Shown: piece by piece, positions 1 through 64,000 of the stretch | How positions within the stretch are numbered: position 1 is the stretch's first letter | How the letters are laid out: the number at the start of each line of letters is the position of its first letter | NCBI RefSeq assembly: GCF_003576645.1 | Contig: NC_044930.1 | Span: forward strand, 21,648,515 to 21,712,514 | Source of the DNA: Ipomoea triloba | Lineage: Eukaryota > Streptophyta > Magnoliopsida > Solanales > Convolvulaceae | DNA: 64,000 nucleotides | Direction of reading: 5' to 3' | The notes under the pieces: model-generated | Seen by the model: only the letters and a program-made list of their open reading frames with translations | Told to the model about the DNA's origin: nothing | Databases searched by the model: none | Position numbers and translations under genes: made by a program

Positions 1-2229
1 ATTATCTATATTATATTTATATATAATAACTATATAAGCTAAAGTGTTATTTTTATTTTAAACTATAATTAAAGATTAGAGTTATCAATAATTATATATT
101 TAGTTAATTAAAAGTTATTTTTTGTACTTAGGTAATCCTAATTTTGCAGGACTAATTCTTGCCCAAGGGGGCAAGGGACCATGTTCCTAGAATTAAAAGT
201 AATTTTTTTGTTGTTAAGTTATTTATGTAATAGATGGAGAAGTATTTTAAACGAAAAACAACATTTGATTAGTTAAATAGTACGGTGCGCAATAAATAAA
301 GATATTTATAAATAAATGAAATTTGTATTTGTGTTGCTATGTCATTAAAAATATAATATTTTGTATTAAATTAGTGCATTGACACCCTAAATTACAATTC
401 TGGCTTTGCCACTATCAAACGCCATCTAAATGTATTATATGTATGTTTCAATTCAGGTTATATATATGTCCTTGATTTTCATCCATTTTTGTGCATTAAA
501 AAAGTACGCATTATACTTCAAATGTTGTGTGTTGTGTTTTTATTATATAAAATTACTCTTATTGTAATTTGTTGGACAAAACTGCCCTTAGACTATTGTA
601 ATTAACTCTATTATATTTTAATGAATTCTAAATATAATGAGTAAATTAAAAATGATAATACACCCTTATAATTACCATATATATTCTGGAGACAATTAAT
701 TAACCCTTTAAATGATTTTGTACCAAAAATTTTAACTATCATTTTCATTTTAATATAAATAGAATTTTCTCAATATAAATAGAAATATAAAGACAATAAT
801 TAATGATTCCAATATAATATAGATTGTATGACTTTATCAAATGTTTTTTCATTTATGATTATTATATTGATGAAATCAATTAAAACGAGGTCATTATTAA
901 TCGGTTTCAAATGTCAAACAAGAATCAAAGAATACAAAGAAAACACAAGAATAATTCTGTAATTGCTCATGTATTACAAAAATGCATGTTAGAATAGGAC
1001 AAAGAGCATTCATTAAAAGAAAATGAAGAATCCACTATTTAAACTAGCTTCTCTAACCCCGAGGCTAGGGTCAGTCATCAGGTACTCATTCACTCAAATT
1101 GTGTTGTTGGCTCTCTGCTTTGGATCCTAGGTAGGCCTCTAAATTCCCTTCAACTTGATTGGCAACCTCGAGGTCAACTTGAGTAGACTCAGGATTGTGA
1201 GCCATATATTTTTTGACTGTATAAAATTACTGATAGCTAAGCTTAATCCCCTAACATGTGAACCATACTTTTAATTAATTCTCTACTCTAACTTGCATTC
1301 TAAATATAAAAAAGACTTCAAAACAACAAGAATGGGATTTAGGACCTATTTAATCACAACTCGAAATCATAGGATTCAATTCTAATCAAAATCGGGGTGG
1401 AAACCAACACAAATATCATCTACCTTCCTCAAAAAACTACAACTTTCCGTTGATCAACTCTGATTCTACCCCAGTGTAATCGGTTGCAGAGGTTCTATCA
1501 TCAGCACTACTCTCCAATGGAGCAGCTAGCATTAATCACCTTAATTCTCACCCCTTTACCCATCATCTTCTTTGTGCTCTTTGCCACCATTTTCTGCTTC
1601 TTCCGAACCACATTCCCACCATCAGTCTCCATATCACTGCCATGCCGATTTATCTCCATCCCCTTTACGCTGATTCTCATTTGTTGCCCTAGTTTAAGCA
1701 AATGCACCTAAGCCAAGGGGTGAAAATGGATTCCAAGAGTCCATGTCATTTCCACCGCAACCGCCAACCCTGATCTGCACAAACCCTGCACATAAAAACT
1801 TACCCATCGCCACCACATCCGCCGGCTTCTGCATTTCTCATTCCAACACTCTCTGAAAACCATAGGATACTCGTACACATAGTGCCGGCACAGAAAGCAC
1901 TAACCACGCATCAACAACGAGCCTATACGCCTTTTCTGCTAAAGCAAAGTTGTTCTCCCTAGGGCTTAAAAATCAGGTCAAAATCTCACGTAAAGTGAGG
2001 GACTCCCAATATTGAATAGGGTGAATTCTCCGGCGAGGCCTATTATGGACAACCCTTCATGGGATTGGATCGCAAACAGGGAAAAGCGACCTCCTGGAGA
2101 CTGTCTTTTGCAAACAAGAGACGGTCTCCTCCAGACTGTTTTTCACCAAACAATACAAAAAAAAAAATCGAATTGAATTTATTACGTCAATACTATAGTG
2201 AGTAATTGTATGATAATATGTACACCGTC
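1..2229 (+). repeat. Block copy 1, left part cut by window edge
   Basis: This is the first copy of the large repeated block that recurs at about 9.7, 17.7, 20.9, 47.0, 51.6 and 57.7 kb. It has the AT-rich opening, the segment around 140-180, the segment around 900-1050 (similar at 10640, 18950, 22670, 49700, 52900 and 58780), and then the minus-strand J-protein pseudogene. Similarity to the other copies stops at about 2229, where the copia-type element begins. Block membership was judged by eye from shared sequence order, so percent identity is not given. Confidence 0.85.
1389..2044 (-). pseudogene. J-domain (DnaJ-like) protein pseudogene, copy 1
   Basis: Read on the minus strand from about 2044 downward, the sequence encodes a J-domain-like start (PYSIL.VPHFT) followed by fragments also seen in the fuller copy at 60630-61421. 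Relative to that copy it lacks roughly 100 bp around 1880, which removes the J-domain end and the CPYCYYVYEYP segment. The C-terminal part (SWTPFSPLG, then a lysine-rich stretch, then DDICVGFHPGF) remains. Stops interrupt all frames. In plants, J proteins with this C-terminal zinc-ribbon-like segment are Hsp70 co-chaperones. This copy is a broken remnant with no expected function. Confidence 0.7.
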
Positions 2230-2439
2230 AATACTATATCCAATCACACTTAATACTCAATAATAGGAAAGCCATCAGATAAGAGAAAACCAAATAGATT
2301 AATCCAGAAGCAGTGCTAGTAAACAACCGAGATAATGTCCAATAATAAACAATAGATAATAAGATCTACAGTCCAAACACAAAAATTACCCGCAGTAGTA
2401 GTCCAAAAACAAAACCAACCAAAAATAATACCAACAACT

Positions 2440-3075
2440 TCAATACTCCCCTTGAATTAGCATTTTCTCCCCCTGTTTTGTCAAATAAATGACAAAAGGC
2501 AAACATCTAACAGGCTGCTGGTTTAGATACGCCATATAAATAACCCATAATAATCAGAACTGTCATTCAAACCATCCAACCATTCAAACCATCCAACTAC
2601 CATCAGATAATAGATAGCCAACTTACATCCAACGCCAAAAAGTTACCAAGAATACCAGCAAAACAACACTAGGAGCGAAGCTCCCCCTTAATTATCACTC
2701 CCCCTTTTTGTTAAATAATTGACAAAGGCGAACAACTATTGAGAGTGCCTGAGTGGTTTGTATCACTAGGAACAATCATCATGATTAATATTCACAACTA
2801 ATTCCCCAAACTATCCATCATATCATATCGTATCCATGTATCATTGAGAAATTCCACCACTTGGATATAGAAAAGTAATCAATCGCATTCATCAACAAAG
2901 GAATCCATCAACTAGAAAGATAGTCTAGATAAGATAATAATCCAAATGATATGAGGATCCAAAGTAATATGACAATCCAGATGATTAATCAAATAATATA
3001 ATAAACCAAATGATATGATCACTAAGCTAGAAAATATGATAAGTAGATAACCACACTCCCCCTTAATTTGTACGT
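2440..3075 (-). other. Polypurine-tract-rich 3' region of the copia element
   Basis: Several C-rich tracts on the plus strand (around 2446, 2471, 2683, 2699 and 3056) read on the element strand as AAGGGGGAG-like polypurine tracts. Repeated tracts of this kind upstream of the 3' LTR are usual in SIRE-type copia elements and may prime plus-strand DNA synthesis. No coding sequence was recognised between them; the short open frames at 3063-3408 look fortuitous. Confidence 0.55.
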
Positions 3076-3599
3076 CGAGACTGTTTCACAATATCATCAT
3101 AATATCTTAGCACTAGTTTCCTTGAAGTTGTAACAGGCACCTGCATAAGTAAGATGGAAACGAGAAACCTAGAACTAGAAGACAATACAACAATTAATAT
3201 AAAAAGCACTGATATTGTTAATAGGGTCAAACAAAGCAGGAAGATTAGCACATAAATCAGTAAACATATTCAGATAAAGCATGTTTAGGCATAGATTCAT
3301 AACGGATAGCACAGAAAACACACACACAAAGTCACATACGGTCATGACCGGACCAAACAGATAACACAAAGCCACAAAAAGAATAGTAATCAATTCAGAG
3401 AAACACATAGATCCCTAGAAAATAAAAACACAGATAGAATCAAGAAAACATCAACTTAGGCACATTTCAAGAAAGCATACATAGCACACGAGAAACACAA
3501 AAAACAATTAGGAAAATTAACAACAAAAATATCCTATATACAGGTATTGAGAAAATACCAACTAAAGAATAAGGACTGGAAGGTACCAAATACCAATAC

Positions 3600-3855
3600 C
3601 CCTGATGATATTTTTTCTTTCAGCTTTTCGGAGTTTTTCCTACATAGCTTTGATCCAGTGTTCATCGGTTAGAGCTTCCTTCACATTCTTTGGTTCAATT
3701 TTTGAGGTGTAGCACTCGTACCCTGCAAGTTCACTGTAATCACGTTTCTTTCCCCTAGTCCGAACTCCAGAGTTTGGATCTCCAATGATGTTCTGTACTG
3801 GATGATTCTTTTGAGTGCGTGTCGGTGCATCTAGTCTAGAGGCTGGATTATATAT
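3600..3855 (-). pseudogene. Start of copia reverse-transcriptase region, truncated
   Basis: Downstream of the integrase C-terminus the minus strand encodes a short linker and then a motif of the type EALTDEHWI.AM, which in copia polyproteins marks the entry into the RVT_2 reverse transcriptase domain. The similarity ends at about 3600, and neither the catalytic YVDD box nor RNase H is found anywhere in 2230-3600. RT and RNase H therefore appear deleted, and the element cannot be autonomous. Confidence 0.6.
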
Positions 3856-5124
3856 TTAAATCGTTCCTGGATCAGGTGTGGATTGTTCTAATGCTGCGTC
3901 TGGATAACTTGGCCTACTTGCCAATGAGTCTGATGTACTCGAAGGACATTTTGAATTCTTTGTTGGAGATTCTGGATTATTTGTAGAAGACTTTGGATTA
4001 TCTGCAGAAGGTTCTGGATTATTTGCAGGAGTTTCTGGATTATTTGTTGAGTAATCTATTCTGAATCGTGGTATTTCAAACACATCATCTGGTAGATCGT
4101 CCACCACGACATTTGCAGATTCCATGATGACCTTTGTGACTTTGTTGTATACCCGATAGGCATGACTGTTGTATGAATAACCGAGAAATATACCTTCGTT
4201 ACTCTTTGGTTCAAATTTTGCCGTGGTAGTTCTATCCTTCAAAATAAAACATCGTGAACCAAATATGTGAAAGTATTTAAGATTCGGCTTCTTACCTTTC
4301 CAAATTTCATACGGAGTTTTGTTTGTGCCAGGACGAAGATAGACTATGTTGATAGTGTGGCATGAGGTATGGACTACTTCAGCCTAAAATTTCCTTGGTA
4401 TGGATTTTGCATTGAGTAACACTCTTCCCATCTCTTGGATAGTCCGATTTTTGCGTTCCATCACTCCATTTTGTTGAGGTGTTTTCGGTGCTGAATATTC
4501 ATGAGTAATACCATACTTGTGACAGAAACCATCAAATAAACTATTGACGAATTCACGTCCGTGATCACTCCGGATTCGAACAATTGGTTCATTTTTTGTT
4601 TCCTTAAGCTTGAGAGCCAAAGTTTTAAAAGCTTCGAAGGTTTCTGATTTTTCCCTGAGAAATATTACCTAAGAAAATCGTGAGTAGTCATCAACACATA
4701 CTAAAATATACTTTTTACCTCCAATACTTTTTGTTTGTGTAGGACCCATAAGATCCATGTGGATCAGCTCCAGGCAGTATTTGGTATTGATTTTCTTTAG
4801 AGCTGGATGAGTCGTCTTTGTTTGTTTCCCTGCCTGACATGAACTGCAAATGCTTTCTGATTCAGATTTCATGTTTGGTAGTCCGATCACTGCTTGAGTT
4901 TTAATTAACTTGTCAAGAGAATGATAGTTTAGGTGTCTTAACTTTTGATGCCAAAGCTCAGCTTCATTCAAACTGGACCTGCAGCACATAACATCATTAG
5001 TCAGAATGTAGCAATTATCAGAAGAACGCTTACCTTCCATGATGTATTGCTTTTGCCTATCTAGAATGTTGCAACTATCTTTTGTGAAGTTAACATTCTA
5101 ATTTTGAGCGCAAAGTTGACTTAT
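3856..5124 (-). pseudogene. Copia integrase (GAG-pre-integrase, core, C-terminal)
   Basis: Three consecutive minus-strand segments make up an integrase. Positions 5040-4669 hold the GAG-pre-integrase zinc finger (LWHQKLRHLNYHSL ... CSSCQAGKQ) and the first catalytic Asp (HMDLMGP). Positions 4668-4384 carry the second Asp (RSDHGREF) and the Glu (PQQNGVMERKNRT), so the DDE triad is still visible. Positions 4242-3856 are the C-terminal region (IFLGYS...AYRVYN) with an Asn/Pro-rich repeat. Stops at 4669-4671 and 4384-4386 sit where family members usually have Trp, and another ends the frame near 3856. The gene is broken, and protein function is not expected. Confidence 0.88.
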
Positions 5125-6667
5125 TGACGTGTAGCAAAAATGAGTGACGGTGAGTGTAGGGTGTGAAATGTCGTTCCGCTAAGGATTGTGGGTTATGGCA
5201 CGCAATATGCAATTACAAAACTAGGCACTAGCACAAGGAAATCAACAATAAGCTAAGCAAATGACAACAATGTAGAACAAACACATATAAACAATAGATA
5301 AATACAAAATTAAGAAATAGGACTCAAGTTAGGGGCATTACCATCTAGATGCTTTAACACTTAAGTTTGTGGGAAGAACATTAGCCCTAGGTTCTTAAGG
5401 CAAGCACTAAAGAATCCAAATTTTCACAAGGATTAGAACAAGGGTTGTCCCATTTCCATGGTGTATCAACCCAAATTCTTGAAGAACAAAAACTATTTAG
5501 CCCAAAATCTACCCATATTTCCATAGAAGAGAAAATGGGTTTGAGATTGGGTTGGCTCAAGTCTCCCATCCAATTCTCATTGAGATGGAAGACTTTCCAA
5601 AGACAAACAACAATCATTGTACACTAATCATTGAAAGATAGAAATAAACCCAATTCAAACTCAAGAACCCTAAATGGGTTTCTTCCCCTTTTTCACAATA
5701 ATCACAAGCTAAGCATCAAAATAGATAATACAACCCTAACTAAAGCCCATAAACTAACTACTCATGATTAAATAGCATAAAGAACACAAAAGCAGAAGTA
5801 ATAAACATAAATCTTGATAAAGAAAAGAGATAAGGGAAAGAAAGTTTCTCTATTGAAATGGGTGGAAGAATCTTGAAATCCAAGCTTCAAATCCAAGATT
5901 ACAAGCTCCAAATGTGTTAAAAAACATAGATCTAAGCCTAATTTAACCTAAAAATATGAAAGGAAGTGAATGGGAGTGTCTAGGGTTCAACCATGGGTCA
6001 AAACCGAGTTCAAAATGCTCAAAATGAGCTTAAATAGTGAGTAGAGCAGGTGCCTCTGACCGACCATCTGGCCGGATGCCTCCTCTCTAAAAACTGCATT
6101 TTGCACTGTAATTCTGCCTAAAACCTCCGGCCTAGCATTCGGCCGGATGCATCCTCTCCAGAAATTGCATTTCCGAACTCTGTGCAGCTGCTTTGACTTC
6201 TAGGCTGTTTTTCACCATTTTCCGTTCAGAATTACGAAATTTGTATTTCTGGCACAGTTGTAGCTCTTGAAGTCTTCTTTCCAATGGTACAAGAATCACT
6301 CAATATAGATTTTTATAGGCCGAGATATCGTCCAACCACTAAGACGTCGATGTGCAGAAATTTCAACACCTTGACCTTTTGCTTCTCTTTTGTTTTGGTT
6401 TGCCCAAATGACCAATACTATTGAAAATACAACTCTTAGGCTCCCTTGGAAGTGTTGCACTCATCTCCATAGCTTCTCCTTGACTCCCATTGACTCCAAA
6501 TGCATCCAAAATGCATGAAAATCACTGTCTTTGCTTCCAATGCTTTCCAACTCATACTCCTTGCAAAATAACTCAAATAAGCACTAATTATCATGAAAAT
6601 TAGAATGATGTATAAACAAAATGACTTAGTGAAAGGAGGGAAAATATAGACAAATAAGCACTTATCA
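5125..6667 (+). mobile_element. Solo LTR nested inside the copia protease-integrase region
   Basis: The copia reading frame is interrupted exactly after the LISIS motif and resumes with SQLC on the other side. The inserted DNA begins TGACGTGTAG, ends GCACTTATCA (5'-TG...CA-3') and is flanked by the 5-bp repeat CTTAT at 5120-5124 and 6668-6672. It has no polyprotein and no second LTR, so it reads as a solo LTR of about 1.54 kb left by LTR-LTR recombination. Its end resembles that of the solo LTR at 37607-39212, and both may be Ty3-like. Short open frames at 5387-5627 and the 5' part of 6436-6660 lie inside it and are not genes. Confidence 0.85.
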
Positions 6668-6672
6668 CTTAT

Positions 6673-6912
6673 GCTGATGAGGTTCGCCTGTAATCCGTTG
6701 ACAAGTAGTACTCTTTTGAGTTTAGGTAATCTTGCAACATTTAGCGTGCCTACTCCAGTGATTTTTCCCTTAACACCATCACCAAACGTTAGTTCACCTT
6801 TGCTTTCTTTGATGTCGGTTAGGAAGTTGATGTTTCCTGTCATATAGCGAGAACAACCACTATCAAAATACCACATTTCCTCTCTACCTGAAGATTTTGT
6901 TATGAGGGACAC
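6673..6912 (-). pseudogene. Copia aspartic protease, split by solo LTR
   Basis: The minus-strand frame contains WYFDSGCSRYMTG, the catalytic DSG motif of copia retropepsins, followed by FLTDIKE, LTFGDG.KGKI.G.G and the NLISIS motif that normally leads into the GAG-pre-integrase domain. The frame then runs into the nested LTR and the remainder continues at 5119 and below. Retropepsin cleaves the Gag-Pol polyprotein inside virus-like particles. Here it is inactivated by the insertion. Confidence 0.85.
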
Positions 6913-6993
6913 ATGAAAGATGTAGCCAGACTTTCTTACCCAGACCTGTTTGGTGAATGAAGTGATGAATTTCTGTTTGTACTTTTCAATCCT

Positions 6994-8640
6994 CTAATCT
7001 CTGTAGAAGTAGTAACATTCCGGTCTGGTGTGTCCTCGAACCCTGCAATAGTGACAAATAGGGTTATAGGGCTTAGAGGTACGTTTATACTTCAGGACCA
7101 TGTTGTGATGGTGCCTTGTTGAACTCATTTGCTTTGCTGTACTAGTTTCTGGAGTATCTTCTGGATCTGGTCCAGTTGCTTTGACGAATATAGTTTGACC
7201 TTTGTGTTTGTCTCCAGTGAAGCCAAGACCAAACTTAGTAGTTGATTGCCGGCCTGTGTCCAGAATTTCATCAAGTGTTGATGTGGTGTCCATCATCTGG
7301 ATCTGTTTCTTTAGAGTAGCCAGTTCTTGTGCTAACTTGATCACTTCTTGTTTTAGCTTGGCTTCTTGTTCAGAAACAGCTTGGAGCAGTAGGTCTCTTT
7401 CGGATATTTGATTTTTGTACACTTTGCTAGCCTTTTCTAATATCCTTACTTGACTACACAGAGAATGAATAGCTTTAAGTAAACATTCTAATTTGGGATA
7501 CAACTTCTTATACTCTGTTTCATAAGAAAAAGCAGGAGTTTCAAGATCTTCTGCCGAGTTGTAGTCACAGCCTTCCGAATCAGCTATATCTTCATCTTCA
7601 ACTTCTGGATCAGCTGCAATCCTGGCCGTGAACGCATCGAAGTTGCCAGAAACTTCTTCTGTATCAGCTTCAGCTTCTGGGTCAGCTTCATTGTCACTCC
7701 ATGTTAGTGCTGCCATAGATTTTTTTCTTCGTAAGTAGGTGGCACATTCAGCCTGAACATGCCTATAACCTTCACACTCGTAGTACCGGATGCCTTTACC
7801 ACCTGTTCTTTCTCTAGGTTGGGTTGTACACAATGCAGATGGTTGTGTTGTACGAGATGCAACCGGTTTGTGATTTGATCCATTCGACGACGTTGAATTA
7901 GGTTTTGATGTATTTGATCCTTTGAAGTTTTGGGATTTGTTACCACGGAAGCTGTTCTTTTGTTTGACCTATTTCAAGATTTTATTGAAATGTTTGGTTA
8001 ACAAAACTACCGGATCATCATCCTCGATTTCGTCTAGATCTGACTTAGGACCCTATTCGTCAGTTGTAAAGGCAATATTCTTTTGTTTTCTAGAATGGTC
8101 AGTCAATATTTCCATTTCGTAGGTTTTGAGATTACCCATTAGCTGAGCCAAGTTTTGGTTTTCCCACTCGGGGCGTTCTTGTATAGCAGTTACCTTCATT
8201 CTGAACCGAGGCAAGAGGGAACGTAGAACCTTTTTGATTAACATCTATTGTGAAAATGGTTCACCTAGAGTGACTTCACGATTAGCTATCTCATGAACTC
8301 TCTCATTGAAGCTTACAATGTTTTCATCCTCATTCATACGCAAATCTTCAAAGTCACTCTAAACCAGTTGGAGGTTGGACTGCTTGACTGAAGTGGTACC
8401 TTTGTAAGTTGTTTCTAAAATCTCCCAAGCTTCTTTGGCGGTGTCACATCTTGTTATCAAATTAAATTGACTTTCATGAATTAAAGAAAAAATAATATCA
8501 AGAGCCTTAGCATTGTAGCTTGCTGTAGTTGCTTCCGTGGCAGTCCATTCAACTTCAGGTTTTATCACTTTTGGATCTCCTTCTTTTTCACCATATTTGG
8601 TAGGATGCTCCCATCCTGATAACACATATCGCCATACACC
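6994..8640 (-). pseudogene. Copia gag with zinc knuckles, broken by stops and shifts
   Basis: On the minus strand, 8625-8359 encodes the N-terminal capsid-like part (MLSGWEHPTKYG..., later ITRCDTAKEAWEILETTYKG, typical of UBN2/copia gag). Positions 8350-8053 continue with SDFEDLRMNEDE and RFRMKVTAIQE. Positions 7833-6994 carry a first knuckle in which a Tyr replaces the first Cys (YYECEGYRHVQAEC), an acidic stretch, a predicted coiled coil (about 7540-7290) and a second intact knuckle (CHYCRVRGHTRPEC). Stops near 8359, 8240 and 8053 break the frame. Gag forms the particle shell and binds RNA. This copy is dead. Confidence 0.85.
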
Positions 8641-8853
8641 CTAAGCACGAAGATGCATTCTAGTGCGGGTTTTTCAGTAAGCATAATCGTCCCCGTTTTA
8701 GATCTGGAGGAGGTCTGTGCTTGTCCATTCTAAAGTACTTAACACACAGTGAGATATTAAGACAGAAACACAACGAGAAAAACAAAAACACAAGATGAAC
8801 TCGTAAGTTCAAGAAGCACGATTTTGAAGCCAGATCGGTTAAACTAGTAATTT

Positions 8854-8874
8854 GAGTCCCCGGGCTTTGATACC
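8854..8874 (-). other. Primer-binding site of the copia element
   Basis: On the minus strand the sequence TGGTATCAAAGCC is one base away from the usual complement of the 3' end of initiator methionyl-tRNA (TGGTATCAGAGCC). It sits upstream of gag, as expected for a minus-strand primer site just 3' of the 5' LTR. Confidence 0.75.
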
Positions 8875-9655
8875 AAATAAAATTATAATCGTGGGTATTG
8901 AATGTACGAAAAACTTAATGTTCTAATTGATTTTAAAGACAGATTATCTTATCCTTTAATTAGATTGATTCAAACATAAAAAGATAAAAGATAAGATGAA
9001 TAGAACCAGGACACAGCAAATGATAACGCAATTCGGAGCTACAATCCTACGTTTGCGAGGCACTCACGACAGCCCAATCCACTAGATGTTTGCCAAGATT
9101 ACAGGGAGATGAAATGCTATTCATACACAAGGTCCAAAACTTATTACATCAACATTCATCAAACAATCTTCTAAACATCTTCACTGGAAGGGATTTGTGC
9201 AGGCTCAACTTGTCTGAATCAGCACCACGCCATAGAACCAAAACCCAGTAATAAGAACACGGATTAAGCTGACACACTGTCAAAAAACTCTTCAGATTAA
9301 TGTTGTTCAAATTTCTCACTTCTAAGCTGCTAATTAAAGCTTCAAAACTGCTTCCTTATATAGTAAAGCCATGTAACAAAGTCTCCCAACAATATGCTTG
9401 ATAATCTCCTCAGAAAAATGCTGTCCATTCATTTAAAAACCAACCACAAGACTTGCTAAAATAAAATTGATTATTGTTAGAAAAATTCGCTGGGAGCGTT
9501 GCAGCAGATCCAAAGTTCGCAAGTTATGATCCAAGAACACTGTGAACTTTGAAATAGTCAAACTAATATATGGACCAACTTATACTAAGACAATTAAAAT
9601 AACCTAAGGTTTGTCAAATGATTTAGCCAACACTAATGTGCATCATTTGTGCACT
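8875..9655 (-). repeat. Presumed 5' LTR and junction of the copia element
   Basis: By position next to the primer-binding site this should contain the 5' LTR, but clear TG/CA ends and a matching 3' LTR were not found at 2230-2450. The outer limit is therefore a guess. From about 9655 the sequence again matches the repeated block (compare 57760). No gene is visible. Confidence 0.4.
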
Positions 9656-9706
9656 TACAGTTTCAATTTAGGTTTTGTATATGTGTTGTATTTTTATTAT
9701 ATAACA

Positions 9707-10277
9707 GGAATAAAGTACAAATTGGCCACTAGACATAACCTGAAAGTGCAATTAGGCCACTGAACGAAAAAAAAGTGTAATTGTGCCACTCAACACTCCA
9801 AATACATGCAATTTCACCGCATAGCAGGTTTCCTATCATTTCATTAGCTGGTTGCATGCTTATGTGGATGGTGAATTGGCATTTTAAAATAATTTCTTAA
9901 TAATAATAACATTAAAAATAAAAAATAAAAATTAAATGCCTGCTACCTTGTGTTTTTTTTAAAAAAAAAAAAATTAATTGAAAAAATTAAAAATACAATG
10001 CCTGCTTGTTTGTTTGTCTTTTTTTTTTTAATTAAATTTTAAAATTTTTTATTTATTTTATTTTTATTTTTAAAGTTTAGTATTAAAAAAATATTGTAAA
10101 ATGCCAACTTAAACATCCATGTAAGCAGACAACCTGATGAAATAGAAGGTAACCTGCTATCAGGTAAAATTGCATGCATTTGGAGTGTTGAGTGGCCTAA
10201 TTACACTTTTTTTTTTTCGTTCAGTGGTCTAATTGCACTTTGAGGTTACGTTCAATGGCTAATTTGAACCTTATTCC
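9707..10277. mobile_element. Mutator-type MITE, 571 bp
   Basis: Long terminal inverted repeats of more than 100 bp start GGAATAAAGTACAAATT and end with the complement of GGAATAAGGTTCAAATT. The flanks are TATATAACA (9698-9706) and TATATAAAA (10278-10286), a 9-bp target duplication with one mismatch. Uninterrupted block copies have a single TATATAAAA here (for example near 52540). Long TIRs with a 9-bp TSD indicate a non-autonomous Mutator-like element. The centre is AT-rich with no coding potential. The same insertion occurs at 57862-58422. Confidence 0.85.
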
Positions 10278-11158
10278 TATATAAAATTACTCTTATTGTA
10301 ATTTGTTGGAAAAAATTGCCCTTAGACTATTGTAATTAACTCTATTATTATTTAATGAATTCTAAATGAGTAAATTAAAAATGATAATAGACCCTTGTAA
10401 TTACCATATATATTGTGGAGAGAATTAAATAACCCTTTAAATGATTTTGTACGAACAATTATAACTATCATTTTCATTTTTAATATAAATAGAATTTTCT
10501 CAATATAAATAGAAATATAAAGACAATAATTAATGATTCCAATATAAAATAGATTATATGACTTTATCGAATCTTTTATCATTTATGATTATTATATTGA
10601 TGAAATAAATTAAAACCAGGTCATTATTAACCGATTTCAAATGTCAAACAAGAACCAAAGAATACAAAGAAAACACAAAAATAATTGTGTAATTGCTCAT
10701 GTATTACAAGAATACATGTTAGAATAGGACAAAGAGCATTCATTAAAAGAAAATGAAGAATCCACTATTTAAACTAGCTTCTCTAACCACTTCCCCGTGA
10801 ATAGAGTGCCCTGTAAAACTCAGTCTTTGTCTAACTGACATGTCGACTGCCCCAGAGGTTGGCCTGAGAAGCCGACCCCACCGACGAAGCACATTCATGG
10901 CATCCGCTTCTTATGTCATAGCTAGCTCAGGTCATCACCAACCCTAGGACTGCAAGCCGACATGACCTCCACTTCATTAGATAGCTTTAGGTTGATCCTG
11001 AGTTTCTTGAGTACATCTTTGAGCTCATGCCTATCCAACATGAATTCCCAACTCGGTCAACCCTTAGTTCGCATGCTTCACATGAGGTCCGCATCATATC
11101 GGGCCCCCACTCCCTAAGATGTAATAGTTTGACAGTGAAATGGAGTAATTAATTCTTA

Positions 11159-11783
11159 ATGTCCCTAGGTTTGGCGGGAGACAACCCGGGATTGAAAAAT
11201 GTTATCACCTTGGCTTTGGTTTTGGTGTTAGCATTCGGGCTCCCTTGGATTGGGATGGCAGCCTCAAGGTCAATGGGAGGTGACTCATGGTCACATAATG
11301 TCGACACTCTAGCCCCGAGGCTAGGGTCAGTCATCACGTACTCATTCACTCAAATTGTGTTGTGGGCTCTCGACTTTGGATCCTAGGTAGGCCTCTACAT
11401 TCCCTTTAACTTGATTGGCAACCTCGAGGTCGACTTGAGTAGGCTCAGGATTGTGGCTATCACCTCGATTTTAGGGGTGGCCTTTGACTTGGGATCAGTC
11501 GTCAAGCTCCCTTTGCTTTGATTGATGATCTTAGGGTTGACAAGAGGTGGCTTAGGATCAATGATATCACCTTAATCTCCAAGCCAATGTCAATTCTAAG
11601 TTCCCTCTAATTTGATCGGCGACCTCGAGGTCAATGGGAATCATCTTGAGATCTAACATGATTATCACCTCGGGGTCATCTGAATTCAAGGTTGGTCTCT
11701 GGGTGCGCTTTAATTTGATTGCCAACCTCAGGGTCAACAGGAGGCGCCACCTCAGGATCTAACACGGCTATCACCTCAAGGTT
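11159..11783 (-). repeat. Degenerate ~100-bp repeats, coding-like on minus strand
   Basis: About five imperfect units of roughly 95-110 bp each begin with TATCACCT and contain a phrase like GCCAACCTCAGGGTCAAC, GCGACCTCGAGGTCAATG or GATGATCTTAGGGTTGAC. On the minus strand each phrase reads [V/I]-D-[P/L]-E-V-[A/G]-[N/D]-Q, spaced about 35 residues apart, so this may be a fragment of a captured gene with a repeated protein motif. The series continues after the solo LTR at 13613. Stops and shifts are present. I do not recognise the protein. Confidence 0.5.
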
Positions 11784-11788
11784 AAACT

Positions 11789-13612
11789 TGTTAGGAACAT
11801 CATGTAATAGGTTTTGATGATACCAACTGTTAAGTAGAAATCCCCAAGTCTCGATGCATAGGCAAAACGCTGTAAGTTCGACAAGTAAACCAAGAGCGAA
11901 AATACAACCGGGTAACTTGAGCTCAACTCGGANGTTTGGAAAAGAAGAATATCATGGAGATAGAATAATGAAGAGGTGCCGAACGTGAATATTTCAAAAT
12001 GGGCGGAAATGGATGACACGTCAGATTTCCACCCCAAACGGTCAAAAGGTGCACCAATGCTGAAGTGGTCTGATTCCCTACAAACAAGGAATAATGGGAA
12101 TATAAAAAGAGTAACTTTTACCAAAAGACGAAAGTGGAGCATGGACTCAAGAAAGTGAACTATGGAATATTCACTACAAGACAAAGAGGTTCAAGTTACA
12201 AGACAACCACTCCAGAAAATATGCTGAAAATATGCAAGACCCATTATCAGCATGGGAAACAAATTTCAAACGGAATAATTTTCCCTCCAACGGAATTATT
12301 CCTCTACTCTAATATATAAGGATGTGAAGACACAAAAAGGTTCGATTTTTAAAAAGAAGTGTCCGTCTAAAACGTTCAAGTGCAAGTACTTAAATTTGGA
12401 ATATCATCCTGATATTCAAAACAGCGAAAAAACACATCTTAGTGTTTAAGAGAGTTACAAAGCTTAAACTGTTATACATCTAGAAGGTGACCGAAGCTGT
12501 ACTACATCTAAGTTGATTCAACGATAGCTTGTGGTCAGATTGGAGTCTGTTACATTCAACTGTGACAACCAAAAACACCTTGCTTTGGATTAAGCAAGAG
12601 AGGTGGAGTAACCTGGCAGCTGTCCGAGTGAAAGAAACCTGAGGCTTGACGCGGGCTTGGTGATCAAAGGTCAACTGCTCGAGAGGTGGAGTAGCTGGAA
12701 GCGGGGAGAAAGACCTTGGAGAGGTGGAGTAACCTGGGAGCTGTTTTGTGAAGATCCTGAGGCTTGACGCGGGCTTGGTGATCAAAGGTCAAGTGCTCGA
12801 GAGGTGGAGTAACTGGAAGCGGGGAGAAAAACCTGAGGAGAGGCGGAGTAACCTGGCTGCTGTCCGAGCGAAAGAAACCTGAGGCTTGACGCGGGCTTGG
12901 TGATGAAAGGTCAAGTGCTCGAGAGGTGGAGTAACTGGAAGCGGGGAGAAAAACCTGAGGAGAGGCGGAGTAACCTGGCTGCTGTCCGAGCGAAAGAAAC
13001 CTGAGGCTTGACGCGGGCTTGGTGATGAAAGGTCAAGTGCTCGAGAGGTGGAGTAACTGGAAGCGGGGAGAAAAACCTGAGGAGAGGCGGAGTAACCTGG
13101 CTGCTGTCCGAGCGAAAGAAACCTGAGGCTTGACGCGGGCTTGGTGATCAAAGGTCCAGTGCTCGAGAGGTGGAGTAACAAGAAGCGGGGCGAAAAACCT
13201 GAGGCTTGAGGCGGGCTTCGTGATCAAAGCTCAAGCGCTCGATATTGTACTAAAAAAAAGGGAAGTTTTTTTTTAGTGCAATCTTTCCAGGGAGTTTCTG
13301 GAAGAAGAGTGGACGTAGGCGGGTTGGCCGAACCACTTAAAAATCTCTCTTGCATTTACTTACTGCTTTTATCTCTCGCTAACCTCTCGATTGCACTGCA
13401 TATAAACGCACTTCTCAAACTAACTTAAACTCGTGCTAACTAAAAGGGGATAACATTTCCGCTGCGCATAAAACTTTGTCTTCACCTCGTGAGGTATCAA
13501 ACCTAAACATCCTAAGTTCAATACACACGAGAGGTTGAAAAGATTTGCAAAATCTTATACAAGTCTATTCACCCCCCCTCTAGACTTGTACCCCATCCCC
13601 TTGGGACCAACA
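11789..13612 (+). mobile_element. Solo LTR, 1.82 kb, copia SIRE-type termini
   Basis: The element begins TGTTAGGAACATC and ends GGGACCAACA, and is flanked by AAACT at 11784-11788 and 13613-13617. The matching uninterrupted site at about 59935-59950 carries a single copy. The start (followed by a GATGATACCAA phrase) and the C-rich CTATTCACCCCCCCTCTAG near the end are typical of long plant copia LTRs of the SIRE type. No internal domain or second LTR is present, so it is a solo LTR. A tandem minisatellite has expanded within it, and one ambiguous base lies at 11933. Confidence 0.88.
12600..13235 (+). repeat. 122-bp minisatellite inside the solo LTR
   Basis: Units of 120-122 bp are anchored by GAGGCTTGACGCGGGCTTGG at about 12641, 12761, 12881, 13003 and 13125, with a diverged partial unit at 13203. 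The two units from 12881 to 13124 are nearly identical, so expansion looks recent. Each unit also holds two GGTGGAGTAAC-like sub-motifs, so it probably arose from a shorter repeat. The long minus-strand open frames here (12480-13227) only reflect this periodicity. Confidence 0.9.
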
Positions 13613-14728
13613 AAACTTCTAGATCGACTTTCGGGTGTCCTTTGAAGCGATTGAAAACCTCTCGATGAGAGATAACTTGAGGTCAATCAACGCTATCTCT
13701 TCTACTATACCTCCAAATTGAGTCGGGCTTCAAGGGTTAGCCCTCGAGTGCCTTTTTATGACCTTTAGGTTGGAATTTGTGGATTCAAGATTGGCCACGG
13801 GTTCAAATAGCGTCTGTCTCAAGATTGGGTTGACCCCTCTGCCTTCAATCTCTACACTTGGAAACTTGGGCTTTGCCAATAAGGGAAGGCGTAGCTTATA
13901 TGTTACCAAGGCTAGGGTTTTGCCAAAAAGGGGCTTTTCTTTTTCGATGATGACTGATGAGTGAGGTTGAAACCCATATTAAAGATTTAGCTTTTCTTGG
14001 CCAAGACTCATGCTCATCTAATTGAGTGTTTGGCATATTCTTGGCCAAGCCTCGAGTTTTGAAAAGAATGAGTACTTACTGAGCATCGACCGGGTTGGCC
14101 GAGTTCAGTCTCTACTCGATTCGAGACATGGTGTTGCGATTTAATTACCATAGAAGGATGTGGTTAAATGGTTAATGTCCACCTACTTATCACCAATTAA
14201 TTTTAAGTAGACTATGACAACCAAATAACCAAAGAATTTCGTGGTTAAGAAAATTTTTTTTCCCAAACATTCATATATTTTTTCATTGTATAAAATTACT
14301 GAAAGCTAAGCTTAATCCCCTAACATGTGACCCATAATTTTAATTAACCAGAAATTTCTCTCACTTTCTAAAATGGGTCCCACTTATACATCATAAAATT
14401 TACAAATTTTTCTACATTCCTGCAATATTCTCTCACTCTCAAAAGTGGTCCACATTTATATTATATAATAAATATAATAACCAAATAACATAATAAATAC
14501 TCCGTAACTAATAAGAAATGAAAAAAAAGTACACAAAGCTGCCGTGCAATAGCCTTTGTCAGATTTGGGCATGCTTTTTCTTCTTTTTCTCATTCTCTCT
14601 CCTATTTCTAATTTAGCAATTCTCTCTCCCCTTGAAAATACACATGGCATTAAATAATAATAAAAAACCCACCTAGATTAGAAAGAGAAGGGATTTGCTG
14701 GGATGGGGTTAGCCATAGGACCTATCTA

Positions 14729-16338
14729 NATCCTGAGGCTTGACGCGGGCTTGGTGATCAAAGGTCAAGTGCTCGAGAGGTGGAGTAACAAGAAGCGGGG
14801 CGAAAAACCTGAGGCTTGAGGCGGGCTTCGTGATCAAAGCTCAAGCGCTCGATATTGTACTAAAAAAAAGGGAAGTTTTTTTTTAGTGCAATCTTTCCAG
14901 GGAGTTTCTGGAAGAAGAGTGGACGTAGGCGGGTTGGCCGAACCACTTAAAAATCTCTCTTGCATTTACTTACTGCTTTTATCTCTCGCTAACCTCTCGA
15001 TTGCACTGCATATAAACGCACTTCTCAAACTAACTTAAACTCGTGCTAACTAAAAGGGGATAACATTTCCGCTGCGCATAAAACTTTGTCTTCACCTCGT
15101 GAGGTATCAAACCTAAACATCCTAAGTTCAATACACACGAGAGGTTGAAAAGATTTGCAAAATCTTATACAAGTCTATTCACCCCCCCTCTAGACTTGTA
15201 CCCCATCCCCTTGGGACCAACAAAACTTCTAGATCGACTTTCGGGTGTCCTTTGAAGCGATTGAAAACCTCTCGATGAGAGATAACTTGAGGTCAATCAA
15301 CGCTATCTCTTCTACTATACCTCCAAATTGAGTCGGGCTTCAAGGGTTAGCCCTCGAGTGCCTTTTTATGACCTTTAGGTTGGAATTTGTGGATTCAAGA
15401 TTGGCCACGGGTTCAAATAGCGTCTGTCTCAAGATTGGGTTGACCCCTCTGCCTTCAATCTCTACACTTGGAAACTTGGGCTTTGCCAATAAGGGAAGGC
15501 GTAGCTTATATGTTACCAAGGCTAGGGTTTTGCCAAAAAGGGGCTTTTCTTTTTCGATGATGACTGATGAGTGAGGTTGAAACCCATATTAAAGATTTAG
15601 CTTTTCTTGGCCAAGACTCATGCTCATCTAATTGAGTGTTTGGCATATTCTTGGCCAAGCCTCGAGTTTTGAAAAGAATGAGTACTTACTGAGCATCGAC
15701 CGGGTTGGCCGAGTTCAGTCTCTACTCGATTCGAGACATGGTGTTGCGATTTAATTACCATAGAAGGATGTGGTTAAATGGTTAATGTCCACCTACTTAT
15801 CACCAATTAATTTTAAGTAGACTATGACAACCAAATAACCAAAGAATTTCGTGGTTAAGAAAATTTTTTTTCCCAAACATTCATATATTTTTTCATTGTA
15901 TAAAATTACTGAAAGCTAAGCTTAATCCCCTAACATGTGACCCATAATTTTAATTAACCAGAAATTTCTCTCACTTTCTAAAATGGGTCCCACTTATACA
16001 TCATAAAATTTACAAATTTTTCTACATTCCTGCAATATTCTCTCACTCTCAAAAGTGGTCCACATTTATATTATATAATAAATATAATAACCAAATAACA
16101 TAATAAATACTCCGTAACTAATAAGAAATGAAAAAAAAGTACACAAAGCTGCCGTGCAATAGCCTTTGTCAGATTTGGGCATGCTTTTTCTTCTTTTTCT
16201 CATTCTCTCTCCTATTTCTAATTTAGCAATTCTCTCTCCCCTTGAAAATACACATGGCATTAAATAATAATAAAAAACCCACCTAGATTAGAAAGAGAAG
16301 GGATTTGCTGGGATGGGGTTAGCCATAGGACCTATCTA
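14729..16338 (+). other. Assembly duplicate of 13120-14728
   Basis: An isolated n at 14729 is followed by 1,609 bases that repeat 13120-14728 (offset 1610) with no difference noticed, apart from a few bases at the minisatellite start. The sequence then continues past the point where the first copy ended. This looks like the overlap of two contigs placed end to end. The paired open frames 13758/15368 and 14456/16066 are one locus each. Confidence 0.9.
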
Positions 16339-16361
16339 ATCACAACTCGAAATCTTATTCT

Positions 16362-16615
16362 AATCAAAACCGGGGTGGAAACCAACACAAATATCATCTA
16401 TCTTCCTAAACAAACTCCAACTTTCCGTTGATCAACTCTGGTTCTACCCCAGTGTAATCGGTTGCAGAGGCTCTATCTTCAGCACTACTCTCCAATGGAG
16501 TAGCATTAATCACCTTAATTCTCACCCCCCTTACCCATCATCTTCTTTGTGCTCTTTGCCACCATTTTCTGCTTCTTCCGAACCACATTCCCACCATCAG
16601 TCTCCATATCACTTG
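16362..16615 (-). pseudogene. J-domain protein pseudogene, C-terminal fragment, copy 2
   Basis: The minus strand carries only the C-terminal section of the J-protein remnant (VVRKKQKMVAKSTKKMMGKG and the downstream DDICVGFHPGF region). It is cut at about 16615, where the plus-strand B3-like fragment begins, so a deletion fused two parts of the block. Confidence 0.65.
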
Positions 16616-16616
16616 A

Positions 16617-16740
16617 ATAGAAGTCTCCGTTGAAAACATGCACTTCACTATGAGAACTTTTGATTTCATGACAGATAATGGTTTAAATCTTGGAGATGTT
16701 GTTATATTTAGACATATTGATTTTTTACTTTAGAAACGTT
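16617..16740 (+). pseudogene. B3-like DNA-binding domain fragment A
   Basis: The plus-strand frame reads VSVENMHFTMRTFDFMT and then DNGLNLGDVVIFRHIDF. The second half matches the pattern W..F...N.L..GD...F of plant B3 domains of the REM type, which bind DNA in the nucleus. It ends in a stop soon after and no start codon or complete gene surrounds it. It is a relic shared with 63626-63740 and, in part, 56868-56915. Confidence 0.55.
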
Positions 16741-17084
16741 TCTCTTCGGCACCAACGGCAATAAAAATAAAACAGAGCGCAATTGTCAGGGCCAATACCT
16801 AACTTCACGTCTTTGTGAAAACGGTAACATCAAACAATAAATTATCATATACAAATTATATATTTTACTACAAATATTAAATAATCCTTCATTTTGTGTG
16901 CTAGACCAAATACGGGTCAACGCAATGTCCGCTCTACCACCACATTTTTCATTTTATCAACTAAATGAATGCCATTTTCTCTATGTAAAATTATCTACAC
17001 GTTCCGCAATAAGTAAGATCATACACTATAGCTTATACTACTTTCAACATTATCTTTATTTGACTAAATTTTTTTTCCACATTG

Positions 17085-17356
17085 GTAGCCTACGAGATTA
17101 TCTCGATTCCTTAATATCGTAGACGTCTTCAATGAGCCTCTGAAAATCATAGTAGGACATAGAAAAATTGAAATCAACTCTCAGCATGTATGGTTCACCG
17201 AACAATGGAAAGAAATTACGTCGCATTTTCAAATTGCACAAACAGATGATGTGATCTTATTCAATGTAGAAGACAATGTTGTACAAATGTTAGTTATTGG
17301 TAACTGTCATGTTAAAAATATCTATCCGTGGTCGGCTAAATATTACATTCTTTATT
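17085..17356 (+). pseudogene. B3-like DNA-binding domain fragment B
   Basis: An open plus-strand stretch encodes IVDVFNEPLKIIVGHRKIEI, then VWFTEQWKEITSHFQI and DDVILFNVEDNVVQMLVI, a pattern resembling a second B3 domain (W..I....I...D...F......V.I). It follows fragment A after about 350 bp of non-coding DNA that could be a former intron. No full gene is present. Inverted copies occur at about 24590, 51400, 54455 and 61690, and a direct copy at 37101. Confidence 0.55.
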
Positions 17357-17445
17357 ATTGTCTAATGATTTTTATTTACTTACTAAATTATCATACAATT
17401 AATCATTAATCATAACTAATCAATGCAATGATTATATAATAATTG

Positions 17446-17700
17446 AGCAAATACCAATTTTGGTCCCACGAATATTAGCAAAATGACAATTTTGGTCCAC
17501 ATGTTTAATTTCTACCAATTTTGGTACCACGACTATTGTTTTAGTACCAATTTTCAACCACGACTATTATTTTAGTGTCGAAATTCATCGCGTCGGTCAC
17601 CCATCCGTTTAATATATGCAAAAATAAAAAATTGTTAAGGGTATTTTCGTCATTTTCAATTTAAAATCCAATTTGAGCATGAACGAATGGATTTAAGTCC
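17446..17700. mobile_element. Truncated MITE-like sequence
   Basis: Starting GAGCAAATACCAATTTTGGTCC, this stretch repeats phrases such as CCAATTTTGGT, as in the Mutator-type MITE at 55103-55501, whose ends read GAGTTAATTTC...TTTTTGGTCC. Similar AT-rich, low-complexity sequence with no coding potential continues to about 17700. No matching opposite terminus or target duplication was found, so the type is tentative. Confidence 0.35.
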
Positions 17701-19735
17701 AAAGATCAATCAAAATTCGCAGTTTTCCTCCTCATTTTACCTTAATTTGAGGAGGAGAACTGTGAATTATGATCGATCTTAGAGCTTAAAATTCCTATTT
17801 TTTTTAAAAAAAAAATTAGCATATTCCTCAGTTGTATTATCTCATATTACAATAGCAACTAGGTTCAAAAATTAGGAATACAACTCTTTACTTTAGAGTA
17901 TCTCATATAAAGAGTTAATTTAGAAATGGCAAATGGAATGCATTATGACTTTAAAAATATAATTATGTTCCTTCTTAAAATTTGCCTTATTCAGTTCTAC
18001 GTCTTAATTGCACATGTATATAGAATTTAAAGTAAGAATTATGAATTATCTATATTTATATATAATAACTATATAAGCTAAAGTGTTATTTTTATTTTAA
18101 ACTATAATTAAAGATTAGAGTTATCAATAATTATATATGTAGTTAATTAAAAGTAATTTTTTTTGTACTTAGGTAATCCTAATTATGCAGGACTAATTCT
18201 TGCCCAAGGGGCAAGGGACCATGTTCCTAGAATTAAAAGTAATTTTTTGTTGGTAGTTATGTATGTTATAGATGGAGAAGTATTTTAAACGAAAAACAAC
18301 ATTTGATTAGTTAAATAGTACGGTGCGCAATAAATAAAGATATTTATCAAAAAATGTAATTTATATTTGTGTTTCTATGTCATTAAAAATAATAGTTTGT
18401 ACTAAATTACTGTATTGACACCACTAAATTACAATCCTGCTCCCGCCACGGTCAAATGCCATGCATCTAGTTGTATTATATGTATGCTTCAATTCAGGTT
18501 ATATATATGTCCTTGATTTTCATCCGTTTTTGTGCATTAAAAAAATACGCATTATACTTCAAATGTTGTGTGTAGTGTGTTTATTATATAAAATTATTCT
18601 TATTATAATTTGTTGGACAAAATTGCCCTTAGACTATTGTAATTAACTCTATTATCATTTAATGAATTCTGAACGAGTAAATTAAAAATGATAATACACC
18701 CTTATAATTACCATATATATTGTTGAGACAATTAATTAACCCTTTAAATGATTTTGTACCAAAAATTGTAACTATCATTTTCATTTTTAATATAAATAGA
18801 ATAGAATTTTCTCAATATAAATAGAAAATAAAGACAATAATTAATGATTCCAATATAATATAGATTGTATGACTTTATTATCGAATCTTTTTTCATTTAT
18901 GATTATTATATTGATGGAATAAATTAAAACGAGGTCATTAATAACCGATTTCAAATGTCAAACAAGAATCAAAGAATACAAAGAAAACCCAAGAATAAGT
19001 GTGTAATTGCTCATGTATTACAAGAATGCATGTTAGAATAGGACAAAGAGCATTCATTAGAAGAGAATGCAGAATTCACTATTTAAACTAGCTTCTCTAA
19101 CCCTGAGGCTAGGGTCAGTCTTCAGGTACTCATTCACTCAAATTGTGTTGTTGGCTCTCTGCTTTGGATCCTAGGTAGGCCTCTAAATTCCCTTCAACTT
19201 GATTGGCAACCTCGAGGTCCACTTGAGTAGGCTTAGTATTGTGAGCCATATATATTTTTCACTGAATAAAATTACTGAAAGCTAAGCATAATCCCCTAAC
19301 ATGTGAACCATACTTTTAATTAATTCTTTGCTCTAACTTGCATTCTAAATATAAAAAAGACTCCAAAACAACAAGAATGGGATTTAGGACCTATCTAATC
19401 ACAACTCGAAATCATAGGATTCAATTCTAATCAAAACCGGAGTGGAAACCAACACAAATATCATCTACCTTCCTCAAAAAATTACAACTTTCCATTGATC
19501 AACTCTGATTGTACCCCAGTGTAATCGGTTGCAGAGGCTCTATCATCAGCATTACTCGCCAATGGAGCATTAATCACCTTAATTCTCACCCCCCATTACC
19601 CATCATCTTCTTTGTGCTCTTTGCCACCATTTTCTGCTTCTTCCGAACCACATTCCCACCATCCGCAACCTTCAACCCTGATCTGCACAAACCCTGCACA
19701 TAAAAACTTACCTATCCGCCGGTTTTTGCGGCCTT
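17700..19735 (+). repeat. Block copy 3, truncated
   Basis: The copy begins with the AACTGTGAATTATGATCGATC segment (also at about 51690), includes the 18050-19080 section in the usual order and the short form of the middle segment (19090-19250), and breaks off within the J-protein pseudogene at about 19735. The 61-75-residue open frames here are chance frames in AT-rich DNA. Confidence 0.8.
19436..19733 (-). pseudogene. J-domain protein pseudogene, C-terminal fragment, copy 3
   Basis: The minus strand contains the C-terminal lysine-rich region and a short stretch equivalent to the CAGFVQIRVEGCGG segment of other copies, with the intervening 100 bp missing. Similarity ends at about 19733. Confidence 0.65.
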
Positions 19736-20929
19736 TAAATCTAACTTTTGACATCGTTAAAGAAAATTTACCTTAACAATAGTGCAATCTTATAAACTAT
19801 CATTGTCAATGGTAATTCTACATCTGCAAGATATTGAGAAACAATAAATTAAGGTTATCAAATTTTTACTACAAGTAAAATTTAAGAAAATAATATTGAA
19901 AAAGTTATTGTATAACCTTCAAATAATTGAATGATAATCCTTTTAATTTTTTTTGGTATTCATTATCTATTTTTTAATTGGCAAATATAAAATAATCACA
20001 ATTTTCATTTTCTCTTTCTTTATTAAAATGTTAATTATTAATATATTGGAAACTATACTTATGTCTTTCATTAAGTAATATAAAAGATATAAAAAAATTA
20101 TTGTGATATCTGGAAATGTCTAATCTTTTGTAATATTTAGTGGTATGATGACTTACTCTGGGCCATGTATCCTCTCCGGTAGGCTATCGAAATCGGGATC
20201 AAAATAGGGAGAACAAACCTGGTTCATGCTGCAATCTACAAGTTGGAAAAGAAAAAAAGAAAAAAAAAATTATTACAACAATATACATACCTCCATAATC
20301 ATGTGCCAATTGACCTTAACTTTTGAACCTATGGACTTTTAAAGGATTACACTGCACTTATTATATGATTACACCGCACCCAAATATGCCTCTAGGCATG
20401 TCTGGCCGTAACGGTGCAATCATGTAATAGTTGCCATGCAATGCTTTTGAATTTTGAATATTATTGTTGCCTATTGGAATCTTTTGGCATATGGTTTATT
20501 ATTTACAAGTAATTTATTAAATTCTTAATTATTCATTATGTTTTTTCGTTTTAATATTTGTATATAGAAATGATATATTAGAGATTTTAAAATTTTCATA
20601 GGAATGCTTAAACAAACCAAACATCTTAATTAATTTTTAGCGCAGTTATTCACTTATTCTCAACAAATACATTCTTTGAAAATATTTTCTAAGGAATTTA
20701 ATTGATGAGAAAGTACCAAACGCCAATAGCGAGCCACATTAAGGAGAGGTGTCAATTGACAATTTGACACCACTAAAAAATTTTAACTTATTACCTATAT
20801 TTTTTTTTTTGAGAAAGGTTAAAATTGACACCACTCAAATATATATAATTGGGGTCAACATATAAATAAAAAATTATAATACTCCAAACATAATTATAAA
20901 AAATTATAAAATTGAGGAATTGTAAAATT
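19736..20929. other. Non-coding spacer, AT-rich
   Basis: No open frame or recognised domain was found. The part from about 20440 to 20740 matches 44260-44390 and 46720-46945, so it belongs to the spacer between blocks. Positions 20155-20260 are less AT-rich but match nothing I recognise. A small inverted-repeat element interrupts at about 20743. Confidence 0.6.
20743..20850. mobile_element. Small inverted-repeat insertion
   Basis: Compared with the parallel site at 46940-46960, about 110 bp are inserted here. The ends read GAGGTGTCAATT and, inverted, GAGTGGTGTCAATTTTAACC, with an inner phrase TTTGACACCAC. It looks like a very short MITE or fold-back. The target duplication could not be defined. 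Confidence 0.4.
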
Positions 20930-21823
20930 CGTTTTTTTTTTAAATAGCATTTTCCTCAGTTATATTATCTCATATTACAATAGCAACTAGGTTGTAAAAT
21001 TAGGAATACAACTCTTTACTTTAGAGTATCTTAATTTCTTCTATAACATTATTAAATTTTATATTAGATTAGATTAAGAAGGTAGAAGTTTATAGGTGTT
21101 AATTACTTCTTTAATTTTCTTTTTATTAATTTTATCTTGAAGTTAGTATGATTATTGTATGAAATCTATAAAGAGTTAATTTATTAATGGCAAATGAAAT
21201 GCATTATGACTTTAAAATTATAATTATATTCCTTCATAAAATTTGTCTTATTCAGTTGTACGTCTTAATTGCACATGTATATAGAAATTAAAGTAAGAAT
21301 TATGAATTATCTATATTTATATATAATTACTATATAAGCTAATTAAAGTGTTATTTTTATTTTAAACTATAATTAAAGATTATAGTTATCAATAATTATA
21401 TATTTAGTTAATTAAAAGTAATTTTTTTGTAATTATGTAATCCTAATTTTGCAAGACTAATTCTTACCCATGGAGCAAGGGACCATGTTCCTAGAATTAA
21501 AAGTAATTTTTTTTGTTGTTAGTTATCTATGTAATAGATGGATGGGAAGTATTTTAAATGAAAAACAACACTTGATTAGTTAAATAGTACAGTGCGCAAT
21601 AAATAAAGATATTTATCAATAAATGTAATTTGTATTTGTGTTTCTATGTCATTAAAAAAAAAAATATTTTGTATTAAATTAGTGCATTGACACCACTAAA
21701 TTACAATCCTGGCTTCGCCATTGTCAAACGCCATCTAAATGTATTATATGTATGTTTCAATTCAGGTTATATATATGTCCTTTATTTTCATCCCTTTTGT
21801 GCATTAAAAAAGTACGCATTATA

Positions 21824-22261
21824 TCATGGGATTTGGATGGGTGTTGCGTTATGAGGATGGCCGATTTTTGGCGGCGAAGAGCATGCATGTTATGGAAAAT
21901 TACCCAGTAAAGGAAGTCGAAGTTGTCTGTATTCGCGAGGCCCTGAGTTGGTTGAAGGGCACGGGACTGGGAGATATTGATGTTTAGACAGACTCCCAAC
22001 TAGTTTATTTTGCTTTATGTTCTGAATCTTTTTATTCTAATTTTGGTTTTATTATTGACGATGTAAAGAATTTGGCATCCACGATTAGTGGGGTTGAATT
22101 GCGTTTTGCTAAGCGATCTGCGAATCGTGATGCCCACACTATTGCTCGGGAAGCTATTTCTGAGTCAGGTTGCGGGGAATGGTTTAATTCCCCTCCTTCG
22201 TTTCTTGTTGATTGTCTTATTCTAATTTAATGCATTAAGTTCTTCTTCTAAAAAAAAAAAT
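21824..22261 (+). mobile_element. 5'-truncated LINE with RNase H domain
   Basis: The only coding content is a plant LINE-type RNase H (RVT_3) domain. It starts at GFGWVLRYEDGRFLAAKS, continues through VEVVCIREALSWL and TDSQLVYF, and ends with SANRDAHTIAREA, so the D-E-D-D positions are recognisable. One TAG interrupts it just before TDSQ. A 3' poly(A) (22250-22260) precedes the repeat of the 12-bp flank GTACGCATTATA (21812-21823 and 22262-22273). Other block copies have this site once (for example near 52498). This is a typical L1-clade insertion truncated during reverse transcription. It is not a functional gene. Confidence 0.9.
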
Positions 22262-23106
22262 GTACGCATTATACTTCAAATGTATGTTGTGTGTTGTGTT
22301 TTTATTATGTAAAATTACTCTTAATGTAATTTGTTGGACAAAATTGCCCTTAGACTATTGTAATTAACTCTAATTATCATTTAATTTAATGAATTCTAAA
22401 TGAGTAAATTAAAAATGATAATACACCCTTATAATTACCATATATATTGTGGAGACAATTAATTAACCCTTTAAATGATTTTGTACCAAAAATTTTAACT
22501 ATCATTTTCATTTTTAATATAAATAGAATTTTCTCAATATAAATAGAAATATAAAGACAATAATTAATGATTCCAATATAATATAGATTGTATGACTTTA
22601 TTGAATCTTTTTTTTATTTATGACTATTATATTGATGGAATAAATTAAAACGAGGTCATTATTAACCGATTTCAAATGTCAAACAAGAACCAAAGAATAC
22701 AAAGAAAACACAAGAACAATTGTGTAATTGCTCATGTATTACAAGAATGCATGTTAGAATAGGACAAAGAGCATTCATTAAAAAAAATGAAGAATCCACT
22801 ATTTAAACTAGCTTCTCTAACCACTTCCCCGTTAATAGCGCCCTACAAAACTCAGTCTTTGTCTAACTGACATGTGGACTTGCCCGGAGGTTGGCCTGAG
22901 AAGCCGACCCCACCGACGAAGCACATTCATGGCCTCCGCTTCCTATGTCATAGCCAGCCCAGGTCATCACCAACCCTAGGACTGGAAACCGACATGACTT
23001 ATTGACCTCCACTTCTTTAGATGGCTTTTGGTTGATCTGAGTCTCTCGAGTCCAACTTTGAGCTCATGCCTAACCAACCTGAATTCCCAACTCGCTCAAC
23101 CCCAAG

Positions 23107-23347
23107 CAGGGCCGGTTTTATGATTTGCAGGGCCCTGTGCTAATAACTAAGTGAGGCCCTATCAAAGTATAAATAAACTGCGAATTGAAGAAAAACTGCA
23201 AAGAGAAAAATGCAAAAAAACCTAATTTTGAGCCAATATAATCACAAATACATATACTAACTATTAGGCGAGCGCTGGACTAGGGGCCCCCAAAATTTCG
23301 GGGCCCTGTGCGGTCGCACGTCTTGCACTCCCTAAAATCCGGCCCAG
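23107..23347. mobile_element. hAT-type MITE, 241 bp
   Basis: The ends are CAGGGCCGGTTTTA and the complement of CTGGGCCGGATTTTA, flanked by the perfect 8-bp duplication ACCCCAAG (23099-23106 and 23348-23355). The uninterrupted site is seen near 59200. An 8-bp TSD and CAGGG-type TIRs are diagnostic of the hAT superfamily. The interior has no coding sequence. Confidence 0.92.
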
Positions 23348-23619
23348 ACCCCAAGGACAACCCTTAGTTCGCATGTTTCACATGAGGTCCGCATCATATC
23401 AGCCCCACTGCCTAAGATGTAATAATTTGACAGACATATATTGTTTCATTATATAAAATTACTGAAAGCTAAGCTTAATCCCCTAACATGTGAACCATAC
23501 TTTTAATTAATTCTCTGCTGTAACCTGCATTCTAAATATCAGAAAGACTCCAAAACAACAAGAATGGGATTTAGGACCTATCTAATCACAACTCGAAATC
23601 ATAGGATTCAATTCTATTC

Positions 23620-24272
23620 AAAAACGGGGTGAAAACCAACACAAATATCATCTACCTTCCTAAAAAAACTACAACTTTCTGTTGATCAACTCTTATTCTA
23701 CCCCAGTGTAATCGGTTGCAGATCAGAGGCTCTATCATCAGCAGTACTCTCCAATGGAGCAGCATTAATCACCTTAATTCTCACCGTACCCCCTTACCCA
23801 TCATCTTCTTTGTGCTCTTTGCCACAATTTTCTGCTTCTTCCGAACCACATTGCCACCATCAGTCTCCATATCACTGCCATTTCCACCGCAACCTTCAAC
23901 CCTGATCTGCACAAACCCTGCACATAGACACCACATCCGCTGGCTTCTGCATTTCTCATTCCAACACCTCATGCAACACTCTCTGAAAACTATAGGATAC
24001 TCGTACACATAGTAGCAGTAGGGACACATAGTCTCCGACCCGCTTCAAAATTTCGGATTCATTTTCAGCTCCTCGTCGAACAGAGCTCTCTGTGCCGGCA
24101 CAGAAAGCACTAACTACGCGTCAATGATGAGCCTATACGCCTCTTCCGCTCAAGCAAAGTGTTTCTCCCTAGGGCTTAAAATGGCATACAGTTTTTCGGG
24201 GTTTTAATCAGGTCAAAATCTCACGTAAAGTGAGGGACGCCGAGTATTGAAGGGTGGATTCTCCCGCGAGGC
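23620..24272 (-). pseudogene. J-domain (DnaJ-like) protein pseudogene, copy 4
   Basis: From about 24272 downward the minus strand encodes the J-like domain with degenerate HPD site, ALSVPAQRALFDEELN, then MCPYCYYVYEYPIVFRECCM, SWTPF-related sequence (partly deleted) and the lysine-rich tail VVRKKQKIVAKSTKKMMGKG. A TGA in the J domain and further shifts break it. The first of these stops is shared by every copy that keeps the region. Confidence 0.8.
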
Positions 24273-24589
24273 CTATTATGGACAGCCCTTCATGGGATTG
24301 GATCCCAACCAAGGAAAAGCGACCTTGGGGGAGACCGTCTATTGCACACAAGAGATGTTCTCCAGTTTTTCACCAAACATTAAAAAAAAATATGGAATTA
24401 AATTTAATACGTCAATAGTATAGTGAGCAATTGTATAATAATATGCACCATAATCAAATACATATAATTATTATATAATCATTGCATTGATTAGTTATGA
24501 TTAATTGTATGATAATTTAGTAAGTAAAAAAATTTATTAGACAATAATAATGAAAAATATAAATTGATCAATAGTTCATTCTATATTAT

Positions 24590-24745
24590 TTAAACGGTTA
24601 AGTTCACGGTATAAATTGTCACGAATGTAATATTTAGCCGACCACGATAGATATTTTTAACATGACAGTTATCAATAACTAACATTTGTACAACATTGTC
24701 TTCTACATTGAATAAGATCATATAATTTGTTTGTGCAATTTTTTT
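24590..24745 (-). pseudogene. Inverted B3-like fragment B, copy in block 4
   Basis: The sequence is the reverse complement of 17230-17390 (VILFNVEDNVVQMLVI, then NCHVKNIYPWSAKYYI), truncated on its 5' coding side at about 24745 where a poly-A-rich stretch begins. Confidence 0.6.
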
Positions 24746-24839
24746 TTACCGTTAAAAAAAAAACAACGAGAAGAGGGACGGAATAACTATTTGTTACCGT
24801 AAAAAAAAAAAAAAGAACGAGAAGAGGGTCAGAATTACG

Positions 24840-25108
24840 GAACTTACCCACAAGAGTCGGACTACTTGAGCCCGACTATTATAAGAGTCGGACAAAAGTA
24901 GTCCGACTGTCAAGTACTTCGCAAAAAAAAAAAAAAAAAAAAGCATATTTAGAGTTTTTTTTTTTTTTTTTGTGGAAAAGTCATACTTCCATTCTCGGTC
25001 ATTTTCTTGTTTTTTTATTCTTTTTAGCCGGATCTTTAATATTTTTTAAAAAAATATATAATAGAAACGGACTATTTGACGAGAGACGGACTACTAGAGT
25101 CCGACTGT
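24840..25108. repeat. GTCGGACT-rich segment
   Basis: The 8-mer GTCGGACT and its complement AGTCCGAC recur in both orientations about seven times, separated by A- and T-rich runs (24860-24920 and 25070-25108). The same segment appears at 54700-54985 and 61890-62170. Clustered short motifs in both orientations resemble subterminal transposase-binding repeats, but no element ends are visible. There is no gene. Confidence 0.55.
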
Positions 25109-25129
25109 CACTACAAAAAATTAATTGTT

Positions 25130-25210
25130 TAGCGACATATACTTAGCGGCGGTTATATATAACCGCCTCTAAATAACTATTTTGAGGCGGTTATAAAAAC
25201 CGCCCCTAAT
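25130..25210. repeat. Left subterminal GCGGTT/AACCGCC repeats of the CACTA element
   Basis: Pairs such as GGCGGTTATATATAACCGCC form short palindromes close to the left end. In CACTA elements such arrays bind the transposase (TNPA-like). Confidence 0.85.
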
Positions 25211-25339
25211 TTAATATGCAAATCTAAATAATTAATTTTTAGCAATAATTACTTGATACAATTCATCATAATTGCCACTAAATCTCTTTTTAAAAAATTA
25301 TTTCTAGTTATATTGTATTTATATATTCTCTAAACACTT

Positions 25340-25625
25340 AAAGTCGCAGCAGCGGACACCGCAGAATCGGACGTCCGACGACGCCTCCCCTGACCTCCCC
25401 TGCGTTGACGACGACGGTGACGCCTCCCCTGACCTTCACTGCAAGGCTACGACGACACTACAGACTCGAATGCTGCCTTCCGCCGCTTGCCCGCTCGCCC
25501 GCCCTCCCGCCCTCCTCTACGACAGATATAGAAGAAAAATCTCGACTTCTGGATTTCCAGTTGGAAGACCCGGCTGAGTGTGAGGCAGAGGTGTTTGGTC
25601 GCGGAGGAGTGAGTCCACCCAGGCT
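25340..25625 (+). pseudogene. Captured GC-rich first-exon-like fragment
   Basis: This is a GC-rich island in AT-rich DNA, open in one frame from 25405 (MTTTVTPPLTFTARLRRHYR... to EVFGRGGVSPPRL), ending at a GTAAGT donor-like site at 25626. It looks like a plant 5' UTR plus first exon, probably captured with its promoter. I do not recognise the protein. A small exon-like piece at 25814-25871, with AG and GTAAGA borders, follows. Confidence 0.45.
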
Positions 25626-26429
25626 GTAAGTCTATTGTATGTCTTCAATCTTTGTTTCGCGTCTATGTGATTTCGACTAGTTGCGATGTAGTGATGTGAA
25701 GGATTCGAGAAATCTAGGGTTTATTGTTGAGCTTAATGAAACAGCTTTCTTTTAATTATTTGTCTAATTCATTTATAATTGACCTAATGTACTTATGTAA
25801 CTTACATGTGTAGTTATCTTTGCTTGTTCACCCGGATTTGCAAGCATCTACAAGCAAAAGAGGCTTTGGTGGTAAGAAATGTGTTTTTCTCCCACTCATT
25901 TCATAAAATTGTAATTGTGATTATTTTTTTTAGTGAAAGGGCCTCTTCAATTAACTGAGTTTATGCCTCTTTCTCCTGATTAGGGGTGAAAGTTGACAAT
26001 ACAGGTTTTCCTGATTATTTTGTTCATTTGTTAACATACTTCAACTGATAATTTGAGGTTGCATTATCTGCATTTAGTGTAATGCTACATAATTTTTGTT
26101 CAAAAATCAACCATTTTAAGAAAGGCAGGGGTAGATTGGGGATGCATTTGAGGGATTTGATGGGCATTTCAGTGAAAACGAAGTGATAAATCTGTTCTTG
26201 AACAAGTTAAAATAGATGATTTTATTTATAGAGTGCTTTTTAGCTTACACGATCTTAAGTCAAGATGATGATTATTACTACGGAGAATTATTTAGTATCT
26301 GCAAAACCAGGGGATAGAAATTTCGTCACTATCCATATATTCGTATAGATATCTGTTTGGGAATTCTACATTTATTCATGGATTTACCAATCTGACAATG
26401 GGAGTATTTATCATGCTAAAACTTAACAG

Positions 26430-26566
26430 GGCTTGTGAAACTGCATCATGCTGTAAAGACTTGTGAGTATGAAGATGTTCATACCCTGTGGGAAATAGTG
26501 AAGAGATATGATAAAGAGATGGCCAGATCTTCATCATCGTGCAAAAGACGACAACGTTGGAATATG
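26430..26566 (+). pseudogene. Captured exon of unrecognised gene
   Basis: The exon is bounded by CAG at 26427-26429 and a GTAT donor at 26567. It encodes GLVKLHHAVKTCEYEDVHTL, then WEIVKRYDKEMARSSSSCKR, with no stop. The charged, regular sequence looks like a real plant exon, but I cannot name the family. The open frame continues through a short intron-like stretch into the RHD3-like exon, so a chimeric product is conceivable. Confidence 0.45.
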
Positions 26567-26614
26567 GTATATCTCACATTTAACTCTGTAAATTGTGTTT
26601 TTTTTCCCATGAAA

Positions 26615-27679
26615 GTGGCTAACCTAAGACAACGGTTCTTTCACTCTATTGAACCTCGCGGGCTTGATGGAGATAGGAGGGCAGTTGTTCCTGCTTCAGG
26701 TTTTTCATTTAGTGCACAGCAAATATGGAAAATTATAAAAGAAAACAAGGATCTTGATCTTCACAAGGTTATTACCTACAAATCTAGCATGAATTTTCTA
26801 GTTAAGTATTTTTCTAGTTTCTTGGTGATATATATGATTGTGTGGTATAAATAAAGGTTATGGTGGCCACTGTAGGATGTGAAGAAATTTTCAATGAAAA
26901 ATATACTGCTTTTTCTGCAAATGAGGTATATTTACTTAATTTTGGAATGATTTAGTTAAATGCATTGTGCTCCCATTGTTTCCGCTAAACTAAAGAACAT
27001 CATTATTATTTAATTTTAATGTGATCATATCATAGAAATGGTGTTGACCAGAGACAGAAGTAAGAGTGGCAAAAGAAAAGTGTTGGAAGAGAAATTGTTG
27101 CATGTAATGTTGGCTCAGAACACTAAAGTTTTTGCTATTTACACATGGATGCCATAGGCCCAAATGTTATGTCCATTTAGTATTCTTCTAATTTCAAAAG
27201 CAACGGGTCACTTATCACCACCCCCACCCCACCCCCACCCCCCCGCGCGTTTAGAATTGTAATTTATAACTATATTATGTTATTTTCAAATATCAAAGCT
27301 TTAGAGCAGTCCATCTTCCCCTATCACACTCTCAGAACTTGCTCTAATAAATCAGTTCAATAATATTTACTATCTTCTTGATAGGATATATTTGTTCTGG
27401 ATTGGTATATCTATCTTTTTCAAAAATAATTTTTGAGAAGGAGCTGATGAGAACGTCATAGAGAAATACAGTTCCAAGAGTGATATATTGGTGTTTTCTT
27501 TTTTGCTACATGCCGGTTCTTCATGATGTTATTCTTTTCTTATGTTGTAGCTTGTCCAATCGGCCTACCAATCCATGCTAGGACATGTACGATCTAAGGC
27601 TATGGAAAAATTCAAAGAAATGTTCAATAATGTATTGAATGGAGGGAAGGGCTTTGCCGTGGTTGCTTCTGAGTGCAGT
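26615..27679 (+). pseudogene. RHD3: Captured RHD3 (atlastin-like ER GTPase) exon fragments
   Basis: Three exon-like pieces match the middle domain of ROOT HAIR DEFECTIVE 3, a membrane-anchored dynamin-like GTPase that fuses ER tubules. They are 26615-26767 (VANLRQRFFHSIEPRGLDGD ... VVPASGFSFSAQQIWKIIKE ... NKDLDLHK), 26856-26925 (VMVATVGCEEIFNEKYTAFS) and 27551-27679 (LVQSAYQSMLGHVRSKAMEK ... NNVLNGGKGFAVVAS). A decayed exon may lie near 27038. Introns keep GT/AG-like borders. The N-terminal GTP-binding domain and C-terminal membrane anchors are absent, so it is a captured fragment with no RHD3 activity. Stops and shifts occur between pieces. Confidence 0.88.
27215..27247 (+). repeat. C-rich simple repeat
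   Basis: A tract of CCACCCC-type repeats ends in CCGCGCG, inside an intron-like part of the CACTA element. Confidence 0.9.
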
Positions 27680-27778
27680 GAGTCTTGTTTTAAAATTGAT
27701 CAGTTCCATAATTTTTTAAAATTCTTTCGTCGCCTATAATTGACTCTGAAACTTGTGCTGATGAGTGCTACATTGCAG

Positions 27779-27907
27779 GTTGAAGACTTTGTGTTTGGCG
27801 GAAGAATTTTTCACTCCTTAAACTATGATGGTGAATTTGCAATTCCCTTGGGAGAAGATGGAAACATTGCTTCATTGAAGGCTACTTTTGAAGCTTTGGC
27901 TGGGTGA
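27779..27907 (+). pseudogene. Captured terminal-exon-like fragment, unrecognised
   Basis: After an intron-like TTGCAG border the frame reads VEDFVFGGRIFHSLNYDGEF, then AIPLGEDGNIASLKATFEAL, and ends with TGA at 27905-27907. It is open, of ordinary composition, and does not resemble RHD3, so it comes from another gene. I cannot identify it. Confidence 0.4.
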
Positions 27908-28224
27908 ATCAAATGCCTCTAGTTCCCAATTGCTAGTTCCTAATTGAGCAACAGCTCCTGCATCTTGCTCAGCTTCGTGTATTCATTCATTGTGTTGTAT
28001 TCATTGTCATGCTTTCCTGCATTGCATCTGCTCAGCTTCGTGTATTTGAAGAATAGTGTTTTGTGATTGCAAATATTATTTGACAAATATTAATTACAAT
28101 TGATTTTCTTTCCAATTAAATGTGTACATAGAGTTTATTTGTGATTGCAATACGTATTTGAATATATAGATTTTTGAAGAAATATAATTAAATGATAATT
28201 GTAAAAACATAATAATGTAATTAT

Positions 28225-28565
28225 AAAATATTTAGCGACGCTTAAATAATCGCCTCTAATATTTTTAAAAATAAATAAAAAATATTTAGCGACACGTAAT
28301 AACCGCCACTAAGATTTAAATGAACAAATAAATAGATATATTTAGAGGCGGTTTTGAAACCGCCGCTAAAAGCAAAAGTAAAACACATCACTTTTAGAGG
28401 CGGTTATAAAATCGCCGCTAAATGCAATGCGATCAAGAATTCCCACACTTGTCTAAAACCGCCTCTAAATCCTTCGCGACACACTATTTAGACACGGTTG
28501 AAGAACCGCCTCTAAACAACTTAGTGGCGGTTGTAAACCGCCTCTAAATAATAAATTAACCGCCT
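28225..28565. repeat. Right subterminal repeats of the CACTA element
   Basis: More than ten copies of TTTAGAGGCGGTT and its complement AACCGCCTCTAAA lie in both orientations, ending about 25 bp before the right terminus. They are the counterpart of the left-end repeats. Confidence 0.9.
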
Positions 28566-28592
28566 CTAAGAAACCTTTTTGGTGTAGTGTGT

Positions 28593-29046
28593 ATGGTTGG
28601 TTAGTAAGATTGTTTTGTTCAGATTTTATTCTTAAGATTTTATTTTGTTAGTTTTAAAACAATAGCAAAATATTGTCATTTCCTATACATATGATTTCGG
28701 TGTTTGGGATGTTTAAAATTAAACGTATTAATATTTCAATGATAGATGTTACTAAATGTAGTTTTCCAATATTTAGTATGGTTCTACCATTAATATGGCT
28801 ATATAAATTAAATTGTTAGTGTAGTCTTAAATTTAATTTGTCCTAAGTTTAGTAAAAATGTAATACTCTATAATAAATAATAGAAAGTGCATTTGAAGAG
28901 TACATTAATTTAGAGAGAGAAACTGATCTATCGAATTTGGGAGAGTTAGATTATTATCATTTAGTTATAGTAGGTGTTATAGGAATCATATGGTTCAAAA
29001 TTTTATCAGTAATAATGAGTCAAATACGCCGTCATATTTCCTATTA
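28593..29046 (+). other. Block sequence between CACTA and gypsy insertions, no gene
   Basis: This AT-rich block DNA matches 54985-55850 (minus the MITE there) and 62170-62620. No coding sequence was seen. It ends in the target sequence TGGTC duplicated by the gypsy element. Confidence 0.8.
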
Positions 29047-29309
29047 TGGTCTGATGAGACCGGAATGCAACAAATAAATGATCCATTAAAAGTTTCGAGT
29101 GGCCCGGTAACAAGATCTAAGTCAAGGAAGATTCAAGAGGCTTTTAACACTTTTGTGCAAACAGATTGGAGTCCAACATCTTTTTGTGAAGAAGAAGATC
29201 AATCTGAAAAATAATTCTATTCAATTGTCTTCACATAAAAACTTTTGAAGACAATTCAGACTTCAGTATCAGATCAAATTTTCCGGTGTGAAATTATTTG
29301 CAAGGTGTA

Positions 29310-29510
29310 TTTTTTTAGGTGGGAAACTACTTTGCAAGAATTGTATTTTTTATTTTTGGGTGGAAATTACTTTTGCAAAATGTTGTATTTTTAATTTTGG
29401 GTGGGAAATTATTTTGTATTTTAATTTTGGGTGGGGAATTATTTTGTATTTTTAATTTTGGATGGGAATTACTTTTACAAAGTTGTAATTTTATTTTGGG
29501 TGGGATTAGT
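29310..29510 (+). repeat. Imperfect tandem repeats in the LTR
   Basis: About five units contain TTTTGGGTGGGAAATTA followed by TTTTGTATTTTTAA or TTTTGCAAAATTGTA. The parallel array in the 3' LTR is at 35900-36100. The LGG/LF-rich open frames 29319-29546 and 35911-36138 are produced by the repeat and are not a gene. Confidence 0.85.
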
Positions 29511-29540
29511 GACCTAGAATATTTAATACCTTATTTTCCC

Positions 29541-29549
29541 CTATAAATA
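29541..29549 (+). promoter_or_regulatory. TATA box of the 5' LTR promoter
   Basis: CTATAAATA lies near the middle of the LTR, downstream of the tandem repeats, where the U3/R boundary of a plant LTR promoter is expected. The same box is at 36133-36141 in the 3' LTR. Confidence 0.6.
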
Positions 29550-30009
29550 CCCCATAAACCCAATGGTTTGAGACACACCTTGTAAGAATTCAATTTGAGT
29601 GAAATTTCTCTCTTTTCTTTGCATGAGAAGTGCATTGAAGTTTTAGGTTGTTTGTGAGAAGCAATCAATCTTGGTAGGCTAGTGAGAAGCTAGTTTATCC
29701 CCCCCTTATCTTGTTCTTTATATTCACACACATATCCAAAAACCCAAAAAGAATACTATTACTCATATTATATAGCTAATTTTATTTTTGTATCTTAATT
29801 CTAGTGCTAGATTCCTAGTACTCTAATTCTTAGCTTGCTTAATAATCTAAGGGTTGAGAGTATTATTTGTTAGTTTGGTCAGACATTTGTAGAGTTGGGA
29901 TCTCAAAATCCAAGAGTCTACAAGGTAAGATCCTCTTTTGGACACGAAAGGTTCTTGAGTGATTCCTTGAGTGTGCACTTATTGCGGGAAGCAATCCGTG
30001 TACGCATCA

Positions 30010-30470
30010 NNNNNNNNNNNNNNNNNNNNNNNNNNNNNNNNNNNNNNNNNNNNNNNNNNNNNNNNNNNNNNNNNNNNNNNNNNNNNNNNNNNNNNNNNNN
30101 NNNNNNNNNNNNNNNNNNNNNNNNNNNNNNNNNNNNNNNNNNNNNNNNNNNNNNNNNNNNNNNNNNNNNNNNNNNNNNNNNNNNNNNNNNNNNNNNNNNN
30201 NNNNNNNNNNNNNNNNNNNNNNNNNNNNNNNNNNNNNNNNNNNNNNNNNNNNNNNNNNNNNNNNNNNNNNNNNNNNNNNNNNNNNNNNNNNNNNNNNNNN
30301 NNNNNNNNNNNNNNNNNNNNNNNNNNNNNNNNNNNNNNNNNNNNNNNNNNNNNNNNNNNNNNNNNNNNNNNNNNNNNNNNNNNNNNNNNNNNNNNNNNNN
30401 NNNNNNNNNNNNNNNNNNNNNNNNNNNNNNNNNNNNNNNNNNNNNNNNNNNNNNNNNNNNNNNNNNNNNN
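30010..30470. other. Assembly gap of 461 N
   Basis: This gap lies immediately after the 5' LTR. It hides the primer-binding site and part of the leader. The long open frames spanning it (29895-30627) are artefacts of translating N. A run of about 18 A follows the gap. Confidence 0.98.
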
Positions 30471-30784
30471 AAAAAAAAAAAAAAAAAACCACCTGTGTCA
30501 GTTTCAAACACACTCTGTGTTAGTTTCTACATCACTCTGTACATGCTATTTCCTACCTTTCGTGCTTACTAGACTCAAACTATACAAGTGTTTGGTTTGT
30601 TGTTTGTGGTGGATACAACCCTTGTGAATTTTAAGCTTTGTTAAGGACCAAGAGGAAAAGAACTAGTACTTGAGAAAAAAAAAAAGTCAAAAAAAAGAAA
30701 AGAGTGAATGAACTATGAATGATTAAATATTTCCTTTTGATTACTATCTTCTTATTTTTGCATTTTTTTTTTTTACTTAAAGGA

Positions 30785-31100
30785 ATGTCAAGTATGGCTA
30801 GTACTAGTGAACAAGGTAGTATTATTGCCCAAATGGAGAAAATGATGACCATGATGAAAGTCCTGGATTAAGAAGAACAACGAGAGAACATCTTCTATGG
30901 CAAATGCAAGATTCCCGGTGCTACATGCAGTTTCATCATTGATGGGGGNTTTTTTTTTTTACTTAAAGGAATGTCAAGTATGGCTAGTACTAGTGAACAA
31001 GGTAGTATTATTGCCCAAATGGAGAAAATGATGACCATGATGAAAGTCCTGGATTAAGAAGAACAACGAGAGAACATCTTCTATGGCAAATGCAAGATTC
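30785..31100 (+). pseudogene. Gag remnant fused to protease (contains assembly duplicate)
   Basis: The frame begins MSSMASTSEQGSIIAQMEKM and continues briefly to a TAA, then runs on into ...EEQRENIFYGKCKIPGATC, which is the sequence just before the gypsy protease. Capsid, nucleocapsid and zinc knuckle are absent, so several hundred codons of gag have been lost. Positions 30950-31134 repeat 30764-30948 after the n at 30949 and are an assembly duplicate. Confidence 0.75.
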
Positions 31101-31134
31101 CCGGTGCTACATGCAGTTTCATCATTGATGGGGG
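30949..31134 (+). other. Assembly duplicate of 30764-30948
   Basis: A single n at 30949 is followed by a repeat of the preceding 185 bases (offset 186), with no difference noticed. Sequence then continues normally. Same signature as at 14729, 33719, 41401 and 44391. Confidence 0.92.
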
Positions 31135-31525
31135 GAGTTGTACCAATGTGATCAGCGAGGATGTAGTTAATGCAATGAAAATACCAACAATCCAACATCC
31201 TCAACCCTATAAGCTACAATGGCTTAATGATGATGGTGAACTAAAGGTACACAAACAAGCCCTCATTTCTATTTCCATTGGAAAATATCAAGATGATGTG
31301 TTATGTGATGTGATCCCAATGCATGCTTGTCACATCTTGCTTGGTCGGCCATGGCAATATGACCGAGACACCTTACACCATGGTAAAACAAATAAGTACA
31401 CCATTCATAAGGGAGGTAAGAAGTATACTTTGACTCTACTAGCACCAAAAGAAGTGTACAACCTACAAGTAATTGAGAGAAGAACTTGCCCAAAAGGCAA
31501 AAGAGGCCATGAAGGAAGCCACTAG
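31100..31525 (+). pseudogene. Gypsy retropepsin domain
   Basis: The frame reads CSFIIDGGSCTNVISEDVV, with the Asp of the retropepsin active site in a DGG context, and VIPMHACHILLGRPWQYDRD (the ILLGRPW flap-distal motif). It normally matures Gag-Pol. The frame shifts relative to RT at about 31472-31480, so a continuous polyprotein is not encoded. Confidence 0.88.
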
Positions 31526-32986
31526 TGGAAAACAAAAGACCATAGCTCATGAGAAGAACCAAAGAAAGGAAGGGATGAAGAAGGACACTACGCAATCATC
31601 TCATAATTTGCTCATGACAAAGGGAGAAGTGGAGCAAGCCTTAAGAAGCGGAGAAGGAGTTTTCTTACTTTACCCGATTGATTTTTGTTTAAATTTTATT
31701 AAAAGTGAAATTATCCCTTCTGATGTTTCTGCTTTGCTTTCTAAATTTGCAGATGTCTTTCCCGAAGAGTTACCAAAGGGGTTACCTCCAATTCGTGAGA
31801 TTGAGCATCAAATTGATCTCATACCTGGAGCACGTTTGCCTAATAGACCAGCATATCGCACCAATCCCAACGAGTCCAAAGAGATTCAACGTCAAGTTGA
31901 TGAGTTGTTACAAGCTGGATTCATCCAAGAAAGCCTTATCCCATGTGCTGTACCCGTACTACTTGTACCAAAGAAAGATGGCACGTGGCGGATGTGTGTT
32001 GATTGTCGCGCCATCAATAACATCACGGTAAAGTATCGCTATCCTATTCCTAGGTTAGATGATATGCTTGATGAATTGCATGGGGCTGAAATTTTCAGTA
32101 AAATAGATCTAAGAAGAGGTTATCATCAAATTAGAATGCAAAAGGGAGATGAATGGAAAACTGCCTTCAAGACTAAAAATGGTCTCTATGAACGGTTAGT
32201 TATGCCATTTGGATTAACAAATGCCCTAGCACCTTCATGAGATTGATGAACCATGTTCTTAGGAATTTTATTGGAAAATTTGTTGTTGTGTATTTTGATG
32301 ATATTCTCATTTACAGCAAAGACCCTCAAAAGCATATAATACATCTTAAAGAAGTCTTTCTTGTTTTAAGAAGAGAACAATTGTATGCTAACCTTGAGAA
32401 ATGCTATTTTGGTGTGGAAAGTGTTGTTTTTCTTGGTTTTATAGTAAGTTCTAAAGGCATTGAAGTGGATGAGACCAAGATACAAGCAATTCGAGATTGG
32501 CCAACACCAAAAACAGCAACTGAAGTCCGTAGTTTCCATGGTCTTGCCAGTTTCTATAGGAGATTTGTCAAGGACTTCAGTACAATTGCGGCCCCGTTGA
32601 ATGAACTTGTGAAAAAAGATGTTAAATTTGAATGGGGCTCTAAACAAGAACAAGCCTTTCAAACCCTCAAGGAAAAATTGTGTTCTGCTCAGGTACTTTC
32701 GTTACCAAACTTTGATAAAACTTTTGAGATTGAGTGTGATGCATCTGGGATAGGTATTGGAGCTGTTCTTATGCAAGAAGGACATCCTATTGCCTACTTT
32801 AGTGAGAAATTAAGTGGTCCTGCACTTAATTACTCTACATATGATAAGGAGTTATATGCACTTGTAAGAACTCTTGAGACCTGGGAGCATTACCTATGGT
32901 TTAAAGAGTTTGTCATACACTCCGATCATGAGGCACTCAAACACCTTAGGGGGCAAGGTAAGTTAAGCAAGAGACATGCGAAATAG
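31473..32986 (+). pseudogene. Gypsy reverse transcriptase and RNase H
   Basis: From about 31700 the frame shows the RT domain: LPNRPAYRTNP, VLLVPKKDGTWRMCVDCRAI, IDLRRGYHQIR and MPFGLTNA. A one-base deletion at about 32222-32226 shifts the frame. The second part (from 32237) continues with the catalytic box [13 protein letters not shown], then [14 protein letters not shown], and RNase H ([20 protein letters not shown], later [13 protein letters not shown]). A TAG at 32984-32986 sits where the family has Trp. The enzyme copied the element RNA in virus-like particles; here it is disrupted. Confidence 0.93.
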
Positions 32987-33718
32987 CTTGAGTTTATTGA
33001 AGCATTTCCGTATGTTATCAAGTATAAACAAGGTAAGGAAAACCGAGTGGCTGATGCTTTATCTCGAAGGTATGCTCTACTTTCATCATTACAAGCCAAA
33101 TTACTTGGTTTTGAATTTCTTAAAGAATTGTATAGTAATGATGTTGATTTTGCAGAAAAATATAAGGCATGTTCTACAACTCCAATTGGCAAATATTATC
33201 TACTTGATGGATATTTGTTCAAAGAAAATAGATTGTGTGTGCCAAATTGTTCTTTAAGAGAAATGTTCATTAAGGAAGCCCATAGTGGTGGATTAATGGG
33301 ACACATCTGTGTGACTAAAACTTATGAAGTCCTACATGGACACTTCTTTTGGCCCAAGTTAAGAAGGGATGTGGAATTGTTTGTTAGAAAATGTGTTACT
33401 TGCAAACAAGCTAAATCACGATCTCTCCCACAAGGGTTATAAACACCATTAATTGTTCCTAAGGAACCCTGGACTGATTTATCTATGGATTTTATAGTAG
33501 GGTTACCTAGAAGTAGAAGGGGCCATGACTCAATCTATGTTGTTGTTGATCGATTTAGTAAAATGGCTCATTTTATTGGTTGTCACAAAACTAATGATGC
33601 CTCTCATATTGCAGATTTATTCTTCAAAGAGGTAGTGCGTTTACATGGGATTCCACGCACCATTGTGTCCGATCGAGATGCCAAGTTTCTAAGTCATTTT
33701 TAGCGAATACTTTGGGGA
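32987..33718 (+). pseudogene. Gypsy integrase, N-terminal and core part
   Basis: After the RNase H end ([15 protein letters not shown]) comes the integrase HHCC finger ([10 protein letters not shown] ... [16 protein letters not shown]), closed by TAA at 33440-33442. The core follows with [19 protein letters not shown] and the second Asp in IVSDRDAKF, closed by TAG at 33701-33703. The frame continues at 35014 once the duplicated stretch is removed. Confidence 0.92.
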
Positions 33719-35013
33719 NTGTTTTTCTTGGTTTTATAGTAAGTTCTAAAGGCATTGAAGTGGATGAGACCAAGATACAAGCAATTCGAGATTGGCCAAC
33801 ACCAAAAACAGCAACTGAAGTCCGTAGTTTCCATGGTCTTGCCAGTTTCTATAGGAGATTTGTCAAGGACTTCAGTACAATTGCGGCCCCGTTGAATGAA
33901 CTTGTGAAAAAAGATGTTAAATTTGAATGGGGCTCTAAACAAGAACAAGCCTTTCAAACCCTCAAGGAAAAATTGTGTTCTGCTCAGGTACTTTCGTTAC
34001 CAAACTTTGATAAAACTTTTGAGATTGAGTGTGATGCATCTGGGATAGGTATTGGAGCTGTTCTTATGCAAGAAGGACATCCTATTGCCTACTTTAGTGA
34101 GAAATTAAGTGGTCCTGCACTTAATTACTCTACATATGATAAGGAGTTATATGCACTTGTAAGAACTCTTGAGACCTGGGAGCATTACCTATGGTTTAAA
34201 GAGTTTGTCATACACTCCGATCATGAGGCACTCAAACACCTTAGGGGGCAAGGTAAGTTAAGCAAGAGACATGCGAAATAGCTTGAGTTTATTGAAGCAT
34301 TTCCGTATGTTATCAAGTATAAACAAGGTAAGGAAAACCGAGTGGCTGATGCTTTATCTCGAAGGTATGCTCTACTTTCATCATTACAAGCCAAATTACT
34401 TGGTTTTGAATTTCTTAAAGAATTGTATAGTAATGATGTTGATTTTGCAGAAAAATATAAGGCATGTTCTACAACTCCAATTGGCAAATATTATCTACTT
34501 GATGGATATTTGTTCAAAGAAAATAGATTGTGTGTGCCAAATTGTTCTTTAAGAGAAATGTTCATTAAGGAAGCCCATAGTGGTGGATTAATGGGACACA
34601 TCTGTGTGACTAAAACTTATGAAGTCCTACATGGACACTTCTTTTGGCCCAAGTTAAGAAGGGATGTGGAATTGTTTGTTAGAAAATGTGTTACTTGCAA
34701 ACAAGCTAAATCACGATCTCTCCCACAAGGGTTATAAACACCATTAATTGTTCCTAAGGAACCCTGGACTGATTTATCTATGGATTTTATAGTAGGGTTA
34801 CCTAGAAGTAGAAGGGGCCATGACTCAATCTATGTTGTTGTTGATCGATTTAGTAAAATGGCTCATTTTATTGGTTGTCACAAAACTAATGATGCCTCTC
34901 ATATTGCAGATTTATTCTTCAAAGAGGTAGTGCGTTTACATGGGATTCCACGCACCATTGTGTCCGATCGAGATGCCAAGTTTCTAAGTCATTTTTAGCG
35001 AATACTTTGGGGA
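33719..35013 (+). other. Assembly duplicate of 32425-33718
   Basis: A single n at 33719 is followed by 1,294 bases that repeat 32425-33718 (offset 1295), including all stops. The frames at 33712-34281, 34342-34737 and 34780-34998 are therefore second readings of the same RNase H/integrase sequence. The joint falls in mid-integrase, and the integrase reads on correctly only across the collapsed join. Confidence 0.96.
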
Positions 35014-35883
35014 AAGCTTGGTACAAAACTTTTGTACTCTACTGCTTGTCATCCACAGACAGATGGCCAAACCGAAGTTGTGAATAGAACTCTAACACAA
35101 CTTCTAAGGGTAGTCATTAGAAAAAACCTCAAGTCTTGGGAAGAAAGTTTACCATATGTGGAGTTTGCTTATAACCGAGCTATACATTCCACTACAAATA
35201 TGTCACCATTTGAGGTTGCTTATGGTTTTAATCCATTAACCCCCTTAAATTTGATTCCCTTACATGTGAATGATAAGGAATGTGTGGATGCTGCTAAGAA
35301 AGCTCAAGGGATTCGTGAATTTCATTCCAAGGTTCGAGCTCAAATTGAAAAGAAAAATGAGCAATACGCTCAAAAGGCCAACAAGGGACGCAAGGCAATA
35401 ATTTTTAAACCCGGAGATTGGGTTTGGATCCACTACAGCAAAAACAGATTTCCAAACCAACGCAAGTCCAAGTTGATGCCTCGAGGAGAAGGACCTTTCC
35501 AAGTGCTTGAAAGAATCAATGACAATGCATACAAATTAGATCTTCGAGGTGAGCATAGTGTTTCTTCTACATTTAATGTTGCTGATTTAGCTCCTTTTGA
35601 ATTTTCAAATTCGGGGACGAATCTTTTTCAAGAAGGGGAGGATGATGAGACCGGAATGCAACAAATAAATGATCCATTAAAAGTTTCGAGTGGCCCGGTA
35701 ACAAGGTCTAAGTCAAGGAAGATTCAAGAGGCTTTTAACACTTTTGTGCAAACAGATTGGAGTCCAACATCTTTTTGTGAAGAAGAAGATCAATCTGGAA
35801 AAATAATTCTATTCAATTGTCTTCACATAAAAACTTTTGAAGACAATTCAGACTTCAGTATCAAATCAAATTTCCCGGTGTGA
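35014..35883 (+). pseudogene. Gypsy integrase C-terminal part, running into the 3' LTR
   Basis: The frame has TACHPQTDGQTEVVNRTL with the catalytic Glu, PFEVAYGFNPLTPL, and the GPY/F-like module (KSKLMPRGEGPFQVLERIND, FNVADLAPFEF). It then crosses into the 3' LTR at 35643 and adds GPVTRSKSRKIQEAFNTFVQ and an acidic tail, with a stop just before 35884. About 80 codons thus lie in the LTR, and the same codons open the 5' LTR at 29052. No chromodomain was seen. Overlap of pol with the 3' LTR is known from CRM-type elements. Confidence 0.88.
35629..35642 (+). other. Polypurine tract of the gypsy element
   Basis: AAGAAGGGGAGGA lies directly before the TG of the 3' LTR, where plus-strand synthesis is primed. 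Here it also codes for pol residues. Confidence 0.8.
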
Positions 35884-36602
35884 AATTATTTGCAAGGTGT
35901 ATTTTTTTAGGTGGGAAACTACTTTGCAAGAATTGTATTTTTTATTTTTGGGTGGAAATTACTTTTGCAAAATGTTGTATTTTTAATTTTGAGTGGGAAA
36001 TTATTTTGTATTTTAATTTTGGGTGGGGAATTATTTTGTATTTTTAATTTTGGATGGGAATTACTTTTACAAAGTTGTAATTTTATTTTGGGTGGGATTA
36101 GTGACCTAGAATATTTAATACCTTATTTTCTCCTATAAATACCCCATAAACCCAATGGTTTGAGACACACCTTGTAAGAATTCAATTTGAGTGAAATTTC
36201 TCTCTTTTCTTTGCATGAGAAGTGCATTGAAGTTTTAGGTTGTTTGTGAGAAGCAATCAATCTTGGTAGGCTAGTGAGAAGCTAGTTTATCCCCCCATTA
36301 TCTTGTTCTTTATATTCACACACATATCCAAAAACCCAAAAAGAATACTATTACTCATATTATATAGCTAATTTTATTTTTGTATCTTAATTCTAGTGCT
36401 AGATTCCTAATACTCTAATTCTTAGCCTTGCTTAATAATCTAAGGGTTGAGAGTATTATTTGTTAGTTTGGTCAGACATTTGTAGAGTTGGGATCTCAAA
36501 ATACAAGAGTCTACAAGGTAAAATCCTCTTTTGGACACGAAAGGTTCTTAAGTGATTCCTTGAGTGTGCACTTATTGCGGGAAGCAATCCGTGTACGCAT
36601 CA
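35643..36602 (+). repeat. 3' LTR of the gypsy element
   Basis: The 960-bp LTR is nearly identical to 29052-30009 (about a dozen differences by eye, including two one-base indels). It ends CGCATCA, followed by the TSD TGGTC at 36603-36607. Confidence 0.94.
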
Positions 36603-36607
36603 TGGTC

Positions 36608-37097
36608 TATATCAACACTGTAATTTAAGAGTAATTTCAAATTGAAATTTAGAAAAATTCTGAAATTTCGAAATACCAGTTCACTGGAATTTCAAAATTC
36701 CCATGAATTTTGAAATTCCCTTGGGGAATTTGGGAATTCCAGTGAAGGCTGGAATTCTGAAATTCCCTAACAACATGAAATTCTAAGAGCCCTAATCTAT
36801 TTTGATATGTAATTATTCAAGCATCGAACCTGTATTTATTTTTAAATATAAGAAATGTAATACCAAAGGTTACATAAAAATAAAAAGATTGTTTGAAAAG
36901 AATTTAGGGTGTTTAATATTTTTTTTAAAGAGTCAATACATATTGCCCATTGCCCTTTTCAAAACCTACTTTAAGGTTACAAAGAGTCAATACATATTGC
37001 CCTACTTCCTCAATCTACTGAAGCACAAATAATCAATATTGCCTCCACTGAGGCTTGAAACCACCCATTTTCATATGGAAGTACAACTGGGTGTCAT
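36608..37097 (+). repeat. Block copy 4, continuation after the gypsy element
   Basis: The sequence matches 55843-56375 and 62622-63130, including the palindrome-rich AAATTCC/GGAATTT stretch (36640-36780) and the inverted SINE. It breaks off at about 37097 inside the SINE. Confidence 0.85.
36921..37096 (-). mobile_element. Inverted SINE copy, 5'-truncated
   Basis: On the minus strand the sequence parallels the SINE at 48502-48658, including the box-B-like part (GGTTTCAAGCCTCAGTGGAG) and the internal phrase CAATATTGA. The 5' end (box A) is lost at the junction with the B3 fragment at about 37097. The full counterpart is at 62962-63153. Confidence 0.7.
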
Positions 37098-37100
37098 TGG

Positions 37101-37385
37101 TAGCCTACGAGATTATCTCGATTCCTTAATATCGTAGACGTATTCAATGAGCCTCTGAAAATTATAGTAGGACATAGAAAAATTGAAATCAACTCTCAGC
37201 CGGTATGGGAAGAAATTACGTCGCATTTTCAAATTGTATAAACAGATGATGTGATCTTATTCAATGTAGAAGACAATGTTTTACAAATGTTAGTTATTGG
37301 TAACTGTCATGTTGAAAATATCTATCCGTGGTCGGTTAAATATTACATTCGTGACAATCTGTACGGTGAACTTAACCGTTTAAAT
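37101..37385 (+). pseudogene. B3-like fragment B, copy in inverted segment
   Basis: It encodes IVDVFNEPLKIIVGHRKIEI and DDVILFNVEDNVLQMLVI as at 17085-17356, with a 12-base deletion where the other copy reads HVWFTEQW. It is joined directly to a truncated SINE on its left, marking a rearrangement breakpoint. Confidence 0.6.
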
Positions 37386-37606
37386 AATATAGAATGAACT
37401 ATTGATCAATTTATATTTTTCATTATTATTGTCTAATAATTTTTTTACTTACTAAATTATCATACAATTAATCATTAAGCATAACTAATCAATGCAATGA
37501 TTACATAATAATTATATATATGTATTTGATTATGGTGTACATATTATCATACAATTACTCACTATACGTATTGACATATTAAATTCGATTCGATTTTTTT
37601 TTTATG

Positions 37607-39212
37607 TGATAGACAATTTAATTATATGTCCTCGCAAGTGCACGAATCACTGTAGTAATAGTGTGCAAAAGTAATGGTCGAACCCACTGGGAATTGATAC
37701 TATGCAATTTAAAGACTTGAAAATAATTGACTTAATGATTTAAAGTGCTCAAAACACAATATAAGTGCAATATCAATAGTGAAAACTAAATCAAAAGCTA
37801 TGTAGAGAACCAAGAACAGAAATAAGAAATTAAAACAACGAAAATAAGGTTGCAAATAGATTAACAGCTAACAGGAGAAACGAAGCTCTAGGAACATGAA
37901 TCAATTACCACTATTAATTCTGCAGATTAGTTTAACTTGCCAATCGAATTAAGGGTTCGTTCTAACTATAATCTGACTAATCCGTATGGCGTCCAGATTC
38001 AGTCATGTATTCTAATGGTTCATACGCTTAAAGCATTTATTTAAACCGTTAGAACCCATTAAGCATAGAAGAACTTACCGAATACCCAGATTATGAACCT
38101 AATAAACAATTTAATAAGACAACTAACTCATTTATCTTTTTATCTTACAGAGCATTAAATTACTAAGCATAGTGTGTACTTAATAATTCTCTCAAACAAA
38201 CTAATAAAAGCTAAACTGGTCAAATTCAACTTAATTAATCGCAACCCAAACTATAAGATAAAACTTAATTGATTGGCAAAATTAAACATAAATTAATACA
38301 TAAACTTCATGGTATTATCAGCATATTCCTAGATTAACAAATTTAACAAATCATTCTTTTAATCAATAATTAAGTAAAGCAACAGTAATAAAGCTTAACA
38401 ATTAGTACCAGAATCTAGATTTCTCAAAGCAATCTCCACTTACGCACAACTTGAAAATTAAAGAATTAATTAATATTTGCAATGAATGGAAGGAAAAGGA
38501 GACAAAACCAGAAAACACAAATCTGCAATAATTCTCTGCGGATGAACCAGAATCGCAGCCGCCGAACCAAAACAAATCAAAGCCGTCGAGAACGTTTCCG
38601 CCGCTGCGTTAATGGAATTAAAGCTGCTGGATGAAGCTGCTGTCAAGAAATTCGCCACTAAAATTTACGCTCGCCGGACAACGCCGGCCGGGACTAGTTC
38701 CTTGGTGAGGGAGATTGGTGATGAAGAATGACTTGTGAATGAATCTAATTTATAGTGTGCTTCAACTCCAACTGCTTCTCCGCTTAGGAAATCTCAATTC
38801 ATGGCATCGATTCGCAGAGGGACAAGAGCCGTGGAATGCTACTGAAGAAAATTTCTCCCAACGCCTGGTGTTCACTCATCCATAGATCCGATGTCACGCC
38901 TTCCCGTGAAGTTCGCGTTGTTGACTGGAGAAAAGAAGATCGACCGTCTCTGTTTGTTCACGGCGAAAGGGACTAACTCTTTATTTACATAAATTATATT
39001 TTAAATAAATAAAAGTCCAAATAGAACTAGTCTAACTTATTAATACTAACCTAACACAAACTCCATTATATTAATTTATTTATAAGTATTAGATAAATAT
39101 AAAGTAAACACAAAATGTAATAATTAATAAAATTAGCCATAAAAATATAACTATATAATAAAAATTATTAAATAAAATATAATAAAATAATGTATAAAAA
39201 TTGCACTTATCA
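37607..39212 (+). mobile_element. Solo LTR, 1.61 kb
   Basis: The element begins TGATAGACAATT, ends GCACTTATCA and is flanked by TTATG at 37602-37606 and 39213-39217. Other copies carry this site once (on the opposite strand, for example near 51175). No polyprotein is present. It contains a GC-richer stretch at 38530-38950, open for 62 codons on the minus strand, which I do not take as a gene. Its 3' end matches that of the nested LTR at 5125-6667. Confidence 0.85.
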
Positions 39213-39330
39213 TTATGTTTGGTGAAAAATAGTCTCCTTGAGACCGTCCTCTTGTTTGCAATAGACGGTCGCCCTGAGGTGCTTTTCCCTGGTTGGGATC
39301 CAATCCCATGAAGGGCTATTTTGGGATCTG
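39213..39330 (+). pseudogene. Upstream end of J-protein pseudogene, inverted copy
   Basis: The plus strand here corresponds to the minus strand at 61430-61540, including GGATCCAATCCCATGAAGGG. Similarity ends around 39335, before the J domain. Confidence 0.5.
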
Positions 39331-40349
39331 CTGTCCATAATAGCCCCTGTCGGGGTTATGATAGTCAGGCCGCTGACGTGAGTCGCAATCTGTCGCAGCA
39401 GCGGTGATTGGGTCCAATGCTTGTGCCCGACAAGCATTTTTCCGGCAGTCCTCTGATTAAGAATATTTGACTTACAGAAATCACTAGATGGGTGACCCAT
39501 TTGAAATTAAGTATAGAGCAATGCTGATAGATACAACAATTAGTATCAGAACTGAGGTTACGAGTTCGAATAGATGGCGATGCGGTAGCCGAGTCCAGTC
39601 TCGAATGACATGTAGGCATAGGTCGGGCCAAGTTTAGTCTCGGGATGAGTATTAGCGGGCACGGAGGCTAAGAACCAAGTCAAGCATGCTGCTGGGCTTT
39701 GTGATCAAAGGTTGCAGCCTGTGCTAGGAGTGAGATTGTTGGACGTCGTCCGGGTTAGCCGAGTTCAGCCATTGCTCGATTCAAGCATGCCGTTGGGGCT
39801 TACCATAGAGGAATGTGGTTAAAAAGGTTAATGTCTACCTACTTATCACCAATTGATTTTAAGTAAGATATGACAACCAAATAGCGAAGTATGTGGTCAA
39901 GCATGCTTGACTTACAACCGTCACAGGATGGATGACCCACTGGAAAGTAAGCATAGAACATAGTGCTGTGTTGAGATCTATCACTTACCATCGAACCAGG
40001 AAGCTGACCCCGTGCGCCGAGCATTTTCGTAATGGTTTTCTTTGTTAGTCTTGGTGGTTGAGCCAAGTCATGGCTGACCTTGACCATGAGATGACACTGC
40101 ACGACCTCCACATCCTTAGGTAGCAATAGGTTTACCTTAGATTTCTTGGGTACTTCTATGAGCTCATACCTAGCCGACCTGAGCGATTCACCCAAGACTA
40201 GCCCTCGATCCGCCTGCTTCACCTACGGCCCACATCATATCTCTTGGGCTTAAAAGCTTGATGAGGCGGGTCTAATATATCCATCAATTATTTCTTAAAT
40301 TATTTAAATATAATTATAATTTTAATATTAGGTGGTAATGTTGGACACT
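39331..40349. other. Diverged middle-segment homologue, no intact gene
   Basis: Positions 39740-39900 and 40080-40250 are clearly related to 14090-14240 and 10960-11110 of the block (phrases TCAAGCATGCCGTTGGGGCT / CGAGACATGGTGTTGCGATT, and the CATATC-ended ACATGAGGTCCGCATCAT type) but diverged. Two related phrases around 39470 and 39905 (ACTTACA...GGATGACCCA...AAGTAAGCATAGA) and a TAGTATCAGAAC phrase at 39541 may be remnants of an LTR-retrotransposon leader. The open frames 39213-40222 (minus) are repeated at 41443-42452 and 44397-44780 only because of assembly duplication. Confidence 0.4.
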
Positions 40350-43300
40350 TCTACTATACTAATAAGAGCCAAAGAGAGTTAGGCCTAAAATGGGTAGAAA
40401 AAATGGCGGTCAAACTATTTAATCAAATGGATGGTTCAGATGAATTATTTAATCAAATAGATGGTTAAGATAATTAATATTAATATTATTAATAGAAATT
40501 ACCTAATTTAACCTTACTTTTATGATTATCCGTTAAGTTTTCCGTTAAATATTCTCTTCTCCGTTAATATTCCGTTAACTTTTAACTTACCCATTAATTT
40601 CTATAAGAAAGGTCTTATGTTCGAACCTCATCTCAATCAAATTTGACATGATTAAGTTTCTCACTCTATTTTACTCTTATTAAATTAAATAAATTAGTAG
40701 CTACACCAAAAAATGATACATATGTATTTTTTTAATTTAGAATTATGTGTCTACAATACCTTTATTTTAAAAAATTATTCATTATCAAAAAATTAAATTA
40801 AATAAGAGAAACAATTTCATTAGTTATATTGTCTCTATTTTCTCTCATGCAAAGATTCTTTTACATTCAAATTTATCAATTGATATTCATTACATTGTCC
40901 ATTATCTTATTTTTAAAATATCTTGTAATTAAATATCAAAGTTATAGTACAAAATAATGTTATATATTTATTTACCAAGTATTTTATTAATACTATGAAT
41001 TTTTTTTTAAATAATTTGAAACTAATTATATTAATTACTTGGGGATTGGTTGACAAAGAGAGTACTCAAATAATAACCCAACAAATTGAAGCGAAATCAC
41101 TCTATTTTACTCTTATTGAATTAAATAAATTAGTAGTTTCACAAAAAAATGATACATATGTATTTTTTTAACACCATGAAAAAATAAAAAAGAATAGTTT
41201 GAAACCAATCATATTAATTACTTGGGGGATTTGTTGACAATGAAAGTACTCAAATAACCCATTGCCCAGCAAATTGAAGCGAGAAACTACCTTTTAATAT
41301 ATTTGGAATACATAATATTTTAAATTTTCAAAATTTTATTAATTTATTTAATCTTTTTTCTTAAACTAAGGATTTTTTTATCCACAATAACTCATTCAAC
41401 NATAAAATATAATAAAATAATGTATAAAAATTGCACTTATCATTATGTTTGGTGAAAAATAGTCTCCTTGAGACCGTCCTCTTGTTTGCAATAGACGGTC
41501 GCCCTGAGGTGCTTTTCCCTGGTTGGGATCCAATCCCATGAAGGGCTATTTTGGGATCTGCTGTCCATAATAGCCCCTGTCGGGGTTATGATAGTCAGGC
41601 CGCTGACGTGAGTCGCAATCTGTCGCAGCAGCGGTGATTGGGTCCAATGCTTGTGCCCGACAAGCATTTTTCCGGCAGTCCTCTGATTAAGAATATTTGA
41701 CTTACAGAAATCACTAGATGGGTGACCCATTTGAAATTAAGTATAGAGCAATGCTGATAGATACAACAATTAGTATCAGAACTGAGGTTACGAGTTCGAA
41801 TAGATGGCGATGCGGTAGCCGAGTCCAGTCTCGAATGACATGTAGGCATAGGTCGGGCCAAGTTTAGTCTCGGGATGAGTATTAGCGGGCACGGAGGCTA
41901 AGAACCAAGTCAAGCATGCTGCTGGGCTTTGTGATCAAAGGTTGCAGCCTGTGCTAGGAGTGAGATTGTTGGACGTCGTCCGGGTTAGCCGAGTTCAGCC
42001 ATTGCTCGATTCAAGCATGCCGTTGGGGCTTACCATAGAGGAATGTGGTTAAAAAGGTTAATGTCTACCTACTTATCACCAATTGATTTTAAGTAAGATA
42101 TGACAACCAAATAGCGAAGTATGTGGTCAAGCATGCTTGACTTACAACCGTCACAGGATGGATGACCCACTGGAAAGTAAGCATAGAACATAGTGCTGTG
42201 TTGAGATCTATCACTTACCATCGAACCAGGAAGCTGACCCCGTGCGCCGAGCATTTTCGTAATGGTTTTCTTTGTTAGTCTTGGTGGTTGAGCCAAGTCA
42301 TGGCTGACCTTGACCATGAGATGACACTGCACGACCTCCACATCCTTAGGTAGCAATAGGTTTACCTTAGATTTCTTGGGTACTTCTATGAGCTCATACC
42401 TAGCCGACCTGAGCGATTCACCCAAGACTAGCCCTCGATCCGCCTGCTTCACCTACGGCCCACATCATATCTCTTGGGCTTAAAAGCTTGATGAGGCGGG
42501 TCTAATATATCCATCAATTATTTCTTAAATTATTTAAATATAATTATAATTTTAATATTAGGTGGTAATGTTGGACACTTCTACTATACTAATAAGAGCC
42601 AAAGAGAGTTAGGCCTAAAATGGGTAGAAAAAATGGCGGTCAAACTATTTAATCAAATGGATGGTTCAGATGAATTATTTAATCAAATAGATGGTTAAGA
42701 TAATTAATATTAATATTATTAATAGAAATTACCTAATTTAACCTTACTTTTATGATTATCCGTTAAGTTTTCCGTTAAATATTCTCTTCTCCGTTAATAT
42801 TCCGTTAACTTTTAACTTACCCATTAATTTCTATAAGAAAGGTCTTATGTTCGAACCTCATCTCAATCAAATTTGACATGATTAAGTTTCTCACTCTATT
42901 TTACTCTTATTAAATTAAATAAATTAGTAGCTACACCAAAAAATGATACATATGTATTTTTTTAATTTAGAATTATGTGTCTACAATACCTTTATTTTAA
43001 AAAATTATTCATTATCAAAAAATTAAATTAAATAAGAGAAACAATTTCATTAGTTATATTGTCTCTATTTTCTCTCATGCAAAGATTCTTTTACATTCAA
43101 ATTTATCAATTGATATTCATTACATTGTCCATTATCTTATTTTTAAAATATCTTGTAATTAAATATCAAAGTTATAGTACAAAATAATGTTATATATTTA
43201 TTTACCAAGTATTTTATTAATACTATGAATTTTTTTTTAAATAATTTGAAACTAATTATATTAATTACTTGGGGATTGGTTGACAAAGAGAGTACTCAAA

Positions 43301-44132
43301 TAATAACCCAACAAATTGAAGCGAAATCACTCTATTTTACTCTTATTGAATTAAATAAATTAGTAGTTTCACAAAAAAATGATACATATGTATTTTTTTA
43401 ACACCATGAAAAAATAAAAAAGAATAGTTTGAAACCAATCATATTAATTACTTGGGGGATTTGTTGACAATGAAAGTACTCAAATAACCCATTGCCCAGC
43501 AAATTGAAGCGAGAAACTACCTTTTAATATATTTGGAATACATAATATTTTAAATTTTCAAAATTTTATTAATTTATTTAATCTTTTTTCTTAAACTAAG
43601 GATTTTTTTATCCACAATAACTCATTCAACAATAATGGTTGAACCAAATGAAACCCAAGCAGAACACCTAAAGAAAAGTCCATAGCTCCTATATCATAAC
43701 CTCATTGCATGACGTTGTCATCTATGCTACCAACAATATCCGAATTGCGAATAACACATTACCAACAAAAAGGAAGAGAACAAATAGTAAAGATGAAGAC
43801 AATGACAATGTTACTCAAAAGAAAATTAAGAACCACTTAGAAAAATTATTTTAAAAGTAGTATTTATTTAGACTATCATTTTTAGACCAAATATTTAGAT
43901 TATCGATTTTACAAGGTTACAAACATTTATTTTAGTAATAATTATAATGAATTTTCTATATTATCTTGGATTCATATACTTTGAGTTATATATTTAAATA
44001 AAAAAAATTCGACATTCAATTATCCATGTATAAACTTCTCCTCTATAATCTTGCATTGATATATTTTCAAATATTTATTTAAATATAAACATTGGGCATT
44101 AACCCATTCGCGGAATGCGCGTATAAAACTAG
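40350..44132 (+). mobile_element. Helitron-like element, non-autonomous
   Basis: The left end reads TCTACTATACTAATAAGAGC, close to the TC-starting consensus of plant Helitrons. The right end has the hairpin CATTC-GCG-GAATG (44105-44117), 11 nt, then CTAG (44129-44132) followed by T. No terminal inverted repeats or TSD are present, as expected. The body is AT-rich, without Rep/helicase, and includes a direct repeat (about 40672-40742 and 41097-41172). After removing the assembly duplicate (41402-43630) the element is about 1.55 kb. The base before TC is T here rather than the usual A, so some caution is needed. Confidence 0.65.
41401..43630 (+). other. Assembly duplicate of 39172-41400
   Basis: An n at 41401 is followed by 2,229 bases repeating 39172-41400 (offset 2230), including the solo LTR end, the TSD and the left half of the Helitron-like element. 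Sequence then continues from where the first copy stopped (after CTCATTCAAC). Confidence 0.96.
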
Positions 44133-44390
44133 TATTTCTAATATACTCCGTATAAGCTAATAAGCATGCATCATAACAAATAATAAAGAGATGTAGAGTA
44201 TAAGGCATGTCTTAAGTGAAGACTTGATTGGAATTGTCCGAAATAAGATTAATGTTAATTGTTTTGAATTTTGAATATTACTGTTGAGTATTGGTATCTT
44301 TTGGCATATGGTTTATTATTTACAACTAATTTATTAAATTCTTAATTATTTATTATTTTTTTTCCTTTTTAATATTTGTATATAGAATTG
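44133..44390. other. Spacer after the Helitron-like element, no gene
   Basis: This is AT-rich DNA. The second half matches 20440-20570. It is cut by the n at 44391. Confidence 0.6.
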
Positions 44391-46718
44391 NTCTACCTAC
44401 TTATCACCAATTGATTTTAAGTAAGATATGACAACCAAATAGCGAAGTATGTGGTCAAGCATGCTTGACTTACAACCGTCACAGGATGGATGACCCACTG
44501 GAAAGTAAGCATAGAACATAGTGCTGTGTTGAGATCTATCACTTACCATCGAACCAGGAAGCTGACCCCGTGCGCCGAGCATTTTCGTAATGGTTTTCTT
44601 TGTTAGTCTTGGTGGTTGAGCCAAGTCATGGCTGACCTTGACCATGAGATGACACTGCACGACCTCCACATCCTTAGGTAGCAATAGGTTTACCTTAGAT
44701 TTCTTGGGTACTTCTATGAGCTCATACCTAGCCGACCTGAGCGATTCACCCAAGACTAGCCCTCGATCCGCCTGCTTCACCTACGGCCCACATCATATCT
44801 CTTGGGCTTAAAAGCTTGATGAGGCGGGTCTAATATATCCATCAATTATTTCTTAAATTATTTAAATATAATTATAATTTTAATATTAGGTGGTAATGTT
44901 GGACACTTCTACTATACTAATAAGAGCCAAAGAGAGTTAGGCCTAAAATGGGTAGAAAAAATGGCGGTCAAACTATTTAATCAAATGGATGGTTCAGATG
45001 AATTATTTAATCAAATAGATGGTTAAGATAATTAATATTAATATTATTAATAGAAATTACCTAATTTAACCTTACTTTTATGATTATCCGTTAAGTTTTC
45101 CGTTAAATATTCTCTTCTCCGTTAATATTCCGTTAACTTTTAACTTACCCATTAATTTCTATAAGAAAGGTCTTATGTTCGAACCTCATCTCAATCAAAT
45201 TTGACATGATTAAGTTTCTCACTCTATTTTACTCTTATTAAATTAAATAAATTAGTAGCTACACCAAAAAATGATACATATGTATTTTTTTAATTTAGAA
45301 TTATGTGTCTACAATACCTTTATTTTAAAAAATTATTCATTATCAAAAAATTAAATTAAATAAGAGAAACAATTTCATTAGTTATATTGTCTCTATTTTC
45401 TCTCATGCAAAGATTCTTTTACATTCAAATTTATCAATTGATATTCATTACATTGTCCATTATCTTATTTTTAAAATATCTTGTAATTAAATATCAAAGT
45501 TATAGTACAAAATAATGTTATATATTTATTTACCAAGTATTTTATTAATACTATGAATTTTTTTTTAAATAATTTGAAACTAATTATATTAATTACTTGG
45601 GGATTGGTTGACAAAGAGAGTACTCAAATAATAACCCAACAAATTGAAGCGAAATCACTCTATTTTACTCTTATTGAATTAAATAAATTAGTAGTTTCAC
45701 AAAAAAATGATACATATGTATTTTTTTAACACCATGAAAAAATAAAAAAGAATAGTTTGAAACCAATCATATTAATTACTTGGGGGATTTGTTGACAATG
45801 AAAGTACTCAAATAACCCATTGCCCAGCAAATTGAAGCGAGAAACTACCTTTTAATATATTTGGAATACATAATATTTTAAATTTTCAAAATTTTATTAA
45901 TTTATTTAATCTTTTTTCTTAAACTAAGGATTTTTTTATCCACAATAACTCATTCAACAATAATGGTTGAACCAAATGAAACCCAAGCAGAACACCTAAA
46001 GAAAAGTCCATAGCTCCTATATCATAACCTCATTGCATGACGTTGTCATCTATGCTACCAACAATATCCGAATTGCGAATAACACATTACCAACAAAAAG
46101 GAAGAGAACAAATAGTAAAGATGAAGACAATGACAATGTTACTCAAAAGAAAATTAAGAACCACTTAGAAAAATTATTTTAAAAGTAGTATTTATTTAGA
46201 CTATCATTTTTAGACCAAATATTTAGATTATCGATTTTACAAGGTTACAAACATTTATTTTAGTAATAATTATAATGAATTTTCTATATTATCTTGGATT
46301 CATATACTTTGAGTTATATATTTAAATAAAAAAAATTCGACATTCAATTATCCATGTATAAACTTCTCCTCTATAATCTTGCATTGATATATTTTCAAAT
46401 ATTTATTTAAATATAAACATTGGGCATTAACCCATTCGCGGAATGCGCGTATAAAACTAGTATTTCTAATATACTCCGTATAAGCTAATAAGCATGCATC
46501 ATAACAAATAATAAAGAGATGTAGAGTATAAGGCATGTCTTAAGTGAAGACTTGATTGGAATTGTCCGAAATAAGATTAATGTTAATTGTTTTGAATTTT
46601 GAATATTACTGTTGAGTATTGGTATCTTTTGGCATATGGTTTATTATTTACAACTAATTTATTAAATTCTTAATTATTTATTATTTTTTTTCCTTTTTAA
46701 TATTTGTATATAGAATTG
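44391..46718 (+). other. Assembly duplicate of 42064-44390
   Basis: An n at 44391 is followed by 2,327 bases repeating 42064-44390 (offset 2328). Together with the previous duplicate this makes the stretch first seen at 39834-41400 appear three times. The frames at 44397-44780 and 46348-46536 are repeats of earlier ones. Confidence 0.96.
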
Positions 46719-47039
46719 ATATATTAGAGATTTTAAAATTTTCATAGGAATGCTTAAAAAAACCAAACATCTTAATTAACTTTTTAGGTAATTTAATTCT
46801 TATATTTTCAAGATAACACCAAACATGTTAATTACTTTTTAGTGCAAAGTTATTCACTTATTCCCAACAAATACATTCTTTGAAAATATTTTCTAAGGAA
46901 TTTAATTGATGAGAAAGTACCAAACGTCAGTAGCGAGCCACATTAAGGAAATATATAATAGGGGTCAACATATAAATAAAAAAATTATAATACTTCAAAC
47001 ATAATTATAAAAAATTATAAACTTAAGGATTGAAGAATT
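46719..47039. other. Inter-block spacer, no gene
   Basis: The sequence parallels 20570-20930 (ATATTAGAGATTTTAAAATT, later the GCGAGCCACATTAAGG phrase) but has about 50 extra bases near 46790-46840. No coding potential is visible. Confidence 0.6.
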
Positions 47040-47181
47040 GTAAAATTCCTATTTTAAAAAAATAGCATTTTCCTCTGTTATATTATCTCATATTACAATA
47101 GCAACTAGGTTCAAAAATTAGGAATACAACTCTTTACTTTAGAGTATCTTAATTTCTTCTATAAGATTATTAAATTTTATA

Positions 47182-48471
47182 CATGGCGGGAAATCAGCGA
47201 TTTTCCGACCACCCGAAAGTGGTCGGAAATCGCCTAAATCGGATCGGAAATTACTGTTCCGACAATTTTTGGGATTAGGAAAAATGCTCGTTTGTATTTC
47301 CGACCACCTCATGAAGTGGTTGAAAACTATAGTTTAATATAGTATAATTTAATTGTTAAGTGTATAGTTTAATATAGTAGAATTGAAAACTATTGTAGAA
47401 TTTAATTGTTAAATGTATAGTTTAATATAGTTATTTAAGTGTAATGTAGTCTATAAGTACAAATAATGGAAATTAAAAATTTGACTAATTATAATATAAT
47501 ATAATAATTAATTATTTTGCATTATTACGGAATAATATGCATTTCGTAGATGTAGTGAATTGTATTATTTCATATGTATTTTCAATGTAATTCATACAAT
47601 TAAACGTCATGGAGATGGTGCAGCTATATGCTTGCTAGAATGTTCGTAATAACTTTTGTTAAGTTATAATAATGAATGTTCATATTATGGGATAAAACAA
47701 TACACCATGATATATACAATTCAATACGGCAGTTTAATTTGATAGAAACGAAGTGATGTGCCATTGAAATTAAAGGGCAACCATTGCCATTAGCGTAGGA
47801 GACACCGTAGCAGCTTCATAGATGGTTCGTTCAGACGAAAAAATGACAAAGCCATCAGGAATAGACGCTATGAGAAAAACTAGACTACTGATACCATATG
47901 AATGTTTGTATTCTATGATAAAATAATACGTAGTATAATATACGATGATATACAATACATTATGTAGGAGTGTAGGACTACGAAACTCAATAAAACTACA
48001 ATTGTAGAGTCTTAAAGGTTTTAAAGAGTACGTTGAAGTTAGAGCATGGATATATATGGAAAGGGCAGCACAACCTTATTTTTCATAGTAATAATAGTGA
48101 GATAGTATCTACTAGTAATTGAAAAAAAAAGAATATGAGTGAAAATAATCAATGATAAAAAAAAATCATGGAGTCTTCATACCATTAAACCACAACAATT
48201 TTTTTTTTTTTTAAAAGAGGATTTCCGACCACCTTTACTTGGTGGTCGGTATTTCCTACCATTTTTCAAGTGTTGTCGAAAACAATATGAATATACAAAA
48301 ATAAAATAGCCGGAAAACAATTTCCGACCACCTTTACTATGTGGCCGGTATTTCCTACCACTTTCCAATCACTTTAACTTTCGGTCAAAAAATGAAAAAA
48401 AAAAATCACTTTTTGCGATCATTTTTTGGGTGGTCGGAAAAGAGGTCGGAAAAATGCTGATTTCCATAGTG
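47182..48471 (+). mobile_element. CACTA-like element, 1.29 kb, non-autonomous
   Basis: The right end, inverted, reads CACTATGGAAATCAGC; the left end CATGGCGGGAAATCAGC appears to be a damaged version. The flanking 3-bp duplication ATA lies at 47179-47181 and 48472-48474, and the uninterrupted site is at about 21062 and 51862. Near both ends the motif TTTCCGACCAC / GTGGTCGGAAA recurs in both orientations, as in CACTA subterminal regions. No transposase is present. The minus-strand open frames at 47770-47955 and 48177-48368 are not recognised. Confidence 0.75.
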
Positions 48472-48501
48472 ATATTAGATTAGATTAAGAAGGTAGAAGT
48501 T

Positions 48502-48658
48502 GCCAAGGACCTTGTAGTCTAGTAGCATCAAACCCTTTCCTTTATACGGGAAGTGGTGGGTTCGAGCTTCAGTGGAGTCAATATTGACTCTTGTGCTTTA
48601 ATAGGTTAAGAAAATAAACAGATACTACATTGTAATAGAGTCAGTAGCATTCAAAAAA
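48502..48658 (+). mobile_element. SINE, tRNA-like, with 14-bp target duplication
   Basis: The 157-bp insertion has a tRNA-like 5' half: a TAGTCTAGTAGCATC box-A-like part at about 48515 and GGGTTCGAGCTTC box-B-like part at about 48550. It ends in a short A-run and is flanked by AGAAGGTAGAAGTT (48488-48501) and AGAAGCTAGAAGTT (48659-48672). The empty site is at about 21078 and 51880. It has the features of a Pol III-transcribed plant SINE mobilised by LINE machinery. Confidence 0.9.
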
Positions 48659-48705
48659 AGAAGCTAGAAGTTTATAGGTGTTGTTACCCTTAATGGCACA
48701 ACAGT

Positions 48706-49070
48706 TTGTTGATTTCGATTAAGTTGTCGCTCAGATGGCCGAAAGGACAAAAATTAAAGTCAAGCACTACTTATGTCAGGAATGAAAGTCGTGTACTAAA
48801 AGTGGAAAAAAACAATCAAAGTCAAGGACTAAAAGTGGCAAAAAAATTAAAGTCGATTTCGATTAAGTTGTCGCTCAGATGGCCGAAAGGACAAAAGATT
48901 TCGATTAAGTTGTCGCTCAGATGGCCGAAAGGACAAAAATTAAAGTCAAGCATGTCGCTCAGATGGCCGAAAGGACAAAAATTAAAGTCAAGCACTACTT
49001 ATGTCAGGAATGAAAGTCGTGTACTAAAAGTGGAAAAAAACAATCAAAGACTAAAAGTGAATGGCAAATG
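48706..49070 (+). repeat. Local nested tandem repeat
   Basis: The unit GATTTCGATTAAGTTGTCGC followed by TCAGATGGCCGAAAGGAC starts at about 48713, 48853 and 48896, with a partial at 48953. A longer unit including GCACTACTTATGTCAGGAAT occurs at about 48763 and 49001. The 125-residue open frame 48706-49083 is created by this repetition and is not a gene. Other block copies have ordinary AT-rich sequence here. Confidence 0.8.
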
Positions 49071-50401
49071 CAATGCTTTATGACTTTAAAAGTATAATTA
49101 TATTCCTTCTTAAAATTTGTCGAATTCAAATTGTACGTCTTAATTGCACATGTATATAGAAATTAAAGTAGGAATTATGAATTATCTATATTTATATATA
49201 ATAACTATATATAAGCTAAAGTGCTATTTTTATTTTAAACTATAATTAAAGATTAAAGTTATCAGTAATTATATATTTACTTAATTAAAGGTAAACTTTT
49301 TGTACTTAGGTAATCCTAATTTTGCAGGACTAATACTAGCCCAAGGGGCAAGGGACCATGTTCCTAGAATTAAAAGTAATTTTTTGTTGTTAGTTATCTA
49401 TGTCCTTGATTTTCATCCATTTTTTTGCATTAAAAAAGTACCCATTATACTTCAAATGTTGTGTGTTGTGTTTTTATTATATAAAATTACTCTTATTGTA
49501 ATTTGTTGGACAAAATTACCCTTAGACTATTGTAATTAACTCTATTATCATTTAATGAATTCTAAATGAGTAAATTAAAAATGATAATACACCCTTATAA
49601 GTACCATATATATTGTGGAGACAATTAATTAACCCTTTAAATGATTTTGTACCAAAAATTTTAACTATCATTTTCATTTTTAATATAAAAAGAATTTTCT
49701 CAAATGTCAAACAAGAATCAAAGAATACAAAGAAAACACAAGAATAATTGTGTAATTGCTCATGTATTACAAGAATGCATGTTAGAATGGGACAAAGAAC
49801 ATTCATTAAAAAAAATGAAGAATCCACTATTTAAACTAGCTTCTCTAACCACTTCCCCGTTAATAAAGCACCCTACAAAACTTAGTCTTTGTCTAATTGA
49901 CGTGTGGACTGGCCCAGAGGTTGGCCTGAGAAGCCGACCCCACCGACGAAGCACGTTCATGGCCTCCGCTTCCTATGTCATAGCTAGCCCAGGTCATCAC
50001 CAACCCTATGACTGCAAGCCGACATGACCTATTGAACCCCACTTCATTAGATAGCTTTTGGTTGATCTGAGTCTCTCGAGTACATCTTTGAGCTCATGCC
50101 TAACCAACCTGAATTCCCAACTCGGTCAACCCCAAGGTCAGCCCTTAGTTCGCATGCTTCACATGAGGTCCGCATCATATCGGGCCCCACTCCCTAAGAT
50201 GTAATAATTTAATAGCAATATATTTTTTCACTGTATAAAATTACTGAAAGCTAAGCTTAATCCCCTAACATGTGAACCATACTTTTAATTAATTATCTGC
50301 TGTAACCTGCATTCTAAATATCAGAAAGACTCCAAAACAACTAGAATGGGATTTAGGACCTATCTAATCACAACTCGAATTCATAGGATTCAATTCTATT
50401 C

Positions 50402-51066
50402 AAAACCGGGGTGGAAACCAACACAAATATCATCTACCTTCCTCAAAAAACTACAACTTTCTGTTGATAAACTCTGATCATCGGCAGTACTCTCCAATGG
50501 AGCATCATTAATCACCTTAATTCTCACCCCCTTACCCAGCATTTTCTGCTTCTTCCGAACTACATTTCCACCATCAGTCTCCATATCCCCTTTACGCTCA
50601 TTCTCATTTGTTGCCCTAGTTTCAGCAAATGCACCCAAGCCAAGGGGTGAAAATGGAGTCCAAGAGTCCATGCCAACCTTCAACCCTGATCTGCACAAAC
50701 CATGCACATAGCCACCACATCCGCCGGCTTCTGCATTTCTCATTCCAACACCTCATGCAACACTCTCTGAAAACCATAGGATAAATACTCGTACACATAG
50801 TAGCAGTAGGGACACATAGTCTCCGACCCGCTTCAAAATTTCGGATTCATTTTCAGCTCCTCGTCGAACAGAGCTCTCTGTGCCGGCACAGAAAGCACTA
50901 ACCACGCATGAACGACCAGCCTATACGCCTATTCCGCTAAAGCAAAGTGGTTCTCCCTAGGGCTTAAAATGGCACAGACTTTTTCAAAGCGGGTTTTAAT
51001 CAGGTCAAAATCTCATGTAAAGTGAGGGACGCCGCGTATTGAATAGTGTGGATTCTCCTGCGAGGC
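50402..51066 (-). pseudogene. J-domain protein pseudogene, copy 5
   Basis: The minus strand carries the J-like domain, the CPYCYYVYEYP-type segment, GLKVGMDSWTPFSPLGLGAF, AETRATNENERKGDMETDGG and a shortened lysine-rich part (VVRKKQKMLGKG, with about 24 bp deleted). It has the shared in-domain TGA and other shifts. Confidence 0.8.
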
Positions 51067-51399
51067 CTATTATGGACAGCCCTTCATTGGATTGGATCCC
51101 AACTAGGGAAAAGCGACCTCGGGGCGAGACCGTCTATTGCAAACAAGAGATGTTCTCCAGGAGACCGTTTTTCACCAAACATAAAAAAAAAATCGAATTG
51201 AATTTAATATGTCAATAGTATAGTGAGTAATTGTATGATAATATTTACACCATAATCAAATACATATAATTATTATATAATCATTGCATTGATTAGTTAT
51301 GATTAATTGAATGATAATTTAGTAAGTAAAAAAAATTTATTAGACAATAATAATGAGAAATATAAATTGATCAATAGTTCATTTTGTATTATTTAAACG

Positions 51400-51535
51400 G
51401 TTAAGTTCACCGTACAGATTGTCACGAATGTAATATTTAGCCGACCACGGATAGATATTTTTAACATGACAGTTACCAATAACTAACATTTGTACAACAT
51501 TGTTTCTACATTGAATAAGATCATATCATCTGTTT
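51400..51535 (-). pseudogene. Inverted B3-like fragment B, copy in block 5
   Basis: Reverse complement of the 17230-17370 region, again cut at the poly-A-rich stretch near 51540. Here block copy 6 starts almost directly afterwards (51640), so the GTCGGACT-rich and later segments are missing. Confidence 0.6.
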
Positions 51536-53381
51536 GTGTCATTTTTTTTACCGTAAAAAAAAATGAGAAGAGGGACGGAATTACTATTAGTTACCGTTAA
51601 AAAAAAAAAAAAAGAAGAAGAACTGTGAATTGTTATCGATCAAAGTTCGCAGTTTTCCTCTTCATTTTACCTTAATTTGAGGAGGAGAACTGTGAATTGT
51701 TATCGATCTTAGGGCTTAAAATTCCTATTTCTTTTCTAAAAAAAATAGCATTTTCCTCAGTTATATTATCTCATATTACAATAGCAACTAGGTTCAAAAA
51801 TTAGGAATACAACTCTTTACTTTAGAGTATCTTAATTTCTTCTATAATATTATTAAATTTTATATTAGATTAGATTAAGAAGGTAGAAGTTTATAGGTGT
51901 TAATTACTTCTTTAATTTTCTTTTAATTTTATCTTGAAGTTAGAATGATTATTGGACGTCTTAATTGCACATGTATATAGAAATTAAAGTAAGAATTATG
52001 AATTGTCTATATTTATATATAATAACTATATAAGCTAAAGTGTTATTTTTATTTTAAATTATAATTAAAGATTAGAGTTATCAATAATTATATATTTAGT
52101 TAATTAAAAGTAATTTTTTTTTGTACTTAGGTAATCCTAATTTTGCAGGACTAATTCTTGCCAAGGGGGCAAGGAACTATGTTCCTAGAATTAAAAGTAA
52201 TTTTTTGTTGTTAGTTATGTATGTAATAAATGGAGAAGTATTTTAAACGAAAAACAACATTTGATTAGTTAAATAGTACGGTGCGCAATAAATAAAGATA
52301 CTTATCAATAAATGAAATTTGTATTTGTGTTTCTATGTCATTAGAAAATAATATTTTGTATTAAATTAGTGCATTGACACCACTAAATTACAATTCTAGC
52401 TTCGCCACTATCAAACGCCATCTAAATGTATTATATCTATGTTTCAATTCAGGTTATATATATGTCCTTGATTTTCATCCATTTTTGTGCATTAAAAAAG
52501 TAGGCATTATACTTCAAATGTTGTGTGTTGTGTTTTTATTATATAAAATTACTCTTATTGTAATTTGTTGGACAAAACTGCACTTAGACTATTGTAATTA
52601 ACTCTATTATCATTTAATGAATTCTAAATGAGTAAATTAAAAATGATAATACACCCTTATAATTACCATATATATCGTGGAGACAATTAATTAACCCTTT
52701 AAATGATTTTGTACCAAAAATTTTAACTAGCATTTTCATTTTAAATATAAATAGAATTTTCTCAATATAAATAGAAATATAAAGACAATAATTAATGATT
52801 CCAATATAATATAGATTATATGACTTTATCGAATCTTTTTTCATTTATGATTATTATATTGGTGAAATTAATTAAAACGAGGTCATTATTAACCGGTTTC
52901 AAATGTCAAACAAGAATCAAAGAATACAAAGAAAACACAAGAATAATTGTGTAATTGCTCATGGATTACAAGAATGCATGTTAGAATAGGACAAAGAGCA
53001 TTCATTAAAAGAAAAGGAATAATCCACTATTAAAAATAGCTTCTCTAACCCCGAGGCTAGGGTCAGTCATCAGGTACTCATTCACTCAAATTGTGTTGTT
53101 GGCTCTCTGCTTTGGATCCTAGGTAGGCCTCTAAATTCCCTTCAACTTGATTGGCAACCTAGAGGTCGACTTGAGTAGGCTCAGGATTGTGAGCCATATA
53201 TTTTTTGACTGTATAAAATTACTGAAAGCCAAGCTTAATCCCCTAACATCTGAACCATACTTTTAATTAATTCTCTGGTCTAATTTGCATTCTAAATATC
53301 AAAAAGACTCCAAAACAACAAGAATGGGATTTAGGACCTATCTAATCACAACTCAAAATCATAGGATTCAATTCTAATAAA

Positions 53382-54106
53382 AACCGGGGTGGAAACCAAC
53401 ACAAATATCATCTACCTTCCTCAAAAAACTACAACTTTCCGTTGATCAACTCTGATTCTACCCCAGTGTAATTGGTTGCAGATCAGAGGCTCTATCATCA
53501 GCAGTACTCTCCAATGGAGCAGCTAGCATTAATCACCTTAATTCTCACCCCCTTACCCATCATCTTCTTTGTGCTCTTTGCCACCATTTTCTGCTTCTTC
53601 CGAACCACATTGCCACCATCAGTCGCCATATCCCTTTACGCTCATTCTCATTTCTTGCCCTAATTTCAGCAAATGCACCCAAGCCAAGGGGTGAAAATGG
53701 AGTCCATGACTCCATGCCATTTCCACCGCAACCTTCAACCCTGATCTGCACAAACCCTGCACATCTGCCAGCTTCTGCATTTCTCATTCCAACACCTCAT
53801 GCAACACTCTCTGAAAACCATACGATACTCGTACACATAGTAGCAGTAGGGACACATAGTCTCCGACCCGCTTCAAAATTTTGGATTCATTTTCAGCTGC
53901 TCATCGAACAGAGCTCTCTGTGCCGGCACAGAAAGCACTAACCACGCATCAACGACGAGCCTATACGCCTCTCCCGCTAAAACAAAGTGGTTCTACCTAG
54001 GGCTTAAAATGGCATAGAGTTTTTGGAAGCAGGTTTTAATTAGGTCAAAATCTCACGTAAAGTGAGGGACGCCGAGTATTGAACAGGGTGGATTCTCCGG
54101 CAAGGC
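53382..54106 (-). pseudogene. J-domain protein pseudogene, copy 6
   Basis: Same order as the other copies on the minus strand: J-like domain, ALSVPAQRALFDE-type end, cysteine segment, SWTPFSPLGLGAFAEIRARN and the lysine-rich tail with its own changes. Broken by the shared TGA and by frameshifts. Confidence 0.8.
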
Positions 54107-54454
54107 CTATTATGGACAGCCCTTCATGGGATTGGATCCCAATCAGTGAAAAGCGACTTCCGGGAGACTGTCTATTGCAAACAAGAGACGCTCTGAAGGA
54201 TGCCGTTTTTTAACAAACATAAAAAAAAAAATCGAATTGAATTTAATACGTCAATACGTATAATGAGTAATTGTATGATAATATGTACACCATAATAAAA
54301 TACATATAATTTTTATACAATCATTGTATTGATTAGTTATGATTAATGATTAATTGTATGATAATTTAGTAAGTAAAAAAAAATATTACAATAATAATGA
54401 AAAATATAAATTGATCAATAATTCTTTCTGTAATACTTAAAAGGTTAAGTTCAC

Positions 54455-54595
54455 CATATAGATTGTCACGAATGTAATATTTAGCCGATCAGGGATAGAT
54501 ATTTTCAACATGACAGTTACCAATAACTAACATTTGAGTAACATTATCTTCTACATTGAATAAGATCATATCATCTGTTTGTGTGATTTTTTTGT
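54455..54595 (-). pseudogene. Inverted B3-like fragment B, copy in block 6
   Basis: Reverse complement of the VEDNVVQMLVI-coding stretch, more diverged than the other copies. Confidence 0.55.
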
Positions 54596-54699
54596 TACCG
54601 TAAAAAAAAAACGAGAAGAGGGAAGGAATTACTATTAGTTACCGTAAATAAAAAAATTAAAAAAGAATAAAAAAGAAAAACGATAAGAGGGACGAAATT

Positions 54700-54985
54700 A
54701 CGGAACTTACCGATAAGAGTCAGATTACTTGAGCCCGGCTATTATAAGAGTCGGACAAAAGTAGTCCAACTGTCAAGTACTTCGCGCAAAAAAAAAAAAA
54801 AAAAAAAAAAACAGCATATTTAGAGATTATTTTTTGCAGAAAAGTCATACTTCCATTCTCGGTCATTTTCTTGTTTTTATTGTTTTTACCCGGATCTTTA
54901 ATATTATTTTAAGAAATATATAATAGAAACGGACTATTTGAGGCCGACTATCACGAGAGACGGACTACTAGAGTCCGACTGTATG
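54700..54985. repeat. GTCGGACT-rich segment, copy in block 6
   Basis: Parallel to 24840-25108. Here the segment runs directly into ATGGTTGTTTAGTAAG, giving the empty site for the CACTA insertion. Confidence 0.55.
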
Positions 54986-55102
54986 GTTGTTTAGTAAGAT
55001 TGTTTTGTTCAGATTTTATTTTGTTAGTTCTAAAACAATAGCAAGATATTGTCATTTCCTATACATATGATTTCGGTGTTTGGGATGTTTAAATTAAATG
55101 TA

Positions 55103-55501
55103 GAGTTAATTTCATTTTTGGTCCTAGATTTATAGGTGGCATTCCACTTTTAGTCCTTTTTTAAAAAACATCCACTTTTGGTCCTAGTATTATTGTGGCA
55201 TGACCATTTTTGGTCCTTCATCAAGAAAATCATTGAAATGCCGTTAAATACAATGACATTTTGATCGTTTTTATACAAAGTAGGTTGACCCGCTATATTT
55301 TTTATGTTTATTTTTTGAAACAAAATCAAAATTGAAGACTGAAATGCTCTTGTTTTAGACGAAATTTAAACTGTTTTCTTGACGAAGGACCAAAAATGGT
55401 CATGCCACAATAATACTAGGACCAAAAGTGGATGTTTTTTAAAAAAAGGACTAAAAGTGGAATGCCACCTATAAATCTAGAACCAAAAATGGAATTAACT
55501 C
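55103..55501. mobile_element. Mutator-type fold-back MITE, 399 bp
   Basis: Near-perfect inverted arms of about 130 bp begin GAGTTAATTTCATTTTTGG. The 9-bp duplication TTAAATGTA is at 55094-55102 and 55502-55510. The empty site is seen near 62285. The interior is short and non-coding, so the RNA or single strand could form a long hairpin. Confidence 0.92.
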
Positions 55502-56202
55502 TTAAATGTATTAATATTTCAATGATAGATGTTACTAAATGTAGTTTTCCAATATTTAGTATGGCTCTACCATTAATATGGCTGTATAAATTAAACTGTT
55601 AGTGTAGTCTTAAATTTAATTTGTGCTATATTTAGTAAAAATGTAATACTTTACAATAAATAATAGAAAGTGCATTTGAAGAGTATATTAACTTAGATAG
55701 AGAAAATGATCTATCGAATTTGGGAGAGTTACGTTGTAAGATTATTATCATTCAGTTATAATAGGTGTTATAGGAATTATATGGTTCAAAATTTTATTAG
55801 TAATAATGAGTCAAATACACCGTCATATTTCCTATTATGGTCTATATCAACACTGTAATATAAGAATAATTTCAAATTGGAATTTAGAAAAATTCTGAAA
55901 TTTCGAAATACCAGTTCACTAGAATTTCAAAATTCCGTTGAATTTTGAAATTCCCTTGGGGAATTTGGGAATTCCAGTGAAGGAATTCTACTTCACTGGG
56001 ATTCCGAAATTCCCTAACAACATGAAATTTTAAGAGCCCTAATCTATTTTGATATGTAATTATTCAAGCATCGAACCTGTATTTATTTTTAAATATAAGA
56101 AATATAATACCAATTTATTATTTAAAGGAAAAGTATGTGTAACCCAATAAAAATACAAATAAAATAAAAAAAATAGTTTGAAAAGAATTTAGGGTGTTTA
56201 AT

Positions 56203-56391
56203 TTTTTTTAAAGAGTCAATATATATTGCCCATTGCCCTTTTCTAAATGTAATGAAGGTTACAAAGAGTCAATATATATATTGCCCTACTTCTTCAACCT
56301 ACTGAAGCACAAATAATCAATATTGTATCCATTGAGGCTTGAAACCACCCATTTTCATATGAAAGTATAACCGGGTGCCACAGGTCTTGGC
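56203..56391 (-). mobile_element. Inverted SINE copy in block 6
   Basis: Same element as at 62962-63153, with a short deletion near box A (CCACAGGTCTTGG instead of the longer form). Confidence 0.7.
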
Positions 56392-56935
56392 CTACTCATG
56401 ACAAATATAAGTATTATTGCATTAATTAAAAGTTTTGTAGTACAAATGTATAAAAAAAATTTATAAAATACCATAAATTATAAAAAATTACAAATCTAAA
56501 ATAATAGTTATTATTTAAATATTATGAACCCAAAACAAATTAATTTACGTTAATAACATAACTGGAGAAAAAATAACATAAAAATGAACTAATTGAACTA
56601 ACTTACATTTGTGGAGTTTGAAAATATATAATGTTATTGGGTAAATGTCTCACATTTAAATAACTGAAGAAAAATTAACATAAAATAGACCTATTATTTA
56701 AATGATGATCTAGAGAGGTTTTGATTGTGCTACATTTAAGAGTAGGAGCGGAACTTAACCAGAACATATGAGGTAGTTAGGGTTTCCTCGTCACCCAAAA
56801 GGCATTTAATGCAACATTTAACAACAGACGCAATTTTGCTTCATGCCCACACATACAGAATAGAAGTATCCGTTGAAAACATGCACTTCACTATGGGAAC
56901 TTCTGATTTCATGCCCAGGCCTCTCATAGAATTCT

Positions 56936-57746
56936 TGGTAAATAAATAATGTTGTTATTTTTGTATTATAACTTTGACATGGAGTATTTAATTACAAGAT
57001 AGTATAAAAAGAAGACAATGAATATAATTAATTAATGAATTTGAAGGTAAGGAATCTTCACATTGTATAAAATAAAGACAATATAACTAATGAAATTATA
57101 TCTCTTTTCAATTTTTTTGAGAATGAATAATTTTTATTGTAGAAAATAAATACAACATAACTAATGAAATATTATATATATTTTTAAAATTTTTATATGA
57201 ATAATTTTTATTATAGAAAATAAAGACAATATAACTAATGAAATTATATCTCTTTTTAAATTTTTTGATAATGAATATATTTTTGAATGAAGACATCGTA
57301 AACATCAAATTCTAAATTAAAGAAATGCATATGTATTAATTTTTTTTTTGTTATAGCTACTAATTTATTTCTACAATCTTAATAAGAGTAATAGAGTTGG
57401 TACTTACCTTTCAATAATATACTCTAACAGTCTAACATATTCGTACTATATGTTTAACAATTATGCCAACTCTGATTGAGATGGGGTTCGAACCTAAGAC
57501 CTTTCTTATAGAAATTAATGGGTAAGTTAAAAGTTAACGAAATATTTCCTTAATAAAGTTTATACTAACAAAATATTGGGTTAATTAAGGGAAGAAAATA
57601 ATATAATAGAGGGTAAACAAGGAAAATCATAAAAATTTACTAAAATCAAAATAATATGAACCATTCGTTTAAGTAAATAATTACTACTAACATTTTTTTT
57701 CTTCCCGTTAGAGCCTAACATTATTGGCTCTTATTAAGATTGTAGA
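56936..57746 (-). mobile_element. 5' part of a Helitron-like element, inverted
   Basis: Reading from 57746 on the minus strand, the sequence starts TCTACAATCTTAATAAGAGC, preceded by A as expected for Helitrons, and follows 40350-40990 in reverse complement with diverged sequence. The 3' hairpin and CTAG end are missing. AT-rich, no gene; the open frame 57108-57308 is part of it. Confidence 0.6.
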
Positions 57747-57861
57747 TGTTTCACTTGAGGTTATATATATGTCCTTGATTTTCATCCATTCTTGTGAATT
57801 ATAAAGATAAAAGAACGGATTATACTTCAAATGTTGTGTGTTGTGTTTTTATTATATAACA

Positions 57862-58422
57862 GGAATAAAGTTCAAATTGGCCACTGGACATAACTTGAAA
57901 GTGCAATTAGGCAACTAAACGACAAAAAGTGCAATTATGCCACTCAACACTCCAAATACATGCAATTTTACCACATAGCAGGTTTCCTTTCATTTCATTA
58001 GCTGGTTGCATGCTTATGTGGATGGTGAATTGGCAATTTAAAATAATTTCTTAATAATAATAAGGTTAAAAATAAAAAAAAATAAAAATTAAATGCCTGC
58101 TTCCCTGTGCTTTGTTTTTAAATTAATTGAAAAAATTAAAAAATACAATGCCTACTTGTTTGTTTATCTTTTTTTTTTTAATTAAATTTTTATTTTTTTA
58201 TTTTTTTTTATTTTTGTTTTTAAAGTTTAGTATTAAAAAAAATTTTAAAATGCAAACTTAACATCCATGTAAGTAGGCAACCTGATGAAATAGAAGGTAA
58301 CCTGCTATAAGGTAAAATTGCATGCATTTGGAGTGTTGAGTGGCCTAATTGTACTTTTTTTTCATTCAGTTGACTAATTGATGTTTGAGGTTACGTTCAA
58401 TGGCTAATTTGAACCTTATTCC
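57862..58422. mobile_element. Mutator-type MITE, second copy of the same insertion
   Basis: Same ends and same block position as 9707-10277, with flanks TATATAACA (57853-57861) and TATATAAAA (58423-58431). The left flank carries the same C change, so both descend from one insertion. Confidence 0.85.
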
Positions 58423-59303
58423 TATATAAAATTACTCTTATTGTAATTTGTTGGACAAAATTGCCCTTAGACTATTATAATTAACTCTATTATCATTTAA
58501 TGAATTCTAAATGAGTAAATTAAAAATGATAATACACCGTTATAATTTCCATATATATTGTGGAGACAATTAATTAACCCTTTAAATGATTTTGTACCAA
58601 AAATGTAACTATCATTTTCATTTTTATATAAATAGAATTTTCTCAATAAAAATAGAAATATAAAGACAATAATTAATGATTCCAATATAATATAGATTGT
58701 ATGACTTTATCTAATCTTTTTTCATTTATGATTATTATATTGATAAAATAAATTAAAACGAGGTCATTATTAACCATTTCAAATGTCAAACAAGAACCAA
58801 AGAATACAAAGAAAACACAAGAATAATTGTGTAATTGCTCATGTATTACAAGAGTGCATGTTAGAATAGGACAAAGAGCATTCATTAAAAGAAAATGAAA
58901 AATCCACTATTTAAACTAGCTTCTCTAACCACTTCCCCGTGAATAGAGTGCCCTATAAAACTCAGTCTTTGTCTAACTGACATGTCGACTGGCTCCAAAG
59001 GTTGGCCTGAGAAGCCAACCCCACCGACGAAGCACATTCATGGCATCCGCTTCTTATGTCATAGCTAGCCCAGGTCATCACCAACCCTAGGACTGCAAGC
59101 CGACATGACCTCCACTTCATTAGATAGCTTTTGGTTGATCCTGACTCTCTCGAGTACATCCTTGAGCTCATGCCTAACCAACATGAATTCCCAACTCAGT
59201 CAACCCCAAGGTCAACCCTTAGTTCGCATGCTTCACATGAGGTCCGCATCATATTCGGCCCCCACTCCCTAAGATGTAATAATTTGACAGCGAAATGGAG
59301 TAA

Positions 59304-60000
59304 TTAATTCTTAGTGTCCCTAGGTTTGGCGGGAGACAACCCGAGACTGAAAAATGTTATCACCTTCACGTTGGTTTTGGTGTAAGCATTCGGGCTCCCT
59401 TTGATTGGGATGGCAGCCTCAAAGTCAATGGGAGGGGACTCATGGTCACATAATGTCGACACTCTAGCCCCGAGGCTAGGGTCAGTCATCAGGTACTCAT
59501 TCACTCAAATTGTGTTGTTGGCTCTCGGCTTTGGATCCTAGGTAGGCCTCTAAATTCCCTTCAACTTGATTGGCAACCTCGAGGTCTACTTGAGTACGCT
59601 CAGGATTGTGGCTATCACCTCGACTATAGGGTTGGCCTTTGACTTGGGATCAGTCATCAAGCTCCCTTTGCTTTGATTGATGACCATCGGGTTGACAAGA
59701 GGTGACTTAGGATCAAACAATGATATCACCTTAATCTTAAAGTCGATGTCAATTCTAAGTTCTCTCTAATTTCATCGGCGACCTCGAGGTCAATGGGAAT
59801 CATCTTGAGATCTAACATTATTATCACCTTGGGGTCAGACTTCAAGGTTGGTCTCTGGGTCCGCTTTAATTTGATTGCCAACCTCAGGGCCAACAGGAGG
59901 CGCCACCTCAAATTCTAACACGGCGATGACCTTAAGGTTGAACTTCTAGATTGACTTTCGGGTGTCTTTTGAAGCGATTGAAATTAAAACCTGTCGACGA
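59304..60000 (-). repeat. Degenerate ~100-bp coding-like repeats, copy in block 7
   Basis: Uninterrupted counterpart of 11159-11783 plus 13618 onward. On the minus strand it reads phrases such as IDFEAAIPIKGSPNA and IDLEVADEIRENLELT at about 35-residue spacing. The product is not recognised. Confidence 0.5.
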
Positions 60001-60629
60001 GAGATAACTTGAGGTCAATCAACGCTCTCTCTTATACTATACCTCGAAATTGAGTCGGGCTTCAAGGGTTAGCCCTCGAGTACCCTTTTATGACCTCTAG
60101 GTCGGAGTTTGTGGATTCAAGATTGGCCATGGGTACAAATGGCGTCTGTCTCAAGATTGGGTAGACCCTTCTGCCTTCAATCTCTACACTTGGAAACTTG
60201 GGCTTTGCCAAGAAGGGAAGGCGTAGCTTATTCTTTACCAAAGCTAGGGTTTTGACAAAAACGTCTTTTCTTTTTCGATGGTGAGTGAGGTTGAAACCCA
60301 TAGGAAAGGTTTAGCTTTTCTTGGCTAAGACTCATGCCCATCTAATTGAGTTTTGAAAAGAATGAGTACTTACTGTTGAGCATTGACCGAGTTGGCAGAG
60401 TTCAGTCTATACTCGATTCGAGACATGGCGTTGCGACTTATCATGGAGGGAGGTGGTTAATTAAATGGTTAATGTCCACCTACTTATCACCAGGCGAATT
60501 GATTTTAATTAGCCTATGACAACCAAATAGCCAAAGAATTTCATGGTTAAAAATATTTTTTTTCCCAAACATTCATATATTTTTTCACTGTATAAAATTA
60601 CTGAAAGCTAAGCTTAATCCCCTAATCAA

Positions 60630-61421
60630 AACCGGGGTGGAAACCAACACAAATATCATCAGCTTCCTCAAAAAACTCCTAGTTTCAGTTGATCAACTCT
60701 GATTCGACCCCAGTGTAATCGGTTGCAGATCAGAGGCTCTATCATGAGCAGTACTCTCCAATGGAGCAGCTAGCATTAATCACCTTAATTCTCACGCCCT
60801 TACCCATCATCTTCTTTGTGCTCTTTGCCACCATTTTCTGCTTCTTCCGAACCACATTCCCACCATCAGTCTCCATATCACTGCCATGCCGATTTATCTC
60901 CATCCCCTTTACGCTGATTCTCATTTGTTGCCCTAGTTTCAGCAAATGCACCCAAGCCAAGGGGTGAAAATGGAGTCCAAGAGTCCATGCCATTTCCACC
61001 GCAACCGTCAACCCTGATCTGCACAAACCCTGCACATAAAAGCTTACCCATCGCCACCACATCCGCCGGCTTCTGCTTTCTCATTCCAACACCTCATGCA
61101 ACACTCTCTGAAAACCATAGGATACTCGTACACATAGTAGCGGTAGGGACACATAGTCCAGAAGAAGTTGTGAGTCTCCGACCCGCTTCTAAATTTCGGA
61201 ATCATGTTCAGCTCCTCGTCGAACAGAGCTCTCTGTGCCGGCACAGAAAGCGCTAACCACGCATCAACAACGAGCCTATACGCCTCTTCCGCTAAAGCAA
61301 AGTGGTTCTCCCTAGGGATTAAAATGGCACAGAGTTTTTCGAAGCGGATTTTAATCAGGTCAAAATCTCACGTAAAGTGAGGGACGCTGAGTATTGAATA
61401 GGGTGGATTCTCTGGCAAGGC
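60630..61421 (-). pseudogene. J-domain protein pseudogene, fullest copy (7)
   Basis: From 61421 downward the minus strand encodes PENPPYSILSVPHFT, a TGA, then DFDLIKIRFEKLCAIL, IPRENHFALAEEAYRLVVDA and WLALSVPAQRALFDEELN: a J domain whose HPD site is degenerate. FRSGSETHNFFWTMCPYRYY, VYEYPMVFRECCMRCWNE (zinc-ribbon-like cysteines), SWTPFSPLGLGAFAE and the lysine-rich VVRKKQKMVAKSTKKMMGKG follow. This order matches plant J-domain proteins with a C-terminal CPYC...EYP motif, which act with Hsp70. Without HPD it would not stimulate Hsp70, and the stop and shifts make it a pseudogene. Confidence 0.85.
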
Positions 61422-61689
61422 CTATTATGGACAGCCCTTCATGGGATTGGATCCCAACCAGGGAAAAGCGACCTCCTGGAGACTGTCTATTGCAAACAAG
61501 AGACGGTCTCCTCGAGACCGTTTTTCACCAAACATTAAAAAAAAAAATTGAATTGAATTTAATACGTCAATACTATAGTGAGTAATTGTATGATAATATG
61601 TACACCGTAATCAAATACATATAATAATTATTAGATAATAATAATGAAAAATATAAATTGATCAATAGTTCATTCTGTATTATTTAAAC

Positions 61690-61838
61690 GGTTAAGTTGA
61701 CTGTACAGATTGTCACGAATGTAATATTTAGCCGACCACTGATAGATATTTTTAACATGACAGTTACCAATAACTAACATTTGTACAACATTGTCTTCTA
61801 CATTGAATAAGATCATATCATCTGTTTGTGTGATTTTT
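61690..61838 (-). pseudogene. Inverted B3-like fragment B, copy in block 7
   Basis: Reverse complement of the fragment at 17230-17370, cut by a poly-A run at 61848. Confidence 0.6.
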
Positions 61839-61889
61839 TTTTACCTTAAAAAAAAAAAAAAAAAAAAAACGAGAAGAGGGACGGAATTA

Positions 61890-62170
61890 CAGAACTTACC
61901 GATAAGAGTCGGATTACTTGAGCCCGGCTATTATAAGAGTCAGACAAAAGTAGTCTGACTGTCAAGTACTTCGCACAAAAAAAAAAAAAAAAAAAACCTG
62001 CATATTTAGAGATTTTTTTTGCAGAAAAGTCATACTTCCATTCTCCGTCATTTTCTTGTTTTTTATTGTTTTTACCCGGATCTTTAATATTATTTTAAAA
62101 AATATATAATAGAAACGGACTATCTGAGGCCGACTATCACAAGAGACGGACTACTAGAGTCCGACTGTAT
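61890..62170. repeat. GTCGGACT-rich segment, copy in block 7
   Basis: Third copy of the segment at 24840-25108. It again runs directly into the uninterrupted CACTA target. Confidence 0.55.
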
Positions 62171-62960
62171 GGTTGTTTAGTAAGATTGTTTTGTTCATAT
62201 TTTATTTTGTTATTCTAAAACAATAGCAAGATATTGTCATTTCCTATACATATGATTTCTGTGTTTGGGATGTTTAAAATTAAATGTATTAATATTACAG
62301 TGATAGATGTTACTAAATGTAGTTTTCCAATATTTAGTATGGCTCTACCATTAATATGGCTGTATAAATTAAACTGTTAGTGTAGTCTTAAATTTAATTT
62401 GTGCTAAATTTAGTAAAAATGTAATACTCTATAATAAATAATAGAAAGTGCATTTGAAGAGTATATTAACTTAGAGAGAGAAAATGATCAATCGAATTTG
62501 GGAGAGTTACGTTGTAAGATTATTATCATTCAGTTATAGTAGGTGTTATAAGAATTATATGGTTCAAAATTTTATTAGTAATAATGAGTCAAATACACCG
62601 TCATATTTCCTATTATGGTCTATATCACCACTGTAATTTAAGAGTAATTTAAAATTGGAGTTTAGAAAATTTCTGAAATTTTGAAATACCAGTTCATTGG
62701 AATTTCAAAATTCCCTTGGGGAATTTGGGAATTCCAGTGAAGGAATTCCACTTCACTGGAATTCTGAAATTCCCTAACAGCATGAAATTCTAAGAGCCGT
62801 AATCTATTTTGATATGTAATTATTCAAGCATCGAACCTGTATTTATTTTTAAATATAAGAAATAAAATGCCAATTTATTATTTAAAGGAAAAGTATGTGT
62901 AACCCAAAAAAAATAAAAATAAAATAAAAAGATTGTTTGAAAAGAATGTAGGGTATTTAA
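62171..62960 (+). other. Block DNA without gene
   Basis: The stretch includes the empty sites for the MITE (about 62285) and the gypsy element (about 62620), and a run of short palindromes AAATTCC/GGAATTT at 62680-62780. No coding sequence was seen. Confidence 0.75.
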
Positions 62961-62961
62961 C

Positions 62962-63153
62962 TTTTTTTAAAGAGTCAATATATATTGCCCTTTTCTAAAT
63001 CTACTGATGGTTACAAAGAGTCAATATATATTGCCCTACTTCTTCCTCAACCTAGTGAAACATAAATAATCAATATTGCCTCCACTGAGGCTTGAAACCA
63101 TCCATTTTCATATGGAAGTACAATCGGGTGCCACTAGACCACAAGGTCTTGGC
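62962..63153 (-). mobile_element. Inverted SINE, fullest copy of the inverted set
   Basis: On the minus strand it starts GCCAAGACCTTGTGGTCTAG (box-A region), has GGTTTCAAGCCTCAGTGGAG (box-B region) and CAATATTGA, as in the SINE at 48502-48658, followed by a duplicated GGCAATATATATTGACTC phrase. Target duplications could not be made out. Confidence 0.75.
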
Positions 63154-63625
63154 CTACTCATGACAAATATAAGTATTATTGCATTAATTAAAAGTTTTGT
63201 AGTACAAATGCTATAAACAAATTTTATAAAATACCATAAATTATAAAAAATTATAAATGTAAAATAATAGTTATTATTTAAATATTATGAGCCCAAAACA
63301 AATTAATTTACGTTAATAACATAACTGAAGAAAAACTAACATAAAAATGAACTAATTGAATTGACTTTCATTTGTGGAGTTTGAAAAAATATAAAGTTAC
63401 TAGGTAAATGTCTCACATTTAAATAACTGAAGAAAAACTAACATAAAAATGGACCTACTATTTAAATGATGATCTAGAAAGGTTTTGATTGTGCTACATT
63501 TAAGAGTAGGAACGGAACTTAACTAGAACATATGGGGTAGTTAGGGTTTCCTCGTCACCCAAAAGGCATTTAATGTAACATTTGACAACAAACACAATTT
63601 TGCTTCATGCTCGTACATACGGAAT
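63154..63625 (+). other. Block DNA without gene
   Basis: AT-rich sequence shared with 56392-56867. The phrase GGTAGTTAGGGTTTCCTCGT just before the B3 fragment might be the 5' part of the lost gene. Confidence 0.6.
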
Positions 63626-63740
63626 AGAAGTATCCGTTGAAAACATGCACTTCACTATGAGAACTTCTGATTTCATAACAGATAATGGTTTAAATCTTGG
63701 AGATGTTGTATTTAGACATATTGGTTTTTGCTTTTGAAAC
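63626..63740 (+). pseudogene. B3-like fragment A, copy in block 7
   Basis: The frame reads VSVENMHFTMRTSDFIT and DNGLNLGDVVFRHIGF, as at 16617-16740 with three bases missing after GDVV. The downstream segment (63780-64000) matches 16775-16985, so fragment B would be expected just beyond the window. Confidence 0.55.
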
Positions 63741-64000
63741 GTTTCTCTTCGGCACCAACGACAATAAAAAAAAAAAAAAAAAAAGGGAGCGCAATTGTCA
63801 GGGCCAATACCTAACTTCACGTCTTTGTGAAAATTACGGTAAGATCAAACAATAAATTATCATATACAAATTATATATTTTACTACAAATAATATTAACT
63901 AATCTTTCGTTTTGTGTGCTTGACCAAATACGGGTCAACTCAAGGTCCGCTCTACCACTACATTTTTCATTTCATCAACTAAATGAATGTCATTCTGTCT

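Follow-up and report, generated by a model that had tools for sequence, protein, structure and literature searches.

The window analysed here, 64,000 nucleotides of Ipomoea triloba DNA, contains a non-autonomous CACTA element whose components are listed in Table 1. The element starts with CACTACAAAAAA and finishes with TTTTTGGTGTAGTG, with TGT on either side, and its termini, CACTACA at 25109 and TGTAGTG at 28589, form a perfect inverted match of 7 bp. The motif GCGGTT or AACCGC occurs four times in the first 300 bp and nine times in the last 450 bp, in both orientations, and is absent from the middle 2731 bp; direct repeats are no longer than 35 nt among 20 listed of the 21 repeat families. 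The flanks are part of a repeated host unit with several copies in the window, and self-BLAST within the window identifies two paralogous sites from which the element is absent. The left flank stops at 25108, equivalent to 54982 and 62168, and the right flank begins at 28590, equivalent to 54980 and 62166, the two flanks overlapping by the 3-bp TGT at both sites. Compared with the flanks of the element, the empty sites are 80–86% identical on the left and 86–92% on the right, with a joint that has no extra or missing base. The initial annotation had described CACTA ends and a 3-bp TGT target-site duplication (TSD), which are confirmed to the base, subterminal GCGGTT repeats, which do cluster at the two ends, and pre-insertion sites at about 54980 and 62165, which prove to carry one TGT each. 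A Helitron or LTR origin is ruled out because the ends, TSD and empty sites all match a CACTA element. The single TGT at both sites is also what precise excision would leave; however, the sites are paralogues joined without gain or loss of a base, and a single insertion that followed duplication would be more probable than two precise losses. Excision is thus highly improbable, and both sites are read as the state before insertion.

Table 1. Components of the CACTA element and its empty sites (positions in the window; C numbers denote contigs of the assembly)
Feature	Position	Strand	Remarks
Whole non-autonomous CACTA element	25109..28589	+	3481 bp
Left target-site duplication TGT	25106..25108	.	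ends/flank comparison
5' terminal and subterminal region (CACTACAAAAAA, GCGGTT motifs)	25109..25339	+	first ~175 bp common to family
GC-rich stretch	25398..25626	+	76% match on C9:14890669
111-bp piece	25629..25739	+	93% to C4:29911737-29911849
J-domain (DnaJ) gene piece	25757..25956	+	92% to C4:34723217-34723422; exon 25814-25871, AG/GT borders, frame broken
Piece related to C8 gene	25977..26600	+	C8:4165098-4165774, 84% overall, 92% over 221 bp round exon; exon 26430-26566
RHD3 piece 1	26598..27061	+	exons 26616-26767 and 26857-26925, introns, start of third exon; 93.8% to C2 gene
RHD3 piece 2	27060..27690	+	third-exon remainder to 27103, intron, exon from 27551; 91.5% to C2 gene
Last cargo piece	27690..28073	+	exon 27779-27903 (VEDFVFGG...)
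3' subterminal and terminal region (GCGGTT motifs, ...CCTTTTTGGTGTAGTG)	28074..28589	+	common to family
Right target-site duplication TGT	28590..28592	.	ends/flank comparison
Empty site 1, single TGT	54980..54982	.	flank self-BLAST
Empty site 2, single TGT	62166..62168	.	flank self-BLAST

The surroundings are rich in repeats. Repeated host units, ~77–96% alike, lie at 1–2228, 9682–11789, 17705–25108 and 49060–63676 of the window, and on the minus strand near 61047–61367 the translation resembles, as judged by eye, a decayed J-domain-type protein. Only one of the two empty-site copies carries a 400-bp insert, at 55102–55502; this insert matches its own reverse complement (79%) and may be a fold-back element. 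A Gypsy-type LTR retrotransposon (29052–36602, long repeats 98.75% identical) starts 463 bp past the right end of the CACTA element and includes an exact 1294-bp duplication (32425–33718 and 33720–35013) that may be an assembly fault. The near-exact (99.9%) tandem duplications at 39172–46723 (2.2–2.3 kb) and 13122–16338 (1.6 kb) reflect either recent duplication or an assembly artefact.

Genome searches covered the 462-Mb assembly of 17 contigs (C1, C2 and so on), the focal element lying on C15. Its first 392 bp match at least 40 places, itself included, among the best 40 of 81 candidates. Thirty-five of the 39 other places were examined, with both ends called by similarity and independently of the TSD; both ends are present at 22 of these loci, and at 13 of the 35 the opposite end was not found within the examined stretch. 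A perfect 3-bp TSD of its own borders 19 of the 22 two-ended relatives, with no matching TSD at L009, L021 and L039, while a control that pairs the left flank of one element with the right flank of another gives a TSD match in 16 of 462 combinations. CACTACA starts and TGTAGTG finishes are kept in 21 of the 22, the ends of L039 being changed, and GCGGTT occurs one to three times in the interior of three. The search for same-end copies that the initial annotation had proposed thus finds many of them elsewhere, most with their own TSD; the absence of any other element with these ends, which it had named as contrary evidence, is not observed.

The reported lack of a transposase also holds: Pfam searches of four pieces of the element detect none, and the longest listed frame in 25340–28230 is 144 aa and non-transposase. 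A genome search for Transposase_21 returns at least 156 matches with the best 150 of 352 candidates scored. Matches fall inside three of the 5'-end loci, L041 and L040 on C12 and L015 on C13 (two matches), which are matched to the family by their 5' end only. The L041 frame of 671 aa contains Transposase_21 (E 1e-98) and Transpos_assoc (E 5e-20), and a 138-bp relic of this gene, 92.8–94.2% identical, is found in all five members of one group of relatives (cargo set E, below). The element would be moved by a transposase of the tnp2 type that relatives sharing its 5' end provide in trans, and these three loci are candidates for such relatives.

Part of the cargo derives from a ROOT HAIR DEFECTIVE 3 (RHD3) gene. 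The joined RHD3 exons match PF05879 (E 6e-14) and PF20428 (E 1e-8) in Pfam; against the sequences of solved structures, these exons have no match at E 0.001. In a protein search of the genome, host RHD3 genes fall on C2, C11 and C10; cargo copies on C15 (the focal element), C7, C6 and C3 (two) and at C11:18.34M give RHD3 matches of their own. Sequence comparison makes the C2 gene the probable donor of both RHD3 pieces, and the C11 and C10 genes are excluded at 80% and 77% identity versus 93.8%. Aligned as the initial annotation had suggested, the C2 gene matches through exons and introns alike; because the cargo copies contain introns, it was DNA and not mRNA that was captured. The RHD3 exon fragments that it had recognised are therefore real, as judged by Pfam and by 91–94% DNA identity with a host gene, and protein and DNA searches both find RHD3 similarity at 26615–27679. 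As limits, those positions do not stand: RHD3-derived DNA covers 26598–27690, and 647 bp of donor sequence are missing between the two pieces, whose junction lies inside an exon. An ordinary host gene at this site is ruled out by the empty sites together with the RHD3 genes elsewhere. A 6-bp, in-frame loss of two codons in RHD3 exon A is common to the focal and C7 copies and absent from the C6 copy and the donor, and the acceptor context of exon A reads AAAG in the focal copy versus AAGG in the donor. Six alignments link the C2 gene with an I. trifida RHD3 protein that represents a cluster of eight; four reach 84–97%, the other two are lower, and no alignment is at 100%. Weak RHD3 matches (53–64% identity) also form an inverted pair at C2:20159582–20160739.

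Pieces of other genes with GT/AG borders had also been claimed, and three such exons are indeed present in the cargo, one of them from a J-domain gene. Together with its introns, the J-domain exon matches C4:34.72M, a host locus with two exons that, when joined, encode a DnaJ domain (PF00226, E 5e-9). The C8:4.165M locus has an open frame at the matching exon. On sequence grounds, the J-domain gene on C4 and the C8 gene are probable donors beside RHD3; since the C8 gene is 84% identical over its length, the actual donor may have been a paralogue of this gene. The place on C4 that matches the 111-bp piece (29.91M, 93%) is counted as a further probable donor. For the last cargo exon, two open frames, one of 506 aa on C16 and one of 503 aa on C7, give distant matches (74% and 71% over 31 residues). 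Its DNA donor was not found in the genome, where only cargo copies, L032 and distant relatives matched. L032 itself is rejected as the donor: it starts with the family 5' end (altered to CACTAAA), matches at 83% and has a broken frame, and therefore reads as an older relative. Pfam names neither the two unlabelled exons nor their host relatives (FRQ, at E 0.02, misses its cut-off), three Ipomoea chimeras are all that is retrieved when the parents of these two exons are sought by a padded protein search, and solved-structure searches with the cargo pieces gave nothing usable.

All-against-all comparison reveals that the relatives have common ends and largely different interiors, forming about eight cargo sets. 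Set A comprises the focal element, L009, L011, a C3 copy and the deletion derivative L013; set B, L012 and L023, with L012 additionally containing the first 673 bp of A; set C, L017, L018 and L021, of which L014 shares about a quarter; set D, L019 and L020; set E, L022, L028, L042, L043 and L044; and set F, L029, L030 and L036. L016 and L039 carry further separate sets. Between certain sets (C and D; D, E, F, L016 and L039), the overlap is roughly 5–25%. Among pieces of seven relatives searched with Pfam, L029 contains a kinesin motor (E 2e-10), and matches below the cut-off are an RHD3 exon in L014 (E 5e-6), SNF2 in L012 (E 5e-5) and a transposase-associated relic in L022 (E 2.5e-5); the pieces of L018 and L019 have no match, and the best for L016 is at E 0.09. 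The C3 copy of cargo A (L026/L010, C3:8354414–8359760, 5347 bp) has several internal tandem duplications and stops in its C8-type exon. More cargo-A pieces occur at C11:18.34M, C13:2.75M and C1:19.76M, the C11 copy matching the focal element from 26180 onward only and lying outside the 5'-end matches listed.

The element has CACTA terminal inverted repeats, a 3-bp TSD and subterminal repeats in both orientations, as CACTA (En/Spm) elements do, and it has captured host coding DNA and lacks a transposase, as Pack-CACTA elements do. It is almost certainly a Pack-CACTA, with genomic pieces from about four host places between intact ends; three of these places, the RHD3, J-domain and C8 genes, are gene-like. 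As read from the sequences, its history is one of capture at the DNA level from about four places followed by amplification onto several chromosomes. Outside gaps, the focal copy is 99.45% identical to the C7 copy and 98.3% to the C6 copy, and its patchwork recurs in sister copies at 98–99% identity. Since the copies are this similar to each other and 91–94% identical to the RHD3 donor, assembly of the patchwork probably long preceded the spread of the latest copies. Capture would have been stepwise, either by neighbouring insertions transposing as one unit or by repair of excision gaps. Chimeric mRNAs, spliced at the captured splice sites, would also be transcribed from the element.

One intron of the RHD3 gene may bear on this process. 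Positions 2709–3079 of L014 carry the C2 RHD3 stretch directly upstream of the focal piece, corresponding to donor bases 32–392 at 93.3% DNA identity, which confirms the RHD3 exon of L014, and the focal line begins at donor base 409 (408 in L011). The two breakpoints thus fall in one intron, ~16 bp apart, near C2:795691–795708, and such proximity is unlikely if the captures were independent. It is possible, and we put it forward tentatively, that recombination later split a single captured segment between two elements, or that a CACTA element once sat in the intron and both sides were taken up by different new elements. The second case would make the intron a fossil of the neighbouring-insertion capture model.

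The cargo also has counterparts in protein databases. The best six protein matches include three from Ipomoea batatas, one from Cuscuta and one from Musa, with more from I. batatas and I. trifida below. Six Ipomoea proteins (I. batatas/I. trifida) named RHD3 homologue or RHD3-like repeat the cross-gene fusions of the cargo, joining the C8-type exon to RHD3 (P0003, P0072), a 5' piece to the C8-type exon and RHD3 (P0008, P0031), a 5' piece to the J-domain and RHD3 (P0004), or RHD3 to the last exon (P0043). In a seventh protein, P0001, only the RHD3 exons of the cargo occur. Together with the retained GT/AG borders and the in-frame loss in exon A, these proteins would suit a chimeric protein-coding host gene, the "RHD3-like" gene of databases, lying by chance between repeats. 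However, all four full-cargo copies with examined ends (focal, C7, C6 and C3) sit between CACTA ends, and the J-domain frame is broken in the aligned copies, with stops in the C3 copies. The focal and C6 copies differ at 10 of 684 exon sites (1.5%) and 41 of 2201 other cargo sites (1.9%), too few changes to show constraint. A host gene is accordingly very improbable next to a Pack-CACTA. The cargo here most likely does not encode a working protein, because its pieces are short and come from unrelated genes, the J-domain frame is broken, an RHD3 exon is fused by deletion and an acceptor context is altered. Ipomoea protein sets thus appear to list transposon chimeras as "ROOT HAIR DEFECTIVE 3-like", and such entries should be taken as a warning.

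The captured pieces could instead matter as RNA. Chimeric transcripts are described, in the parts of the sources covered here, for soybean Tgm-Express1 (PMC1947982) and for the I. nil Tpn1 element in DFR-B (PMC5105172), and donor identity of 91–94% over hundreds of bases would suit small or chimeric RNAs touching the RHD3 and J-domain parents. The two RHD3 pieces run in the same direction, however, and therefore form no RHD3 hairpin; such a role, which is compatible with the Pack-CACTA reading, seems rather unlikely.

Catoni in 2019 and Gisby and Catoni in 2022 reportedly treat Pack-CACTA elements in Arabidopsis and further plants. The sections covered of two papers describe such elements with CACTACA ends, no transposase and coding DNA from several loci, and sister elements with the same ends and differing interiors (PMC8903248, PMC13317346); Pack-TYPE gene capture is described there in Arabidopsis, rice and maize (PMC8903248). 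The focal element resembles them in its ends, missing transposase and multi-locus cargo, and differs in host and cargo. Tgm-Express1, according to the portion consulted, is a 5.7-kb soybean CACTA element with exon and intron pieces of five host genes whose splice sites are used (PMC1947982); it sits inside a working gene with splicing demonstrated, whereas the focal element is known here from DNA sequence. Chenopodium CACTA elements are likewise described as capturing genes and as having common ends with changing interiors.

The closest parallel is the Tpn1 family of Ipomoea nil. In the part of PMC5105172 covered, its non-autonomous members keep their ends and subterminal repeats and have interiors exchanged for host genic DNA, TSDs are 3 bp, terminal inverted repeats are 28 bp, and transposase-bearing members are few and have 122/104-bp subterminal tandem repeats. 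Gene capture in Tpn1 is also mentioned in the covered part of PMC8195511, citing Kawasaki and Nitasaka 2004. The focal element is similar in genus, conserved ends, captured interiors and TSD length, and differs in its 7-bp perfect inverted match and short GCGGTT motifs, as compared with the description of Tpn1 alone. A sweet-potato transposon survey counts CACTA elements in transcripts, and the part of it covered does not treat the focal element (PMC3946583). Among titles and the starts of abstracts on CACTA or Pack-CACTA and Ipomoea or Ipomoea trifida, none describes it, and no paper was found pairing ROOT HAIR DEFECTIVE 3 with CACTA, both searches lying mostly outside subscription journals. 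The initial annotation was right that CACTA gene capture is known in plants, and this extends to Ipomoea itself. Its suggestion that the element may be undescribed applies to the RHD3-carrying instance and not to the kind, which is known in Ipomoea from the Tpn1 family.

The focal element is a well-documented further example of behaviour already known in the genus and not a new kind. Many of its steps are readable from empty site, element, sister copies, same-5'-end transposase loci and donors with introns. The split RHD3 intron, the one observation here that is possibly new on mechanism, could test how CACTA elements acquire DNA.
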